Shown here in pieces: positions 1 through 64,000 of a DNA stretch of 64,000 bases. Under the pieces are notes generated by a model, which saw nothing but the letters and a program-made list of their open reading frames with translations, was not told where the DNA came from and made no database searches. Position 1 is the first letter of the stretch, and every line of letters begins with the position of its first letter. A program made the translations under genes and the position numbers. The stretch comes from Verrucomicrobiaceae bacterium (GTDB lineage Bacteria > Verrucomicrobiota > Verrucomicrobiia > Verrucomicrobiales > Akkermansiaceae). The stretch is from the NCBI GenBank assembly GCA_027486655.1, contig JAIXOR010000021.1:1-64000 (forward strand), given 5' to 3'.

Positions 1-218
1 ACATCCTCAGGCGTCCGCCCGGGACCCAGATACCCATACACCACACGTCCCACCTCCGCTCCACTCAACAACTTCGAACCCTCCACCTTGTACTGCCGGA
101 TGTAGAACTTCAGCGGCTCCGCAGCGGAGAGGAGGGGGCAATGGAGCAGGATCGCGGAGAGCACGGCGATTCGCCCCGCCCTTCGCGATTTGATAGATTC
201 CAGCAACACGTCGGCCAT
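1..218 (-). CDS. Two-partner-secretion outer-membrane translocator (ShlB/FhaC-like), N-terminal fragment
   Basis: Only the first 72 or so codons are inside the window; the gene continues past base 1. Translation from the ATG at 216-218 gives a basic start (KSRRAGR), a hydrophobic core, a likely signal-peptidase site after LLSAA, and then a segment beginning FYIRQYKVEGSKLL. That segment has the look of the POTRA domain that opens TpsB/ShlB proteins, which recognise a secreted partner and carry it across the outer membrane through a 16-strand barrel. The barrel is not visible here, so the assignment rests on signal peptide plus POTRA-like start. No Shine-Dalgarno sequence precedes the ATG. The gene is divergent from the DMT transporter to its right. 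Confidence 0.7.
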   Translation of the reverse strand, partial: MADVLLESIKSRRAGRIAVLSAILLHCPLLSAAEPLKFYIRQYKVEGSKLLSGAEVGRVVYGYLGPGRTPED

Positions 219-268
219 TCGATGGGGGGACTAAACCCGCTGGGCGAACCCCCTCTCAAGGGCCCTGC

Positions 269-286
269 TGTGACGATCCCGTCACA
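269..286. promoter_or_regulatory. Inverted repeat in a divergent promoter region
   Basis: A perfect 7-bp inverted repeat, TGTGACG-N4-CGTCACA, lies between the divergent translocator and transporter genes. Nearby, GTCACACGAACCGCC (281-295) is partly repeated as GTCACACG...AACGAACCGCCC (314-335). This has the look of an operator for a dimeric regulator, but none is encoded next to it. Confidence 0.35.
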
Positions 287-386
287 CGAACCGCCGACGA
301 TTGTGAAATCGGTGTCACACGCGAACGAACCGCCCGAAACAGCGGAATGGGCTTCCCATTTGAGGACTGGCGACTATGTCCGCCGG

Positions 387-1277
387 GTGTCCTGGCTTTT
401 CCTCACGATGGCGTCCGCGTTTCTGCTCGGGCTCTACGATTACCTGAAGAAGGCGGCGCTTCATGAAAACGAGGTGCTGCCGGTGCTGTTCTGGAGTGTG
501 GTGACCGGTGCGGCCGCGTGGTTGCCCTTTGTGGTCTGGTCGCTGGTTGCTCCGGGCAGCCTGCCGCATCCCGTCCCCGAGGTCACCGGGCTGTCAGGGC
601 ATGAGCACCTGCTGCTTGTGGCGAAGGCGGCGCTGGTCGGGTCCTCCTGGCTTTGCGGCTACTACGGCCTTGAGTCCCTGCCGCTATCGATCGCCTCGCC
701 GATCCGGGCGACGGCACCGCTTTGGACGATCACGATGGCGGTGGTATTCCTGCATGAGACCCCCACGGCGAGGCAGGTGGCGGGGATGATGGTGATCCTG
801 GTGTTCTTTTTCGCGTTTACCTTCGTGGGTCGGAAGGAAGGCATCCACTTCGTGAAGAGCAAGTCGGTATTGCTGATGGTGGCGGCCACCCTGCTTGGCG
901 CTTCATCGGCGCTTTACGACAAGTATCTGTTGCAGGACGCCGGTCTTGGGCCCGGAGAGGTGCAGGCCTGGTTCTCGATCTACACCGCGGTGCTGATGAT
1001 CCCGCCGATGGGGATCTGGTTGAGAAGGGGAAACCGGCGCGCGTTTGAATGGAGGTGGTCCATCCCCCTCATCGGGCTCACCCTGCTGCTGGCGGACATC
1101 CTCTACTTCAGCGCGATCGCCCAACCCGATGCGATGATCTCGTTGATATCCCCGGTGCGGCGCACCTCGGTGGCCGTCTCATTTCTGTTAGGAATTGTGA
1201 TTCTCAAGGAAACCCGCGTGCTGCCCAAGGCGGTGTGCGTCGCGGGAATCCTCGCCGGGGTGTTTCTGCTCGCCTGA
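387..1277 (+). CDS. DMT-superfamily (EamA-type) transporter
   Basis: An integral membrane protein of about 297 residues with roughly ten hydrophobic helices and two EamA-like halves, typical of drug/metabolite or small-solute exporters of the inner membrane. The substrate cannot be told from sequence. The GTG at 387 is preferred because the first helix starts directly after it (VSWLFLTMASAF). An in-frame ATG at 141 has a purine-rich GGAGAGGAGGGGG tract before it, but it would add 82 residues of non-membrane, low-complexity sequence, overlap the divergent translocator gene and run through the inverted-repeat region. Another in-frame ATG is at 222. The codon run CTG-TTA-GGA at 1185 is one copy of a motif that recurs in this window. 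Confidence 0.82.
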   Translation: MSWLFLTMASAFLLGLYDYLKKAALHENEVLPVLFWSVVTGAAAWLPFVVWSLVAPGSLPHPVPEVTGLSGHEHLLLVAKAALVGSSWLCGYYGLESLPLSIASPIRATAPLWTITMAVVFLHETPTARQVAGMMVILVFFFAFTFVGRKEGIHFVKSKSVLLMVAATLLGASSALYDKYLLQDAGLGPGEVQAWFSIYTAVLMIPPMGIWLRRGNRRAFEWRWSIPLIGLTLLLADILYFSAIAQPDAMISLISPVRRTSVAVSFLLGIVILKETRVLPKAVCVAGILAGVFLLA

Positions 1278-1286
1278 AAGGCGGAA

Positions 1287-1562
1287 TCAGCGGCAATAGG
1301 GACCATAGGGCCGGTAGTAGCGCCCTTGGTATCCGCCGTAATATCCACCGTGATGGTGGTGATGATTGTCGTTTGCCAGCGCGTAACCGAGGACACCGGC
1401 AGCAGCCACACCTGCGACGGCCACCGCGGGATCCACAGTCTGAACGGGCCGGCCCATCGTATCGTAGGTGGTCACGCAACTGACGCTGGCGAGGGAGCAA
1501 GCGGCCAGGGCGAAGAGAAGGACGGGGCGAATCCGGGGGACGAGCGGGAGTGTCGTTTTCAC
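1287..1562 (-). CDS. Small His/Gly/Tyr-rich lipoprotein
   Basis: A 91-residue protein with a signal peptide ending in a lipobox (LASVSC, Cys near residue 29), so it is probably lipidated and membrane-anchored. After the anchor come a short linker, an Ala/Val-rich hydrophobic stretch around residues 46-63 that resembles a glycine-zipper segment, five consecutive histidines (about 67-71), and a Gly/Tyr/Arg tail. The His cluster could bind divalent metal. No known family was recognised. It lies 9 bp after the transporter gene, on the opposite strand, and is followed on its own strand by the AMP-binding ligase. Confidence 0.7.
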   Translation of the reverse strand: MKTTLPLVPRIRPVLLFALAACSLASVSCVTTYDTMGRPVQTVDPAVAVAGVAAAGVLGYALANDNHHHHHGGYYGGYQGRYYRPYGPYCR

Positions 1563-1593
1563 AGCGGAATGGACGACCGGGATCCGGGTTTAT

Positions 1594-3057
1594 TCAATCC
1601 GGATTTTTGGAATCGTGGGAACTCACGAGCCCATGGTCGCGGCGGATCTTGCCGCTGGCGGTGAGTGGCAGTTGATCCACCAGGCTGATCCGCGCCGGAA
1701 TCTTGAAGGGGGAGAGTTTTCCCCGGCACCAGGCGATCAGGTCCCGTGCGGTCACGTCAGCGGCGATCACCTCGGCAACCGGGATGGAACCGAATACCGG
1801 ATGGGGACGCCCGGAAACCCGGCAGCCCACCACTGCCGGGTGGCTCTGGATCACAGCCTCCACTTCTTCCGGGAAGACTTTCATGCCGCTCACGTTGATC
1901 ACACTTTTCGCCCGACCACGGATGAACAACCTGCCCGCGCCATCAGCCTCCGCGAGATCCCCGGTGGGGAACCATCCGTCCACACACACATCATCCGCCG
2001 TTTGCCAAGGTGAGAGGTAGGCATCAAACAAGCCCGGCCCCCTGACCCAGAGTTCACCGACTCGGCCCGAGTCGACTTTCGTGCCAGTCTCATCCCTCAG
2101 CTCCACCCGATAGGCCGGCAGAGGACGCCCGACAGAGGTCGGGGCCTCGCTTGCGCCCGCGGTGTTGAGGAGGGGCAGGCCGACCTCGATGATGCCGAGG
2201 CCTTGCACGAGAGGTTTCCCGAAACGGGTGGAAAACGCGGCGGCCACATCGGCACCGAGGGGCGATGCCGTGCTCACCGCAAGACGCAGATCCGGCCAGG
2301 TGCGGTGGCTTCGATCCGCAGCCAGAAGCGAGTGATGAAAGGGAGATCCATAAATCACGGTGGCCTGCGTGCTTTCCGCCAATTCCAGAACGCGGGTGGC
2401 AAGATGGTCTTCCGCAATCACCGTGCACGCGCCGTGATAGAGGTAGAGGATGATGGAGACCGCGAAATGGTGGGCCATGGGGAGCAGCCAGAGCACCCGG
2501 TCTGCGGGACCGATGGCGAGCGCCGCGTTGGCAGCGGTGACGCGCTCCTCGAGCTTGCGGTGGCTGATCACCACCCCTTTGCTGCGCCCGGTGGTGCCGG
2601 AGCTGAAGCGGATGAATGCCGGATCCAGCGCGGCAAACTCTTCTTCATGAGCAAAGTCGATGAACCCGGGATCGAAATGCGAAATCCCGTGGCATCCCTC
2701 GATCGCCACCGCAGCGGACGGCCGCCACGAACCTCCCGCGCCGAGAAGAACAAGCTGCGGCGCGGTGCGGGCGAGGAGCTCATCCCGCTCCGGATCCGCG
2801 AGCTCATCCGCGATGGGAATGAGGCAGGCACCCGCCTTGAGAATGGCCAGGGCGGTGATGATGTAATCGATGCCACCGGGGCAGGCCAGGGCGATCCGTG
2901 GAACTCCGCGGCAGGAAAAAGCAGGCAGCGCTTTCAGACGTGAGGCGAGATCCGTGACTCGTTCTAACAATTGGCCATACGTCAGGGTCACGCCATCCGC
3001 CATGAGCGCCGGCCTTTCCGCCGCCGCCCTCAGGGAGATGCTGTCCACAATGTTCAT
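1594..3057 (-). CDS. AMP-dependent synthetase/ligase (acyl-CoA synthetase family)
   Basis: A 487-residue class I adenylate-forming enzyme, expected to activate a carboxylate as acyl-AMP and pass it to CoA or a carrier. The ATP-binding loop FSSGTTGRSKG is at residues 151-161. Later come the A8-type segment GWFPTGDLAEADG followed by RGRAKSVINVSG, and the C-terminal catalytic lysine motif LTASGKIRRDH. Length is on the short side for the family (500-550). The substrate is unknown. There is no signal peptide, so it is cytosolic. It stands alone between the lipoprotein and the GH127 gene, so context gives no pathway. Confidence 0.88.
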   Translation of the reverse strand: MNIVDSISLRAAAERPALMADGVTLTYGQLLERVTDLASRLKALPAFSCRGVPRIALACPGGIDYIITALAILKAGACLIPIADELADPERDELLARTAPQLVLLGAGGSWRPSAAVAIEGCHGISHFDPGFIDFAHEEEFAALDPAFIRFSSGTTGRSKGVVISHRKLEERVTAANAALAIGPADRVLWLLPMAHHFAVSIILYLYHGACTVIAEDHLATRVLELAESTQATVIYGSPFHHSLLAADRSHRTWPDLRLAVSTASPLGADVAAAFSTRFGKPLVQGLGIIEVGLPLLNTAGASEAPTSVGRPLPAYRVELRDETGTKVDSGRVGELWVRGPGLFDAYLSPWQTADDVCVDGWFPTGDLAEADGAGRLFIRGRAKSVINVSGMKVFPEEVEAVIQSHPAVVGCRVSGRPHPVFGSIPVAEVIAADVTARDLIAWCRGKLSPFKIPARISLVDQLPLTASGKIRRDHGLVSSHDSKNPD

Positions 3058-3112
3058 GCCGGCACGGGTGTAGCCACCCGGAGCTCGGGCGACAAGACTT
3101 GCGCGGAGCGGA

Positions 3113-5473
3113 TCAGCGGCCGGGGCCGCGGACCATCCTCAGTCCGAACACCGCGCCGATCTCGTTGCCCTGCGTGGCATCGAAACGGATCGTGACCTTC
3201 TTTTTCCCCCGGACGACCTCGGGCGGCAGCGGATGGGCGACCTCGAAGAATCCCGGCACACCGCGCGCTTCGATGACCTGGGAGCCCAGCAAACGGCCAT
3301 CGACCTTGAGATCGAAGGTGCGCCTGCGCCACTCGTCGCGATGGTAGGTGACGATGAGCGTCATGGGTTGCGAGTCTTCCACGGGCACGTCGTAGGAAAA
3401 CCAGCCCGAGCCTCTTCGGCAGGCACGGCCCATCACGCGGTCCGGAGCACTGTCCGCTCCCTGCTGGTTGAAGTCGCGCTCGGGCTGCATTTCCCCGGGC
3501 TGCACATAGGCCACGGTGGCGGCCTCCAGTTGACGCTGGCGCTCACGTTCCGCGCGGATTTCAACCGCCTTCGCGGCGAATCCGGACTCGGTGTAGAGGT
3601 CCCAGTAGGCGGCGTATCTCGCACGGTGGAGTTGATGGAAGGGAAGCAACTCGACATCGCGGTCCCTGCCCACGCCCCGAGTTCGGAACACACCTGGTTT
3701 TCCGGGAACGGGTTCCAGCCACTCGGCGGGTGGTCGACCCGCGGCGACCAGCACCGGGTTGGCATCGAGATCCGGTGCCAGCCCGCCCCGGCTTGAGGTC
3801 CCGGCGCTTCCAAGTCTCCCCGCGAGGACCAGCGGCCCCCAGAGGATGGCGACCCGGTCGGGATTGTCCGGCAGAGGTTCCAGCCTCAGGGATTTGGAAA
3901 AGGAGAGCTCCACGACATCCCCGTCCGACCAGGTCCGATCGAGCTCGAAAAACCCGCCAGCCGAGTCGCAGGAAACGCCATTCACGCGCACGGTCACCGA
4001 GCACCCGGCGGGGCGACGCAGCGCGAGCTTGAAGGTCTTCGGCATGGCACAGGACACCGTGATCCGCGCCGCATCACCGATCGGGAAGTCCGTTTCCATC
4101 ACGCAACTCACGCCCGCCGACTTCCATACCGCCGTCGAAGGTGCGTAGAGATTGATCCAAAGCGTGTCCTGCGAAGCATGATAGATGCCCGCGCCATGGA
4201 GGGCGTGATTCTCCATGCCGGTGCCGACGCAGCAGGTGAAACTCTCCGCCATGTCCGCATACTCGCGTTCCACACCGCGACCCACAGGCACCATGTAACA
4301 GGTCGAACCGTCGCCGGGATCGATCGAGCCCAGCACGTGATTGAACAAAGCGCGCTCCTGGAAATCGGCAAAGCGGGCGGATGGCTGATAGGAAAACAGA
4401 CGCCGCGTGAGCTTGAGCATGTTGTAGATGTTGCAGGATTCCGCGGTCCTGCCATCCACTCGGTCGTTGTGCCGATCCGGCTCACCGAAATACTCATCCT
4501 TGCCATGGCCGCCGGTGGCGAAACTGTGATGAGCGGTCACGCGTTCCCAGAAAAACAAGGCGGCCTTCAAGTCTTCGGCATCGCCCGTGGCGGCATAACG
4601 CTCGAGCGATCCGATGAGCTTGGGCACCTGGGTGTTTCCATGTTTTCCGGGAAGAATGTCCTCTCCGTTCCTGAGCGGGCCGGTCACCGCGGCGTGCTCG
4701 AACTTCCGGGAAAGCTCCATCCAGTGCGGATCGCCCGTGTCCACGGATAGATCGACGAGCACTTCGTTCATCCCGCCGAACTCACAATCGAGCATCTTCT
4801 GAATCTGCGTGCCCGAGAGATTCTCAAGCACGCGGCCTGTCCAGGTGGCGAGGCCCGTGGAAAGTGCCAGGGCGTCGCGGTTGCCCGTATGCCGCCAGGC
4901 ATCGCGGAGTCCGGCGAAGATCTTGTGAAGCGTGTACCAAGGTGCCCACATGCCATTGAGATCGAACCCACCGGAACGGATGTCGCCCTTGGCGATCTCG
5001 GTTTCAAAGACGAAGGCCGCATCCCGGCCTTTGGAGTCGGTTTGCGCGCCGAGATAACCGCTCCCCCGTTTCGGAGCCGCTTCAAGGAAGCCCTCGACGA
5101 TCCGGTCCGCACGTTCCTTGAAACGCACGTCTCCGGTGGCGGCGAACATCAGACTCACAGCGGAAAGGTAATGGCCTGCAATGTGCCCGGTGAGTTGCTT
5201 TCCCTCGATGGCGTCCCAGCCTCCGTAACCGGGTGCTTTCGGTGCAAGCCCGGCACGCACCCGGTAGCCGGCGAGAAGTCGATCGGTGGACAACGACAGC
5301 AGATACTCCGCATCCAAATCCTGCGCCCGTTTCAGCGGACCACCGGTCAGGCGGACATCACGGAGCGGCAACGGCGGAGCGACGGGAGGCGGCGATTCGC
5401 CAGCGGATGAGGATGGAATGAACAACATGGCGGCGAACCAACGCGTGATCGTGCGTTTCACGCCACGCAGCAT
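3113..5473 (-). CDS. Exported GH127 beta-L-arabinofuranosidase
   Basis: A 786-residue protein with an N-terminal signal peptide (cut near residue 24). The body, formerly DUF1680, is the (alpha/alpha)6-barrel GH127 family, which removes terminal beta-L-arabinofuranose from plant glycans and hydroxyproline-linked arabinans. In the characterised enzyme HypBA1 zinc is held by one Glu and three Cys; the matching Glu-X-Cys is E345/C347 here, and the Cys-Cys pair is C414/C415, so the site looks complete. A C-terminal beta-rich region (about 640-786) resembles the DUF6805 module that often follows GH127 domains. The signal peptide suggests periplasmic or extracellular polysaccharide breakdown. The specificity is inferred from the family. 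Confidence 0.9.
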   Translation of the reverse strand: MLRGVKRTITRWFAAMLFIPSSSAGESPPPVAPPLPLRDVRLTGGPLKRAQDLDAEYLLSLSTDRLLAGYRVRAGLAPKAPGYGGWDAIEGKQLTGHIAGHYLSAVSLMFAATGDVRFKERADRIVEGFLEAAPKRGSGYLGAQTDSKGRDAAFVFETEIAKGDIRSGGFDLNGMWAPWYTLHKIFAGLRDAWRHTGNRDALALSTGLATWTGRVLENLSGTQIQKMLDCEFGGMNEVLVDLSVDTGDPHWMELSRKFEHAAVTGPLRNGEDILPGKHGNTQVPKLIGSLERYAATGDAEDLKAALFFWERVTAHHSFATGGHGKDEYFGEPDRHNDRVDGRTAESCNIYNMLKLTRRLFSYQPSARFADFQERALFNHVLGSIDPGDGSTCYMVPVGRGVEREYADMAESFTCCVGTGMENHALHGAGIYHASQDTLWINLYAPSTAVWKSAGVSCVMETDFPIGDAARITVSCAMPKTFKLALRRPAGCSVTVRVNGVSCDSAGGFFELDRTWSDGDVVELSFSKSLRLEPLPDNPDRVAILWGPLVLAGRLGSAGTSSRGGLAPDLDANPVLVAAGRPPAEWLEPVPGKPGVFRTRGVGRDRDVELLPFHQLHRARYAAYWDLYTESGFAAKAVEIRAERERQRQLEAATVAYVQPGEMQPERDFNQQGADSAPDRVMGRACRRGSGWFSYDVPVEDSQPMTLIVTYHRDEWRRRTFDLKVDGRLLGSQVIEARGVPGFFEVAHPLPPEVVRGKKKVTIRFDATQGNEIGAVFGLRMVRGPGR

Positions 5474-5525
5474 GACCCGAACCGCCTAGCAATGCGATCC
5501 GGAAAACGCGGCACCTCGGATGACC

Positions 5526-6899
5526 TCAGCATTCCACCACATTCACGGCCAGGCCGCCACGCGAGGTTTCCTTGTATTTCGATTTCATGTCCCGACCGGT
5601 CTCACGCATCGTGCGGATCACCTTGTCCAAGGAGACAAAATGCGTGCCATCCCCGGAAAGTGCGAGCCGCGAGGCGTTGATCGCCTTTACGGAGCCCATC
5701 GCGTTGCGCTCGATGCACGGGATTTGGACCAAGCCGCCGATCGGGTCGCAGGTGAGGCCGAGGTTGTGTTCCATGCCGATCTCGGCGGCGTTCTCCACTT
5801 GTTTCGGAGTGCCTCCAAGATATTCGGTGAGTCCGGCGGCGGCCATCGAGCAAGCGACCCCCACCTCTCCCTGGCAGCCGGCCTCGGCCCCGGAGATCGA
5901 TGCGTTCCGCTTGTAAAGCATGCCAACGGCAGCCGCGGTGAGGAGAAACCGGTGCACCCCGTCCGCATGCGGCGTGTGACGGAAGCGCACCGCATAGTGA
6001 AGCACGGCTGGAATGATGCCTGCCGCGCCATTGGTCGGCGCGGTGACCACGCGCCCGCCCGCGGCGTTCTCCTCGTTCACTGCGAGCGCATACAAGTTCA
6101 CCCAGTCGAGAATCGTGAGCGGATCGGAAAGAGAGGCCTCCGGCGTGTTGAGAAGCCGTTCGTAGATTCCCCGGGCGCGTCGCCTCACATTCAGTCCGCC
6201 GGGCAGTGTTCCTTCCCCTTTACAGCCCCGCGCCACGCAGGCCTGCATGGCGGCCCACACCGCATCGAGCCGCGAGCGGGTTTCCGCTTCGGGTCGAAAC
6301 ACCGATTCATTCGCCAGCATCACGCGGCTCACGGACATGCCGCTTTCCTCGCAGTGCCGCATGAGCTCGGCAGCATCGGTGAATGGATACGGCTGCCTCG
6401 CTGGATCTGCCGACCCGGCCTTCATCTCCGCTTCCGTCGCGATGAATCCACCGCCCAGCGAGTAACAGACTTCCTCGATAACGGGGAGTTCATCCGCATC
6501 CAGCGCGATGAAATGCATGCCGTTCGGATGAAGCGGCAGTGGCTTGAGCCGCTTGAAATCCAGATCCGCACGCGCATCAAAGCGAAGCGAGGCACCCCAC
6601 GGCACCGGCAAGCGTCCCGAGGCGCGTATCCCTTCCAGCACGGCGGCCGTCTGATCCACATCCATGGTCTCCGGATCCTCGCCGGTGAATCCAAGGATCA
6701 GCGCGGCATCCGTCCCGTGGCCCTTGCCGGTTGCGGCGAGCGAACCGTAGAGATCGCATCTCAACCGAACCACCCTCCCCCCCAATTCCTCATCACGAAT
6801 GCGGCGGGCGAAGCGACAGGCGGCGCGCATCGGTCCCACCGTGTGGGACGAGGACGGACCTACGCCAATGGTAAACAAATCAAGAGCGGACAAAGACAT
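5526..6899 (-). CDS. sdaA: L-serine ammonia-lyase, iron-sulfur type, single chain
   Basis: A 457-residue enzyme that deaminates L-serine to pyruvate and ammonia. The ATG at 6897-6899 gives the standard start [20 protein letters not shown]; a reading from 7091 adds 64 residues unlike the family, and another ATG five codons upstream is also possible. The N-terminal beta domain carries the PSSSHT substrate motif, and the C-terminal alpha domain carries the cysteines expected for the [4Fe-4S] cluster, in AEAGCQGE and [13 protein letters not shown]. It is a soluble, oxygen-sensitive cytoplasmic enzyme of serine catabolism. It is divergent from the DUF1800 gene and is not in an operon with other serine genes. 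Confidence 0.95.
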
Positions 6900-7033
6900 A
6901 AACGACCCCGGCATGGAAAAGCCGCCCACTCCGCAATGCAAGCCATTCGCCCGTCCAATCGCAGCCGGGCGGCCCGTCTTGCAAGTTGACTTTCCGCCGT
7001 GAAACCGTTTCCTTGGGAACTGTGGATATTGTC

Positions 7034-7108
7034 GTTCCGTGAGGAACCTCAAGGCCGCGAACCCATCGCAAACCCGGTCGGCCTGAACCACTCAGCACCG
7101 GCGGCCTT
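7034..7108 (+). promoter_or_regulatory. Potentially structured leader upstream of the DUF1800 gene
   Basis: Within the 245-bp divergent gap (6900-7144), GTTCC-GTGA-GGAAC (7034-7047) can form a 5-bp hairpin with a GNRA tetraloop. AAGGCCGC (7051-7058) is perfectly complementary to GCGGCCTT (7101-7108). These could fold as an RNA leader just before the ATG at 7145. No known riboswitch was recognised, and no clear -35/-10 pair is visible in the gap. Confidence 0.25.
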
Positions 7109-7144
7109 CCGCTCCCGATCCCACGAACAAACCCAACGCGCCGC

Positions 7145-10100
7145 ATGAAATCCGAGTTTCCTCCCCGTTCCGCAGGTCGTTTCACGCCGGCCTTCCTCAC
7201 CGCGGTTCTGGCATGCACGTCTGCATCCACCTCCGCGCAGATCGACGAGGACATCAATCGCGAGGTCTGGCAGCGGAAATTCGGCGTGCTCGACGCCCAA
7301 ATGGCCGGCCAGGCACCCTACAGCGGCTGGATGGATCAGGACGCCGATGGTGATGGCGTGAGCAACCGCCAGGAGTCGATCGCCGGTACCAATCCATTCC
7401 ACAAACTCCCCGCCGAGCCCCACTTCCGCACGCCTGCCGTGCAACTCGGCGCGGATCTCGTGACGCTCAGCATTCCCACCGTCGAGGGCAAGTTCTACTC
7501 ATTGGCCGGAAGCCAGTCCCTCTCGAAAGCGTGGAACCAAGGGATCCATCCGGCCATCGCAGGCGACGGCACGGTCAAGTCCTTCGTTGTCCCGAAATCC
7601 GCCGGCAGATTCTTCCAGGTTTCCGTGACCGACCGGTCCACCTCGAATGACACGGTCAGCGACTGGGCGAAGATCGTCATGGGATTCTCGCCCTCCGCAC
7701 CACTCGCCACGCAAAGCAGCTACAATGCGGAGTCGCTCGCCAACGCGCTCGTCAGCCAGGACGTGGTCCGCCTTGAGGCCATCGATACCCTGGGCGTCCA
7801 ACCCGCGGACGCCGCCACCGCCGCCAGCGACATCGGCGTGATCCGCATCTCCCGCTCCGGCAACCTCGCCATCGGCTCGCTCACCATCCCCATCACCCGC
7901 AGCGGCACCGCCGTCGAAGGCGTCGATGTCGCCCCCCTTCCCTCCAGCGTGGTCCTCCAGGAAGGGGTGACCTCGGTGGATCTGAAAATCATCCCGCTGC
8001 ACAATCCTTCACGCAGCTCCGGTGCCACGGTTTCTCTAACAGCCATGCCGCCCGGCACGCCCCAGGCCTCCGGCAGCTTTTCGCTGGGCTCCCCCGTCTC
8101 GGCGGGCGTCACCCTGCTGCCCCCTGGCAACGCATCCGGCACCGGCCTCAGCGCCTCCTATTGGACGGGATCCAGCAGCACCTACAGCAACCCGATCAAC
8201 TTCGGCGGAGTGACGGCCACCTACACCTACACCCGGAGCACCACCACCACCGGATTCGCCATCATCAGCTTCACCGGCACACCCGCCGTTCCGTTCACCG
8301 CGGGAAACCAGGCCTACCTCCAGTTCACCTCCGGCAGCCTGAACACCGCGCCATTCAGCAGCGCCGCAAACTACACCATCGTTTCCCCCACCACATCCTC
8401 CTCCTTCCGCATCGATCTCACGGGAAGCTCGCTGCCCACATCCGGATCGGGAAACCTCAACCTCGGCAACTTCACCGCCCCCCTCACCCGTGTCGAGCCC
8501 ACCATCGACTTCGTCTGGCTCTTCGGCTCGCCCAACGGAAGCACCTTTGTCGGCGGCGACAACCACTCAGTCGTCTGGGAGGGCAACCTCGCCCCCTCCA
8601 CCAGCGGCAGCTACACTTTCCAACTCGATGCAGACGACAAAGCCCGTGTCCTTCTGGATACCGGAGCTGGCCTCGTCCAGATCCTGGAAAACGGATGGGA
8701 CACCCCGGCCACCGGCGGCTTCAAATCAAGCGCCCCGATCAGCCTCTCCGTACCAGCCACCCCCGGGGCACGCTACCCCATCCGCGTCGAGTTCTCGGAA
8801 ACCACCGGTGCCTCCAAGTGCCGTCTCCAGTGGCGGCTCAACAGCGGATCCTTCGCCAACATCCCCTCCACCAATGTTTGGCGCGACCGGGTTTCCACCA
8901 ACACCGCGGACAACGTCTGGGTCGCCAGTTATTACAACAACCCCACCTTCACCGAGCCCGCCGCAAGAGTTCAGACGGAAACCGCCGTCACCTCCACCAA
9001 CAACGGCGACTGGGGCACCGGGGTTCCGGATCCCTCACTGCCTCTCAACAACTTTTCCGCACGCTGGTCCGGACAGATCCTGCCGCAATACTCGCAGACC
9101 TACTACTTCACCGCGCGTGTCGATGACGCCGTGAGACTCTGGGTGAACAACCAACTGATCGTCGACCGCTGGCCCGGCGGTGGAGCCACCGATCGGGTGG
9201 GATCCATCGATCTGCAGGCCGGCGTCCTCTATGACATCCGCATGGACTACTCGGAAGCCACCGGATCCGCCGAAGCGCGGCTCTACTGGCACAGCGACGA
9301 TCAGGCCAAGCAGATCATCCCGATGAACCGCCTGTTCCCGACCAACTCGGGAAAACCCGCCATCACCAGCCCGCTTTCCGCCGTCGCACTGGTCGGTGCC
9401 TCTTCGCCCTTCAGCATGAGCCTCAGCTCCAGCAACGGCGGAGTGATCACCGCCAGTGGCCTTCCTTCATGGCTTAGCCTGGTCAACGGTGTCCTCAGCG
9501 GGACCCCTCCCTCGGCCGGCATCTATCAGTTCACACTCACCACCACCAACGCCTCCGGCTCCGGCAGCGCGGTGATGACCCTGGAAGTCCAGGATCCTCC
9601 CGATCAACTTACCCGCGAACTCTGGACCACCGGGGTCACCGGCGCGTCCCTTGCCAGCGTGCCATGGACCTCACCGCCCAACTCCACCGGCGTGCTTGCC
9701 AGCGCCGAGGACAGTTCCACCCTCCCCGCCAACACCGGAGTGCGCATTCGCGGATACTTCACCGCTGAAAGAACCGGCAATCACTACTTCTGGCTCGCTT
9801 CCTCCAACAACGCCCAGTTGTGGATCTCCAACGATGACGAACCCGTGAACAAAGTGCTCCGCGCTTCGGTATCCGGCGGCACCGGCCCCAGAACCTGGAA
9901 CACCAACCCCTTGCAGAAATCCGCCTGGATCTCCCTCGTCGCGGGCAAACGGTATTACCTGGAAATCCTCCACAACTCCGGATCCGCTCCCACCAACCAC
10001 CTTTCCGCCGCCTGGTTCCTCGATCCCACGGGAACCACCGCCAACCCCATCGTCAACGGCTGCCCGCCCGCCTCCGCCACCGCCGGCGGCATCCTCCCCG

Positions 10101-13100
10101 GGCACATCCTTTCCCCATGGGACAACCCGCCCACCACCACCATCCCCGGCACCCTCTACGTCACCAACCTGCAGGGACTCGAAGGACTCACCGGCATCAC
10201 CGCCACCGGCGGTGCATTCCTCCGCGTCAATGGCAGCTCCGCCGTCCTCCAGCTCGACTTCGGTGGCCTCAGCTCCGGCGTGACCTCCAAGCGCGTCATC
10301 GATGAAACGGGAGCGACTCTCTTCGACCTCACCCACCAGGATCACAGCTATCCCGCCCTCAAGACCAGCGACGGCGGCTATTCCTGGAATCTCAGCCCGA
10401 CCGCACTCACCGCCCTCGCGGAGGGCCGCGTCCGCATCCTCGTCTGCACCGTCAACCACCCCGGCGGCGAAATCTTCGGCACCTTCGGGCGCACCGCCGG
10501 ATCTCAAACCGCACCCGCCACCCCGGCCTCTCCCTCTTGGACCTCCGAGCACGCCACCAGCGATGCGGCCAACTCCCGCTTCCTCAGCCAGGCCACCTTC
10601 GGTCCCAGCCCCGCCCACATGGCCGAGGTCAAGGCATCCGGATACCGCGCCTGGATCGACAACCAGTTCACCCTGCCCTCCACACGCAACATCCCCTTCG
10701 TCCTCGCCAACCTGAGCAACGACCCGCAGAACCCCTACGGGAACACTCTCATGTTCAACTCGTGGTGGAAGAACTCGGTCACCGCCCCCGACCAACTCCG
10801 CCAGCGCACCGCCTTCGCGCTGAGCGAAATCCTCGTCGTCTCAGACACCGGCCCGCTCAACAACAACGGCCGCGCCCTCGCCGATTACTACGACACACTC
10901 TTGGAAAACTGCTTCGGAAACTACCGGGACATCCTCAAACAAGTCACCCTCAGCCCCGCCATGGGCGTCTATCTGGACATGCGCGGAAACGACAAGGGCG
11001 ACATCAGCACCGGCCGCATTCCCAACGAAAACTACGCCCGCGAGATCCTCCAACTCTTCTCCACCGGCCTCTACCGCCTCTGGCCGGACGGCACCCTGGC
11101 CATCGACTCCTCCGGCCGCGCCGTGCCCTCCTACGACCAACCGGTCGTATCAGGATTCGCCCGCGTCTTCACCGGCTGGACCTGGGGCCAGCCGATGTCC
11201 GGCGGCAGGCTGCCCACCAGCTTCAGCCCCTCGTCGAACTACCTCGACCCGATGGTCCTCGTGCCCACCCGCCACGAACTCGGCTCCAAGATCATCCTCG
11301 ACAACGTGGTGCTGCCGCCCGCCACCGTGACCAGTTCCTCGGACACCGCCACCGACCCCTCATCCACCCTCGCCGTCCAGACTACCGACCCCGTCCTCGG
11401 TGCGGGCAACACGGTTACCACCACCATCACCAACCGCTATGACCTCAACGGTCTCCGCGATCTCGAGGCCGCCATCGACAACATCATGGCAAACTCGTCC
11501 ACCGCTCCCTACATCTGCCGCCAGCTCATCCAGCGCCTGGTCACCAGCCACCCGAAGCCCGAATACGTCCACCGCGTCGTGCTCGCCTTCAACGGCGAAC
11601 GCAACGTCGATGGCATCGCCACCGGAGTCCGTGGCGACATGAAGGAAGTCCTGCGTGCCATCCTTCTCGACCGCGAGGCACGGGATCCCGCAGCCGCCGC
11701 CGACGTGAAGTTCGGAAAACAACGCGAACACCTGCTCCGCGTCACAGGGCCCGCCCGCGCCTTCCCCGCGGCCACCATTCCTAACAGCACCTACCGCCAG
11801 CTTGGCATCCAGTCCATGCTCATCACCACCCCGGTGCCCCACCTCTTCGTGAATGGCGAGAGCGTCCGCCTCTCGGACTTCGTGGATTCCGGCGGAAACC
11901 CCGCCCAGCACCCGACCACCGGATCCTACTCCGTGGCCAACAGCACCCCGGCCTACAGCTTTGCCACAGCCACCGCCACGGTCACCCTCACCGCCCCCGG
12001 CTACCAGGCCGGGGACAGTGTGCCCATCCGCTTCACCTCGGGCACCCTCGGCTCCACCTCGCCCTACAACACGGTGCAGACCTACACCGTGCAGTCCGCC
12101 ACCCCCACCAACTTCACCATCTCACTTCCCGGAACCGGCCTCACCGGCACCCCCACCGGCAGCGCCCACACTCCCTACCATTTCACCATCCAGAACAACG
12201 CCACCAGCTCCCTCACCTACAACAACACCGGCTCCTCGGTCGTCATCAGCTCCGCCGGATATGCCGCAGGCGATCAGCTCTACCTGAAGTTTGTCACCGG
12301 CGGACTCTCCGGCGGAAGCCCGTCGCTCGACGGCATCTACACGATCGCATCCGCCACCGCCTCCAACTTCACCGTCAACGTCGCCGGCACCCCGGCGAAC
12401 TCCACCGGCACCGTCCTTGTCCCCCGCCTCACCGGTGGATACTCGGTGTCTAATAGCAGCGGGACCTCCTCCGTCCTCTTCCAGACCTCCGGCGGCCACA
12501 ACCTGGTGGCGGGCGACCAGGTCCAGATCAAAATCCTGTTAGGAAACCCCGGCACAGCCGCCCAGAGCGGTGTTTACACGGTGGCCTCCGTCCCCGGGCC
12601 GAACTCATTCCGCGTCTCCTGGCCCACCGTCATCTCCAGCGGCTCGCAGGGCAGCGGCGGTTCGGTCGTCCTGCCACTCAAGGCCGGTCAATGGACCCGC
12701 TCCGGCACCACCACCCTCGACCCCAGCACCTGGAACGCGGGCAACACGGACTCCACGTTGATCCAGACGCCGCTCGATTCCACCACGGTCTTCAACTTCT
12801 TTTATCCGGACTATCAGTTCCCCGGGGAAATGGCCCGCGCCGGCATGACCACGCCCGAGTTCCAGCTCACCAACGACTCGAACACGATGACCCTCACCAA
12901 CACCATCACCCAGGGGTCCCTCACCAACAACGGCGGCAGCACCTCCACCTACCTGAGCTTCTTCGGCGGCAGCGCGGTGACGCTGGACATCTCGACCTAC
13001 CTCACCGCCGCGCAAACCACGAACGCCGCCATCCCCGCGCTCGTCGATTCGCTCGGCAATCTGCTGACAGGCGGCAACCTCTCCGCCTCGTCCCGCTCCT

Positions 13101-13231
13101 CGATCATCGCCTACGTGGCGAACACGACGAACTTCCCGCTCACCACTCCCACCCCTCAGGAAATCCGCAACCGCGTCCGCGCGATCATCCATTTGATCGT
13201 CACCTCCTCCGATTACGCCATCCAGAAATAA
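7145..13231 (+). CDS. Giant exported DUF1800 protein with PA14, Ig-like and CHRD domains
   Basis: A 2028-residue secreted protein. The signal peptide (1-31) is followed by a calcium-binding thrombospondin-type-3-like segment (about 64-84). A PA14-like domain starts at about 329 and is interrupted by a small beta module (about 356-445). Then come a second PA14 domain (589-732), a putative Ig domain (735-819), a third PA14-like domain (820-962), a CHRD-like domain (992-1117) and a DUF1800 domain from about 1139 to the end. DUF1800 is itself interrupted at about 1592-1846 by three copies of the same beta module. PA14 domains usually bind carbohydrate; the role of DUF1800 is unknown. The DUF1501 gene starts 8 bp after the stop, so the two are co-transcribed. 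No PEP-CTERM tail is present. Confidence 0.9.
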   Translation: MKSEFPPRSAGRFTPAFLTAVLACTSASTSAQIDEDINREVWQRKFGVLDAQMAGQAPYSGWMDQDADGDGVSNRQESIAGTNPFHKLPAEPHFRTPAVQLGADLVTLSIPTVEGKFYSLAGSQSLSKAWNQGIHPAIAGDGTVKSFVVPKSAGRFFQVSVTDRSTSNDTVSDWAKIVMGFSPSAPLATQSSYNAESLANALVSQDVVRLEAIDTLGVQPADAATAASDIGVIRISRSGNLAIGSLTIPITRSGTAVEGVDVAPLPSSVVLQEGVTSVDLKIIPLHNPSRSSGATVSLTAMPPGTPQASGSFSLGSPVSAGVTLLPPGNASGTGLSASYWTGSSSTYSNPINFGGVTATYTYTRSTTTTGFAIISFTGTPAVPFTAGNQAYLQFTSGSLNTAPFSSAANYTIVSPTTSSSFRIDLTGSSLPTSGSGNLNLGNFTAPLTRVEPTIDFVWLFGSPNGSTFVGGDNHSVVWEGNLAPSTSGSYTFQLDADDKARVLLDTGAGLVQILENGWDTPATGGFKSSAPISLSVPATPGARYPIRVEFSETTGASKCRLQWRLNSGSFANIPSTNVWRDRVSTNTADNVWVASYYNNPTFTEPAARVQTETAVTSTNNGDWGTGVPDPSLPLNNFSARWSGQILPQYSQTYYFTARVDDAVRLWVNNQLIVDRWPGGGATDRVGSIDLQAGVLYDIRMDYSEATGSAEARLYWHSDDQAKQIIPMNRLFPTNSGKPAITSPLSAVALVGASSPFSMSLSSSNGGVITASGLPSWLSLVNGVLSGTPPSAGIYQFTLTTTNASGSGSAVMTLEVQDPPDQLTRELWTTGVTGASLASVPWTSPPNSTGVLASAEDSSTLPANTGVRIRGYFTAERTGNHYFWLASSNNAQLWISNDDEPVNKVLRASVSGGTGPRTWNTNPLQKSAWISLVAGKRYYLEILHNSGSAPTNHLSAAWFLDPTGTTANPIVNGCPPASATAGGILPGHILSPWDNPPTTTIPGTLYVTNLQGLEGLTGITATGGAFLRVNGSSAVLQLDFGGLSSGVTSKRVIDETGATLFDLTHQDHSYPALKTSDGGYSWNLSPTALTALAEGRVRILVCTVNHPGGEIFGTFGRTAGSQTAPATPASPSWTSEHATSDAANSRFLSQATFGPSPAHMAEVKASGYRAWIDNQFTLPSTRNIPFVLANLSNDPQNPYGNTLMFNSWWKNSVTAPDQLRQRTAFALSEILVVSDTGPLNNNGRALADYYDTLLENCFGNYRDILKQVTLSPAMGVYLDMRGNDKGDISTGRIPNENYAREILQLFSTGLYRLWPDGTLAIDSSGRAVPSYDQPVVSGFARVFTGWTWGQPMSGGRLPTSFSPSSNYLDPMVLVPTRHELGSKIILDNVVLPPATVTSSSDTATDPSSTLAVQTTDPVLGAGNTVTTTITNRYDLNGLRDLEAAIDNIMANSSTAPYICRQLIQRLVTSHPKPEYVHRVVLAFNGERNVDGIATGVRGDMKEVLRAILLDREARDPAAAADVKFGKQREHLLRVTGPARAFPAATIPNSTYRQLGIQSMLITTPVPHLFVNGESVRLSDFVDSGGNPAQHPTTGSYSVANSTPAYSFATATATVTLTAPGYQAGDSVPIRFTSGTLGSTSPYNTVQTYTVQSATPTNFTISLPGTGLTGTPTGSAHTPYHFTIQNNATSSLTYNNTGSSVVISSAGYAAGDQLYLKFVTGGLSGGSPSLDGIYTIASATASNFTVNVAGTPANSTGTVLVPRLTGGYSVSNSSGTSSVLFQTSGGHNLVAGDQVQIKILLGNPGTAAQSGVYTVASVPGPNSFRVSWPTVISSGSQGSGGSVVLPLKAGQWTRSGTTTLDPSTWNAGNTDSTLIQTPLDSTTVFNFFYPDYQFPGEMARAGMTTPEFQLTNDSNTMTLTNTITQGSLTNNGGSTSTYLSFFGGSAVTLDISTYLTAAQTTNAAIPALVDSLGNLLTGGNLSASSRSSIIAYVANTTNFPLTTPTPQEIRNRVRAIIHLIVTSSDYAIQK
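11919..12680 (+). repeat. Three tandem beta-module repeats inserted in the DUF1800 domain
   Basis: Three coding repeats of about 80-85 residues lie roughly at 11919-12180, 12187-12435 and 12436-12680. Each shows the pattern aGDqv-x-(I/L)-x-F/I-(T/V)-x-G, then Y-T-V/I-x-S-A, then N-F/S-(T/R)-(I/V). A fourth, more distant copy (about 8211-8480) interrupts the first PA14 domain of the same protein. The pattern is reminiscent of small beta modules that separate a G-D loop from an N-x-F strand; this comparison is inference. DUF1800 sequence resumes with KAGQWTRSGTTTLDPSTWN. Confidence 0.6.
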
Positions 13232-13239
13232 ACCCGGCC

Positions 13240-14796
13240 ATGAAACCCGAAATCCGTATTCCTTACGTCTCGCGCCGGGATTTCCTCCGGCGCTTCGGAT
13301 CCGCCACCGTCGGCATGTCCGTGCTCTCCCGCACCATCCGCGAGCTTGGCATCCTCAACAACGCCATGGCCCAGGGCCCCGTGCCCGGGGACTACAAGGC
13401 GCTCATCTGCGTCTTCCTCAACGGCGGCAATGATTCGAACAACATGATCATTCCCACCATCCCTTCGGAGTGGGACAGTTATGCCGCCATCCGCTCCTCC
13501 GTCCTCGCCATCCCCAATGCGGACGGAGGTCCCGCCAGCGCTCTGGCCCTCACCTCGCGCAATGGCCAGAACGGATACCCCGCCAATGATTTCCACACCT
13601 ATGGCTTCCACCCCGCCATGCCCGAGCTGCGCACCTTGTTCAATGCCGGTGTGGTCGCCCCGGTCTTCAATGTCGGCACACTGAGCTTCCCGCTCACCAA
13701 GGCCCAATACAGCTCCGGCAGCGTGCCGCGCCCGCCGCAGCTTTTCTCCCACAGCGACCAACAGACGCAGTGGCAGACCTCCCTGCCCGACCAGCCCTAC
13801 ACCAGCGGCTGGGGCGGCCGCCTCGCCGATCTGCTCACATCCCCGGTGGACATCAACGCCGGCGGCCTCATCTCGATGGCCGTGACCCTCGCCGGATCCA
13901 ACATCTTCGAGGTCGGAAACGTCAACGCCGCCCCCCAATACGCCATCACCACCGGCGGTGCCGTCACCCTCAGCGGAGTCACCGGAGCCCGCAAGACCAC
14001 GATGGAATCCATGCTCGCCTCCAGCAAGGCCTCGCCCGATCTGCAGACCAAGGCCTATGCCGAGGTGCTCGATCACTCGATCGACCAAGCGGAAATCCTT
14101 AGCGCCGCCCTCGCCGGAAACGCCAGCGCTTCCTGGCTCTCCCGCTTCACCAGCAGCGTCGTGACCCCGAACGGTGGTGCCAGTTTCTCTTCCAGCCTGA
14201 TGAACCAGATGAAGATGGTCGCCCGGCTCATCCACCTCGGCAGCAAGCCGGTCTCCGCCGGCGGTCTCGGCATGCGACGCCAGATCTTCTTCATCCAGGT
14301 GGGCGGTTACGATACCCATACCAACCAAACCAACAACGCGGGAAGCACCACGGTGGACAATGCCAAGGTCATCCTCGGCGATCATGCCAACCGCCTTGCC
14401 GAGCTCAGCCAGACGCTCAACGCGCTCTATCAGGCGATGAATGACATCGGCATCCCCGCCGGGGCGTCCCGTCCGCTCACCGAGTGCGTCACCGCCTTCA
14501 CCGCCAGCGATTTCTCACGCACCTTCCCCGCCAACGGGTACGGCAGCGACCACGGCTGGGGCGGCCACCAACTCGTCATGGGCGGTGCCGTGAAAGGAGG
14601 AGCCACCTATGGCAGGTTCCCCACGCTCGCAGTCAACGGCCCGGATGATACCAGCACCGGCCGCTGGATCCCCACCACCTCGGTCGATCAATACGCAGCC
14701 ACCCTCGCCACGTGGTTTGGCCTGGATTCGAACCAACTCGACACCGTCTTCCCCAACATCGGTCGTTTCAATTCATCCAATCTCGGCTTCATCTGA
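13240..14796 (+). CDS. DUF1501 family protein, Tat-exported
   Basis: A 518-residue protein starting with the ATG at 13240. An upstream in-frame opening exists but lies inside the DUF1800 gene. The N-terminus carries a twin-arginine-type signal (SRRDFLRRFG) followed by a weak hydrophobic stretch, and the mature part begins near GPVPGDYKAL. DUF1501 belongs to the alkaline-phosphatase-like/sulfatase fold; ICVFLNGGNDSNN is the usual opening motif, and the C-terminus has conserved DHGWGGHQLVMGG. The biochemical activity is not established. DUF1501 genes commonly sit next to DUF1800 genes in Verrucomicrobiota and Planctomycetota, and here the gap is 8 bp. Confidence 0.92.
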   Translation: MKPEIRIPYVSRRDFLRRFGSATVGMSVLSRTIRELGILNNAMAQGPVPGDYKALICVFLNGGNDSNNMIIPTIPSEWDSYAAIRSSVLAIPNADGGPASALALTSRNGQNGYPANDFHTYGFHPAMPELRTLFNAGVVAPVFNVGTLSFPLTKAQYSSGSVPRPPQLFSHSDQQTQWQTSLPDQPYTSGWGGRLADLLTSPVDINAGGLISMAVTLAGSNIFEVGNVNAAPQYAITTGGAVTLSGVTGARKTTMESMLASSKASPDLQTKAYAEVLDHSIDQAEILSAALAGNASASWLSRFTSSVVTPNGGASFSSSLMNQMKMVARLIHLGSKPVSAGGLGMRRQIFFIQVGGYDTHTNQTNNAGSTTVDNAKVILGDHANRLAELSQTLNALYQAMNDIGIPAGASRPLTECVTAFTASDFSRTFPANGYGSDHGWGGHQLVMGGAVKGGATYGRFPTLAVNGPDDTSTGRWIPTTSVDQYAATLATWFGLDSNQLDTVFPNIGRFNSSNLGFI

Positions 14797-14798
14797 TC

Positions 14799-15419
14799 AT
14801 GCGGCCCTCCGGACGATTTGCGGGGCTTGGCCTCATCGCGTTCCTCATCGCCGCCGCCGGGTTCTTCCTGCTGTGGCGGACCACGCCCCGACCTGCCAGC
14901 GGGACCTCATCCGCCCCAACGCCACCACCGCGCGTCCAGCCCGATGCGCCACCTGCATTGCAAGCGCCCGGAGCCACTCAGCCTCCTCCAGCGCCCCCCG
15001 TTCCACCATCGGCGGCGGCCGTTCCGCCTCCGGCGCGACCGCTCCCTCGTCCGCCTGCTTCGCCACCGCTGGTTCCGGAGCCCTCCGCCTCCCCCACCCC
15101 GGCCCGCCCGGTGGCGGATGTCGATCCGGACGCCGCTGCGGACTTCGATCGCATCCAACGGATGTTCCGGAACTACCGCGATCTCTTCGGCGAAAACCCG
15201 GTGGGCACCCCGGCGGAAATCATGAAGGCCGTCATGGGCGGAAATCCGAAAAGCGCCACCCTCGGTCCGCCTCAGGGACTCGTTCTCAACGATCAGGGGG
15301 AACTGCTCGACCGCTGGGGCACTCCCTTCTTTTTCCACCAACTCTCCGCCGAGGCCATGGAGATCCGCTCCGCCGGTCCCGACCGTGTTCTTTGGAACGA
15401 GGACGATCTAACCGATTGA
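14799..15419 (+). CDS. Membrane-anchored protein with pseudopilin-like C-terminal domain
   Basis: A 206-residue protein starting 2 bp after the DUF1501 stop, so third in that operon. It has one N-terminal transmembrane helix (about 8-26), a long Pro/Ala-rich linker (30-105) and a C-terminal domain of about 90 residues. The end of that domain, with DRWGTPFFFH then RSAGPDRVLWNEDD, is like the globular end of type II secretion major pseudopilins, where D-P-W-G-x-P-Y and a terminal acidic Ca2+ loop are typical. It lacks a prepilin peptidase site, so it is not a normal pseudopilin. The function is unknown; a role in displaying or exporting the DUF1800/DUF1501 products is inference. Its 3' end overlaps the convergent PEP-CTERM gene by 12 bp. 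Confidence 0.7.
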   Translation: MRPSGRFAGLGLIAFLIAAAGFFLLWRTTPRPASGTSSAPTPPPRVQPDAPPALQAPGATQPPPAPPVPPSAAAVPPPARPLPRPPASPPLVPEPSASPTPARPVADVDPDAAADFDRIQRMFRNYRDLFGENPVGTPAEIMKAVMGGNPKSATLGPPQGLVLNDQGELLDRWGTPFFFHQLSAEAMEIRSAGPDRVLWNEDDLTD

Positions 15420-16208
15420 AGCGCCCGCGCTCCCGCCGCGCCTGCGCCGCAGACCGAACACCAACGCCAACGCGGCCATCCCCGCCACCGAGGGCTCCGG
15501 CACCAGATTGTAGGTGATCGAGAGCGTCGCAGGTGGAATCAAGCCCCCCGGTTGCTCGGTGGAGCCGAAACGGCGGCCGCTACCCAGGGAGGACTCGCTC
15601 TGGCTGATCAGGATGAACCCGTGATTCGATGCCGGATCGGCGACCCAGGCCCTCACGTCGTCGATCAACTCGGCCGAGGATCCCCAGACGTAGGAACCCA
15701 CATCGCTCACCAGCGTGGTTGCACTGGCCGTGTTGGAAAAATCCGAACCCATCTGCCCGCCCGGGCTCGCCCAGGCCGTCCCGCCAAAGTGGCGCTCGTT
15801 CCAAGTGGCCGCACCGGGAACCGCCACGGATCCGGTCGCATCCGCTCCCACGCCCTCGCCCCAGCTCACGAACATCCGGTAAAGACTGAAGTCCGAATCC
15901 ACCGGCCCGCCGTGCTGATCGGGATCCGGACGCCGCGTCACATACAGCGAAACCTCCACCGCCGTGACCACCGCTCCGGCCGGCAGCGTGGCGAGGTCGA
16001 AGCGGAACAATGCCCGCCCCCTGGCGAACAATTGGTTGGTGCCGGACAACAAGGTGGATCCTCCCAGATCCGCATCCGGCTTGCCTTCGAACAAGGCGGT
16101 GTCCGCCACCGCAGGCAGGGTCAGCGTGGCCCCGCAGGCAGGTTGGCATGCAACCGCCAGCGCCATACCCGCGAGCCAGATCCGCGTCGATGCTTCCCAT
16201 CTCCTCAT
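15408..16208 (-). CDS. PEP-CTERM protein with DNRLRE-type domain
   Basis: A 266-residue exported protein. The ATG at 16206-16208 places a signal peptide (RRWEASTR then a hydrophobic core, cut after PACG) directly before the mature domain. Residues about 28-235 form a beta-sandwich of the DNRLRE type (VADTALFEG, then ALFRFDLATLPAG), found in polysaccharide-associated surface proteins. The tail is a sorting signal: VPEPS, a hydrophobic helix and RRRRGG. Exosortases recognise this tripartite tail; one exosortase is encoded at 40594. A start further upstream is open but unlike a secretory protein. The gene is divergent from a second PEP-CTERM gene. Confidence 0.85.
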   Translation of the reverse strand: MRRWEASTRIWLAGMALAVACQPACGATLTLPAVADTALFEGKPDADLGGSTLLSGTNQLFARGRALFRFDLATLPAGAVVTAVEVSLYVTRRPDPDQHGGPVDSDFSLYRMFVSWGEGVGADATGSVAVPGAATWNERHFGGTAWASPGGQMGSDFSNTASATTLVSDVGSYVWGSSAELIDDVRAWVADPASNHGFILISQSESSLGSGRRFGSTEQPGGLIPPATLSITYNLVPEPSVAGMAALALVFGLRRRRGGSAGASIG

Positions 16209-16211
16209 CAC

Positions 16212-16227
16212 GGTGCATCGCTGCACC
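16212..16227 (-). promoter_or_regulatory. Hairpin touching the start codon of the DNRLRE PEP-CTERM gene
   Basis: GGTGCA-TCGC-TGCACC is a perfect 6-bp stem with a 4-base loop, ending 3 bases before the ATG on the minus strand. In the mRNA it would occupy the ribosome-binding region, so it could limit initiation; as DNA it could be an operator. Confidence 0.4.
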
Positions 16228-16396
16228 AGAACCGCCACGAAGGCAAGCCGCATCCATCCCATGGCGAATTGATGCAAACCTTGCACGATCGCACTGCATT
16301 TTCGATTTGAGCCTCGTGGATACCTGCAAGCACGTTTCCCGCGTTCATTTCCGAACGCCATTCGGTTCGAAACAAAACGTCCCTTTTCTCTCCACC

Positions 16397-17236
16397 ATGA
16401 AACACCGCTCCTCACGCATCCATCGATTGGTTTCCGGATCATTCCTTCTCGTTTGCGGACTCGTCCAGTCCTCACTCGCCGGAAGCTACGTGCAGAACTT
16501 CAACTCGATCACCAATGGATCCAGCAACATCGGGGACGGCTCGGTCATCCGTACCAACAATGCCGGGGTGACGAACGTGTTTCAGGGTTCGAACTGGAAG
16601 GCCCTCCGTCTCACCCAGGACACGACCAACTTCACCTACTCGAATTTTTTCCTGCCCAATCTGGAGCCGACCCACACCATGTCGAGCTTCTCCGCCACCT
16701 TCGACCTGCTCATCAAGAACAACGAAGGAACTCCGGCGGACACCCTCACATTCAACGTGGGCACGATGAAGACCACCAACACCTACTTCGGCACGAGTGA
16801 CAGTGGTATGTATGACAGCAGCGGAACGAATACTGGACCGGTGCTTTCGATCGTCTGGGACACCTACGACAACGGCAACGATCCCAATTCGATCCAGGTT
16901 TTCCTGAACGGCACGAGTCTCGCTAACAGCACCACCGCCGGCAAAACCCCCTATGTGTCCAACAACCTCGATCTCGCCAGCTTCCGCAGCGTGTCGATCC
17001 AGTGGACGAACAACAAGCTGAGCGTCAGCTATGGGGGACAGAGCATCTTCAGCAACCTGAGCACCGGATCGTTCAAGCCGGCCCTGGGCGACACCTTCGC
17101 CTTCGCAGCAAGCACCGGCGCTGCCAACCAGGACGTGTTCCTGGACAACATCAACATCACCACGGTCCCCGAGCCCTCTTCTCTCCTGCTGCTCGGGCTC
17201 GGAACCACCTGCTGGATCCGCCGCCGCAAGCGTTGA
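16397..17236 (+). CDS. PEP-CTERM exported protein, lectin-like beta-sandwich
   Basis: A 279-residue protein with a signal peptide (1-28, ending SSLAG), a Ser/Thr/Asn-rich beta-rich body and a C-terminal sorting signal (VPEPSS, 14-residue hydrophobic segment, RRRKR). The body (about 30-250), with FSATFDLLIKN, VLSIVWDTYDNGND and FAASTGAANQDVFLDN, resembles legume-lectin/laminin-G-like jelly rolls common among PEP-CTERM proteins, but no exact family could be named. It is probably an extracellular-matrix or surface protein processed by the exosortase. The 188-bp gap to the divergent PEP-CTERM gene must hold both promoters. Confidence 0.83.
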   Translation: MKHRSSRIHRLVSGSFLLVCGLVQSSLAGSYVQNFNSITNGSSNIGDGSVIRTNNAGVTNVFQGSNWKALRLTQDTTNFTYSNFFLPNLEPTHTMSSFSATFDLLIKNNEGTPADTLTFNVGTMKTTNTYFGTSDSGMYDSSGTNTGPVLSIVWDTYDNGNDPNSIQVFLNGTSLANSTTAGKTPYVSNNLDLASFRSVSIQWTNNKLSVSYGGQSIFSNLSTGSFKPALGDTFAFAASTGAANQDVFLDNINITTVPEPSSLLLLGLGTTCWIRRRKR

Positions 17237-17364
17237 TCGGAATCCCGGGTAACGGGCACCGGTCATCGCAGCAAAGTCCGTGTTTCCGGCATTCGTCTTC
17301 TTAAAGGCCTTCCGTCTGGGCGGCTCCGCGTTCGTCCCCCGAAATGTGGCTTGAGCAGGGGTTC

Positions 17365-17386
17365 CTCCGGACTTCACCTTCCGGAG
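17365..17386 (+). promoter_or_regulatory. Hairpin directly before the nucleoside-hydrolase-like gene
   Basis: CTCCGGA-N8-TCCGGAG forms a perfect 7-bp stem that ends one base before the ATG at 17388. It would sequester the initiation region of the mRNA, much like the hairpin at the start of the PEP-CTERM gene 1.2 kb away. Confidence 0.4.
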
Positions 17387-17387
17387 C

Positions 17388-18413
17388 ATGAGCGTGCATC
17401 CCATGGCAGCCGCAGCAGCGGCGATCGGTCTGACCTTCGCACCCGGCTTCGCCGCGGAGAAGGCGGAGGAAGCGGCACCGTTGATCCAGAAGAGGGTGCG
17501 GGTGATCATCGACAATGACTTCGGCGGCGATCCGGACGGCTTGTTCCAACTCGCGCATCACCTTCTTTCTCCATCGGTGGATGTCCGTGCGATCATCGGC
17601 TCGCACCATCATCCGGAAGGATTCTACGGCCACCCGGGCACGGCGGAACATGCGGTGGCGATGGCGGAGCAGCTTCTCGAGGTGATGAACCTGAAAGGCC
17701 GGATTCCGGTGATCCGCGGAGCTTCCGAACGCATGCCGGACACCGGTGCACCGGTGATGACGGAAGCGGTGAAGTTCATCGTCCGTGAAGCCATGCGCGA
17801 GGATGTGAAGAGCCCCTTGTATCTGGTTTGCGGGGCAGGCCTCACAGACGCCGCAGGGGCCTGGCTCCACGAGCCGCGGATTTCACGGAAGCTCAAACTC
17901 ATCTGGATCGGCGGACCCGAGTATCCGGGAACGCCCCCGCCTCCCGGCAAGCCGCGGATGGAGTACAACCTGAGCATCGACCTCAAGGCCGCGCAGGTCG
18001 TGTTCAACGATTCCGATCTCCCGCTTTGGCAGGTGCCCCGCGGAACCTATCGGCAGGCCCTGGTTTCCCATGCGGAGCTGAGGCGGCGGATGGCTCCGGA
18101 GCGCAGCCCCACCTCCAGGTATTTGTTAGAGCGGCTGGAGGACCTCATGAAACGCGCCCGAGGCTCGCTGGGAGAGACCTATGTGATGGGAGACAGCCCG
18201 CTGGTGCTGCTCACCGCGCTGCAATCCTCTTGGGAGCCCGACCCCTCATCGAGTCCGTATTTCGAAACCGCGGCACCCCGCATCGACGGGCAGGGATGCT
18301 ACGCCGGGCCAGCCGGAGCGAGGAAGATCCGGGTTTACACGGGGATCGACACCCGTTTGATGATCGAGGACTTTCATGCAAAGATCGCCGTGGATGCCCC
18401 AGCAGGCCCCTGA
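17388..18413 (+). CDS. Exported nucleoside-hydrolase-like protein
   Basis: A 341-residue protein with a short signal peptide (about 1-23, Ala-rich, cut near GFAA). The opening strand VIIDNDFGGDPDGLFQL (about 40-55) matches the Asp cluster that binds Ca2+ in inosine/uridine-preferring nucleoside hydrolases (usually DxDPGxDD). Later HHHPEGFYG and WIGGPEYPG fit the same fold. Because it is exported and the canonical motif is altered, it may act on nucleosides in the periplasm or on a different N- or O-glycoside. It is followed 70 bp later by purT, a purine gene, though shared transcription is only inferred. Confidence 0.78.
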   Translation: MSVHPMAAAAAAIGLTFAPGFAAEKAEEAAPLIQKRVRVIIDNDFGGDPDGLFQLAHHLLSPSVDVRAIIGSHHHPEGFYGHPGTAEHAVAMAEQLLEVMNLKGRIPVIRGASERMPDTGAPVMTEAVKFIVREAMREDVKSPLYLVCGAGLTDAAGAWLHEPRISRKLKLIWIGGPEYPGTPPPPGKPRMEYNLSIDLKAAQVVFNDSDLPLWQVPRGTYRQALVSHAELRRRMAPERSPTSRYLLERLEDLMKRARGSLGETYVMGDSPLVLLTALQSSWEPDPSSSPYFETAAPRIDGQGCYAGPAGARKIRVYTGIDTRLMIEDFHAKIAVDAPAGP

Positions 18414-18482
18414 GCGGGCCGGGACCGGATGCCGCGATTTTTCAGTTCCCGTGTGACGGATCCGGCCGCTAGCGTTTCCTCC

Positions 18483-19667
18483 ATGGCAAGCATAGGCACT
18501 CCCTTCACCGATGGCGCGACGCGCGTCATGCTCTGTGGTTCCGGCGAGCTCGGGAAAGAAGTGGTCATTGAATTGCAACGATTCGGCGTCGAGGTCATCG
18601 CGGTGGACAGCTATGCGAATGCGCCGGCGATGCAGGTGGCGGACCGCTCACGGGTCATCTCGATGCTCGATGGCGAGGCATTGCGGGCGGTGATCCTGGA
18701 AGAACGTCCGCACCTGATCGTACCGGAGGTCGAGGCGATCGCCACGGACACGCTGGCGGAGATCGAGGCTGAGGGATTGGCGATCGTGATCCCGACGGCC
18801 CGTGCGGCGCAGCTCACGATGAACCGCGAGGGCATCCGGCGGCTCGCGGCCGAGGAACTCGGATGGCGGACTTCACCCTATCGGTTTGCAGCGACCGAGG
18901 CCGAGTATCACGCCGCGGTGGCGGAGATCGGGCTGCCCTGCGTGGTCAAGCCGATCATGAGCTCATCCGGCAAGGGTCAGAGCACGGTGCGCCGGGCGGA
19001 AGACATTGCGGCGGCCTGGGACTATGCGCAGATGGGCGGCCGCGCGGGCAAGGGCAAGGTGATCGTCGAGGGCTTCGTGGAGTTTGACTACGAGATCACC
19101 CAACTGACCGTGCGCCATGCGGGCGGCACTTCCTTTTGCGAACCGATCGGCCACATCCAGGTGGATGGCGACTATCGGGAAAGCTGGCAGCCCCAGCCGA
19201 TGAGCGACCTGGCACGACAGCGGGCGAGGGCCTGCGCGGAGGCGGTCACAGCGGCTCTCGGCGGCTTCGGGGTCTTTGGCGTGGAGTTGTTTGTCCAAGG
19301 GGATGAGATCCTCTTTTCCGAAGTCTCGCCAAGGCCGCACGACACTGGAATGGTGACGATGATCTCGCAGGATCTCAGCCAGTTTGCCCTGCATGCACGT
19401 GCGATTCTCGGGCTACCGATTCCGGAAATCCGCCTGCACGGACCCTCCGCATCGGCGGTGCTTCTGGTGGAAGGCGAATCCCGTGACATCCGCTACGGCG
19501 CGCTGGAACAAGCCCTCGCCGAGCCGGACACCCAGATCCGGTTGTTTGGCAAACCCGGCGTGGCCGGCAAGCGCCGCATGGGCGTGGCCCTCGCGAGGGG
19601 CGGCGATGTGGAGGAAGCCCGGGAAAAAGCCCGGCGAGCCAGTGCCGCGATCCAAGTGAGCCTCTGA
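18483..19667 (+). CDS. purT: Formate-dependent phosphoribosylglycinamide formyltransferase
   Basis: A 394-residue ATP-grasp enzyme of de novo purine synthesis that converts GAR, formate and ATP to formyl-GAR. The ATG at 18483 gives MASIGTPF..., which matches the usual PurT start and length (about 392). The N-terminal Rossmann-like loop is [12 protein letters not shown]; the ATP-grasp region has [14 protein letters not shown] and the metal-binding [15 protein letters not shown]. All the expected motifs are present. A reading from 18429 adds 18 residues without support. The neighbours are not purine-synthesis genes apart from the nucleoside-hydrolase-like protein upstream. Confidence 0.96.
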
Positions 19668-19684
19668 GCGAGAGTGGAACAGGC

Positions 19685-20890
19685 TTACAGATAGTCGAGC
19701 GTGTGTCGGCCCTCGATGATGGCGCGCAGCCCGATCAGGGGCATTGCAAGCGTGCCAAGAAAATCGAGGGCTCCTTTTCCGTCTCCGTTCCCGTCGATCC
19801 ATTCGGCACCATGGATTGCATCGAGATGGGCGATGAGTTCGCGAACTAGCTCGAGCGCCCAATCGGGATCGATCTCGGCGATCATCGGAAGAACAAATCC
19901 GGTGCCAACGCCCCAATAGCCGCCATTCTGATAGCCGATCCCGGCCTCGGTCCCCGGCCATCCTCCTGGAGCAAGGATCTGGCGGGTGCATCCCTTGAGG
20001 AAGATCCTCTGGCGGTTCGATTGAAAGGTCGCTGCGATCACTTTCCGCTGATCGGTGCTGGCCAGGGGCCATGCCAGGCCGTTGCCCCAGACGTCGAAGG
20101 TGCGTCCGGCGACGGTCGCGCCGAGAAAGCCACCGGACTTCCCGTCAAACAAGCGGTGGAGGTTATCCCCAATGTCCCGGGCACGGTTTTTCCAATCGGC
20201 AATGACTTCGGCAGGCAAATCCCCGGCGAACAACGAGGAGGCCCGTTCATAACCGCGTTTGACAACGAGGCTGGTGAGCAGGAGCAGTCCGGTGAGGCGG
20301 ATGCTGTCCTGAAAACCGAACGCAACGATCCGGCGCTGCGGATCGTTCCAGACCAAACCGAAGGACATCGATACCTGGTCAAAACTGCGGCGGATCAACT
20401 GCGCCCATTCGTTCTTCCGAGGGATGGCCACTCCGGATGCTTCCGCATGGCTGAGCAGACGCGTCCACGCGGCGGGAAGGTGGATGGGCATCGCCTCGCT
20501 CATCGGCCTCGCTCCCGCAGCCCCGGGGCTCATCACCGCGGTGCCATCGAACTCGACGCGGTCCGCCACCACAGGGAGCCGGACCATCGCCTCGGTGAGC
20601 CACGCCACGGCATCCTTCATCTGCGGATGGCGTGCAAGCTCCGGCAAGCCCACATGGGGCCAGGTGAAATCGTCATGCCACAGCCCGCGGTAAGCGGAGT
20701 GGTCACAGGGGCGCAGCAATTGGAATCCATCCACCTCGATCCGGCACGCCTGATAGAGCCGGCGCATGCGGACCGCAAGTTGATCGTAAGGTTCCTGAAA
20801 CCGGCTTGAGTAAGCCGCGCCGTGAACACTTGCCGGAGGAGCGGCGAGACAAGCCACCGCCATTCCCAGGAAGGACCTGCGGGAAATCAT
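19685..20890 (-). CDS. Tat-exported protein, possible six-hairpin glycosidase
   Basis: A 401-residue protein with a twin-arginine signal (ISRRSFLGMAVACL, cut near VHGA). The rest is mostly alpha-helical with repeated aromatic and Gly-rich loops, such as SAYRGLWHDDFTWPH, FDVWGNGLAWPLAS, GYQNGGYWGVGTGF and EWIDGNGDGKGALDFLG. This alternation of helix pairs and Trp/Asp/Glu loops resembles (alpha/alpha)6-barrel glycoside hydrolases, but no exact family was recognised and the catalytic acids are unknown. The ATG at 20888-20890 is chosen because the Tat motif follows it at once. It is convergent with purT (17 bp gap) and divergent from the next gene. Confidence 0.7.
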   Translation of the reverse strand: MISRRSFLGMAVACLAAPPASVHGAAYSSRFQEPYDQLAVRMRRLYQACRIEVDGFQLLRPCDHSAYRGLWHDDFTWPHVGLPELARHPQMKDAVAWLTEAMVRLPVVADRVEFDGTAVMSPGAAGARPMSEAMPIHLPAAWTRLLSHAEASGVAIPRKNEWAQLIRRSFDQVSMSFGLVWNDPQRRIVAFGFQDSIRLTGLLLLTSLVVKRGYERASSLFAGDLPAEVIADWKNRARDIGDNLHRLFDGKSGGFLGATVAGRTFDVWGNGLAWPLASTDQRKVIAATFQSNRQRIFLKGCTRQILAPGGWPGTEAGIGYQNGGYWGVGTGFVLPMIAEIDPDWALELVRELIAHLDAIHGAEWIDGNGDGKGALDFLGTLAMPLIGLRAIIEGRHTLDYL

Positions 20891-20984
20891 GGCAGCGCTC
20901 GTGCGGCAGGGCATTGGGACGGAATTCACAACATCCATGGGGTGCGGAACCTGAAAACAACCGGAATCCTTCATGCACGGGAGC

Positions 20985-21053
20985 GACCGAACGGTCAAGC
21001 CATCCACACGGCTACGGATCGGCCATCGACGAATCCAAGAACGGAATATCCGT
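20985..21053. promoter_or_regulatory. Two short palindromes in a divergent promoter region
   Basis: The 257-bp gap 20891-21147 holds two perfect palindromes, GACCG-AA-CGGTC (20985-20996) and ACGGA-ATA-TCCGT (21041-21053). Their spacing is about 56 bp centre to centre. Either could be a repressor or activator site for the Tat protein or for the gene at 21148. No clear sigma-70 promoter was seen. Confidence 0.25.
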
Positions 21054-21147
21054 GTTCTGCGACAAATCGAATGGCGCGCGGTTTTGCTTCCTTGCAAGCG
21101 TCCAACGGTTTTCAAATCCGAGAACCCGCAACACAACCACGCCCCAC

Positions 21148-21930
21148 ATGTCCCAGGAACCTGAACCACGCCTCCGACTCCCGCTTTGGATCACCGCCAT
21201 GGTCCTGATCATTCTGTTAGGAGTGATCGCGTGGCAACAAGCGAGGATCGAGACACTGCAGGAGAAAAGCCGCGAGGCGGATTCCCCGCTGCACGCCGGG
21301 CCCGGGAGAGCCCTGACACCGGGCGGTGGCGATGGAGAGGCACTTCCCACGCGGACCCAGCGCACCCGGCAGGACCCACTCGCTTCGGCAAGGCAGGAGC
21401 ACACGCGCGCCGTCGAGAAACAACTTTCCGAAATCTCCGCCCCGCTGAATGAGGACATGATGAGCACGATGTTCCGGGCCGAGATCCAGAACGGCCGTTC
21501 CATCGTGACGGGCGGCTATCGCACAGCCGACGGCCGCAACCAGTTCACCATCCTCAAGCCGAAGGTGGTGCGCACCGCTTCCGGGCGCGAGCAGATCGAA
21601 ATCGATTCCCATCTCATCGCGATGAGCGAGCAGGACACCCGCCGCTCCGGGCTGGACACGCTCGCGACCCAGGCCAGAAACACGCTCCAACATGCGGAGT
21701 CCTGGGAGGAGTCCGATGTATCCACGACGATGGATCTCCTCCGGGATTCCACGGACAGCGAGAACCTCGGAGCCCCCAAAGTCCTGCTTGAGCCCGGCCA
21801 GGATTTCACCATCCAGATGACCTCGGACGACCGGAGCAGCTACACGCTCAGCGGCACCGCGACGCTGGCCCCCGATGGATCGGGCGTCATTCTCAAGGCA
21901 CGCATCGAGCAAAAGGAAAAGCCCGAGTAG
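21148..21930 (+). CDS. Membrane-anchored hypothetical protein
   Basis: A 260-residue protein with a short cytoplasmic start, one transmembrane helix (about 11-29, WITAMVLIILLGVIAWQQ), a short coiled-coil-like stretch (QQARIETLQEKSREA), a disordered Gly/Pro/Arg segment (45-85) and a soluble C-terminal region (90-260) rich in charged residues and beta propensity. The end has FTIQMTSDDRSSYTLSGTATLAPDGSGV, like a small beta-sandwich. It is not recognised as a known family. The ATG at 21148 is preferred to open sequence further upstream because the helix follows it. Confidence 0.68.
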   Translation: MSQEPEPRLRLPLWITAMVLIILLGVIAWQQARIETLQEKSREADSPLHAGPGRALTPGGGDGEALPTRTQRTRQDPLASARQEHTRAVEKQLSEISAPLNEDMMSTMFRAEIQNGRSIVTGGYRTADGRNQFTILKPKVVRTASGREQIEIDSHLIAMSEQDTRRSGLDTLATQARNTLQHAESWEESDVSTTMDLLRDSTDSENLGAPKVLLEPGQDFTIQMTSDDRSSYTLSGTATLAPDGSGVILKARIEQKEKPE

Positions 21931-21978
21931 CCCGGACAAGCCGCGCCATCCGATGGATCGGGTTTCCGGATCGAGGGA

Positions 21979-22001
21979 GCGGTCTTCCGATCAAGGACCG
22001 C
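21979..22001. terminator. Candidate bidirectional terminator hairpin
   Basis: GCGGTC-N11-GACCGC lies between two convergent stop codons (21930 and 22016). There is no T-tract on either side, so it may be a weak or Rho-assisted terminator. Confidence 0.35.
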
Positions 22002-22015
22002 AACCCGTCATTCGC

Positions 22016-25000
22016 TCACTGGCCCAGCACGATCCTCACCCGGTAATATCTGTTAGGACCGGCGGGATCCGGGGGAGGCAGCGTGATCGGACCCGAGCCA
22101 TCCGGCACCGTCGCATGGACGGTCCACTGGTTCAGGTCCACGGAAGTATCCACGACATACGAACGCCCCGGCACGCGTTGGAAGCCGATGCCGAGGGTCG
22201 GCGTGATGGTCGCGGAAAACCGGGAGCCCGGATGGGTGGGATCGGTTCCCGCGATCCATTCATCACGATTGCTCCAAGCGTCGCCATCAGGATCGGCACC
22301 TTCCGCGGGATCGGCGATGCCTGGGAACCCGGCGATCCAGCCGTTGTATCCGGCAGGACTGAAGACAAGCTCGATGGTGTTTCCATTCTGGCGGACTTGC
22401 CACGTGCCAATGGCAGCGGGAAACAACGAGGCATCGAGCACCACGGACTGCGTGGTGAATCCGGTGAGGGATCCCGAGGCGGTGGCGATGGGAAACACGG
22501 CGGCGGCGGATGCCAAGGGAGTGAAGGTGGGAAGAATGGCGATGACGAGGGGATTGGCCGCCGTGGCGGTGATCGAGATCGCAGCCGCTGAGACGGAATC
22601 GTAGGCGAGAGCCTGCGGATCCATGGATGACAACTGCCATGGATAGATGGTGGAAACACCGAAAGTCAGGCTGCCCGTGGAAGTGAGCGAGCCCACGGAA
22701 TCGTCACCCGGTGCCAGCGCGGCGCGGGCGGCCGCGGAGGAACCGGCGAGAGTGGCGGAACCGATCTGGCCATCTCCGCCAAGGGTGGAACCAGCCGCGA
22801 CCTGGATGGTTGGAGTGACGGAGCCGTTTACCAGCAGGGTGCCACCGCTGACGGCAATCGCTCCGGTGGCGGTGTTCGCGCCGTCAATCCTAAGGGTTCC
22901 GCTTCCGGATTTGTTGATGGAGACCGGGGTGCCTGTGGCTTCCGAGACGATGCCCTCGAAGCTGACATTTCCAGCCCCTTTGACGTTGAGAGCGCGGCTG
23001 TTGATGTTGGGCACGGAAACGCCGATGTTGCCGGTAATGGTGAGCTCTCCGGCGAGGGACTCGATGTCATAAGAGCCGCCGCCGCTGGTGATGGTGATGT
23101 TTCCTTCCCAAAGGTTGAAGCCGGAGACATTGCGGAGGAAGGTATTGCCCGCGTTGGTGTTGCGGCCCACGGTGTCGATGGCATAAGGGAAGGAAAATCC
23201 GCCGGAGACTTCAATGCCGGAGACCCCGCTGGTGCCGGAGGCGAGATAGATCTTCGAATGGTTGCCGAGCGCTTTCGGGTGGGCGAGGCGGATGTAGCCG
23301 ACATTCTGCGTGCCACCTCCGAGTGTGAGCGTTCCGGCGCCGAAGCTGTTGTTTCCTGATAGAACCAGGGTGCCCGCGCCGAGTTTGGAAAAACTGCCAC
23401 CGGAAATGACGGCATCGCAAAATGACAGGTCGGAGCGGTTGAACCGGAGGATGCCGGAATTCGAGACCGGGCCGCCATTGAGCGAACCGGTGGTGCCGCC
23501 ATCGCCGATCTGGATCATGCCACCGCCGATCTGTGTGCCGCCGCTGTGGGTGAGCGTCCCGGTCAGGGTGAGCGAATTGCTGCCGGGCTTCGACAGTGTG
23601 CCGGATCCCGAAAGCGAGCCACTCCAGGTGACCGCGTCCGAGCGCTGGATGATCAGGCTGCCCGAGTGGCTGATGCTGCCGGACCCGAGCGAACCGGTGG
23701 TCCCACCAGTGCCTGCCTGAACCACGCCGCCATCGATGATGTGGGCTCCGGTGGTCGTGCTGTTTCCCGAGAGCACGAGCGTGCCTGAGCCGGTCTTGAT
23801 GAACGATGAGGAGCCGGTGAGTACACCGGAAAACGATCCTTCTGCCACCCGCAGGGTCCCGGATGCGAGTTGTCCCCCACCCTGCAGAACCGCCGAGCGA
23901 CCGGGTGATGCCGGGTTGCCGGCATGGAGCGTGCCGTCGAGCGTCAATGCGGTGCTGCCCGCGCGGAAGAGCAAATCGCCATCGCCGGTGAGCGTGGCCG
24001 CGCTCTCGATGGCAAGGGTGGCGGCACTGATGGATCCCGCTCCAGCCAAGGACACCTGACCGGCCCGGAAGGTCGCACGACCCGGCAGCATGGCAGCGGA
24101 TAGCGTGACGGTGTAAGGATCCGGCCGATCGAAGACCACATCATCGCCCGGATTCCATGCGGACTGCGTGCCGGTCCCGAGCGGGCCCGTGTTCCAATCC
24201 GTGGAAGCCACCTGCCATGTCTTGCTCAGCGGCGAGGCATTCCAGTAGCGGAGGGTTTCAAGTGCATCGGCGAAGCCATCGCCATCGACGTCGGCCGGAG
24301 GAAGCGGACTGTCGGGAAGCCCGTCGTTGTTAGAATCCGTGTCGGCGAAGTTGGGCAACGAGTCGTTGTCCGGATCCGCCCCGCCCTCGGTGAGGTCGGC
24401 GAGGCCGTCATTGTCGTAATCGCCATCCGACAAGGCCATCCAGTCGATGTCAAAAGTCGATCCCGCGCCACCGGTGGGATCGAAGCGGAAGTCGGTGATG
24501 ATCCGCGAGTTCCAATCGGAGTGGGCGGAGGGATTGGCGATGAGCCCGGAAAAGGCGTTGGCGGGTGAGTAGGAGTTCAGGTTGACGACCCGGCTGCCGG
24601 AGAAATTCCCCGCGCCGACGCGGCCCCAGAAGAGCTGGCAGGTGCCGATGGCGGTGGACCGGTAGCGCACGAGCAAATGAGGGGCGAGGCTGCCGCTGAC
24701 ATACACCGCATTGAGTTTCGAGAATTGGGGATCCCCCGCGGTGACGCTTCCGGTCAGCAACCCGCCGGCGGCGTTGGCCGTCGCATTGAGGGGTGACCAT
24801 CCTTCGGTGCTGCCGGTAGTGTTGAAATCCCAGCGGGCATCGAGTTGAAAATCGTGCGAGCGGTCGACAAAGGTGATCGCACCGGACACCTCGGCAGTGG
24901 TGCGGATGACATAGGTGCCGTTCTGCGTGAATGCGGTCTGCGGAGACGCGGTGTTCTGGGCGGAAAAGGTGAGATCCCCCGGACCGGAGACCTTCTGCCA

Positions 25001-28000
25001 GGTGCGGACGGCGGTGCCGGCCACCGAGGAGGCGAGTGTGAAATTGTTAGATAACGACGGATTCTGCCCGGCGGCGCAGGTGATGAATGGAAGGACGGGC
25101 GTCGTTCCGCTTTCCACGACCGAAAGATTGTCGAGGTTGATGACCGAGTTTCCGCTGTTGTTGAGAGAGGCGATCATCACGCCGGCATGGAGGGTGGCGG
25201 GGGCATCGGCGATCGTTTCCACGGGACCGAGCTGGATCCAGTTCACGCCATCGGTGGAGCGGAAGCAGGTGAAGTTGTTGCCACTGCGGGTGAGGCGCAG
25301 CCAGTAGGGGGCGGTGAAGCCGGTGGTGCCTGAGTTGATGGATCCGGTGGATGCGCCGTCGGTGGCGCGCGTCTGCCACGGCATGCCATTGAGCGGAGTG
25401 ACGGCCATGAAGGCATTCGCGGCATTCGCCGCGGAAGACGCGCGGACCATCACCCCGGCCTTGGCCCAGGGATCCGTGCGGTCCTGACTGGCGACGCGGG
25501 CGGTGATGCGGGCATCTCCGGAGAAAGGTTGCGAGTGGAAACGGAAGGAATCGCTGGTTCCGAAGATATCGGCACCACCTCCATTCACGTTGAAACTTGA
25601 GCCACTGCCGGAGTGGGATCCCGCCGGCACGGGCGAGCCGATGTCCGCGCCGGTCCAACTGTTAGAAGGAGCCGCCTGCCCGCCGAGAGGCTCCAGAAGG
25701 ACATTGGTGAAACTGGTCTGGGACACCGAGTTTTCCGCGTGGGAGGTGACCGCCAGCCCCCAAAGGGCGGATGCGGGCAGGGTGAGTGTGACGGGAGAAC
25801 CCTGCTGCGTCCATGTCACGCCATCCTCGCTGCGGTAGCCGGTGAAGACATTGCCGATGCGTTCGACGCGAACCCAATAGGGCGCACGCAGCGAGTGGGT
25901 GAATGGCTCGGTGTAGGAGCCCGCCTCGTTTCTCCGGGTGAACTGGAGTCCGCCTCCGCTAACCACCGTGGCCGCGACATTGGCGGACTCGCGCCGGAGC
26001 GAGGAGCGAAGCATGAGCCCGCCATAGGCTTTGCCGCCATTGTTCGCGGAGAACCCGGTGATGCGTCCGGTGATCGACCCGTCGCCGGTGAGCGGTTTCC
26101 AAACGAAGCGCATTGAGTCACTCACCTCCTGGAATCCCAAGCCCGCGCCGGTCAACGACATCGTGGTGGCCCCCGTCGAAAGGGCTCCTGCAGTGGAGGC
26201 GTCGCCAAGGTTCTGTGCGGTCCAGGTCCCACCCACACTCAGGCCGGGACTGGAGGGGATGGTGGATGGAGTGGGCAACACCTCGATGAGAACGGACTTG
26301 GATTGCGAGGACGCCCCCTGCGTGGCCGTGATGGAAAACTGATAGACCCCCGCATGGTTGAACTGGATGTGGGAGGGAAGAGAAACGCTGCTCGAGAGCA
26401 CCGCAGCGGAAGGCCCGCTGGTCTGGGTGATCGAAACAGAGGTCGCCCCGGTCACGGAACCGTCGATGACCACCCCCTGCCCCAGCGGCACGGCGGCGCG
26501 GCCGGTCACAGGGCGGGTGAGATCCAGCCCGAGCTGGGGGCCGATGTGGGCATTGCGCAGTTCACGGATCAACGCGTCGACTGCGGAGTCGTCGAGAGCT
26601 CCGCGGTAGAGCCGCAACTCGGCGACGGCTCCATCGAGATATCGTGCCGCGTTGCGGCTGCCACCGAGAGTGAGGTTCACCCCCGTGCGCGATACGTTCA
26701 GGAATTCGGGCCCCTGCCTGCGGGTCACGTTGGTCACCGAGTCGACGTAAATCGACGTGTTGCGATCGGAACCCGAAGCGTCACCGGTGACTTCGGATCC
26801 ATCCCAGGTGGCCACGACCACCCGCCATTGCCCATCATGGATGGTGCTTCCGGCATACTGGGTGGCATCGGCATTTCCGATGCCGATGCCCGGCTTGCCA
26901 GTGGAGGCGAGCGAAAGTCCCCAATCGTTTTTCACTCCGCTCTCATCGGCATCGATGAGTCCTGTATTATCGAACCAGTTTCCTTCGGCACCGACTCCAG
27001 CGGCATCCGCGCGGACAACCATGGCGACCGTAAATGCCGACTCGGTGGCAACCGGATTGGAGCTGGCGGCGAGCCCGAGCCGGGCCGACCCGGAAAAGTC
27101 CACTGCGGCGGTGCCGTTGGGTGTGGCGGCAAGGTCGAGACTCGCCGTGCCTGTGCCACCATCGGCTGTGGCATTCGTCCACGCGTCGCTGCCACCATTG
27201 CGCGGCCAACTTGCGACCGCGGCGCCGTCTGTTAGGGTGGCGGCGAGATCCTGGGCCACCCAGCGCATTTCCAGAACCGGAGTGACCGGCCTCGCCCACG
27301 AATGACCGGTGAGACTCTCGATCTGTGACATGTCCGTGCGGACTCGGCCATCCCGATAGTATCCGGCATCCGGACCGGAAGTGACTCCGATGACATACCA
27401 GCGGCCGTTTTCAAACATGTACAGCGGCCCGCCGGAATCGCCCGGAGCAGTGCCGCCCTCAAACCAAGTCGTCGTCCGGCTAGGACGCGAGGGAGGTCCG
27501 TCGTTGTCATAAAACAGCCAGTCGCTGGTGACCGCATTGGGTGGATTGGAAACATTGTTCACCTCGATGCGATTGGTCATGCCTCTGAAAACCCCGTCGT
27601 AGAAAGGACCGGTGCTTCCATATCCGATCACGCCATGTCCACCGCTCGCAATCTTCCAGGCGAGCCGCCCGTTTTCCGAAGATCCGGAGTAAGGGGCACT
27701 CATCTTGCCGAGTGTTCCGGTAAACGGAGTGCTGGTGACGATGACCATGTGATCCGCACCGATCTTGGTGAATGCGGCACCGCTTCGTGACTGTCCGTTC
27801 CACGTGGCGGTGACGGTTCCGCTGCCGGCGTAGTTCACGCAATGGGACGCACTGAGAAGCACGTTGGGCGCGATGAGCACCGCGGAGCATCCGGGGATGT
27901 TCGCCCGGCTGTCGAAGGGCGTCAGGTCGGCGAGGTCCTGGGACTTCGCATTTCCGGTATCCCGGTTGTACATCACGGCGGTCGCGCATTCCGTCAGGAG

Positions 28001-28045
28001 GATTCCGGCGATGACACTGCGGAGGATCACGATGGGGCGGATCAT
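22016..28045 (-). CDS. Giant exported trypsin-like protease with autotransporter-type beta-strand repeats
   Basis: A 2009-residue secreted protein, started at the ATG 28043-28045 where a signal peptide begins. The domains in order are a trypsin-like serine protease (about 25-250) with an apparent complete triad (H68 in SASHC, D98, S204 in GDSGG), a LamG-like sandwich (about 300-475), a PKD-like domain, two DUF1349-like sandwiches with a shared FRSTDGVNW/YRSEDGVTW motif, a carbohydrate-binding-like domain, calcium-binding thrombospondin-3-like repeats and a long right-handed-helix region of autotransporter-associated strand repeats. The end has an Asp-rich segment and a small C-terminal sandwich. 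No beta-barrel or PEP-CTERM tail is present, so it is not a classical autotransporter. It is divergent from the CotH-type gene. Confidence 0.88.
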   Translation of the reverse strand: MIRPIVILRSVIAGILLTECATAVMYNRDTGNAKSQDLADLTPFDSRANIPGCSAVLIAPNVLLSASHCVNYAGSGTVTATWNGQSRSGAAFTKIGADHMVIVTSTPFTGTLGKMSAPYSGSSENGRLAWKIASGGHGVIGYGSTGPFYDGVFRGMTNRIEVNNVSNPPNAVTSDWLFYDNDGPPSRPSRTTTWFEGGTAPGDSGGPLYMFENGRWYVIGVTSGPDAGYYRDGRVRTDMSQIESLTGHSWARPVTPVLEMRWVAQDLAATLTDGAAVASWPRNGGSDAWTNATADGGTGTASLDLAATPNGTAAVDFSGSARLGLAASSNPVATESAFTVAMVVRADAAGVGAEGNWFDNTGLIDADESGVKNDWGLSLASTGKPGIGIGNADATQYAGSTIHDGQWRVVVATWDGSEVTGDASGSDRNTSIYVDSVTNVTRRQGPEFLNVSRTGVNLTLGGSRNAARYLDGAVAELRLYRGALDDSAVDALIRELRNAHIGPQLGLDLTRPVTGRAAVPLGQGVVIDGSVTGATSVSITQTSGPSAAVLSSSVSLPSHIQFNHAGVYQFSITATQGASSQSKSVLIEVLPTPSTIPSSPGLSVGGTWTAQNLGDASTAGALSTGATTMSLTGAGLGFQEVSDSMRFVWKPLTGDGSITGRITGFSANNGGKAYGGLMLRSSLRRESANVAATVVSGGGLQFTRRNEAGSYTEPFTHSLRAPYWVRVERIGNVFTGYRSEDGVTWTQQGSPVTLTLPASALWGLAVTSHAENSVSQTSFTNVLLEPLGGQAAPSNSWTGADIGSPVPAGSHSGSGSSFNVNGGGADIFGTSDSFRFHSQPFSGDARITARVASQDRTDPWAKAGVMVRASSAANAANAFMAVTPLNGMPWQTRATDGASTGSINSGTTGFTAPYWLRLTRSGNNFTCFRSTDGVNWIQLGPVETIADAPATLHAGVMIASLNNSGNSVINLDNLSVVESGTTPVLPFITCAAGQNPSLSNNFTLASSVAGTAVRTWQKVSGPGDLTFSAQNTASPQTAFTQNGTYVIRTTAEVSGAITFVDRSHDFQLDARWDFNTTGSTEGWSPLNATANAAGGLLTGSVTAGDPQFSKLNAVYVSGSLAPHLLVRYRSTAIGTCQLFWGRVGAGNFSGSRVVNLNSYSPANAFSGLIANPSAHSDWNSRIITDFRFDPTGGAGSTFDIDWMALSDGDYDNDGLADLTEGGADPDNDSLPNFADTDSNNDGLPDSPLPPADVDGDGFADALETLRYWNASPLSKTWQVASTDWNTGPLGTGTQSAWNPGDDVVFDRPDPYTVTLSAAMLPGRATFRAGQVSLAGAGSISAATLAIESAATLTGDGDLLFRAGSTALTLDGTLHAGNPASPGRSAVLQGGGQLASGTLRVAEGSFSGVLTGSSSFIKTGSGTLVLSGNSTTTGAHIIDGGVVQAGTGGTTGSLGSGSISHSGSLIIQRSDAVTWSGSLSGSGTLSKPGSNSLTLTGTLTHSGGTQIGGGMIQIGDGGTTGSLNGGPVSNSGILRFNRSDLSFCDAVISGGSFSKLGAGTLVLSGNNSFGAGTLTLGGGTQNVGYIRLAHPKALGNHSKIYLASGTSGVSGIEVSGGFSFPYAIDTVGRNTNAGNTFLRNVSGFNLWEGNITITSGGGSYDIESLAGELTITGNIGVSVPNINSRALNVKGAGNVSFEGIVSEATGTPVSINKSGSGTLRIDGANTATGAIAVSGGTLLVNGSVTPTIQVAAGSTLGGDGQIGSATLAGSSAAARAALAPGDDSVGSLTSTGSLTFGVSTIYPWQLSSMDPQALAYDSVSAAAISITATAANPLVIAILPTFTPLASAAAVFPIATASGSLTGFTTQSVVLDASLFPAAIGTWQVRQNGNTIELVFSPAGYNGWIAGFPGIADPAEGADPDGDAWSNRDEWIAGTDPTHPGSRFSATITPTLGIGFQRVPGRSYVVDTSVDLNQWTVHATVPDGSGPITLPPPDPAGPNRYYRVRIVLGQ
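22740..23830 (-). repeat. Autotransporter-associated beta-strand repeats (passenger type)
   Basis: This coding region encodes repeated TGSGTLVLSGNN-like turns, for example KTGSGTLVLSGN, GAGTLVLSGNN and KSGSGTLRIDGANT, alternating with GG-(T/V)-(L/V/Q) strands. These are the hallmark of PATR repeats that build beta-helices. The copies are diverged at DNA level, so an ancient expansion is likely. Confidence 0.75.
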
Positions 28046-28169
28046 GGGTTTGAGACGGACAAGCCGCTTTCGCGGAACCTTGAGAATGATCCATCGCGCC
28101 CGGGGATCCTGAAAGCGGAAACAAACTCCCTTGTTTACGTGAAGCGGCGGCATGCCATTGTCTCTTCGA

Positions 28170-28197
28170 TTGACCCCGGGGTCCCTCGAACGATAGG
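28170..28197 (+). promoter_or_regulatory. Candidate sigma-70 promoter for the CotH-type gene
   Basis: TTGACC (28170-28175), a 16-bp spacer and GATAGG (28192-28197) resemble -35 and -10 boxes. The ATG is 24 bp beyond the second box, so the leader would be short. The -35 is strong and the -10 is weak. Confidence 0.35.
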
Positions 28198-28221
28198 ACT
28201 CCCACACCCCCGAAAACCCGG

Positions 28222-31200
28222 ATGACCAAAACCCATGAGACGCTGCTGCGGGTGATTGCCTGCTGCAGCCTGACAGGCTGTGCCACGGCGGCTCCGATCG
28301 TCACGGCCACCTCGCCGGCCCCCTCGGCGCTTGTGGGCTCGCTGGGTTCGGTGTCCATCACCTTCAACGAAGCGGTCTCCGGAGTCGATGCGGCGGATTT
28401 GCGGATTCAGGGGGTACCCGCGGCAAGCGTTTCCGGCAGTGGTGCGGGCCCCTACGTTTTCTCATTCACCACCCCGCCACCAGGAACCGTGTCGCTCGAA
28501 TGGACCGACGATCATGGCATCTCGGGGATCGGCACGGGCCCCTTCGAACCCCTGGGCGCCTGGGCCTACACCCTGGTCGACAACATCGCTCCGGCCATCG
28601 CGCTGATCCAGGCCTCCGTGCCGGGACAATCGGTGAAACACGTGGCCCCACCACCTTCCTCCACCGTGGCCACCCTCACCCAGGCCACCGTGCGTTTCAC
28701 GGAAGCGGTGACCGGCGTGGATGCCGCGGATTTCAGGATCAATGGAAACGCGGCCACCAGCGTGAGCGGAAACGAACACGGTCCCTACCAATTTGTCTTC
28801 CCAGCGCCTCCGGACGGACCGGTGACCTTTTCGTGGATGACCTCGCCCGGGATCATCGATGCCAACGGCAACGCCTTCGTGCCGGATGGATGGTCGGTCA
28901 CCAAGTCCGCGGCCCCAGGCACCGTCGTGATCTCCGAGTTCCTTGCCGCCAACGGCGGAGCGTCCTCCACCACCACCAATGGCACGCGGGACGAGGACTT
29001 CGACCTGTCACCGTGGATCGAACTCCACAATCCGGGCACCTCGGCGGTGGACCTCACCGGTTGGACCCTCACCAACGATGCCGACGATCCCGCGATGTGG
29101 ATCTTTCCCCAGAGGACGCTCGCCGCCGGAGCCCGGCTAGTTGTCTGGGCGAGCGGCAAGAACCGGCGGCCTTCCTCGGGCCATCTGCACACCAACTTCA
29201 CCCTCGATGTGGAAGGCGGCTATCTCGCCCTGCACCGCCCGGATCAACCCGGCGGTGCGGCGGTTTCAAAATTCCCGGCCAACCATCCCAGTGTCTCCAG
29301 CTATCCACCGCAACGCCATGACTACAGTTACGGATCACGCTCGGGCGATGGAGCCGCGCGTTACTTCAGCCCGCCTTCGGTGAACCAGTCCGCCTACACG
29401 CTGCCCACCAGCACCAACCCAAGCCCGGCGCCGCCCGAGGTCCCCACGGGTGCGGCCAACTCTAACAGCGCACTCGCATCCATCGCCCTGGAGCCGACCG
29501 CAAACGTGGACCACGGATTTTTCAACACGGCGTTCTCCGTCATTCTCAGTTGCGAACAAGCGGGAGCGCAAATCCGCTACACCACCAACGGATCGGCACC
29601 TCTCGCAACGGATCCGGTCTACACCGCGCCCATTTCCATCCAAGGCACCACGGTGCTGCGCTTTGCAGCCTTCGCCAGCGATTCGGTTCCCAGCGCCGCG
29701 GTGACGCGCACCTATCTGTTTGCCGACCAGGTCACCAACCAGATGAGTCCTCCCTACACCGGTGCCAGCGCGCCGCCCGCCGTGGGAAACCAGACCCTCC
29801 CTCAGACCTGGGGCACCCAGAGCGGCTTCGGATTCCCCGGGCTCATCACCCATCTCGCCGCCAACCAGATCCCGGCGGACTATGGCATGGATTCGAAAAT
29901 CCATGCCGACCCCAACCGCTACGATGACGCGGGCAATCTCAACGCATCCGGAAAAACCAACCTCGAACGCATCCGCGCCGGTCTCCGCAAGCTGCCTGTG
30001 CTTTCCGTGGTCATGGACAACAACGACATGTTCGGAGGCAACGGACTCTATCCGACATCCTCATCCACCAACAAAACCGACAACACCAAACCCTGCTCGC
30101 TCGAAATGTTCGATGCAGCGGGAAACACCTATTTCATCAGCGGCGCGGGCATCGACAACCACGGCAACGCCAGCCGGGATCCCTACAAGAACCCGAAGCA
30201 CGGATACACCCTGCGTTTCAAGGGGCGCTATGGCAACGGTCGGCTCAACGGCGCGGTCTTTCCGGACTCGCCGGTCGAGGAGTGGGACAAGTTCGTGCTC
30301 CGTGCGGACTTCGGTTTCTCCTGGCTTCACTGGGACGGCAACCTCCAGCGCCCGCGCGGCATCCGCATCCGCGATCCTTTCTGCAAAGACAGCTTCCGGG
30401 ACATGGGACGCATCGCCGGCCACTCCAGGTTCGTCAACCTGTTCATCAACGGGGTTTACTGGGGAACCTATGACATCACCGAGGATGAGGACGAGGATTT
30501 CTCGGCAAGCTACTTCGGCGGGGACAAGTCCGCCCAGGACGTCATCGAGCAGAACAACCTGAAAAGCGGAAGCTGGACCACCTACCGGGAAATCAAACGC
30601 ATCCTCGGCTGGACCGGAGCGCCCACCTACAACACCGCTCCCTCGGCAACCAAGCTCGCCTCGTCGTTCACCAATCCCGAATACGAGGAGATCAAGCAGC
30701 ACCTCGATGTTCCTTGGCACTGCGACTACACCATTCTCCATTACTTCATCGGCCACGAAGACTGGGGAACCCAGGCCGCCTACGATAAAAACTGGTATGC
30801 CGTCCGCCCGCCCGGCGGCAAATTCAGATACCTTCCGTGGGACATGGAAAACGTGATGAACTCCCCCACCCTCAACCGGGTGAGCGGAGCCACCTATCCG
30901 CCCACCGCCATCCAGCCACGGCTCGTCAAGAACCCGCAGTACCTTCTGGATTTCGCCGATCGGGTGAATCTCCACATGATCAACCCGGACGGGGCTCTCC
31001 TGCCCTCGGCGTGCATCTCCCGACTGGACCGCTGGAGCGCGATCATGAACGCGGATGCCATGTGCCTCGAATCCGCTCGCTGGGGCGATTACCGGGACCG
31101 CGTCCACGTGTATGCCAACGACACCAACGTCATCTACACCTGGAACGGATCGTGGTTCGAGAATGGCGCGCGTGCCACCACCGGCACCAACTGGCTCGCG

Positions 31201-34200
31201 GAGATCGGCCGCATGCGGAACTCCTACTTTCCTGTTAGAACGAACAACGTGCTCGGCCAGTTCCGCAGCGCGGGGCTCTATCCGGCGCTCAACGCACCGG
31301 AGTTCGCCAACGCCTCCGACGATGCACCCACCGGATCCAGGCAGGTTCCCGCGGGATTTCTCCTGAAAATGCGGCTGCCATCTCCTGCCCCCTCGGGCAC
31401 CACCAGCGCGGGTTCGATTTACTACACCCTCGATGGCAGCGATCCCCGCACCGCTTATGACAACTCCGGCACGCCGGCTCCGGGCGCCCTCGCCTACACC
31501 GCCCCCCTCCCGCTGAACTCCACAGTCACCGTGAAGGCCCGCGCACTCAACGGCAGCACCTGGAGCGCCCTTCGTGAAAACACGTTCACCGTGGGAAGCG
31601 CCTCACCACGCATCGTGATTTCGGAAATCCACTATCGCCCGTCCAGCGGCGGCACCTCGCGCGAGTTCATTGAAATCCTCAACACCGGAAGCACGGCCGC
31701 AGACCTGTCGCTGTGGCGCTTCGAAGGCATCGGATTCATCATCCCGTTTGGCACCCGCCTCGCGCCTGGAGCACGGCTTGTCATCGCCAACAACGACAAT
31801 CCCGCCGCCTTCGCGGCGGCCTATCCCACGGTGATCGTGAACGGATATTTCTCCGGATCCCTCGACAACGGCGGTGAACGCATCCGCCTGCTCGACCGTG
31901 AGGGAAACACGGTCTGCTCGGTTCACTACCGGGATCAATCGCCATGGCCGACGACTCCGGACGGCGGAGGACCTAGCCTGGAACTTGTTCCTGGAGCCGT
32001 TGATCCCGCACTCGCATCCCACTGGCAGCCCAGCGCCGCAAACCACGGCAGCCCCGGCCAGCCGAATGCACCAGGGCCGGCCGCGACTCTCATCCTCTCC
32101 GAGTTCACAAGCGGCTCCGGAGGATTCATCGAGATCATCAATGCATCGGCCAGCCCGGCAAGCACCAGCGGGTGGTCGCTCCGCACTTCAGGTGCTTCGG
32201 AGACATGGTCCTCACTGCCCATCGCCTCCGCCTCCCTTGCGCCGGGACAGCATCTCGCCATCCCGATGCCGCTCGATTCCACGCAGGGAGCGCTGATTCT
32301 GTTAGACCCAAGCGGTCGACCGCGCGACGGCACCCGCTACGGCCCCCAGGCCGCGGGATATGGATTCAGCCGCATCGCCGGCTCATGGCGACTCTCCACA
32401 CCCACGCCCGGCGCGGCGAATACGGCCGCCACCACCGGGGATCCCGCGGTTCTCCGTCTCAACGAATTCCTGGCGAACCCCGTGCCCGGCGGCGAGGACT
32501 GGCTGGAGATAGCCAACCCTTCAACGATGCCCGTTGATCTGGGCGGGCTGAGAACCGGCCCTGCGGAGGACCTTCGGGAAATCCTCTGCCCCACTGCCAT
32601 CGCACCCGGCTCCCACCTCAGACTCTTCATCGCCGCGAACAGCGATCGCGGAGACACCTTGGATTCATCCTTGCCCGCCACCGGAGGCACACTCGTTCTC
32701 GGCAGGGTCTCCGGACCGGTCATCGACTCCCGAAGCTACACCCAGCAAACCGAGGACCGGAGCGAAGGACGCCTGCCGAACGCCACCGGCACCTTCGCCC
32801 CACTTCCTTTCGCCAGCCCTGCCGCCCCCAACCACGGAGTGCTCACCGAGGTGCCTCTGTTTCATGAAGTGCTGGTGAAAAACCGCAGCGGAGACATCCA
32901 TCCATGGGCCGGCAGATCGGCGTGGTTTGAACTGCGGAATCCCTCGGCGGCTTCCATCTCGTTGACCGGCTGGCGCATTCGCGGCATCGGTGACGACTCC
33001 GACGAATGGACCGCTCCCGCCGGCCTTTCGATGGAGCCCGGCGCGATCCTGCCGATCTGGGCGGATCCCGCGGCACCTCGCTCCACCCAGCCCGCCGCCC
33101 ACCTCAATTGCGGACTCGGCATCGATAGCGAAACCGAGCACGATTACTCCCGCTGGGGCCTGGAGATCGTCACGCCGGACGGGCGCATCGCCGACCGCAT
33201 CACCTGGGGCTTGCAAGTCCCCGACCAGTCGATCGGCAGAGATGGGACCGGCGTTTGGAAACTCCTCGTCACCCCGACACGCGGCACTGCGAACTCGACG
33301 ACAGCCACCTTGGGTCCGGCCACGGTCATCCGCATCAACGAATGGACCGGCAGGGACATCGATCCGGGTGGAGGCGTGGTCAGCCAGTTCAGCGAACTCT
33401 TCAATCCGTCATCGCTGGCCGTCGATCTCACTTCACTCTGGCTCGGTGACAGCCCCGGCGAGGCGGACCTGCGGAAGTGGCGTTTTCCCGCCCTCAGCTT
33501 CATCGGCCCCGCATCCCACGCGCTGCTTCTGCCATCCACCGGTGGCAACGACCCCGCGCGGATCGGTTTCAACCTGAGCCGCGGCGGTGAAATGCTCATC
33601 CTTTCCAACAACAACGCCACTGTGGACTCCGTTTCCTTCGGACTGGCAAGCGCCACCCGTTCCCTCGGCCGCTCACCGGATGGAAGCAGCGCCATTTCCG
33701 AACTGCTGCCCACTCCCGGGGCCTCCAACATTCCTGCCGGTGGTCCCGCACCGGTTTTCCGTCTCCATCCGCGCTCACGCAGCGTGCCGGCAGGTTCGTC
33801 GCTCGTCCTCAGCGCGTCCGCACTGCCTGCCACCTCCTATCAATGGCTGCGCAACGGCAGCCCGTTGCCAGGAGCCAATCAGCCCACCTTCGCCCTCCAG
33901 CCTCTCACCTCCTACGACGACGCCACCTACCACTGCGTCGCCAGCAATGGATCCCTCTCCACCTCCAGCGCTCCCGCCACCGTCACCGTGATCCACAATT
34001 ACTCCCTGCTCGCCAGCGAGAGATCACTGGGCCCGGCCAACGCGGATGACGACTCGGACGGTGTTCCCAACGCCATCGAGTTTCTCACCGGCAGCGACCC
34101 GCTCGTCGCGGGAGCTTCCGCAGGCAGCAGCACCTTCGCAGGCACTCCCGCAAACCCACTGCTGCACCACACCCTCCGCCTCAACAGCCGCGCCGCATGG

Positions 34201-34371
34201 TCCGGCCTCCGCGGGGAGATCTCCGCAAACTGCCTCATCTGGACACGCAACGATCCACTCAGCATCGAAACCCTCACCACCCACCCCAACGGCGACCGCA
34301 CCGTCCGTTACACCTTCCCCGCGGGATCCTCCGCTTCGCGCGCGTTCCTGCGCCTGGCTCTGGATCCCTGA
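28222..34371 (+). CDS. Giant CotH-kinase protein with lamin-tail, chitobiase-like and Ig domains
   Basis: A 2049-residue exported protein. The N-terminus has a lipobox-like LTGC (Cys20), so it may be a lipoprotein. Two Ig-like sandwiches (about 24-232) precede a lamin-tail domain (233-345), a chitobiase C-terminal-like domain (423-500) and a CotH kinase domain (about 587-1000) with LFINGVYWGTYDITED and FRYLPWDMENVM, where the DME replaces the usual active-site D-x-D/E. A second chitobiase-like domain follows at about 1060-1120, then several lamin-tail repeats (EFLANPVPGGEDWLEIANP and similar) and an Ig-like domain near 1840-1925. CotH kinases phosphorylate secreted spore or surface proteins; the substrate here is unknown. 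It is divergent from the protease gene. Confidence 0.9.
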   Translation: MTKTHETLLRVIACCSLTGCATAAPIVTATSPAPSALVGSLGSVSITFNEAVSGVDAADLRIQGVPAASVSGSGAGPYVFSFTTPPPGTVSLEWTDDHGISGIGTGPFEPLGAWAYTLVDNIAPAIALIQASVPGQSVKHVAPPPSSTVATLTQATVRFTEAVTGVDAADFRINGNAATSVSGNEHGPYQFVFPAPPDGPVTFSWMTSPGIIDANGNAFVPDGWSVTKSAAPGTVVISEFLAANGGASSTTTNGTRDEDFDLSPWIELHNPGTSAVDLTGWTLTNDADDPAMWIFPQRTLAAGARLVVWASGKNRRPSSGHLHTNFTLDVEGGYLALHRPDQPGGAAVSKFPANHPSVSSYPPQRHDYSYGSRSGDGAARYFSPPSVNQSAYTLPTSTNPSPAPPEVPTGAANSNSALASIALEPTANVDHGFFNTAFSVILSCEQAGAQIRYTTNGSAPLATDPVYTAPISIQGTTVLRFAAFASDSVPSAAVTRTYLFADQVTNQMSPPYTGASAPPAVGNQTLPQTWGTQSGFGFPGLITHLAANQIPADYGMDSKIHADPNRYDDAGNLNASGKTNLERIRAGLRKLPVLSVVMDNNDMFGGNGLYPTSSSTNKTDNTKPCSLEMFDAAGNTYFISGAGIDNHGNASRDPYKNPKHGYTLRFKGRYGNGRLNGAVFPDSPVEEWDKFVLRADFGFSWLHWDGNLQRPRGIRIRDPFCKDSFRDMGRIAGHSRFVNLFINGVYWGTYDITEDEDEDFSASYFGGDKSAQDVIEQNNLKSGSWTTYREIKRILGWTGAPTYNTAPSATKLASSFTNPEYEEIKQHLDVPWHCDYTILHYFIGHEDWGTQAAYDKNWYAVRPPGGKFRYLPWDMENVMNSPTLNRVSGATYPPTAIQPRLVKNPQYLLDFADRVNLHMINPDGALLPSACISRLDRWSAIMNADAMCLESARWGDYRDRVHVYANDTNVIYTWNGSWFENGARATTGTNWLAEIGRMRNSYFPVRTNNVLGQFRSAGLYPALNAPEFANASDDAPTGSRQVPAGFLLKMRLPSPAPSGTTSAGSIYYTLDGSDPRTAYDNSGTPAPGALAYTAPLPLNSTVTVKARALNGSTWSALRENTFTVGSASPRIVISEIHYRPSSGGTSREFIEILNTGSTAADLSLWRFEGIGFIIPFGTRLAPGARLVIANNDNPAAFAAAYPTVIVNGYFSGSLDNGGERIRLLDREGNTVCSVHYRDQSPWPTTPDGGGPSLELVPGAVDPALASHWQPSAANHGSPGQPNAPGPAATLILSEFTSGSGGFIEIINASASPASTSGWSLRTSGASETWSSLPIASASLAPGQHLAIPMPLDSTQGALILLDPSGRPRDGTRYGPQAAGYGFSRIAGSWRLSTPTPGAANTAATTGDPAVLRLNEFLANPVPGGEDWLEIANPSTMPVDLGGLRTGPAEDLREILCPTAIAPGSHLRLFIAANSDRGDTLDSSLPATGGTLVLGRVSGPVIDSRSYTQQTEDRSEGRLPNATGTFAPLPFASPAAPNHGVLTEVPLFHEVLVKNRSGDIHPWAGRSAWFELRNPSAASISLTGWRIRGIGDDSDEWTAPAGLSMEPGAILPIWADPAAPRSTQPAAHLNCGLGIDSETEHDYSRWGLEIVTPDGRIADRITWGLQVPDQSIGRDGTGVWKLLVTPTRGTANSTTATLGPATVIRINEWTGRDIDPGGGVVSQFSELFNPSSLAVDLTSLWLGDSPGEADLRKWRFPALSFIGPASHALLLPSTGGNDPARIGFNLSRGGEMLILSNNNATVDSVSFGLASATRSLGRSPDGSSAISELLPTPGASNIPAGGPAPVFRLHPRSRSVPAGSSLVLSASALPATSYQWLRNGSPLPGANQPTFALQPLTSYDDATYHCVASNGSLSTSSAPATVTVIHNYSLLASERSLGPANADDDSDGVPNAIEFLTGSDPLVAGASAGSSTFAGTPANPLLHHTLRLNSRAAWSGLRGEISANCLIWTRNDPLSIETLTTHPNGDRTVRYTFPAGSSASRAFLRLALDP

Positions 34372-34372
34372 A

Positions 34373-34417
34373 CGAAGATGTCTCTTCGGATTCCGGGCTT
34401 CCCTTCGCAGGGCGAAG
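34373..34417 (+). terminator. Tandem hairpins after the CotH-type gene
   Basis: CGAAGA-TGTC-TCTTCG (34373-34388) starts 2 bp after the stop codon. CTTCGC-AGG-GCGAAG (34403-34417) follows 14 bp later. Both stems are perfect. There is no T-run, and the next ATG is at 34434, so the second hairpin may also act in the leader of that gene. Confidence 0.4.
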
Positions 34418-34433
34418 ATGCCATTCCGCCTGC

Positions 34434-34751
34434 ATGGCAGACCTGACCGAGATCGATCGCGAGGATTTCCGCAACCTGCTCGTCGAGATCGGGAGAACCC
34501 GCATGCCCTTCGGAAAATTCGGCATCAAGGAGTATCCGCCTTCCGGTGTGCCGATCATGGATTTGCCGGTGGAATACCTTGTCTGGTTCAAGGACCGCGG
34601 ATTTCCCAAAGGCAGGCTCGGCGAGTTGATGGCTCAGGTGTGCGAGATCAAGGAAGTCGGCATGGACGCGGTGTTCGACCCGATCCGGCAGTCACTCGGC
34701 GGCCGGCATCCACTGCGGCAGGAGCGCAGGCGGAGTTTCGATTTCGACTAG
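34434..34751 (+). CDS. DUF3820 family protein
   Basis: A 105-residue soluble protein. The core, MPFGKFGIKEYPPS then LPVEYLVWFKDRGFPKGRLGELM, matches the small DUF3820 family, whose members have an M-P-F-G-K motif and are sometimes annotated as quorum-sensing-regulated virulence factors. No catalytic residues are established. The ATG at 34434 gives the expected start (MADLTEIDREDF). The gene sits between two long exported-protein genes with no obvious operon partner. Confidence 0.85.
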   Translation: MADLTEIDREDFRNLLVEIGRTRMPFGKFGIKEYPPSGVPIMDLPVEYLVWFKDRGFPKGRLGELMAQVCEIKEVGMDAVFDPIRQSLGGRHPLRQERRRSFDFD

Positions 34752-34796
34752 CTCCCCGCGGCTTGCTTTGAACCGGGATGCTGTCAGCATGAAGTC

Positions 34797-36329
34797 ATGG
34801 CAGACGGACCGATATCCCGCAGACGATTCCTGGCCGGCACGGGAGCCTTTCTCGGAGCATCCGCTGCGGGCCTGCAAGCGCAAGGCCGGGCGCCGGTCAC
34901 GGTTTCCCTCATCCACACCACCGACCTGCACGGGCACATCCTGCCCACCCGCACCTACACCGGGATCGAGAACGTCGGCGGCCTCGCCCGCTGCGCCACC
35001 CGCATCCGGCAATGGCGCCGCGAACATCCGGAATCGCTCTTGCTCGACATCGGCGACGTCTATCAGGGCACCGCGGAGAGCCACTCGAACGATGGAGCCC
35101 TGATGGTCGGCCTCTTCAACCGCCTCGGCTACGACGCGTGGACACCCGGCAACCATGACTTCGACTGGGGACCGGACGTCATCCGGAAAAACCTGGCGCT
35201 ATCCAAACCCGCCGTGCTTGCGTCCAACCTCAGCCTGGCCGGCAAACCGGTGGCCCGTGCCGGCGACGGTTGGGAGTCCGTGAAACCTTGGACCATGAAA
35301 ACCGTGGCAGGCTTCCGCATCGCCCTGATCGGAATCGTCACCCCGGGACTGCCCTACTGGCTCGCTCCGGAAACCCTCGGCGGCATCGAGGCTGCCCACC
35401 CCGCCGAGGCGCTTCAACGCTGCATCGCCGAGGCCACCGCGGAGAAAGCCGACGCCATCGTCCTCATGGCCCACATGGGTTGGCGGGATCAGGATGATTT
35501 CGCCAATCCCATCCGCGACATGCTGCGCAAGGCCCCCGGTGCCCACGTCCTGCTTGCAGGCCACACGCACCAGGACAAACCCTCGTGGAAAACCGGAAGC
35601 GTCCTCTGCTCCCAAGCCTCTTACTACGGCATCCACTGCGGCAAACTCGACCTCCACTTCGACCCGGACACCCGCAAGCTCGTCTCCTGCGAGGCCACCA
35701 CCTCGCTGATGGACTCATCGGTCGAGCAAGACCCCGCCGTGCTCGACGTCGCAGCCCCTGACCTGCGCAAAAGCGCCGAACAATTGGCACGCACGATCGG
35801 CCAGGTCACCCGCAAGATTCAAGGACAGGGCCGCGACAACGAACTCGCAGAGCTCTTCTGCACGATGTTTTCCGAGGCGCTCGAACGCAACCAGACACCG
35901 GTCGACGGAGTGTTTCACGGCACCTTCGGCACCGGCGACCTTGAACCCGGAGACATCACCATCGGCGATTGCTGGAAACTCCTTCCTTACGAAAACCTGC
36001 TCACCACCGTATCGCTCGGTGCCCGGGAAATCATCGAGATCCTCAAGGAGGAACGCTCGCTCCGCAGGTCCGACCGCATCCTCAGCCACTTCGAACTCAA
36101 GCTCAATCGCGCCGGCGACGTGACCCTCTTCGAACACAAGGGCAAAGCCGTCGCCGAGGACGCCCGCTTCACCATCGCCATGAACTCCTACGACGCCCAA
36201 TCCGGCGGACAAACGATGATGCGGCTCAGGGAAATCGTTGCCGCTCAGGATGCAAAACGAAGCGTCACTCCCATCGACACCCGCAGCGCCCTCATCGACG
36301 GCATCCTCAACCGCAAACAGATCCCTTGA
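34797..36329 (+). CDS. Tat-exported 5'-nucleotidase/metallophosphatase
   Basis: A 510-residue two-domain enzyme. A twin-arginine signal (SRRRFLAGTGAFLG) ends near residue 28. The metallophosphatase domain has TTDLHGHILPT, GNHDFDWG (about 118-125) and AGHTHQD (about 254-260), which bind two metal ions. The C-terminal 5'-nucleotidase domain (about 330-510) has GDITIGDCWKLLPYENLL and the substrate loop SYDAQSGG. It probably hydrolyses nucleotides or related phosphoesters in the periplasm. The stop is only 4 bp before the CreB boxes, so it is unlikely to share a promoter with creB, though read-through is possible. Confidence 0.93.
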   Translation: MADGPISRRRFLAGTGAFLGASAAGLQAQGRAPVTVSLIHTTDLHGHILPTRTYTGIENVGGLARCATRIRQWRREHPESLLLDIGDVYQGTAESHSNDGALMVGLFNRLGYDAWTPGNHDFDWGPDVIRKNLALSKPAVLASNLSLAGKPVARAGDGWESVKPWTMKTVAGFRIALIGIVTPGLPYWLAPETLGGIEAAHPAEALQRCIAEATAEKADAIVLMAHMGWRDQDDFANPIRDMLRKAPGAHVLLAGHTHQDKPSWKTGSVLCSQASYYGIHCGKLDLHFDPDTRKLVSCEATTSLMDSSVEQDPAVLDVAAPDLRKSAEQLARTIGQVTRKIQGQGRDNELAELFCTMFSEALERNQTPVDGVFHGTFGTGDLEPGDITIGDCWKLLPYENLLTTVSLGAREIIEILKEERSLRRSDRILSHFELKLNRAGDVTLFEHKGKAVAEDARFTIAMNSYDAQSGGQTMMRLREIVAAQDAKRSVTPIDTRSALIDGILNRKQIP

Positions 36330-36333
36330 GATT

Positions 36334-36374
36334 TCACACTTCCTTCACCGGCATTTCACTTCCAGCCGGTGAAC
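36334..36374 (+). promoter_or_regulatory. CreB-box array (TTCAC repeats) upstream of creB
   Basis: TTCAC occurs at 36334, 36345 and 36356, so TTCAC-N6-TTCAC-N6-TTCAC, two overlapping matches to the E. coli cre-tag TTCAC-N6-TTCAC. The 11-bp step places all boxes on one face of the helix. The second box also forms the left arm of a perfect 9-bp inverted repeat, TTCACCGGC-N12-GCCGGTGAA (36345-36374), 7 bp before the creB ATG. This suggests autoregulation by CreB; a role for the hairpin in the mRNA is also possible. Confidence 0.7.
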
Positions 36375-36381
36375 TCCCGCC

Positions 36382-37074
36382 ATGACCCGTGTCCTCCTGA
36401 TTGAAGACGAACCCGCCATCGCGGACACCCTGGTGTACGCTCTGGAAACCGAGTGTTTCACCGTGACCCACGCACTGACCGGCAGCGAGGGCCTTGCCGC
36501 AGCCGCCCGCGAAAAACCCGCTTTCGCCATCCTCGACATCGGCCTGCCGGACATGACCGGCCTCGAAGTCTGCCGCAAACTCCGCGAAACCTCCGACATC
36601 CCGGTCCTCTTCCTCACCGCACGCGATGGCGAGGTGGACCGAATCCTCGGACTTGAACTCGGCGGCGATGACTACGTCACCAAACCTTTTTCCCCCCGTG
36701 AAATCGTCGCCCGCGTGCGTGCCATCCTCCGCCGTGGCAGCCACGCCCCCGCACCCGCTCCGGCGCAGCCACCCGCACGCGGCGGCCTTCACCACGATGC
36801 ATCCACCATGCGCATCCACTTCGACGGCTCACCGCTCGACCTCACCGCCCACGAATACAAACTCCTGCTCGTCCTCATGGGGCAACCCGGCCGGGTCTTT
36901 ACCCGCGACCAATTGCTCGACCACGCCTGGCAGGATCCCGGCGCGGTCACCGACCGCACCGTGGACGCCCACATCAAGTCGATCCGCGCCAAGCTCCGCC
37001 TCACCAGGGACGGCTCGGAAAACCTGATAGAAACCCGCCGCGGCCTCGGCTACTCGCTCAACCCGGACTGCTGA
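36382..37074 (+). CDS. creB: Response regulator CreB
   Basis: A 230-residue OmpR-type response regulator. The receiver domain (1-120) has the acidic pair E8/D9, the phosphoacceptor D52 (LDIGLPDMTG), and the T/K switch residues in LTARDG and VTKPFSP. The winged-helix DNA-binding domain (about 135-230) has LTAHEYKLLLVLM and VDAHIKSIRAKL. It is called CreB rather than another OmpR relative because its partner kinase is CreC-like and TTCAC boxes precede it. It overlaps nothing; creC starts at the base after its stop, so the two are translated together. Confidence 0.92.
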   Translation: MTRVLLIEDEPAIADTLVYALETECFTVTHALTGSEGLAAAAREKPAFAILDIGLPDMTGLEVCRKLRETSDIPVLFLTARDGEVDRILGLELGGDDYVTKPFSPREIVARVRAILRRGSHAPAPAPAQPPARGGLHHDASTMRIHFDGSPLDLTAHEYKLLLVLMGQPGRVFTRDQLLDHAWQDPGAVTDRTVDAHIKSIRAKLRLTRDGSENLIETRRGLGYSLNPDC

Positions 37075-38511
37075 ATGCGCTTCACCCGCGTCACCCTCTT
37101 CTTCATCGCCTTCATCATCACGCTGGGTTTCTATCAACTCGCGCGGCATTTCCTCGCCGAGGTGGAGCCCCAGACCTTCCAGGCCACCGAGGAAATGATG
37201 GTGGACACCGCCAACCTGCTCGCGGAACTCGTCGAGGAGGATTTCCTGGACGGCACTCCCGACAGCGAGCAACTCGCCAGGGCCTTCGACGACGCCCACA
37301 AACGGCGGATGAAGGCGCGCATCTTCGATCACCTCAAGACCTCCGTGGGCATCCACGCCTACATCACCGACGCCAATGGCATCGTCCTCTTCGACTCCGA
37401 AGGTGGCCGCCGCAAGGGACAGGACCTCCGTGCGAAGCTCGACGTCAACTCGACCCTCGCCGGAAGATACGGGGCACGCAGCAGCCGAGAAAATCCCAAG
37501 GACAGCACCACCTCCGTGCTCTACGTCGCCGCCCCCATCGGGGATCCCGCCAAGCCCGCAGGCGTGCTCACCGTGTTCAAACCGCAACTCGATGTGATGC
37601 CGCTGGTGCGCGAACGCCGCCGCATCATCTACACCGCCTGCGGCCTGATCGGCGGCGGCATCGCCTTCCTCATCGGAGTCGTCTTCCTCTGGCTCTTCCA
37701 CCCGATCGGCAAGATCACCGAATACGCCCGCGCCATCGAACGCGGCGAACGCCCCGCCAAACCCCGCATCGGGATCGGCCGCGAGGTGAACACCCTCGCC
37801 CACGCCCTCGATTCCATGCGCGACTCGCTGGAGGACCGCAACTACGTGGAGCGCTACATCCAGACACTCACCCACGAGATGAAAAGCCCGCTGGCCGCCA
37901 TCCGCGGCGCCGCGGAACTCCTCGATGAGGACATGCCCGTGGAAACCCGCAGGCGCTTCATCGGCAACATCCGCGCCGAAACCGCCCGCACCGAGCGCCT
38001 CATCAACCGCTTGCTGGAACTCTCCGCCATCGAAAGCCGCACCCGCCTCGAGCATGCCGAGGACATCGACCTCGGCGACATCGTCGCCCGCGCCATCGAC
38101 CAGGCCCGCCCCCTCGCGGAAATCGCGGACGTGCCGCTCCTCGCCGAGGACGGCGGCATCCCCGCGAAGGTCCGTGGCGATGCCTTCATCCTCCGCGCCG
38201 CGGTCACAAACTTGTTAGAGAACGCGATCGACTTCTCCCCCAAGGGCTCGCCCGTCCGGATCTCGTTGCAGCGCACCGAGGAAACGGTGGACCTGACCAT
38301 CAGGGACCATGGTCCCGGCATCCCCGATTACGCCCGGGAAAGGATCTTCGACCGCTTCTACTCGCTGCGCCATCACAACACCCGCCGCAAGGGCACCGGC
38401 CTCGGGCTCACCTTGGTCAAGGAAGCCGCGGAACTGCACGGCGGAGCGATCGAGCTTTCGCCCGCGGACGGCGGCGGCACCCTCGCCCGGCTTTCCCTGC
38501 CGCACGCCTGA
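37075..38511 (+). CDS. creC: Sensor histidine kinase CreC
   Basis: A 478-residue inner-membrane kinase. The first helix (about 5-23) is followed by a periplasmic sensor region (about 25-180) with CreC-type features, ATEEMMVDTANLLAELVEED, AYITDANGIVLFDSEG and RYGARSS (131-137). A second helix (about 184-208) leads to HAMP, then the phosphoacceptor His267 in THEMKSPLAAIRGAAELL, and a catalytic ATPase domain with NLLENAIDFSP (N box), DHGPGIPD and GTGLGLTLVKEAAELHGG. Start and length are normal for CreC. In E. coli, CreBC responds to fermentation or minimal-medium growth and activates creD; no creD is here. A PEP-CTERM VIT/VWA gene follows instead. Confidence 0.92.
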   Translation: MRFTRVTLFFIAFIITLGFYQLARHFLAEVEPQTFQATEEMMVDTANLLAELVEEDFLDGTPDSEQLARAFDDAHKRRMKARIFDHLKTSVGIHAYITDANGIVLFDSEGGRRKGQDLRAKLDVNSTLAGRYGARSSRENPKDSTTSVLYVAAPIGDPAKPAGVLTVFKPQLDVMPLVRERRRIIYTACGLIGGGIAFLIGVVFLWLFHPIGKITEYARAIERGERPAKPRIGIGREVNTLAHALDSMRDSLEDRNYVERYIQTLTHEMKSPLAAIRGAAELLDEDMPVETRRRFIGNIRAETARTERLINRLLELSAIESRTRLEHAEDIDLGDIVARAIDQARPLAEIADVPLLAEDGGIPAKVRGDAFILRAAVTNLLENAIDFSPKGSPVRISLQRTEETVDLTIRDHGPGIPDYARERIFDRFYSLRHHNTRRKGTGLGLTLVKEAAELHGGAIELSPADGGGTLARLSLPHA

Positions 38512-38512
38512 T

Positions 38513-38557
38513 CGGGATTTTCCCGGGATTTTCACGCAGATCGAGTCGGCGTTTCAC
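38513..38557 (+). promoter_or_regulatory. Phased TTCAC boxes upstream of the VIT/VWA gene
   Basis: TTCCC (38520), TTCAC (38531) and TTCAC (38553) lie at 11- and 22-bp steps, so one near-match to TTCAC-N6-TTCAC plus a further box two turns away. The decamer CGGGATTTTC is duplicated 11 bp apart (38513-38522 and 38524-38533). The region follows the creC stop by one base and ends 14 bp before the start of the VIT/VWA gene. It suggests direct CreB control. Confidence 0.6.
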
Positions 38558-38571
38558 ACAACAGAGGCTTC

Positions 38572-40581
38572 ATGGCCGCGTCAACCCCACGCGAAACCAT
38601 GAACGCACTATCCCGCCTTGCCTATCTTGTGATCCTTTATGGATTGCTCGCCGCCTTCGCATCCGGCCGTGAATCCCCGCGCTTGGAAATCCGAGGCGGA
38701 GCGGATCAGCGATCGGACGAGGGCTTTCCGCTCAAATCCTCGCAGGCCTCGGTCTCCATCGAGGGCAACATCGCCCGCGTCAGGCTCTGCCAGACGTATG
38801 GCAACACCGGCTCCCGCCCGGTCGAGGCGGTCTATGTGTTCCCGGCCTCCACCGGCGCGGCCGTGCATGGCATGACTCTCGCCAGCGGCGGCCGCGTGAC
38901 CGCCGCACGGATCCGCGAGAGCGTGAAGGCCAAGGCCGAGTATCAAGAGGCGAAGTCCGATGGGAAAACCGCGGCACTGTTAGAAGAACACCGTCCCAAC
39001 GTGTTCCAGATGTCCGTCGCCAACCTGCTTCCCGGAGATGACATCGACGTCACAGTCGAGTGGACGGAAACCATCCGCTCCCGGGACGGCACCAGCGAAT
39101 TCGTTTTCCCAACCGTCGTCGGTCCGCGGTATGACACCGGCAGCGGCGAGTCCACATCCGCCGCATGGGCGGGGAATCCGCATCTGGCCCCCGGTTTGAA
39201 GAACCCGGCGCGGTTCGGCATCGAGCTTTCGCTGACCACCGCGCTGCCCCTGAAAGAGGCGATCTGCACCAGCCATCCGGCGCGGGTCGAGTTCACCTCG
39301 GCTCATCAGGCCAAGGTGAAACTCGATTCCCGTGAAGGCGAGGAGGCCGCCAACCGCGACTTCATCCTCCGCTGGAAACTCGGAGGTGAGGAAGTGGACG
39401 GCGGACTCCTGCTTCACTGCGGCAAGGACATGAACCACTTCCTTCTCCAGATCGAACCACCCGCGCGGGTCACTCCCGAGAAGCTTCCGCCACGGGATTA
39501 CGTCCTGATCCTCGATGTGTCCGGATCGATGGACGGATTCCCGCTCGACACGGCGAAGAAACTCCTCACCGACCTCGTCGGAGGATTGAAGGAGGGCGAC
39601 ACATTCAACGTCGTCTGCTTCGCCAGCGGCAGCGGGCTTCTATCAGAAACACCGCTTGCCGCCACGCCCGGGAATCTGGAAGCCGCGCGGAGTTTCATCG
39701 ACAACCAGTCCGCCGGTGGCGGCACCGAGCTGCTGGGCGCGCTTCAACGGTCGCTCGCGCTGCCAGGCCATGAAGACCGCTCCCGCACCCTTGTGCTTGT
39801 CACCGACGGCTACATCACCGCGGACGACGAGGCCACCCGCCTTATCCGCAGCCACATCGGCCGCGCCAACCTGTTCAGCTTCGGCATCGGCTCCTCGGTC
39901 AACCGCCACCTCATCGAATCCATCGCCCGCGCGGGTCAGGGCGAACCGGTCATCGTCACCACCCGATCCGCCGCAGGGCCCGCCGCAAGGGACTTTTTGG
40001 ACAAGATCTCCAATCCGGTGCTCGCACAGATCCGCATCGAGGGCGAAGGCATCGAGCTCAGGCAGCTCACACCGCACCCGGTTGCCGATTTGTTCGCGGA
40101 CTGCCCGCTGGTCGTCAGCGGCACCTGGACGGGCGAGGCACGCGGCCGGATCATCGTGCGCGGAGTGGCCGGCGGAGGAAGGGAGTTTGTGAAAGCGGTC
40201 GATCTCTCCGAAGCCGCCGCACGCACCGGCACGGATCATCCCGCATTGCCGGTCCTCTGGGCACGGGAACAAGTGCGTGGCTTGTTAGAAGGATCCGACC
40301 GCAGTGCATCCGTGATCGCCGAAGTCACCCGGCTTGGCCTGGAGCACTCGTTGCTCACCCCTTACACATCGTTTGTGGCGATTGATGAAACACCGCGGCC
40401 GCCGGCCGGGGATTCCGTCACCGTGAGGCAGCCACTTCCCCTTCCAGCCGGTGTGGGGGCATCCGCTTCCTCGAATCTGGTGGGCGGCCCCTTGATCAAG
40501 GGCGGCTCGGTGCCGGAACCCGGTGCCATCGGGCTAGTCTCCCTGTTGGTCGTCCTGCTCGCCCTGCAGCGCCGCCGTTGA
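38572..40581 (+). CDS. PEP-CTERM-tagged VIT and von Willebrand A domain protein
   Basis: A 669-residue exported protein with a signal peptide. A VIT domain (about 35-160) carries the typical RIRESVKAKAEYQEAKSDGKTA-type block. The VWA domain (about 308-480) has the metal-ion-dependent adhesion site DVSGS (D315) and a later TDG motif (LVTDGYITADDE). The tail is GGSVPEPG at about 644-651, then a hydrophobic helix and RRR, a canonical exosortase signal. It is like the VIT/VWA target of the marine proteobacterial dedicated sortase system. An internal start at 38599 would give a slightly shorter signal peptide. The exosortase gene starts 13 bp after its stop. Confidence 0.9.
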   Translation: MAASTPRETMNALSRLAYLVILYGLLAAFASGRESPRLEIRGGADQRSDEGFPLKSSQASVSIEGNIARVRLCQTYGNTGSRPVEAVYVFPASTGAAVHGMTLASGGRVTAARIRESVKAKAEYQEAKSDGKTAALLEEHRPNVFQMSVANLLPGDDIDVTVEWTETIRSRDGTSEFVFPTVVGPRYDTGSGESTSAAWAGNPHLAPGLKNPARFGIELSLTTALPLKEAICTSHPARVEFTSAHQAKVKLDSREGEEAANRDFILRWKLGGEEVDGGLLLHCGKDMNHFLLQIEPPARVTPEKLPPRDYVLILDVSGSMDGFPLDTAKKLLTDLVGGLKEGDTFNVVCFASGSGLLSETPLAATPGNLEAARSFIDNQSAGGGTELLGALQRSLALPGHEDRSRTLVLVTDGYITADDEATRLIRSHIGRANLFSFGIGSSVNRHLIESIARAGQGEPVIVTTRSAAGPAARDFLDKISNPVLAQIRIEGEGIELRQLTPHPVADLFADCPLVVSGTWTGEARGRIIVRGVAGGGREFVKAVDLSEAAARTGTDHPALPVLWAREQVRGLLEGSDRSASVIAEVTRLGLEHSLLTPYTSFVAIDETPRPPAGDSVTVRQPLPLPAGVGASASSNLVGGPLIKGGSVPEPGAIGLVSLLVVLLALQRRR

Positions 40582-40593
40582 AACCCACACGCC

Positions 40594-41967
40594 ATGCACC
40601 CGCTGACATTGCCGCGCATGATTCCTTCGGAATGCTTCAAGCGCCCGCGTTTCCCACAGATCGCGGGACAGGTGGGCCTGCTGCCACTCGCCTTGCTGGC
40701 CATGCTTCCGGTATGGATCTGGTACATTCGCCGGCTCAACGATGGCAGTGACGAACCCATGGGCCTCGTCGCCCTCGCCTTCGCCGCCGCCATCGGCTGG
40801 CGGGACCGGGCCATGGCGAAACCGGGAACACTTTCGTTGATCGCAGGGGCAAGCCTGGTCCTCGTCTCCGTGCTGGGGATCGGGCTCTGGCCACCCATGA
40901 TCCGTGCGGCCCTCGCGGTTTGTGGAGCAGGTGCATTGACCGGATGTTTCCGCCGTCCGGGCCTTCTCGGTCTGCTGTTGCTGTCGCTGCCGGTCGTCGC
41001 CTCGCTGCAGTTTTACGCCGGCTGGCCGATGCGCATCGCCACCGCCCATGGTGTCGTGAACATCCTCCAGTTCTGCGGCATCACCGCTGCGGTGGATGGC
41101 GTGCGCATTTCCATCGGCGGACAATTCATCGGCGTCGACCCGGCCTGCGCGGGAGTCCGAATGATGTGGAATGCCCTTGCCGCCGCCATGCTGCTCGGAG
41201 CCTATCACCGGATCTCCTGGCGCGGCACTCTAACAGCCGCAGCACTGGCCTTCGCACTGGTGATACCGGCCAACATCTTCCGCGCGCTGTGGCTCGTGCT
41301 GGAACAATCGGGACGCATCACTCCGTCCGGATTGAGCCACGGAATGATCGGGCTGCTCGCCTTTCTGATCCTTCTGATCCCACTGGCCTGGTTCATTCCG
41401 CGACAGGCGGGTTCCGTGGGCTCTGGTGAAGCGGCCGGCGACCGGAGCCGAATCGCGGCGAAGGCGCTGCTGGTTCTCGCCTGCCTCATGCTTCCCTGGC
41501 AACTCACCCGCGAAACAAGCCCCGGTGGAAATGTCACCCTGCCACCGGCCGCGGCGGGGATCTTCACTTTTGATGGCCTCAGCTTCCCCTTGGAACCCGT
41601 GCCACCGACCGACGAGGAAAACGCATTTTCCCGCGCGTTTCCCGGATCGATCGCCACCTTCGGCTGGAATGACAAACAGGTCATCCTGCGCCGGGTTTCC
41701 AAAGCCACCCGCAAGCTCCATCCATCCGCAGACTGCCTGCGCGCGGCAGGATACCGCACCAGCGAGGCAGAGACCGTCGAACTCGCCGACGGCACTTCGT
41801 GGTCACGCTTCACCGCCAGCCGCGATGGCATGCGACTCACCGTGCACGAACGGATCGTCAGCGAAACCGACGGCAGCACCTGGACGGATGTCCCCGCCTG
41901 GTTCTGGTCGGCACTCGACCGACCTCTCAACGGACCCTGGCGCGCGGAAACGGTGATTTCGGAGTGA
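40594..41967 (+). CDS. Exosortase with fused C-terminal periplasmic domain
   Basis: A 457-residue membrane transpeptidase-like enzyme. About eight helices fill residues 25-270. The catalytic Cys is C185 in DPACAGVRMMWN, the Arg is R230 in ANIFRALWLV, and the His is H249 in GLSHGMIGLL, matching the exosortase/archaeosortase triad. After a final helix (about 285-305) a soluble C-terminal domain follows (about 315-457) with KLHPSADCLRAAGY. This resembles the EpsI-like or fused C-terminal regions of some exosortase classes, but no class was named with certainty. It presumably cleaves the PEP-CTERM tail of the VIT/VWA protein next to it, and perhaps those of the two distant PEP-CTERM proteins. Confidence 0.9.
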   Translation: MHPLTLPRMIPSECFKRPRFPQIAGQVGLLPLALLAMLPVWIWYIRRLNDGSDEPMGLVALAFAAAIGWRDRAMAKPGTLSLIAGASLVLVSVLGIGLWPPMIRAALAVCGAGALTGCFRRPGLLGLLLLSLPVVASLQFYAGWPMRIATAHGVVNILQFCGITAAVDGVRISIGGQFIGVDPACAGVRMMWNALAAAMLLGAYHRISWRGTLTAAALAFALVIPANIFRALWLVLEQSGRITPSGLSHGMIGLLAFLILLIPLAWFIPRQAGSVGSGEAAGDRSRIAAKALLVLACLMLPWQLTRETSPGGNVTLPPAAAGIFTFDGLSFPLEPVPPTDEENAFSRAFPGSIATFGWNDKQVILRRVSKATRKLHPSADCLRAAGYRTSEAETVELADGTSWSRFTASRDGMRLTVHERIVSETDGSTWTDVPAWFWSALDRPLNGPWRAETVISE

Positions 41968-42056
41968 TGGATCCGCCCCCGGGACGCACGGAACGAGCTT
42001 CGCGGAAATCCGATTTTGTGCTTAGTGCCGGGTCCTTTGTCCGCTACACCTCGGCC

Positions 42057-42380
42057 ATGCAAGACGACATGCGCGATCACGGACCCCAGCCGCTCGACGG
42101 ACTGATGGACCGGTGGAAACTGAGCAACCACCAGCTCGTGGACGAGTCGGTGGAACAGCTGAACCACAAACAGGTGCAGAAGGCGCGCAAGGGCCGCCAG
42201 CTGACCCTGCACATGATGCTCAAGGTCACACGCACTCTGAACGACGCCATCCTCAAGCGCCTGCCCAAAGAACGCCGCGGTGATTTCCAACCCTACCTTC
42301 ACCGCCATCTCTTCAACTACGCGAAGAATTACAGCGACACGTGGACCGATCCGAACGAGCCCCTGATGCCGCAGGCCTGA
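42057..42380 (+). CDS. Small protein with possible helix-turn-helix
   Basis: A 107-residue protein of unknown family, with no signal peptide. Residues 16-65 (LMDRWKLSNHQLVDES, then VQKARKGRQLTLHMMLKVTRTLN) have the spacing of a lambda-repressor-like HTH: a helix, S/T-N-x-x-L-V, a K/R-rich recognition segment, G-R, and a final long helix. The C-terminal part (68-107) is basic and aromatic. A DNA-binding role is inferred, not shown. The start at 42057 is the first ATG downstream of the exosortase stop that fits. Its last 40 bases overlap the next gene, so translation may be coupled. Confidence 0.62.
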   Translation: MQDDMRDHGPQPLDGLMDRWKLSNHQLVDESVEQLNHKQVQKARKGRQLTLHMMLKVTRTLNDAILKRLPKERRGDFQPYLHRHLFNYAKNYSDTWTDPNEPLMPQA

Positions 42381-43384
42381 AGGGCGGCGCGCCTTGGACC
42401 ATCGTCGGACAGGGACTCGCCGGCACCTGCCTGGCATGGACGCTTTGGGAACGTGGCGAACCCTTCACCCTGATCGATCGGGAACAAGGGGGCTCGTCCC
42501 GTGTTGCCGCCGGATTGATCAATCCGGTGACGGGAAAAAACTTCGAACCCAGCAAAGGAATCGACGTCTTTCTTCCTGAGGCACTTCGTTTCTATCGGAA
42601 AATCGAGGATCTTCTCGGCACCCGTTTCTGGCATCCACTGCCGGTCATCCGTCTCGCTTCCACCCCCGCAGAGTGGCTCAAGATCCTTTCCAAACGGGAG
42701 CTCCCCACCGTGGTTCCGTGGCTGGGAAACCAAGGCCGGCCCTTGGAACCCATCGAAGGCTGGTCAGGTGCGATCGCACTCACGGGTGGCGGCCGGCTGG
42801 ATACCCGAACGTTTCTCGATTGCTCACGGGACTTCTTCCTCAGCCGCGGAATCTATCAGAAATCAGACATCCAAACGGAGCCGCCGAATCCCCACATGCT
42901 TTGGTGCGAAGGAGCCCGCGGACTCATGGCGGACCGGTATGGTGCGCACCGCTGCGCCAAGGGAGAGATTCTCACACTCGCCGCAAGCGGCTGGGACGAG
43001 ACCCACATCCGCATCGGCGCCGGTGGTTGGCTCGTCCCGCTCGGCGGCGGACGGTTCAAAGCCGGAGCCACCTACGAGTGGCAACAACTGGATGATCATC
43101 CCACCACGGCCGGACTCGCCAGAGTCTCGGAAATCGCCTCACGGCTCGGCGGCCCGGAGTTCGAAATCATCGCCCACGAGGCCGGGATTCGTCCGATTCT
43201 CCGTCGCAGCGAACCGTTGATCGGACCGCTTCCGCAGGGTGGCTGGATGTTCAATGGTCTGGGCTCCAAAGGTTCGCTCTATGCCCCCGGCATGGCGTCG
43301 CGTCTCGCCGATTGGTTGTTGTCCGGAATCGAGCCCGGGGAGGAAATGGATTTCAGGAAGTTCCACCCTCAAGGAAACGCATGA
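42341..43384 (+). CDS. FAD-dependent oxidoreductase, DAO family
   Basis: A 347-residue flavoprotein. The FAD-binding Rossmann motif IVGQGLAGTCLAWTLWERGE (about 21-40) is near the N-terminus. Further motifs such as RVAAGLINPVTGKNFEP and HEAGIRPILRRSEPLIGP fit the D-amino-acid/glycine oxidase fold, as in the C-terminal half of MnmC-like proteins. The substrate is not known. The start is a GTG at 42341, inside the previous gene, because the flavin motif begins only 20 codons later. The 3' end overlaps the methyltransferase gene by four bases (ATGA), a sign of co-translation. Confidence 0.82.
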   Translation: MDRSERAPDAAGLKGGAPWTIVGQGLAGTCLAWTLWERGEPFTLIDREQGGSSRVAAGLINPVTGKNFEPSKGIDVFLPEALRFYRKIEDLLGTRFWHPLPVIRLASTPAEWLKILSKRELPTVVPWLGNQGRPLEPIEGWSGAIALTGGGRLDTRTFLDCSRDFFLSRGIYQKSDIQTEPPNPHMLWCEGARGLMADRYGAHRCAKGEILTLAASGWDETHIRIGAGGWLVPLGGGRFKAGATYEWQQLDDHPTTAGLARVSEIASRLGGPEFEIIAHEAGIRPILRRSEPLIGPLPQGGWMFNGLGSKGSLYAPGMASRLADWLLSGIEPGEEMDFRKFHPQGNA

Positions 43385-43953
43385 ACCCGCCCTTCCCTCC
43401 GAGACCCACCCACCTTGCCTGGACCTTGCTGCGGGAAGTCATCCGACCGGGCGATCTGGTGATCGATGCAACGGCGGGCAACGGCCACGATACGGTGTTC
43501 CTCGCGCAATGTGTGGGACCAACTGGAAAGGTGCTCGCCTTCGACGTCCAGGCCGAGGCCATCCATGCTACGTCTGAAAAGGTTTCCTCCCTCGATCTCG
43601 CCCACAGGGTCACCCTGCACCAGATCTGTCACACGCGGATGGAGGAATTCGTCGCACCCGAGTCGGCCACGGCGGTCATGTTCAATCTCGGGTATCTTCC
43701 CGGACAGGATCACGCTTTGACAACCACGGCGGCGCAGACAATCCGAGCTCTCGAAGCCGCAACCCGCGTGCTCGGCCCGGGCGGGATCCTCTCGATCCTT
43801 TGTTACCCCGGGCATCCGGAGGGAGCTACCGAGGCGGATCGCGTGGAAACGTGGGTCACCTCACTCACGGATCACGGATGGCGCGTTGCCAAATACGCCA
43901 TGATCGGCACGAAAAAGCCCGCCCCATTTCTGGTGGCGGGCCGGAAACCGTGA
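43381..43953 (+). CDS. Class I SAM-dependent methyltransferase, YtqB-like
   Basis: A 190-residue cytoplasmic enzyme. Motif I is LVIDATAGNGHDTVFLA (about 27-43), followed by a second acidic residue for SAM binding (LAFDVQ), and the family-specific MFNLGYLPGQDH. These features match the rRNA-methylase-like family of Bacillus YtqB, now linked to tRNA wobble-uridine modification. With the DAO-type neighbour this could hint at tRNA modification, since MnmC has an oxidase and a methyltransferase half, but that is inference. The start overlaps the preceding stop as ATGA. The gene is convergent with the respiratory cluster (17 bp gap). Confidence 0.88.
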   Translation: MNPPFPPRPTHLAWTLLREVIRPGDLVIDATAGNGHDTVFLAQCVGPTGKVLAFDVQAEAIHATSEKVSSLDLAHRVTLHQICHTRMEEFVAPESATAVMFNLGYLPGQDHALTTTAAQTIRALEAATRVLGPGGILSILCYPGHPEGATEADRVETWVTSLTDHGWRVAKYAMIGTKKPAPFLVAGRKP

Positions 43954-43970
43954 GACCTGGAAAAGGCGGC

Positions 43971-44735
43971 TTACTTTTTGTTCGCCTTGAGCGCTCCTTC
44001 CGTCTGGCCCTTGAACCAGGTATCATACTCCTCGGTGGCGACCACTTCCATGGATCCCACCATGTTGCCGTGACCTTCACCGCAGAGCTGGCCGCAGACC
44101 ACATAGGTTTCAAGCGCCTTGGTCGGCGTAAACCACATCGGGATCTCACGTCCGGGAATGGCATCCTGCTGGATGCGCATCGGAACGATGGAGTAGTTGT
44201 GAATCACGTCCTTGGTGCCGATGTTGAGAACGGCGGGACGCTGGACCGGCAGCTTCAGAATGGGGCTGGTGAAGTCGTCCAGGGCGTTCGGATCCTGATA
44301 GTCGATGCCGCAGTCGTTCGAGCCCGAGATCAGGGCGGCATCCACACGACCGAACTTGCCGTCCGCGCCGGGGTAATGATAGGTCCAGCCGAACTGCCAA
44401 CCGACGACGCGAACGCGCACCGGATCCAGCTTCTGGACTTCCTTCCAGCTGTCGACACGCTCGGCCCAAAGCGGGAAGGCGAATCCGAGCAGGAGCACCG
44501 CCTCGATGATGATGACTCCCACCTCGAGGTGGCTGGAGAGGTGGCTGCGCACACCCTCATAAGAAGCCTTCGGATTGTTGCGGTGCCAGAAACGGAAGAT
44601 GCAGTAGAAGAAAAACAACGTCCAGCCGATGAACAGCGCGAACATGAACCAGTGAACCACATCGATCATGTGGTCCACCTGGCTGCCGTGGGCGGAGAAG
44701 TTTTCCGGGATACCGAGGAACTTGGAAGGACTCAT
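43971..44735 (-). CDS. coxB: Cytochrome c oxidase subunit II
   Basis: A 254-residue membrane protein. Two N-terminal helices (about 27-48 and 70-90) precede a periplasmic cupredoxin domain. The CuA site is intact: H179 in KDVIHNYS, then C214, C218, H222 and M225 in CGQLCGEGHGNM, where the Gln replaces the common Glu of the loop. No lipobox is present and no heme c domain is fused, so electrons must come from a separate cytochrome c. The leader before the ATG is AT-rich (TTATTATTCCA) with no Shine-Dalgarno. It is the last gene of the respiratory cluster. Confidence 0.96.
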   Translation of the reverse strand: MSPSKFLGIPENFSAHGSQVDHMIDVVHWFMFALFIGWTLFFFYCIFRFWHRNNPKASYEGVRSHLSSHLEVGVIIIEAVLLLGFAFPLWAERVDSWKEVQKLDPVRVRVVGWQFGWTYHYPGADGKFGRVDAALISGSNDCGIDYQDPNALDDFTSPILKLPVQRPAVLNIGTKDVIHNYSIVPMRIQQDAIPGREIPMWFTPTKALETYVVCGQLCGEGHGNMVGSMEVVATEEYDTWFKGQTEGALKANKK

Positions 44736-44778
44736 TGGAATAATAAATGAAATGCAGAAAGGCGTCGCGGCCGAAGAA

Positions 44779-44997
44779 TCAGGATGAGGATTTCGAGGGA
44801 ACGTAATCGTCGGACAAGGTCGGATCGAAGTGCTCGCGTTCGCGGCGCGCGATGCGGATCATGAAGAAAGCGACCCCGGAAAGCATGGCGACAATCACGA
44901 CAAGCAGCGCGAAGATCGACCAACCGGCGGCATCACCACCGCCCTCGATCATCGAGACGCGGCAGGTGGAACAAGCGACGAGGTTAAAGAGTTGCAT
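44779..44997 (-). CDS. Small membrane protein of the oxidase cluster
   Basis: A 72-residue protein with one clear helix (about 27-47, SIFALLVVIVAMLSGVAFFMI), flanked by a short Cys-containing N-terminus (ACSTC) and a basic then acidic tail ending SKSSS. It lies between the oxidase genes and is probably a small structural or assembly subunit. It is not recognised as a known family. The CxxC-like ACSTC could bind copper, but this is speculative. Confidence 0.7.
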   Translation of the reverse strand: MQLFNLVACSTCRVSMIEGGGDAAGWSIFALLVVIVAMLSGVAFFMIRIARREREHFDPTLSDDYVPSKSSS

Positions 44998-45018
44998 GAC
45001 GGTGAGCGGGATTGGGGA

Positions 45019-45219
45019 TCAAATGCCGGCGGCATTCGCCTTGCGGAGGAAATACCAGCCGTAGAAGGGCATCAGGAGAAGTCCGGCGGAACCGACCCAG
45101 CCCATGAGCAGGGTGACCGCGGAGCGCTCTTCGGCGATCAGGAAGGCCCAGAGCGTCAGAAAGGCGAACAACACCGTGCAGACGGTGACGAACACGAGAT
45201 GGAAACTTCTGAGCGACAT
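45019..45219 (-). CDS. Small two-helix membrane protein of the oxidase cluster
   Basis: A 66-residue protein with two hydrophobic helices (about 8-28 and 34-56), joined by a short EER loop. The end is FLRKANAAGI. The position between subunit IV and the previous small gene, with the same strand and small gaps, supports a role with the oxidase. No specific family was recognised. Confidence 0.72.
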   Translation of the reverse strand: MSLRSFHLVFVTVCTVLFAFLTLWAFLIAEERSAVTLLMGWVGSAGLLLMPFYGWYFLRKANAAGI

Positions 45220-45259
45220 GGCCTTGGAGGAGCTTGGTTGGCAAACTACGTCGGAAATC

Positions 45260-45622
45260 CTATTTTTCCACCGCCGGAGCGGGCTTTCCGTCGTAGAAGA
45301 AATTGTCGTGAATGGGATCGTATTTCGCGAGTGCGGTCAGACCGAAGAGCGCAATGACGAAGATGAAACCCGAGCCGAAGATCCAGTAGATCGCCTTCTT
45401 CTCGTGATTGAGGTGCATGAAGATGGCGGCGACCAGAGAGGCCTTGGTGGCCGCGATGGCCAGACCGAGGATGGCGTCCATCACATCGAATCCATGGTGC
45501 CCCACATCGAGCCATGGCACGGAGGCCACCAGCACGGTGATGATGGTGCCAAGGAAGAGGACGCCACCGACGAACATGTAGGTGCGGATGGACTTCTGAA
45601 CGGCTTCTGGAGTGTCTGCCAT
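45260..45622 (-). CDS. Cytochrome c oxidase subunit IV family protein
   Basis: A 120-residue protein with three helices, the usual form of bacterial subunit IV (CtaF/CyoD-like). The second helix region has ATKASLVAAIFMHLNHEKK, typical of the family (K-x-x-L-V-x-x-x-F-M-H-L). It has no redox cofactor and stabilises the oxidase. Length is normal. Confidence 0.9.
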   Translation of the reverse strand: MADTPEAVQKSIRTYMFVGGVLFLGTIITVLVASVPWLDVGHHGFDVMDAILGLAIAATKASLVAAIFMHLNHEKKAIYWIFGSGFIFVIALFGLTALAKYDPIHDNFFYDGKPAPAVEK

Positions 45623-45670
45623 GAGCTTGAAACGTTGGAGATGGAGTGATTGGTTGCGGAGACGCCGGGA

Positions 45671-47296
45671 TTACATCAGATAGAAGATCGGGAAGACGAA
45701 GATCCAGACCAGGTCGACAAAGTGCCAGAAGAGACCGCCGACTTCGACCCGGTTGGCAAGCCACTCGGGATTGGTTTCATACATCTTGCGTCCGAACAGG
45801 AGGTAATAGGCGAGCACCAGAGCCCCACCGATCACGTGAAGACCGTGCAACCCGGTGATGGTGAAGTAGATGGCATAGTAGGTGTTCCAGGATGGCGTGA
45901 ACTTGGATGCGAAGCGGATTTCCTCGCGGGGAACCGAAAGCTCCGGGAATGTCTCCTTGCCACGAGCCTCGTAGTTGGGCCCCTTGAACTCCTCGGTGAT
46001 CCGCTCGACCGCGCCGAGCTTGCCATGGCCTTCCGACTCGGCCTTGCGGGCGAGGTCCTGCCAACCAAGACGGTAACGCTCCTTGGCGGTCGGTTCGCGC
46101 TTCGGCTTTCCGGTCTTCTCGTCGATGCCGTATTCGTCGATGAGTTTCTTCTCAAGTTTGGCCACTTCCTGTTTGTTCCACTCCCAGGCCTTGCGGGCGA
46201 ACTCGTCATTCTTGATCAACCAGGAGTTTTCAATGGCAACGATCGGATCCTGTCCCTTCTCAACCGCCTTCATCGCCAGGTGGCGGAAGTCGATGGCATC
46301 GACGTTGTGAAACACCATCGGGCTTGCAAGCATCTTGCCGTCGATGACCGTGTCATCGCGAAGGCGGGACTGGGTGGCCCCCTCCTTCACATCGCGGGGT
46401 TTGAAGTCCATGCGTGCGGCGGGCTCGACCTTGAATGAAGCCGTCGAGATCTCAGTAAGCATGCGCTTGGAGTCCTCCAAGGCCTTCACGTCGATGTTCA
46501 CGTTGGAAGCCAGCTGCCAGCCACGCTTGCCGGGGTTTGCGGCCTTTGCCTCAGCCCATTCCTGACGAAGGGCGGCGGTGCGCAGGGCGCCGTTGTGGGC
46601 ACGGGCCTTGAGGTGGGCATCCTGGACCCGCTTGAGAAGTTCGACCGAGAGCGGCTCACCGGCTTTCGCGATGGTAACCTCCTCGGAGGAACCCTCTTCC
46701 GTGCGGGCTTTGATGTCGGACGCCAGCGTGATCTTCGCCTTGCGATGCTCCGCCTGGGTGATCATTTCCTCCACCCAATCGGCATGGAAGCGGACGGTGC
46801 TGAAAGTGAGACCGGTTGCCTCGATGCGAATCTGGTTCTCCTCGATGTGGTGGCCGTGGTGATCGAGCACATGCTTGCCGTCCTCCATCTCGTATCCGAG
46901 GTGGCCCTCGACGACCGTGTAGTCATGGAGGCGCACCGCCTGGTGATGAAACTTGACGGAATACTCGATGCCCTTGAGCACCATGAACACTCCCGCGCAG
47001 ACCACTGTAATGGTCATGTGCATGCGGAACTTGTTCCACTGGCGCATTTTGAGAGCCGCCCAGGCGAAAACCACGGTCACCGAAGAACCGATGAGCACGA
47101 AGGTGTTGATGAGACCTGGAAGGACGGGAAGCGTGCGCTCCGGCCACGGATAGTCCGCACCCAGGCGGAGGAACACGTAGGCAGAGAAGAACCCGCCGAA
47201 CAGCATGACCTCGGAGGCGAGGAACAGCCAGATGGCGATCTTCGAATTGAAGAGTCCGGTGTCCTTGCGGGGAGTGACGACGTAGGGAATTTCCAT
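45671..47296 (-). CDS. coxC: Cytochrome c oxidase subunit III with large soluble insertion
   Basis: A 541-residue protein, far longer than the usual 190-290. Three helices at the start (about 20-45, 55-82, 90-112; SEVMLFGGFFSAYVFLR and KGIEYSVKF) and two at the end (about 452-480 and 510-535; TGLHGLHVIGG and WHFVDLVWIFVFPIFYL) form the normal five-helix subunit III. Between helices three and four lies about 330 residues of charged, mostly helical, soluble sequence (115-445), where relatives have a short loop. This loop should face the periplasm. The Lys/Glu/Ala-rich segment resembles no family recognised here. It is within one uninterrupted reading frame. Confidence 0.93.
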   Translation of the reverse strand: MEIPYVVTPRKDTGLFNSKIAIWLFLASEVMLFGGFFSAYVFLRLGADYPWPERTLPVLPGLINTFVLIGSSVTVVFAWAALKMRQWNKFRMHMTITVVCAGVFMVLKGIEYSVKFHHQAVRLHDYTVVEGHLGYEMEDGKHVLDHHGHHIEENQIRIEATGLTFSTVRFHADWVEEMITQAEHRKAKITLASDIKARTEEGSSEEVTIAKAGEPLSVELLKRVQDAHLKARAHNGALRTAALRQEWAEAKAANPGKRGWQLASNVNIDVKALEDSKRMLTEISTASFKVEPAARMDFKPRDVKEGATQSRLRDDTVIDGKMLASPMVFHNVDAIDFRHLAMKAVEKGQDPIVAIENSWLIKNDEFARKAWEWNKQEVAKLEKKLIDEYGIDEKTGKPKREPTAKERYRLGWQDLARKAESEGHGKLGAVERITEEFKGPNYEARGKETFPELSVPREEIRFASKFTPSWNTYYAIYFTITGLHGLHVIGGALVLAYYLLFGRKMYETNPEWLANRVEVGGLFWHFVDLVWIFVFPIFYLM

Positions 47297-47347
47297 GGAA
47301 AAAGGTGGGGCCTGGGTCAGTGAATGGGGTGGCGCTCGGAATGCGGA

Positions 47348-49249
47348 TCAATGATGGGCCGCAGGGGTTTTCGCGGCATCCGCGGCATCCGCGGACTCCT
47401 CGCGCTTCGGCTCGATCCATTGCGGGAGGAAATCCTTGTCGCAATCGGGGCGGCTGTATTCATAGGGACCCCGATAAACCGCGGGATCGAAAGTGAAATT
47501 GCCATGACCCGGAGGCGTGGGAGTGGCCCATTCAAGCGTGGTGGCCTCCCAAGGATTGTCGCTCTCGACCTTGCGGCCGGTCTTCCAGGAAATGAATAGG
47601 TTGATGATGAAAGGAATCTGGGCAAGTGCCATGGTCCAGGCACCCATCGACATCAGGATGTTCATGTCGATGTGAGCAGCCACAGTTTTCCCGAACACGT
47701 TGGCGCTGTCCGCGGCCTTGGCGAGGTAGGCGTCGCCACCGTTGTACCAGCGGCGGTGGAAACCGGCCATGCCTTGCAAGAGCATCGGGAAGAAGATGAT
47801 GTTCATGCAAACCAGGCTGGGCCAGAAGTGGAGGTGGTTGAGCCACGAGCTCATGTAGCGGCCGGTGATTTTGGGATACCAGTGGACCACACCGGCGAAG
47901 AAACCGAAGAGGATGCCCGGAGCCACCACGTAGTGGAAGTGACCGATCACGTAGTAGGTGTCGTGCAAGTGGAGGTCGGCCAGGTTGAACGCGAGCGGCA
48001 GACCGGTGAGACCGCCGATTCCGAACATCGGAATGAACGCACAGGCCCAGAGCATGGGCGGGGTGAAGCGGATCGATCCGCCCCAGAGCGAGATGAGCAT
48101 GGAAGTGATGATCACCACCGAGGGCACCGAGATCAGAACCGTGGTCGTCTGGAAGAAGGTGGACACCGCAGCGCCCATGCCGGTCATGTACATGTGGTGG
48201 GCCCAGACGATGAAGGAGAGGAAACCGAGGACCAGGACGGAGTAGACCATCGACTTGTATCCCCACAATGGCTTGCGAGTGTTCGCGGGGATGATTTCCG
48301 AGACGCAGGCGAAGGCAGGGAGGAGGAGCACATACACCTCCGGGTGGCCGAGGAACCAGAACAAGTGTTGGAACAGAAGCGGCGATCCGCCGCCGGAGAG
48401 ATCGGCAAGGCCCTCGCTCTTGGTGAAGAGCCCGGAAGGCATGAAGAAGGAGGAATGGGCGACCCGGTCCATCAGCTGCATGATGCCGGCGGCTTCAAGC
48501 GGCGGGAAGGCAAGCAGAAGGAGGAATCCGGTGACGAGCATGGCCCACACGAAGAAGGGCATGCGCATCCAGGTCATGCCACGGGCACGCAGGTTGATGA
48601 TGGTGGTGATGAAGTTGACCGATCCCAGCAGCGATGAAGTGATCAGCAGGACGAGACCGAGCAGCCACTGTGTCTGGCCGGCGAGCCACTGATTGACGAT
48701 CTGCCCATCCGCGAAGCCGGCGAGCGGTGAGTAATTCGTCCAACCGGACTTGGCCGCACCGGACTCCATGAAGAACGAGGCGCACATGACCAGACCACCG
48801 GCGAGGTAGATCCAGTAGCTCATCATGTTGAGCCGCGGGAAGGCCATGTCCGGAGCTCCGATCTGGAGCGGAGTGACGTAGTTGCCGAAGGCACCGAAGC
48901 CGAGCGGCACGATACCAAGGAAGACCATGATGGTCCCGTGCATGGCACCGAACATGTTGTAGGTCTCACCGGTCACTTTGCCATCCTGAAGCCAGCGGGC
49001 CTTCCAGGAGTCTGTGAACACCCAGCTCATCCACTCGGGCAGCGGCTGGTGAGGAAAGGCGATGCTCCAGCGCATCACCATCATCAGATAGAAACCGAAG
49101 GCCAGGAAGAGCATCGCCGTGATTCCGTACTGGATGCCGATCATCTTGTGATCGGTGGAGAAAACGTATTTCCGGATGAATCCCGGATCGTGGTGATGGT
49201 CGTCGTGGTGGGCGTCGTGCCCGGAGTGCGTGGTGGCGTGAGAGCTCAT
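47348..49249 (-). CDS. ctaD: Cytochrome c oxidase subunit I (aa3-type)
   Basis: A 633-residue heme-copper oxidase core. All ligands are present: H104 (low-spin heme), H302 in GHPEVY with cross-linked Y306, H351/H352 (CuB), H437 (heme a3) and H439 (low-spin heme). E304 in the GHPEVY motif is the usual proton-gate position. The N-terminus is rich in His and Asp (about 4-20), an unusual metal-binding-like extension. The protein reduces oxygen to water and pumps protons. The ATG has no Shine-Dalgarno before it. Confidence 0.97.
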   Translation of the reverse strand: MSSHATTHSGHDAHHDDHHHDPGFIRKYVFSTDHKMIGIQYGITAMLFLAFGFYLMMVMRWSIAFPHQPLPEWMSWVFTDSWKARWLQDGKVTGETYNMFGAMHGTIMVFLGIVPLGFGAFGNYVTPLQIGAPDMAFPRLNMMSYWIYLAGGLVMCASFFMESGAAKSGWTNYSPLAGFADGQIVNQWLAGQTQWLLGLVLLITSSLLGSVNFITTIINLRARGMTWMRMPFFVWAMLVTGFLLLLAFPPLEAAGIMQLMDRVAHSSFFMPSGLFTKSEGLADLSGGGSPLLFQHLFWFLGHPEVYVLLLPAFACVSEIIPANTRKPLWGYKSMVYSVLVLGFLSFIVWAHHMYMTGMGAAVSTFFQTTTVLISVPSVVIITSMLISLWGGSIRFTPPMLWACAFIPMFGIGGLTGLPLAFNLADLHLHDTYYVIGHFHYVVAPGILFGFFAGVVHWYPKITGRYMSSWLNHLHFWPSLVCMNIIFFPMLLQGMAGFHRRWYNGGDAYLAKAADSANVFGKTVAAHIDMNILMSMGAWTMALAQIPFIINLFISWKTGRKVESDNPWEATTLEWATPTPPGHGNFTFDPAVYRGPYEYSRPDCDKDFLPQWIEPKREESADAADAAKTPAAHH

Positions 49250-49402
49250 GGTTCCGTCGTGCGGCGTTGGTTAATCCGGATTGCGAGAAGTGAATAGCAA
49301 AAAATGCGTGGTCATTTCCACAAACCTGGGATCATGATGAAGGATTGGAGTCGTTCGTCTGGTTGAAGCTGAAATCGGAGGAAGGGATGGATGAAGGGGG
49401 TT

Positions 49403-49416
49403 GGCCCGTAGGGGCC
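49403..49416 (-). terminator. Hairpin after the cytochrome c gene, inside the cluster
   Basis: GGCCC-GTAG-GGGCC forms a 5-bp GC stem with a 4-base loop about 12 bases after the stop at 49428. No T-run follows on the minus strand. It may attenuate or process the transcript between the upstream and oxidase parts of the cluster; the gap (49250-49427, 178 bp) is the longest inside the cluster and could also hold a promoter. Confidence 0.3.
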
Positions 49417-49427
49417 GGGATGGCAAA

Positions 49428-50204
49428 TCAGGGCTTTGCAGCGGTCACCGGGGCGAGGGAGATGGGATCGACCAACTGCTTGGGATCGAGGGGTTCGCCG
49501 GGAAGGTTCTTGAGGTGGTCGGCATCGAGTTCGGTGCCGGTAACGGGTTGACCGGCCTTCGCGCGTTTATCGGATGCCTCCATCGCGGCCTTGGCCATTT
49601 CCGCGGTGATCACGTCGCCCTTGGCATTGCCGAAGTTGTTGCGCACGTAAGTCATGATGCCGGCAAGGTCCTCGGGGGTGAGGCCGGCACCTTGAGCAGG
49701 CATGACGCCGGCACCATAGGTTTTACCGGAGCTGGTAGGGCCTTGGAGACCATTGAGGATGACCATGGCGAAGCGTTCGGTTTCACCCAGGACCCACTTG
49801 GATCCGACAAGCGAAGGGAAGTTCGCTCCATCGCCCTTGGCATCGGATCCGTGACAACCGTTGCACTTGGCCGAGTAGATCTTTGCGCCCTTGGCGCTGT
49901 AGGCGGCAAGAGCCTCCTTCGGTTTCGGCCCTTCCTCTCCCCCACCCGGAGGAGGGGTGCGGACGTAGCCTTCGCGAAACATGGTTCCGTAGGAAAGGCC
50001 GCTGCCAACGCTGCCGAGCACACCGCCGGCAGTCGCGACGACCAGTCCGCAAGCGACGATGAGCCAAAGCGAAATCGGCTCGGAGCCGTTCTCGGCAATC
50101 CGTTTCTCACGGGCGCAGGCGGCGGCCTCGCGCACCACGCGTCCATGGGCCTCGGTCACGTTGATCGAGTCCTCGAGGTCAGGCTTCTGATTGGGCAGAG
50201 ACAT
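49428..50204 (-). CDS. Membrane-anchored monoheme cytochrome c
   Basis: A 258-residue protein. A cytoplasmic start of about 45 residues precedes one helix (about 46-68), then a periplasmic cytochrome c domain (about 105-200) with a single heme motif, KCNGCHG, and a likely Met ligand in GVMPAQG. The C-terminal region is Ala/Lys-rich. It lies between the CcoO-like gene and subunit I of the aa3 oxidase, so it may deliver electrons to CuA. Confidence 0.9.
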   Translation of the reverse strand: MSLPNQKPDLEDSINVTEAHGRVVREAAACAREKRIAENGSEPISLWLIVACGLVVATAGGVLGSVGSGLSYGTMFREGYVRTPPPGGGEEGPKPKEALAAYSAKGAKIYSAKCNGCHGSDAKGDGANFPSLVGSKWVLGETERFAMVILNGLQGPTSSGKTYGAGVMPAQGAGLTPEDLAGIMTYVRNNFGNAKGDVITAEMAKAAMEASDKRAKAGQPVTGTELDADHLKNLPGEPLDPKQLVDPISLAPVTAAKP

Positions 50205-50233
50205 GTCGGAAAGTGTATGGAATGTTCAGGGAT

Positions 50234-50938
50234 TCAACTGTCTCCCGCTTTTTTCTTGGGAGCGAAATCAAGGGCGGCTGGAACCGGGTGATCCTTCTTG
50301 AGCGAGAGCAGGTAGGAAACCAGGGCGCGTGCGTCGGATCCCGGAACCACTTCGAATCCCGCACCCACATCCACCGGAAGAGCACTCTTCGAGGGGTTGC
50401 CTTTGACTTCGCGCTTCTCGAACAGGAAGGGATGCGGCGGGCATGTCGAATTCCAGAGCTTCGGGTTGGCGGTGGGGTTGTAGAGGCGGACGTATAGCCA
50501 GGCCGCGGGATCGCTGCCCACGGCGTATTCGGTCTCCACGCGACGGGCGAGGTTGGAAAGATCGGGGCCCATGCGGTTGGTGCCGATCTGGGCGAAATTT
50601 TCGCCGATGAAGTCAAAGGCGTTGGTCTCACGGCGGGTGTCGCCGCGGTCCGCGTCGTTCTTCAATCCACCCCAATCCGGGCGGTAGAGATCATTGCCGG
50701 CATAGGTGGGGCGGACGACCTGGGTGTGGCAGAGATAGCAGCCGTTCTCGGCATAGACCTTGGCTCCGTCGGCGACGCGGCCCGTGCGCTTCGGATAGAA
50801 GATGGGGGTCGCGCTCTTCGCGGCGGGATCCGCGATGGGGGCGAGGTCGCGCATTTTGAAATACGGGACCACGACCATCGCCAGCCAGGCGGCGCCGAAG
50901 CTGGCGGTGAGACCGAGAATGAAGGTGCGGAGGCTCAT
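50234..50938 (-). CDS. CcoO-like monoheme cytochrome c (cbb3 subunit II family)
   Basis: A 234-residue protein with one N-terminal helix and a heme c motif CYLCH (C67, C70, H71) followed by TQVVRP, the family signature. The rest, such as IGTNRMGPDLSNLARR, also fits CcoO. The usual Met heme ligand in S-x-M-P-x-x-P seems to be replaced, because the matching stretch reads NSTCPPHPFLF with C166 at that position. It is encoded directly after the CcoN-like gene. Normal CcoP is absent from the cluster. The leader (TTTCTCCA before the ATG) has no Shine-Dalgarno. Confidence 0.88.
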   Translation of the reverse strand: MSLRTFILGLTASFGAAWLAMVVVPYFKMRDLAPIADPAAKSATPIFYPKRTGRVADGAKVYAENGCYLCHTQVVRPTYAGNDLYRPDWGGLKNDADRGDTRRETNAFDFIGENFAQIGTNRMGPDLSNLARRVETEYAVGSDPAAWLYVRLYNPTANPKLWNSTCPPHPFLFEKREVKGNPSKSALPVDVGAGFEVVPGSDARALVSYLLSLKKDHPVPAALDFAPKKKAGDS

Positions 50939-50977
50939 TGGAGAAAGTCTGGAGTGATGGAGGTGCGGACGGATCGC

Positions 50978-52471
50978 TTAGTGCGCATGGGCATGGCCCG
51001 GGCCGGCGTTGTCGATGTCGCCTTCCTCGCCGTGCGGGCTGGACGTGTGATGCTGGGAGACCAGCAAGGTCGGGTGCGAACTGCGGCGGCCGAGGCGCAG
51101 CCACATGAGGGTGAGGTGGATGAAGAAGAACACGTTCGAAAAGAGGATGAGTCCCCAGGTGAGCGTGATGGTCACCGCGTAAGGGCGGGCGTAATTGGAC
51201 CACGCGTTCTGCCAGGTTTCCTGGCCGGCGCCCTGCAGCAGGCCGCCGAAGAGAGCCACGACCGCCACGAAGATCGTGCCGTAGACCGAGAAGAGGAAGT
51301 GCATCTTGATCAAGCGGCGGGACAGCCACTCGCGGCGCGTCACACGGGGCACGATGAAGTAGGTGGCACCGAACATGATCAGCGAGAACACACCGTAGAT
51401 GGCGAGGATATCAAAGCCATAGCCGGAAAGGGTGAATTGGGTCACCGGAAGGGTGGAACCCGGAAGGTTGAGCAGGACGGCACTGATCGCCAGAACGATG
51501 AGACCCACGAGACCCGCCGCGGTGAAGCGCAGGGAGGGGCTGGAGGCCAGCGTATCCGGACCCGCCATCATCGTGCGCAGGTTGTTGACGGCAGCCGAGC
51601 AGGTCGGGATGAACAACAGCGCGGTGGCTGCGGCACCCACGTAGGGAAGGAAGTAGGGCACGGGAGCACCGGCGAGCTTCTGCATGCCTGCCCAGGGGGC
51701 GATCACGGCGAGCGACCAGAAACCGAGCTTGGCCAGCGAGTAGCTGAAGACAGGGCGTCCGGTGACTTTCGGAGAGAGGTAATAGGCGGTGCCGATCGCG
51801 ACCGGGACAAAGAACAGGAAGAGGAGGGCGGAGCGGAACCAGGCGTTGATGCCGGCACCCATCACCGGATGGCCGGGAAGGCAGTGGAGCAGGGTGTTGG
51901 CGGTGATGAAGATCCAAGGGAACCAGATCATCGCGCCGAGAAGATACCACTGGGAAATGTAGACATGGCCCTCGGGACGCACGCGGAACTGGATGAAGGA
52001 CCAGATGAGAATGGCGAAGTAGCTGATCAACAGCACCGGCCAGGCGAAGGCCGGAAATTCCATCCAAGGCATGCCGGTTCCGTGACCTCCGAGGATCCCC
52101 ATCACACCCAAAGCCACGCCGAGATTCCAGACGTGTCCGGCGGCGAGGATGGTGCCCGGAGCGCTGCACTCCTTGCGGGAAAGGCGGGCCATCAACCAGA
52201 TGATCACCGCAAAGGCCGCCTGCATGCCCCAGCCATAGATCAGGGCGTTCATGTGGGCCGGAAACACCCGCCCGTAAGTGAACCACGCACACTCCGCAAG
52301 GAAGGAGGGATGGTGGGTCTTCGCGGAGGCGATCACGCCCAGCAGGATCGACACGGCGAGCCATGCGGCACCGCTGGTCAGGAAGAACATCACCGGGTGG
52401 CGCAACGAACGATCGATCCCCGCACGGAGTAGGGCGTCCTGATCGGTGGTGGTGGAAGTGACGGAAGACAT
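50978..52471 (-). CDS. CcoN-like protein lacking heme-copper ligands
   Basis: A 497-residue, about 12-helix protein clearly homologous to the cbb3 oxidase catalytic subunit: FPAHMNALIYG fits helix 2, YYLSPKVTGRPVFSYSL fits helix 6-7 and FGATYFIVPRV fits helix 10-11. Only H73 of helix 2, a low-spin heme ligand, is kept. The helix 6 CuB His is S214, the CuB His pair of helix 7 is Q264/K265, and the two helix 10 His of G-H-V-H are F353 and I355. It should not reduce oxygen as other CcoN proteins do. It is otherwise full length and well spaced in the cluster, so it is not a pseudogene by frame. The C-terminus is His-rich (HAHAH). Confidence 0.9.
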   Translation of the reverse strand: MSSVTSTTTDQDALLRAGIDRSLRHPVMFFLTSGAAWLAVSILLGVIASAKTHHPSFLAECAWFTYGRVFPAHMNALIYGWGMQAAFAVIIWLMARLSRKECSAPGTILAAGHVWNLGVALGVMGILGGHGTGMPWMEFPAFAWPVLLISYFAILIWSFIQFRVRPEGHVYISQWYLLGAMIWFPWIFITANTLLHCLPGHPVMGAGINAWFRSALLFLFFVPVAIGTAYYLSPKVTGRPVFSYSLAKLGFWSLAVIAPWAGMQKLAGAPVPYFLPYVGAAATALLFIPTCSAAVNNLRTMMAGPDTLASSPSLRFTAAGLVGLIVLAISAVLLNLPGSTLPVTQFTLSGYGFDILAIYGVFSLIMFGATYFIVPRVTRREWLSRRLIKMHFLFSVYGTIFVAVVALFGGLLQGAGQETWQNAWSNYARPYAVTITLTWGLILFSNVFFFIHLTLMWLRLGRRSSHPTLLVSQHHTSSPHGEEGDIDNAGPGHAHAH

Positions 52472-52501
52472 CTGCGTTAGGAAAAAAGTGGGAATGGGCG
52501 A

Positions 52502-53257
52502 TCAGGGCTTGGCGAGGTCCTGCACGGTGAGCGGTGGCTTGCCCACCTCGCTGCGGAGGGCCTTCACCTGATCTGCGGTCACGGCCGAGGCCTTGTTGCC
52601 GAAGCTATTGCGGACGTAGGTGAGGACAGCGGCGATCTGCTCGTCGGTCTGATACGACAAGGCAGCCATGCCCGCGGGGAAATTGTATTCTTTTCCTGCA
52701 ACCGTGATGGGCCCCTGAAGACCACGCAACTGGATGCGGATCAGGTTGGAAATCGGGCCGGTGACCCACTCGGACTTGGCGAGCGGCGGAGCGATCGGGC
52801 CCCCCTCGCCATTCATGCCGTGGCAGGCTCCGCAGGTGACGAATTGGGTCTTGCCGAGTTCCATGACGGCGGGATCGATCGGACCATCGGCCGGAGCGGC
52901 TTTGTCGACGGCGGAGGTATCCACGGCCGGAGCGGCGGCGAGTTTCGCGGCGGTGGGGCTGCCGGCGACCACTTGGTCCGGTTTTTCGACGGCGGCGGGT
53001 TTCGACGAGGCAAGCTTCGCGGCGACGGCGGGGATGGCGGCATGGATCGCTTCCTTCGGAAGGCTCTCGGTCTGCGCCTTCTCCACCTTGGCCTTGGTTT
53101 CGTAGCGGGCCTTGGCGGCGACGTCCTCGAGGGTCTCGGGATCCTTGCGGTTGAAGAACCAGATCACGGCGAGGAGCAGCGCGAAGATCAGGAAGGTGCC
53201 GAGGCCCCACCAGAAGGCGCCGAAGCGGATGATCGGATTGTCACGGGTGTGGTCCAT
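52502..53257 (-). CDS. Membrane-anchored monoheme cytochrome c
   Basis: A 251-residue protein. A helix near the start (about 10-31, WWGLGTFLIFALLLAVIWFFN) is followed by an Ala/Lys-rich linker (35-130) and a C-terminal cytochrome c domain with CGACHGMNGEGG and a Met in FPAGMAAL. It has the N-terminal anchor typical of cytochromes that shuttle electrons between complex III and oxidases. It lies after actF and before the CcoN-like gene. Confidence 0.9.
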   Translation of the reverse strand: MDHTRDNPIIRFGAFWWGLGTFLIFALLLAVIWFFNRKDPETLEDVAAKARYETKAKVEKAQTESLPKEAIHAAIPAVAAKLASSKPAAVEKPDQVVAGSPTAAKLAAAPAVDTSAVDKAAPADGPIDPAVMELGKTQFVTCGACHGMNGEGGPIAPPLAKSEWVTGPISNLIRIQLRGLQGPITVAGKEYNFPAGMAALSYQTDEQIAAVLTYVRNSFGNKASAVTADQVKALRSEVGKPPLTVQDLAKP

Positions 53258-53275
53258 GTGAAGGAAGGAGAAGGA

Positions 53276-54586
53276 TCAGTTGGAAAGGTTGGCGGACTCG
53301 AGGATGCGCGGGTCGCGATTCGGATAGAGCGAGTGCTGGCCGATGGCACGGAGGAGGAAGAAGATGAAGGCGGAGCCGATGGTGACGAAGGCGAGGATGT
53401 CGCCCCAGAACGCGCCGGGAATGGCGGGCTGGATCTCACCGAAGACGCCGGGCTTGATGTTGCCGAGAGAGATGCCGCGCTCGGGGATGGAAATCAGGTA
53501 GTGGTCGAGCACGTGCATCACCAGGGTGTAGGCAGCCATGATCGAGAGTGCCTTCGGGTTCTTCTTGAGCCAAGCCTGGAGCAGGATGACAAAGGGGAAG
53601 ACGAAGTGGCCGAAGACGAGGAAAATCATCGCGGTGTTCCAGTTTCCGGTGTTGCGGATGAGGAAGTAGGAGGTCTCCTCGGTGATGCCCGCATACCAGA
53701 TCAGGAAGAACTGGGAGAACGAAATGTAGGCCCAGAAAACGGTGAAGGCGAAAAGCAGCTTGCCCATGATGTGGAAGTGCTCGCCGGTGGTGACGTGCTT
53801 GAGGTGGCCCTGGCTCTTCAACCAGGCGCAGACCAGGATGATCACGGCCATCGAGTTGAGTGCGGAGCCGGAGAACAGGTAAACCCCCCACATGGTGGAG
53901 AACCACTTGTAGTCCAGACCCATCATGAAGTCGAAGCCGGTGAAGGTGATCGTGAGGGCGAAGATGATCAGGGTGTAAGTCGAGTGGAAGCGGGCCTTGA
54001 AGAGGCGGGCCGTTCCGGGGTTCGGGTCCGTGTCCTGGGCGGTCGAGAGTTTTCTGAGACCAATGATCACGAGGCTGAGGCCGACGCCCCAGAAAATGAC
54101 CCGCGCATACCAGAACGGGAGATTCATGAACCAATACTTGTTGTAAAGCAGGTGGTCCGCGTGATGCAGGTGCTCCTTGACGCTGCCGTGAGCCTCGCGA
54201 TGGATGTTCATCCACTCGTAGAGATACTGCTGGACCTGCGGGAAGAGCAGAGGGATGCCGAAAAGGAACATCCAGGGGTAGGTGGAGCCGAGGTTTTCAA
54301 AGGTCCGGCGCACCGAGGTCCCCCACCCCGAGTTGGAGACGTTGTGGAGCAGGGTCCAGAAGCATCCGCCGATGGAGAGGGTGAGGAAGAAATAGAAGGC
54401 GAAAAGCCACGAATAGGCATAGGTGCCCCGGGTCTTCTCGGATCCGACGAAAAGCAGATAGATACTGACCAGCGTGCCGATGGCGGCGATGACCATGGCA
54501 GCGGTCTTCACCTTGGAAACCTTGGAAGGATCCAGGTGATCGCCATTGATGGCGATGTCTGCGGAAGTGACGTGATGGTGGCCCAT
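53276..54586 (-). CDS. actF: Alternative complex III subunit ActF
   Basis: A 436-residue integral membrane protein with about ten helices, of the ActC/ActF (NrfD-like) lineage; it is the second large membrane subunit of quinol:cytochrome c oxidoreductase. It has an N-terminal His/Asp-rich segment (MGHHHVTSADIAING). The internal part FSQFFLIWYAGITEETSYF is typical of ActF. It overlaps no gene and is 5 bp after actE in the direction of transcription. The AATAATTCCA leader before the ATG is AT-rich. Confidence 0.93.
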   Translation of the reverse strand: MGHHHVTSADIAINGDHLDPSKVSKVKTAAMVIAAIGTLVSIYLLFVGSEKTRGTYAYSWLFAFYFFLTLSIGGCFWTLLHNVSNSGWGTSVRRTFENLGSTYPWMFLFGIPLLFPQVQQYLYEWMNIHREAHGSVKEHLHHADHLLYNKYWFMNLPFWYARVIFWGVGLSLVIIGLRKLSTAQDTDPNPGTARLFKARFHSTYTLIIFALTITFTGFDFMMGLDYKWFSTMWGVYLFSGSALNSMAVIILVCAWLKSQGHLKHVTTGEHFHIMGKLLFAFTVFWAYISFSQFFLIWYAGITEETSYFLIRNTGNWNTAMIFLVFGHFVFPFVILLQAWLKKNPKALSIMAAYTLVMHVLDHYLISIPERGISLGNIKPGVFGEIQPAIPGAFWGDILAFVTIGSAFIFFLLRAIGQHSLYPNRDPRILESANLSN

Positions 54587-54591
54587 TGGAA

Positions 54592-55239
54592 TTATTTGGA
54601 AGAGGCTTTCGCGGCTTGAAGCGTGTGGATGTAGGCGATGATGGCCCAGCGGTCACGAACGGGGATGTTGTAACCGTAGCCGCTCATCTGGCCCTTGCCG
54701 GCGGTGATGACTTCGAACAGGCGGCCGTCCGGATAGGTTTCCGCGGAAATCGCGTTGAGTTTCGCGTTCGGGTTGCCTGCCACCGGCACGCCATACTGGG
54801 CGGTGATGCCATTGCCATCGCCGGATGCGCCGTGGCAGACCGCACAATAGATTCCGTAGCGCTCCTCGCCGCGGCGGATGAGCTCGGCGGCGCTTTCGTT
54901 GGTGAGCTTGAGCTCCTCCGGCATGCCGACGCCGTAATAGTCGCCGACGTGGCCGGTGTAGTAGTAGCCGGTTTGTCCGCCGAATTCATACTCGGGGATG
55001 CCGCCGATGGACTTCTCACCTTGCGGGTTGAAACCGCGGGGCTGCGTTTGGGCGACCGGAAGACGGCCGCCATGTCCGTCGGCGAAAAATGCATCCGGCT
55101 TCTGGGCCTTGAGTTTGTCCTGCTCGTCCATGTCCGGGAAGATGCGGACGGGAGGCTTGGAGAACTTCTGGCCGCGGACGCCGAAGATGCCGACGACGAT
55201 CAGGGCGATGAGCGCGTAGATGAGGAAAAAGTAGCGCAT
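54592..55239 (-). CDS. actE: Alternative complex III monoheme cytochrome c subunit ActE
   Basis: A 215-residue membrane-anchored cytochrome c. One helix near the start (about 2-21) precedes a periplasmic domain with a single heme motif CAVCH (YGIYCAVCHGASGDG) and a likely Met ligand in GQMSGYG. In Rhodothermus ActE is the monoheme subunit that takes electrons from ActA to a soluble acceptor. Position and size fit the family. Confidence 0.93.
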   Translation of the reverse strand: MRYFFLIYALIALIVVGIFGVRGQKFSKPPVRIFPDMDEQDKLKAQKPDAFFADGHGGRLPVAQTQPRGFNPQGEKSIGGIPEYEFGGQTGYYYTGHVGDYYGVGMPEELKLTNESAAELIRRGEERYGIYCAVCHGASGDGNGITAQYGVPVAGNPNAKLNAISAETYPDGRLFEVITAGKGQMSGYGYNIPVRDRWAIIAYIHTLQAAKASSK

Positions 55240-55280
55240 TAGGAGTGGTGAAATTTGGGATTGGAAAGGGTGGGGCCGCC

Positions 55281-55835
55281 TCAGTCTTCTTCCTCGACGA
55301 GTTCGATGTTCTCGCCGCCGATGGAGGAGAGGAGTTCCTTGGTCTGATTGGGGCTGAACTTCGGATCGCGGGCCTCGATGGCGATGAAGAAGGCATCATC
55401 GGTGGCGCGGTGGAACTGCTTGCTGGCAAAAAGCGGATGATTGAGACGCGGCAGCTGGATCAAGCCGAGCAGACCGAAGAGCACCGTGAAACCGGAGAAC
55501 AGAATCGTGAGCTCGAACATCACCGGGAAAAAGGCCGGAACGCTGAAGATGTTGGCGGGCTTGGCCTGGACAACGGTGGGGTAGATCACCACCTGAGTGG
55601 TGTAGGCGAGGGTGAAGGCGGTCGCGGTGCCCGTGATGCCTCCGAAGAACACGAACCAGGGGAGGATCGAGCGCTTCATGCCCATCGCTCCATCCAATCC
55701 GTGGATCGGATAAGGGGAGTAGCAGTCCCATTTCCTGAAGCCGGCGTCGCGGACCTTCTCCGCTGCCTTGTAGAGGGCGGAGGCGCTCTTGAACTCGGCA
55801 AGGTAGCCGTAAACGCGTTTGCGGGTGGTGCTCAC
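55281..55835 (-). CDS. actD: Alternative complex III subunit ActD (DUF3341)
   Basis: A 184-residue membrane protein with two helices (about 57-80 and 103-125). The start GTG at 55833-55835 gives MSTTRKRVYGYLAEF. The cytoplasmic N-terminal part (VYGYLAEFKSASALYKAAEKVRDAGF) and CYSPYPIHGLD are the DUF3341 signature. It has no cofactor and likely has a structural role beside ActC. The acidic C-terminus ends ELVEEED. Confidence 0.93.
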   Translation of the reverse strand: MSTTRKRVYGYLAEFKSASALYKAAEKVRDAGFRKWDCYSPYPIHGLDGAMGMKRSILPWFVFFGGITGTATAFTLAYTTQVVIYPTVVQAKPANIFSVPAFFPVMFELTILFSGFTVLFGLLGLIQLPRLNHPLFASKQFHRATDDAFFIAIEARDPKFSPNQTKELLSSIGGENIELVEEED

Positions 55836-55878
55836 TGTCGGGATTTGAAAGTTGAGATTTGAAAGTTCGGATCGGGCA

Positions 55879-57345
<1,467 letters not shown>

Positions 57346-57387
57346 GGTGGGGTAAATGCTGGGATACTTGAGGGCGGGATGCCGGGA

Positions 57388-60300
57388 TCAGACCATGTGG
57401 ATGGTGGACTTGCCGATGAAGGGCGCGTCCGGCATGTGCTGGTTCGGATTCTTCACGCGGGCCAGATAGCTGGTGCGCGGGCGGGTGCCGATGTAGTTGA
57501 GCAGGTCGTAGTTGCGCTCGATGGACTTGGTGCGGCCGACGGCGGACTTCTCCTTGTCGAGGAGGTTGCCGAAGGTGATGGCATCGGCCGGGCAGGCCTC
57601 CTGGCAGGCGACCTTGATCGAGTCCACCGGCACGCGCAGGGTGCTGGTGGTGACTTCCATCTCGGTGGATGGCTTGCCGGCGACGAGGGCTTCCTGTTTC
57701 TGGCCGCGCTTCTGGCGGATGACGGCGTCCTTGAGGCGCTGGACGCAGTAGGTGCACTTCTCCATCACGCCGCGCATGCGGACGGTGACGTTGGGATTCT
57801 TCTGGAGGTGCTCCGCATCGCCCACAGCCTTGGTGCCGAAGGGGCCGTGGTAGAGGTTGTGTTTGATGAGCGGGTTGCGCTTGTTGTAGTCGAAGTAATT
57901 GAAGCGGCGGGCCTTGTAGGGGCAGTTGTTCGCGCAGTAGCGGGTGCCGATGCAGCGGTTGTAGGCCATCGCGTTGAGGCCGTCCTCGGTGTGGATCGTG
58001 GCATTGACCGGGCAAACCGTTTCGCAGGGAGCGGATTCGCACTGCACACAGGCGACCGGCTGGGGAACGAAAGCCGGGTTGTCCGCATCGAAGGTATTGT
58101 CCTTCTGGGTAGCGTAGTAGCGGTCCATGCGGATCCAGTGCATTTCGCGGCCGCGGGCCATCTGCTCCTTGCCGACGACCGGGATGTTGTTCTCCGCCTG
58201 ACAGGCGATCGAGCAAGCGGCGCAGCCCATGCACGAAGAGAGGTCGATCGACATGCCCCACTGGTGGAGCGGGTCGTTGATGAGCGGCTGGGCCTTGCCA
58301 TCCGGACCGGGGTGCCAGGTGCTGGAGGTTTCCGGCTTGTAGAGATAGACGTTGGGCGGAGCGTGGGAATCGTTGCCCTGCTTGCTGACGTTGGCGAGTT
58401 GTTGCTTGAAGGAGCCCTTGTGCTCGTCCTCCATGGTCGAGACCTCGCGGGCGAGGGCGCGGCCATACATCGAGCTGTGCTCCTGGGTCAGGGCCAGGCT
58501 GTAGGTCTTCCCTTCAAGGAATTTCACCTTGGCTCCGGTGGCGATGTAGGAAGTGGCCGACGTGCGCAGCGGGTAGGCATTGAAACCGCGGTTGACGCCA
58601 ACAAGGCCGACGTGGCCCTGTTGATCGGTCTTGCGGCCGAGTTCGTCATCCTTGTCGAACCCTTGGCCGTAGCCGAGCGGGATCACAATCGTGTTCTCCG
58701 CCTGTCCGAAGGAAATCAGCACGGGGAGCTCCAGGGATTTTCCGTTCACGGTCACCTCGATCATCCGCTGCTTGCGGTTTTCCCCTTCCCCATCGGGACC
58801 GACCTTGGCGAACTTGCCTTGGGCGGGGACCACGTAGGGCACGGCGTCGGAGTATTGCTCGACTTCGACGATCTGGTCGTAGATGCCGAGTTCCTTGGCG
58901 GTCTTGGGCGCGATCAGCGCGGCGTTGTCCCAAGTGAGTTTCGAGATCGGGTCGGGAATCTCCTGCAACCAGGCATTGTCGATCCAGCGGCCGTCGAAGA
59001 CCGAGGAATCCGCGGAGAAAACGACCTGGAGAGAGTCTTTGGAGGGTTCACCGGCCTTTCCGGCCTCGATGTTGGCGGCGGCGATGTCCGCTTCCGCAGT
59101 CGGAGCCTGGCTGGCCGCGGCGAGAGAGTAACTGGATCCTGCGAGGAAGCCATCGCGAAGCAGGGTCTTCCAAGCGGCCTCCCCTCCCCCGCCGAGGCTG
59201 GCGAAGGTTTTGCGAACGGCATCGTAGGCGGGAGAAGGTGCGCCCTTTTCGCCCTCACCGTTGATCAGCTTGCCGCTATCGGAAAGCAGGGCGAGCAGCA
59301 GTTCGATCTCGGAAACGCAATCCTGATAGAGCGGCAGGATCATCGGTTGGACGATCGTGTAGGCACCGCGGGCTCCGCGGGTGTCGGACCAGGCCTCAAG
59401 GTAGTGGGCGGCGGGCACGTGCCAGGTGGCGGCATGGGCGGTGGCGTCGGTCCGTTCGCCAAGGTGGATGCTCGTCTTGAGCTTGGCCAGCGAGGCCTCG
59501 AAACCGAGGTCTGCGGGGGCATCGTAGACGGGGTTTGCCGGTGTGAGCATGACCAGGGTGTCGATCGCTCCCCCGTCGAGATCCGCTTTGAGGTCCGCGA
59601 GCGAACCGAGGCCCTTGGCGTCGGTCTGCACGACCGCGAGCGGCTTGCCTTCGCCGATGGCTCCAAGCGCGGTGTTGATGGCCAGGGCGAGGTGGTGCAC
59701 GGCTGCAGGAAGACGGGAACCTGCAAGAACGACGGCCTTGCCCCCGGCTGCCTTGAGATCGGCAACCATCGGCTTGATCCAGGAAAGGGTCTTGGCGTCC
59801 TTGATTTCATTGACGCCCTTGGCGATCGGAAGGCCGAGTTCGCGGGCGATCTGGCCGGCGACCTTGAGCACCTCGGTGGGAGCCACGCGCAGACGGTGAT
59901 CGGCCATGCCCCCGGTGAGGGAGTAGGCGGACTCGACCACATAAAGGCGGTTCATTTTGGACTCGTCCGGCGTTTGCTCGTAGGTTTTGCCCTCGGGCTT
60001 CCGGCGGTCGAAGAACGGAGTGACGGCTCCTTGCGGATCGACGCCCGCGAAGTCGCAATCGAGCGAGAGGATGCGGTCCGCCTTGGAGAAATCCGCCACG
60101 GGCTTCGCGCCATCGCCATAGGCTTTGGACGCCTCCCCGGCGAGAGCCTCATACTGGTAAAACTTCGCAGCCGTGAATTTGGCAGCCAGCTCCTTCGTCA
60201 GGCGGGCACGGGTCGGGCTGTCGTCCGCACCGAAAAGAAATCCGATCTTCGCTGCCTTGTTGGCGGCGAGTCCGGCCAGAACCGCTTCGAAATCGGCACG

Positions 60301-60804
60301 CTTCGCGGGTTTTCCGGAGCTGAGGAAACGGCGCGAACGATTCGGCGCATACAGGTCGAGCACCGAAGCCTGGGCGAAGGCATCCGTGCCGCAAACGTCG
60401 GGGTGAAGCGAGTTCGGACCCAGCTTGGTGGGGCGGCCTTCGAAGGTGGTCACCACGAGCGGGGTGGCACCGCAGGCGCGGGGCATGGCAGAGGCGTAGT
60501 AGGTGGCCTTGCCGGGAATGACCCACTCGGGAGCCTTGGTGTAAGGCACGATGTAGGTCTCCGGGCGGCGGCAGGCGGCCATGCCGAATCCTGCAAGTGC
60601 GGTGGAGGCCCCCATGAGCTTGAGGAACGAGCGGCGCGACGTTTCCGCCTCGGACTCATCCGCCATTTCGGCGGCGCCTTGCGGGAACTCGCGGTCCAGC
60701 CACTCGCGGAAGGCGGGAGTATCCTCAAGCTGGCCCACGCTGCGCCATGAAACCGTGGTTTCGCCAGCGGGGACTTCGGGATGTTGCCAGATGCGCTTGC
60801 TCAT
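57388..60804 (-). CDS. actB: Alternative complex III iron-sulfur subunit ActB (molybdopterin-oxidoreductase-like)
   Basis: A 1138-residue fusion of a molybdopterin-oxidoreductase-like part (about 60-800, lacking the cofactor in characterised ACIII) and a ferredoxin-like part (about 830-1100). A twin-arginine-like motif (R57-R58, SRRSFLKLMG) guides export. The second part has four cysteine clusters: CMGCAACSIAC, CVQCESAPCETVC, CIGTRYCANNC with NCPYKAR, and CTYCVQRL together with ACQEAC; in ACIII these hold three [4Fe-4S] and one [3Fe-4S]. It carries electrons from ActC toward ActA. The N-terminal segment before the Tat motif (about 55 residues) is normal in ActB proteins. Confidence 0.95.
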   Translation of the reverse strand: MSKRIWQHPEVPAGETTVSWRSVGQLEDTPAFREWLDREFPQGAAEMADESEAETSRRSFLKLMGASTALAGFGMAACRRPETYIVPYTKAPEWVIPGKATYYASAMPRACGATPLVVTTFEGRPTKLGPNSLHPDVCGTDAFAQASVLDLYAPNRSRRFLSSGKPAKRADFEAVLAGLAANKAAKIGFLFGADDSPTRARLTKELAAKFTAAKFYQYEALAGEASKAYGDGAKPVADFSKADRILSLDCDFAGVDPQGAVTPFFDRRKPEGKTYEQTPDESKMNRLYVVESAYSLTGGMADHRLRVAPTEVLKVAGQIARELGLPIAKGVNEIKDAKTLSWIKPMVADLKAAGGKAVVLAGSRLPAAVHHLALAINTALGAIGEGKPLAVVQTDAKGLGSLADLKADLDGGAIDTLVMLTPANPVYDAPADLGFEASLAKLKTSIHLGERTDATAHAATWHVPAAHYLEAWSDTRGARGAYTIVQPMILPLYQDCVSEIELLLALLSDSGKLINGEGEKGAPSPAYDAVRKTFASLGGGGEAAWKTLLRDGFLAGSSYSLAAASQAPTAEADIAAANIEAGKAGEPSKDSLQVVFSADSSVFDGRWIDNAWLQEIPDPISKLTWDNAALIAPKTAKELGIYDQIVEVEQYSDAVPYVVPAQGKFAKVGPDGEGENRKQRMIEVTVNGKSLELPVLISFGQAENTIVIPLGYGQGFDKDDELGRKTDQQGHVGLVGVNRGFNAYPLRTSATSYIATGAKVKFLEGKTYSLALTQEHSSMYGRALAREVSTMEDEHKGSFKQQLANVSKQGNDSHAPPNVYLYKPETSSTWHPGPDGKAQPLINDPLHQWGMSIDLSSCMGCAACSIACQAENNIPVVGKEQMARGREMHWIRMDRYYATQKDNTFDADNPAFVPQPVACVQCESAPCETVCPVNATIHTEDGLNAMAYNRCIGTRYCANNCPYKARRFNYFDYNKRNPLIKHNLYHGPFGTKAVGDAEHLQKNPNVTVRMRGVMEKCTYCVQRLKDAVIRQKRGQKQEALVAGKPSTEMEVTTSTLRVPVDSIKVACQEACPADAITFGNLLDKEKSAVGRTKSIERNYDLLNYIGTRPRTSYLARVKNPNQHMPDAPFIGKSTIHMV

Positions 60805-60849
60805 GTTCGAGATCGGAAAGGAGTGGGGATTGGAAAACGGAGGACAGGA

Positions 60850-61551
60850 TCAATGGTGGCAGGTGGCGCAGCTTTCCTTGGGCTTCACCTTGAACTGCTC
60901 CTTGAGCTTGAGACCGAGCTCCTCGGTGGTCTTCACGCCGAGGGCGGCTCCGTGCTTGGAAACGTAGTCCTCCGCGTTGTAGTTGAAATTGTAGACTTCC
61001 TCGAGCGGACGCAGGTTCTTCTCCGGCGCGCGGTGGCAGTCAAGGCACCACGACATCGAGTGCGGCTGGGCCTGGTAGACCACTTCCATCTTGTTCACAT
61101 CGCCGTGGCAGGTCTGGCAGGAAATCCCGCGATTCACGTGCGCGGAGTGGTTGAAATACACGTAATCGGGCGATTTGTGAATCTTCACCCACTCGATCGG
61201 CTTGCCGTCGTATCCCGGGTGGGTCGGGTTCATGGACTTGTGAAGCGGTGCCAGCTTCGGGCTTTCCCGCTGGACGTGCTGGTGGCAGTTCCAACAGGTG
61301 CTGCCGGTCGGCACGTTCGAGTGCCCGGAAACATCCACAAAAGAGTGGCAATAGCGGCAGTCCAGCCCCAGTTGGTCCACGTGGATCTTGTGGGAGAACG
61401 GAATCGGCTGGGACGGCTGGTAGCCGACGTTCAATGCCTTGGGCGTGGCATAGTAGCTGAATGCGAGGGCGACTCCTGCTGCTGCGGACCCGGCGCAGAC
61501 GGCGATTTTCAGTGGCAGCAGATTGGACCAGCGGGGAAAAATGTTTGCCAT
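60850..61551 (-). CDS. actA: Alternative complex III pentaheme cytochrome c subunit ActA
   Basis: A 233-residue protein with one N-terminal helix (about 10-32) and five CXXCH motifs: CRYCH, CWNCH, CQTCH, CLDCH and CATCH. The pentaheme pattern is that of ActA. The ATG at 61549-61551 gives MANIFPRWSNLLP, the expected start; open sequence further upstream adds 21 residues unlike the family. It is the first gene of the cluster, so the promoter lies in 61552-61727. Confidence 0.95.
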   Translation of the reverse strand: MANIFPRWSNLLPLKIAVCAGSAAAGVALAFSYYATPKALNVGYQPSQPIPFSHKIHVDQLGLDCRYCHSFVDVSGHSNVPTGSTCWNCHQHVQRESPKLAPLHKSMNPTHPGYDGKPIEWVKIHKSPDYVYFNHSAHVNRGISCQTCHGDVNKMEVVYQAQPHSMSWCLDCHRAPEKNLRPLEEVYNFNYNAEDYVSKHGAALGVKTTEELGLKLKEQFKVKPKESCATCHH

Positions 61552-61727
61552 GGCGAGGGCGATACAGTGCGGAGGAGGCGTCGTTTGGAGGTTTGGGACC
61601 CCTGATTGCACCAAGAAACGGAGGCCGTCTGGGTGCGCGGGGAGGATGCAAACGACAGCAGGCCTTGCAACGGAAAAAAGAAAATCTGCGGGAATTTGTA
61701 AGACCTATCCAAGTCTGTCCGCCGCTT
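61552..61727 (-). other. Intergenic region upstream of the respiratory cluster
   Basis: This 176-bp gap must contain the promoter of the 18-kb respiratory cluster on the minus strand. It includes an A-rich run (GGAAAAAAGAAAATCTG, 61670-61686) and a TTGGAT-like box, but no pair with good -10 spacing was found. No RNA element was recognised. Confidence 0.3.
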
Positions 61728-62036
61728 TCACGAATTCGTCCAGTTCAGGCCGTTTTCCTGACGCCATTTCCGGTAGGCGGCGAACTGCTCGGCCTTTGGC
61801 AGCTTACGGCGCGAGGGATCCTCTCTCAGAAACGTCTCGAAGGCCCCTCCGGCGGAGGTTTCCGCGGCCGACGGAGATCCGACCGGCGGTTCTTCCCGTG
61901 ATTGCGACTCCGACTGCCCGCGCGCCATCCTCGCCAGATTTCTCGAAATCCCCACCAAAACGACGAAAATCAGCAGCAGAACCCCCAAAAGCGAGGAAAG
62001 CAGAATGACGATCGTGGACGAGGCGAACTCAGGCAT
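61728..62036 (-). CDS. Small single-helix membrane protein
   Basis: A 102-residue protein. One helix (about 7-30, STIVILLSSLLGVLLLIFVVLVGI) is followed by a disordered Ser/Glu/Pro segment (35-65) and a short basic C-terminus with KAEQFAAYRKWRQENGLNW. It is not recognised as a known family. The ATG at 62034-62036 is chosen because the helix starts within 10 residues. It is upstream of the respiratory cluster on the same strand, 176 bp before actA, so a functional link is possible but weak. Confidence 0.65.
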   Translation of the reverse strand: MPEFASSTIVILLSSLLGVLLLIFVVLVGISRNLARMARGQSESQSREEPPVGSPSAAETSAGGAFETFLREDPSRRKLPKAEQFAAYRKWRQENGLNWTNS

Positions 62037-62094
62037 CTCCCCCGCAGTCTGAACCAGCCGCCCGGCTTGGAAAGCCCGAATTCCCCACGGCGCC

Positions 62095-63051
62095 TCAACC
62101 CGCCCCACGACCAAGCGCCGCCACGTGGGCGAGCGCCGCCGCGGCCAGCCCGGCCGGGTTGTAGCCCCCCTCGAGCATCGAGACGAGCCGCCCGCCGCAC
62201 CACTTTTCCGCATGGCCGACACAGCGCCGCGTCATTTCCGCGAAATCCGCGTCCGTCCAACGCAAGCCGCCGATCGGGTCATGTTCGCGGGCATCGAATC
62301 CCGCGGAAATCAGCAAAAATTCCGGCTGAAACGCGTCGATCGCCGGCGTGATCCATTCGTCCCAGGCCGCCAACGCCACCTCGCCCCCGGAATTCGCGGG
62401 CAGCGGGAGATTCAGCGTGAACCCCTCCCCCGCCCCCCGGCCGCGCTCGGTGGCCGGGCCTGTGAAGGGGTAAATGTCCTTCTCATGCAGCGAAATGTAG
62501 AGCACCTCGGGATCTTCGATGAAAATCTCCTCGGTCCCGTTCCCATGGTGCACATCCCAGTCCAGGATCGCCACTCGCGAAAGCCCGTGCCGCCTCAGGA
62601 GATGCACCGCCGCCACCGCCACGTGGTTGAAGATGCAGAACCCCATGCCCCGCGTCGCCGTGGCGTGGTGCCCGGGGGGCCTCACCGCGCAAAACACCGA
62701 GTCCAAGTCGCCCCGCATCACCGCATCCACCGCGGCCAACATGGCCCCGCATGCCTCCATGGCCACGTCGTAGCTTTCTTCGCAGATCGCCGTGTCCCCG
62801 GTCCGCAGGCGCTCCGCGAAACTCTCGACGTCCTGATAGACCACATCGTGATACCAGGCCTCGTGCACCATCAGCACCTCGGCCACCCCCGCACGCCGGC
62901 CGGGAATCCGGATCACCTCCTCCGGCAGCTCCTCCAGCGCCGCACGCAGCACCCGGTAGCGATTGGCCGATTCCGGGTGATGGGGGCCCGTGTCATGCTT
63001 TTCATAAATGGCGTCATAGTGGACGCCCACTTTCCGGGTTGCTGCCGTCAT
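62095..63051 (-). CDS. Histone-deacetylase-family protein
   Basis: A 318-residue soluble zinc-dependent deacetylase of the arginase/deacetylase fold. Signature residues are in RPPGHHA (about 122-128), GFCIFNHVA, and the zinc-binding DWDVHHGNGT (about 162-171) and SAGFDAREHDPIGG. Bacterial relatives act on acetyl-lysine of proteins or on acetylpolyamines. The ATG (63049-63051) overlaps the stop of the upstream gene, so they are translated together with the acetyl-CoA hydrolase/GNAT fusion. Confidence 0.93.
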   Translation of the reverse strand: MTAATRKVGVHYDAIYEKHDTGPHHPESANRYRVLRAALEELPEEVIRIPGRRAGVAEVLMVHEAWYHDVVYQDVESFAERLRTGDTAICEESYDVAMEACGAMLAAVDAVMRGDLDSVFCAVRPPGHHATATRGMGFCIFNHVAVAAVHLLRRHGLSRVAILDWDVHHGNGTEEIFIEDPEVLYISLHEKDIYPFTGPATERGRGAGEGFTLNLPLPANSGGEVALAAWDEWITPAIDAFQPEFLLISAGFDAREHDPIGGLRWTDADFAEMTRRCVGHAEKWCGGRLVSMLEGGYNPAGLAAAALAHVAALGRGAG

Positions 63052-64000
63052 CGATCGATCCGTTGGATGTTTTTCCGGGTGAGAAAGGCCCCACGCGAGC
63101 GCAGGATGCGGTCCACCGGGATTTCAAACCCGCGATCGCCATCGCCACCAGCCTTCGATTCGAGGCCACCCGCGGCAAGAAACAATCCCGCCATCGCCCG
63201 GTTCTCCGGCAGCACGCTGGCCCAGAACCGTCGCACCTTGCGCCGCTTGGCCACAGCCGCCAGCTCGCCCAGCAGGAAGCCCGCCATGCCGAGGTGACGT
63301 TTCTCCTCATGCACGACAAACGCCACCTCCGCCCTGGCCCCGCCCTCTTCGAGGTAATACCGGCCGATCGCCCGCAGTTCCTGCCTGCCCTTGGCCTCCT
63401 CGAACAATCCGAGCGCCACATCCCTCCCCTGGTCCACCGCCGCCAGCTTGTAGGCGGACTCGCCACTCATCCGCTCCCGGTGGTATCCATAGCGCAGCCG
63501 CACCGTCTCCTCATCGTGGGAGTAGAAAAACTCCTGCAATCCCCGCATGTCACTCGGATGCAGCGGCCGCAGCAGATACCGCTCTTTCTGAAATCCCACC
63601 CACACGCTCTCCACCCCGTCGTCCGACACCCCGGTCTCGGTGGGCGGCATCGTGAAAAACCTCGGCAACCACCCACGCGTGCGCGCCCCGGCCAGCAGCG
63701 ACTCCCGGTGATCCGGGTGGGCGATCTCCACCAGCCGCGCCACCCGCTCCCGGATGCTGCGCCCGTGCAGACTCGCCACGCCGAATTCCGTCACCACGTA
63801 ATGCACATCCCCCCGCCCCGTACACACTCCGCTGCCACTCTCCAATCCCGCCACGATCCTCGATCGGCCATCCTCGTCCGAGGTCGAGGTCAGCGCGATG
63901 ATCGGCCGACCGCCCCGGCTCTTGCCAGCCCCGCGGATGAAGTCCTGCAAGGCCCCGATCCCGCCGTAAAACCGGTGCCCGCTTGAGTCCCTCACGACCT
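63048..64000 (-). CDS. Acetyl-CoA hydrolase/transferase fused to GNAT acetyltransferase, C-terminal fragment
   Basis: The gene enters the window from the right, so its start is missing. At least 317 residues are visible. The first part (GIGALQDFIRGAGKSRGGRPIIAL, GDVHYVVTEFGVASLHG, RVARLVEIAHPDHRESLL) is the C-terminal domain of the acetyl-CoA hydrolase/transferase family. After a linker (SVWVGFQKER) a GNAT domain follows, with YLLRPLHPSDM at its start and the acetyl-CoA loop HLGMAGFLLGELAAVAKRR. Such fusions are known in bacteria and may couple CoA-ester turnover with protein acylation. It overlaps the deacetylase gene by four bases. Confidence 0.9.
   Translation of the reverse strand, partial: VVRDSSGHRFYGGIGALQDFIRGAGKSRGGRPIIALTSTSDEDGRSRIVAGLESGSGVCTGRGDVHYVVTEFGVASLHGRSIRERVARLVEIAHPDHRESLLAGARTRGWLPRFFTMPPTETGVSDDGVESVWVGFQKERYLLRPLHPSDMRGLQEFFYSHDEETVRLRYGYHRERMSGESAYKLAAVDQGRDVALGLFEEAKGRQELRAIGRYYLEEGGARAEVAFVVHEEKRHLGMAGFLLGELAAVAKRRKVRRFWASVLPENRAMAGLFLAAGGLESKAGGDGDRGFEIPVDRILRSRGAFLTRKNIQRIDR

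Follow-up and report, generated by a model that had tools for sequence, protein, structure and literature searches.

A CcoN-like protein without haem-copper ligands encoded beside alternative complex III in Verrucomicrobiota: a putative scaffold subunit

Many Verrucomicrobiota encode, behind alternative complex III (ACIII), a CcoN-like protein that keeps the fold of the C-type (cbb3) oxidase subunit I and lacks most of the residues that bind its haems and copper. We consider it reasonably probable that this protein is a pseudo-oxidase, that is, a subunit I unable to hold haem b3, CuB, or a bis-His haem b that persists as a membrane scaffold subunit of an enlarged ACIII. As a rule, heme-copper oxidase subunit I and its haem-copper centre are regarded as indivisible. 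The gene under study lies in a stretch of 64,000 nucleotides of a Verrucomicrobiaceae bacterium (contig JAIXOR010000021.1, positions 1 to 64,000; hereafter the window), in which ActA–ActF occur in order (ActF by position), followed on the same strand by a mono-haem cytochrome, the CcoN-like gene, CcoO- and CcoP-like genes, and CtaD, CtaE, CtaF, and CtaC:

60850..61614, minus strand: ActA, multi-haem cytochrome c
57388..60804, minus strand: ActB, with 4Fe-4S domains
55879..57345, minus strand: ActC (NrfD family)
55281..55835, minus strand: ActD (PF11821 ActD, E 1.1e-61)
54592..55239, minus strand: ActE, cytochrome c
53276..54586, minus strand: ActF, assigned by position, no Pfam match
52502..53257, minus strand: another mono-haem cytochrome c, with a CGACH motif, encoded between ActF and the CcoN-like protein (profile matches)
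50978..52471, minus strand: ligandless CcoN-like protein of the COX1 fold, 497 aa, 12 TM helices (COX1 Pfam, solved-chain search, AlphaFold2 model, structure comparison)
52253..52255, minus strand: codon of H73, equivalent of the low-spin haem ligand H60 and the sole ligand kept (alignment to 3MK7)
51830..51832, minus strand: codon of S214, at CuB ligand position H207 (alignment to 3MK7)
51698..51700, minus strand: codon of A258, at the position of Y251, the helix-7 Tyr of C-type enzymes (alignment to 3MK7)
51677..51682, minus strand: codons of Q264 and K265, which stand in place of the CuB ligands H257 and H258 (alignment to 3MK7)
51407..51415, minus strand: codons of F353, in place of the haem b3 ligand H345, and I355, in place of H347, the second ligand of the low-spin haem (alignment to 3MK7)
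50234..50938, minus strand: mono-haem cytochrome c of CcoO-like type, with a CYLCH motif (reaches the cut-off of Pfam FixO and falls short of those of the CcoO-type NCBIfam models)
49428..50204, minus strand: CcoP-like mono-haem cytochrome c, CNGCH motif (profile matches)
47348..49249, minus strand: CtaD, aa3 subunit I, HCO ligand motifs intact as read by eye
45671..47296, minus strand: CtaE, subunit III of aa3, containing a long insertion
45260..45622, minus strand: CtaF, aa3 subunit IV
43971..44735, minus strand: CtaC, aa3 subunit II

The first-pass annotation had placed the gene between ACIII and aa3, and ActA–F and CtaD/E/F/C indeed flank it in the window. A plus-strand frame over 50978–52471 is a spurious antisense ORF; the true gene is on the minus strand. 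Two further observations concern the surroundings: CtaE (541 aa) carries an insertion of ~350 residues between its COX3 parts, its frames mostly measuring 430–695 aa in close relatives as compared to 270–295 aa in five loci of pMMO-bearing genomes (in Flavobacterium johnsoniae, ACIII is contacted by subunit III; PMC8361435), and a VIT/VWA protein whose tail looks PEP-CTERM-like by eye (38572–41967, plus strand) adjoins an exosortase gene.

The fold is that of a C-type subunit I with 12 TM helices. The 497-aa protein matches the COX1 Pfam family PF00115 (E 3.2e-40), and its five matches among solved chains at E <= 0.01 are all cbb3 subunit sequences (best 9g6b, E 6e-23; 3mk7, E 2.8e-22). An AlphaFold2 model computed from 50 sequences (pLDDT 84.5, pTM 0.88) comprises 12 long helices and finds its best structural match in 3mk7_D (VIA-align; Z 46.1, 2.3 Å over 444 residues, 21% identity); cbb3 subunits are also the best Foldseek matches (3mk7_A, E 3.0e-19). 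With the NCBIfam model TIGR00780 (ccoN) the protein reaches 99 bits, below the curated cut-off of 583 bits, which also excludes the ligand-bearing relative L078 (224.5 bits).

Seven canonical residues, numbered after Pseudomonas stutzeri CcoN (3MK7), were followed, namely the six His ligands of the low-spin haem, haem b3, and CuB, and Y251. Of the six His ligands a single one is kept (H60, here H73), and six of the seven residues are replaced by S, A, Q, K, F, and I. The alignment with P. stutzeri CcoN hence bears out what had first been read from the sequence, that is, a CcoN homologue stripped of its ligands (S214, Q264, K265, F353, I355) with H73 alone left, and adds the replacement of Y251 by A258, which was absent from that annotation. 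In the window protein, the eight residues to either side of positions 214, 258, 264, 265, 353, and 355 contain no His, so that realignment cannot bring the ligands back and misalignment is ruled out as the cause of the apparent loss. A nitric oxide reductase was likewise rejected: NorB shares the superfamily fold (Z 41.5 of the window model to 4xyd), but the NOR motifs H-X-Arom-X-E and HH-X-Arom-Arom (as given in an excerpt of PMC3084760) are absent from the window protein, which reads WFRSALLF around S214 and WAGMQKL around Q264–K265.

The loss is shared by close relatives. Matches to the protein were obtained in 38 of 39 relatives, although G020 and G028 matched through an ordinary cbb3-type gene only, and a named scan covering the best 80 of 519 related loci returned Verrucomicrobiota titles throughout, among them Luteolibacter pohnpeiensis, L. 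marinus, and Brevifollis gellanilyticus; these loci are assigned to the window's own order from their titles and sequence identity. In the alignment of 79 full-length rows (78 loci from these best 80 of 519, plus the window), Y251, H345, and H347 each occur in 0/79 rows, which rules out a single-strain loss. The CxxCH motif is present in 78/78 CcoO-like proteins of this set and in 77/78 of the next cytochromes.

Across the phylum, 90 of 288 sampled genomes were matched, some through ordinary cbb3-type genes only, and no CcoN-like match was found in the 20 listed genomes of genus g13, which is probably Akkermansia. From 103 aligned CcoN-like proteins, seven rows outside the ACIII-linked family were dropped (L002, L054, L055, L056, L069, L084, L085); four of these (L054, L055, L056, L084) form a separate ligand-bearing group of ~460 aa from other Verrucomicrobiota families, with no ACIII genes found nearby. 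Among the remaining 96 ACIII-linked proteins, many of them closely related to that of the window, the ligand pattern is all-or-none: 21 keep all seven residues, 75 keep zero to three, and none keeps four to six. The survey of verrucomicrobial ACIII clusters proposed in the first-pass annotation therefore has a divided outcome, since the loss is common to 75/96 relatives and 21/96, from other families, retain every ligand; of the two findings that it had named as speaking against its reading, relatives with intact ligands do exist, and confinement of the loss to one strain does not hold.

Ligandless ACIII-linked CcoN is also present in 5/5 pMMO-bearing genomes; they make up family f8, which we take to be Methylacidiphilaceae from its pMMO/AMO-family genes (5/5 genomes). 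The neighbourhood recurs across loci, with ActA–F upstream of the ccoN-like gene and, where enough sequence is present, CcoO-like and further mono-haem cytochrome genes downstream (labels are best phmmer matches to the window proteins, by which the cytochromes cytX and cytP are not reliably separable). An exception is L053 from a pMMO-bearing genome, where NosZ and NosD genes stand upstream of the ligandless ccoN (13847–18087), resembling the arrangement published for Methylacidiphilum caldifontis IT6 (PMC11102522, in excerpt). CcoO-like proteins have CxxCH in 75/75 ligandless and 21/21 ligand-bearing loci, and the next cytochrome has it in 75/75 ligandless and 19/21 ligand-bearing loci, the latter being all in which such a cytochrome was recognised. 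The cytochromes of the ligandless loci thus stay haem-binding while CcoN does not.

The ligands were apparently lost more than once, as judged from gene trees. A quick CcoN tree (86 rows plus 3mk7; 17 near-duplicate loci left out) requires two ligand-state changes, and a careful tree of 54 of these rows, without outgroups and pMMO-bearing rows, requires three, two of them forced by starred branches; the corresponding numbers are eight (six forced) for ActB+ActC (66 rows; 22 names without ActB or ActC left out), eight for ActF, and four for CcoO. If regain is disallowed, ten losses result for ActB+ActC (midpoint root) and six for CcoN, or more safely five, as the rooting splits the window's own order. 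The AU test rejects trees in which all ligandless rows are constrained to one group (p-AU 0.0109 for CcoN and 3.8e-80 for ActB+ActC), and with them one single loss for all of these rows. What appears to be the clearest in-place loss is that of ligandless L067 (family f7), which is found among ligand-bearing rows on the CcoN tree (96/94, six-row group), the ActB+ActC tree (100), and the ActF tree (96); on the CcoO tree, family f7 was not recovered and the nesting of L067 was not seen. Ligandless rows of family f9, seemingly Opitutaceae-like, group together on the CcoN tree but not on the ActB+ActC tree, so that gene transfer or long-branch attraction may account for some of the changes. Because the trees are discordant there, we speak of several losses and give no number.

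All ligandless genomes that were searched have a second oxidase subunit I. A PF00115 search of 55 genomes, of which 34 are ligandless and 21 ligand-bearing, gave at least two COX1 matches in 34/34 of the ligandless ones, and 31/34, the window's own included, have CtaD. The other three (G006, G018, G019) contain another strong COX1 match of a separate, fused-cbb3 kind (879–903 aa frame) that resembles L002, a second CcoN-like gene of the window genome (contig C27, 907-aa frame). L002 has all seven residues, which gives the window strain a canonical-looking cbb3 subunit elsewhere; the ligands of other oxidases were read for two proteins, L002 and the window's CtaD (by eye). A further COX1 match is also present in 19/21 ligand-bearing genomes, so that the loss is not accounted for by a second oxidase alone, which is a condition rather than a cause. 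In the remaining small ligand-bearing genomes G183 and G039 (98 and 99% complete), the ACIII-linked CcoN is the only COX1-family match and no cytochrome bd was matched (COX1 and bd types searched), which makes the ligand-bearing form probably a true oxidase.

The distribution of CtaD also bears on the proposal, made in the first-pass annotation, that the protein serves as a bridge or assembly partner linking ACIII to aa3, the oxidase encoded directly downstream. CtaD follows the gene in 70/80 close-relative loci (best 80 of 519) and in the five pMMO-bearing loci, and among loci of at least 14 kb it is found within the stretch in 23/50 ligandless as compared to 1/21 ligand-bearing cases. However, it is missing from the stretch in 27/50 ligandless long loci (including L110, which ends ~1.3 kb after the gene and is uninformative), and although 24 of these 27 genomes encode CtaD elsewhere, G006, G018, and G019 have no CtaD match at E 1e-15 and yet keep the ligandless gene. 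A partner specific to aa3 is therefore hard to sustain, and we regard this role as unlikely.

For the lineage of the window, it is conceivable, with a distinctly small chance, that one low-spin haem b is still bound by H73 together with a new ligand, such as H452 of the last helix, and serves as an electron relay. His occupies position 73 in 76/79 close-relative rows, position 391 in 79/79, and position 452 (51116–51118, minus strand) in 75/79, the last being a new conserved His that occurs in 0/21 ligand-bearing relatives. Against such a haem stand the Phe at position 73 in the other three rows and the Ala, Ser, Gln, Phe, Leu, or Arg that occupies the H60 position in many other ligandless rows; H391, moreover, is conserved in ligand-bearing rows too.

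A slowly decaying, functionless relic might be suspected from the long branches of several ligandless rows in the CcoN trees and from the wide variation of the residues at the lost sites among lineages, but is very improbable. The CcoN-like gene is under purifying selection, with a median pairwise dN/dS of 0.145 (81 pairs) that is similar to those of ActB (0.138) and ActF (0.136); ActC (0.088) and CtaD (0.081) are lower, ccoO (0.210) and cytP (0.199) higher (17 loci, simple Nei–Gojobori, pairs with pS under 0.70). At 72 positions of its protein, conservation among the 79 close-relative rows reaches 97% or more, the gene persists across an order and several families, and its length is unchanged (median open frame 507 aa in ligandless and 504 aa in ligand-bearing members). 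The earlier statement that an intact, long gene conserved in position does not reflect simple decay is thereby upheld. That the retained fold houses an active reductase with non-His ligands has next to no likelihood, as no substitute residue is common to all ligandless lineages at any lost position and the window protein has no NOR-type Glu signature.

The scaffold reading would account for these patterns as follows. Ancestrally, ACIII and a C-type oxidase with CcoN-, CcoO-, and CcoP-like subunits would have been encoded by one operon as a single quinol:O2 module. In lineages with a further terminal oxidase able to reduce O2, either aa3 or a separate cbb3, the active site of CcoN could have been lost, and this several times, the CcoO/CcoP-like cytochromes becoming the exit of the ACIII haem wire and CcoN being retained as the anchor that orients these cytochromes c in the membrane. 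Electrons would then pass from the ActA/ActE haem wire through the CcoO-/CcoP-like cytochromes to a terminal oxidase, be it aa3 (at CuA) or a different one. In Rhodothermus marinus, the haems of ActA and ActE form such a wire and ActE is the direct donor to the caa3 oxidase (PMC5928083, in excerpt). Gene order and distribution suggest that the CcoN-like protein is physically part of ACIII; its scaffold role and the direction of electron flow are, we infer, as outlined.

Fold and operon are already known, and the ligandless form beside ACIII appears to be new. With P. stutzeri cbb3 CcoN (3MK7) the window protein shares the 12-TM fold and the adjacent CcoO-like and CcoP-like cytochromes (both mono-haem in the window), but it lacks six of the seven haem/CuB/Tyr residues and is encoded behind ACIII. 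The C-type oxidase linked to ACIII in Opitutaceae and in verrucomicrobial methanotrophs has the same neighbourhood and very probably belongs to the same family (Refojo et al. 2010, as cited in PMC8498564); it was published as an oxidase, whereas ligandless members are found here in all five pMMO-bearing and many f9 genomes. The ACIII–aa3 and ACIII–caa3 systems of F. johnsoniae and R. marinus likewise couple ACIII to an oxidase, with electrons transferred via tethered cytochromes c, but the excerpts of PMC5928083 and PMC8361435 mention no CcoN-like subunit. Verrucomicrobial ACIII genes followed by caa3 genes have been described as well, with no CcoN named there (PMC13274419). A description of CcoN ligand loss was not found in a search of the open-access literature, in line with the earlier impression that such a subunit had not been described. 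Sequences without the six His were discarded by the classifier that Sousa et al. published in 2011 (PMC3084760, in excerpt), a filter that would hide this ligandless CcoN family.

The finding touches on published work on verrucomicrobial methanotrophs. According to excerpts of PMC8498564, isolated strains have, with one exception, cbb3, aa3, and ba3 oxidases, the cbb3 genes adjoining ACIII, and ACIII and a C-type enzyme are combined only in these methanotrophs and Opitutaceae. In the five pMMO-bearing loci, the seven positions read ADAAHQT (L051) or SESSHFV (L052, L053, L070, L126), with which CcoN cannot hold a cbb3 centre. A search of these genomes with the window protein for another cbb3 gave one match each at E 1e-10, the ligandless one. 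Four other COX1 proteins of these genomes were scanned: L211, L213, and L214 have 465–470 aa, L212 is nearest to CtaD/SoxB models, NCBIfam assigns no family to L211 and L213 and a weak partial ccoN match (37.7 bits) to L214, and L211 and L214 show NOR-type motifs by eye. Judging by position, the ligandless genes are likely those that the papers call cbb3 oxidase, which suggests that the name 'cbb3 oxidase' has in some publications been given to proteins that are not oxidases.

The chances are about even, in our estimate, that the wider picture holds, namely that a cofactor-free subunit I has become an obligate quinol dehydrogenase subunit in much of the class, its centre lost in place several times, that ACIII–CcoNOP in which CcoN carries out no chemistry represents a new type of respiratory complex, and that the ACIII-linked 'cbb3' credited with high O2 affinity in a verrucomicrobial methanotroph is not an oxidase. 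Respiratory models of Methylacidiphilum-type methanotrophs would be affected, as the cbb3 next to ACIII has been related there to high O2 affinity (PMC6688271, in excerpt). More generally, the occurrence of forms with and without ligands at one and the same place of the operon provides a natural series for studying non-catalytic roles of subunit I, which also makes the wiring between ACIII and oxidases testable.
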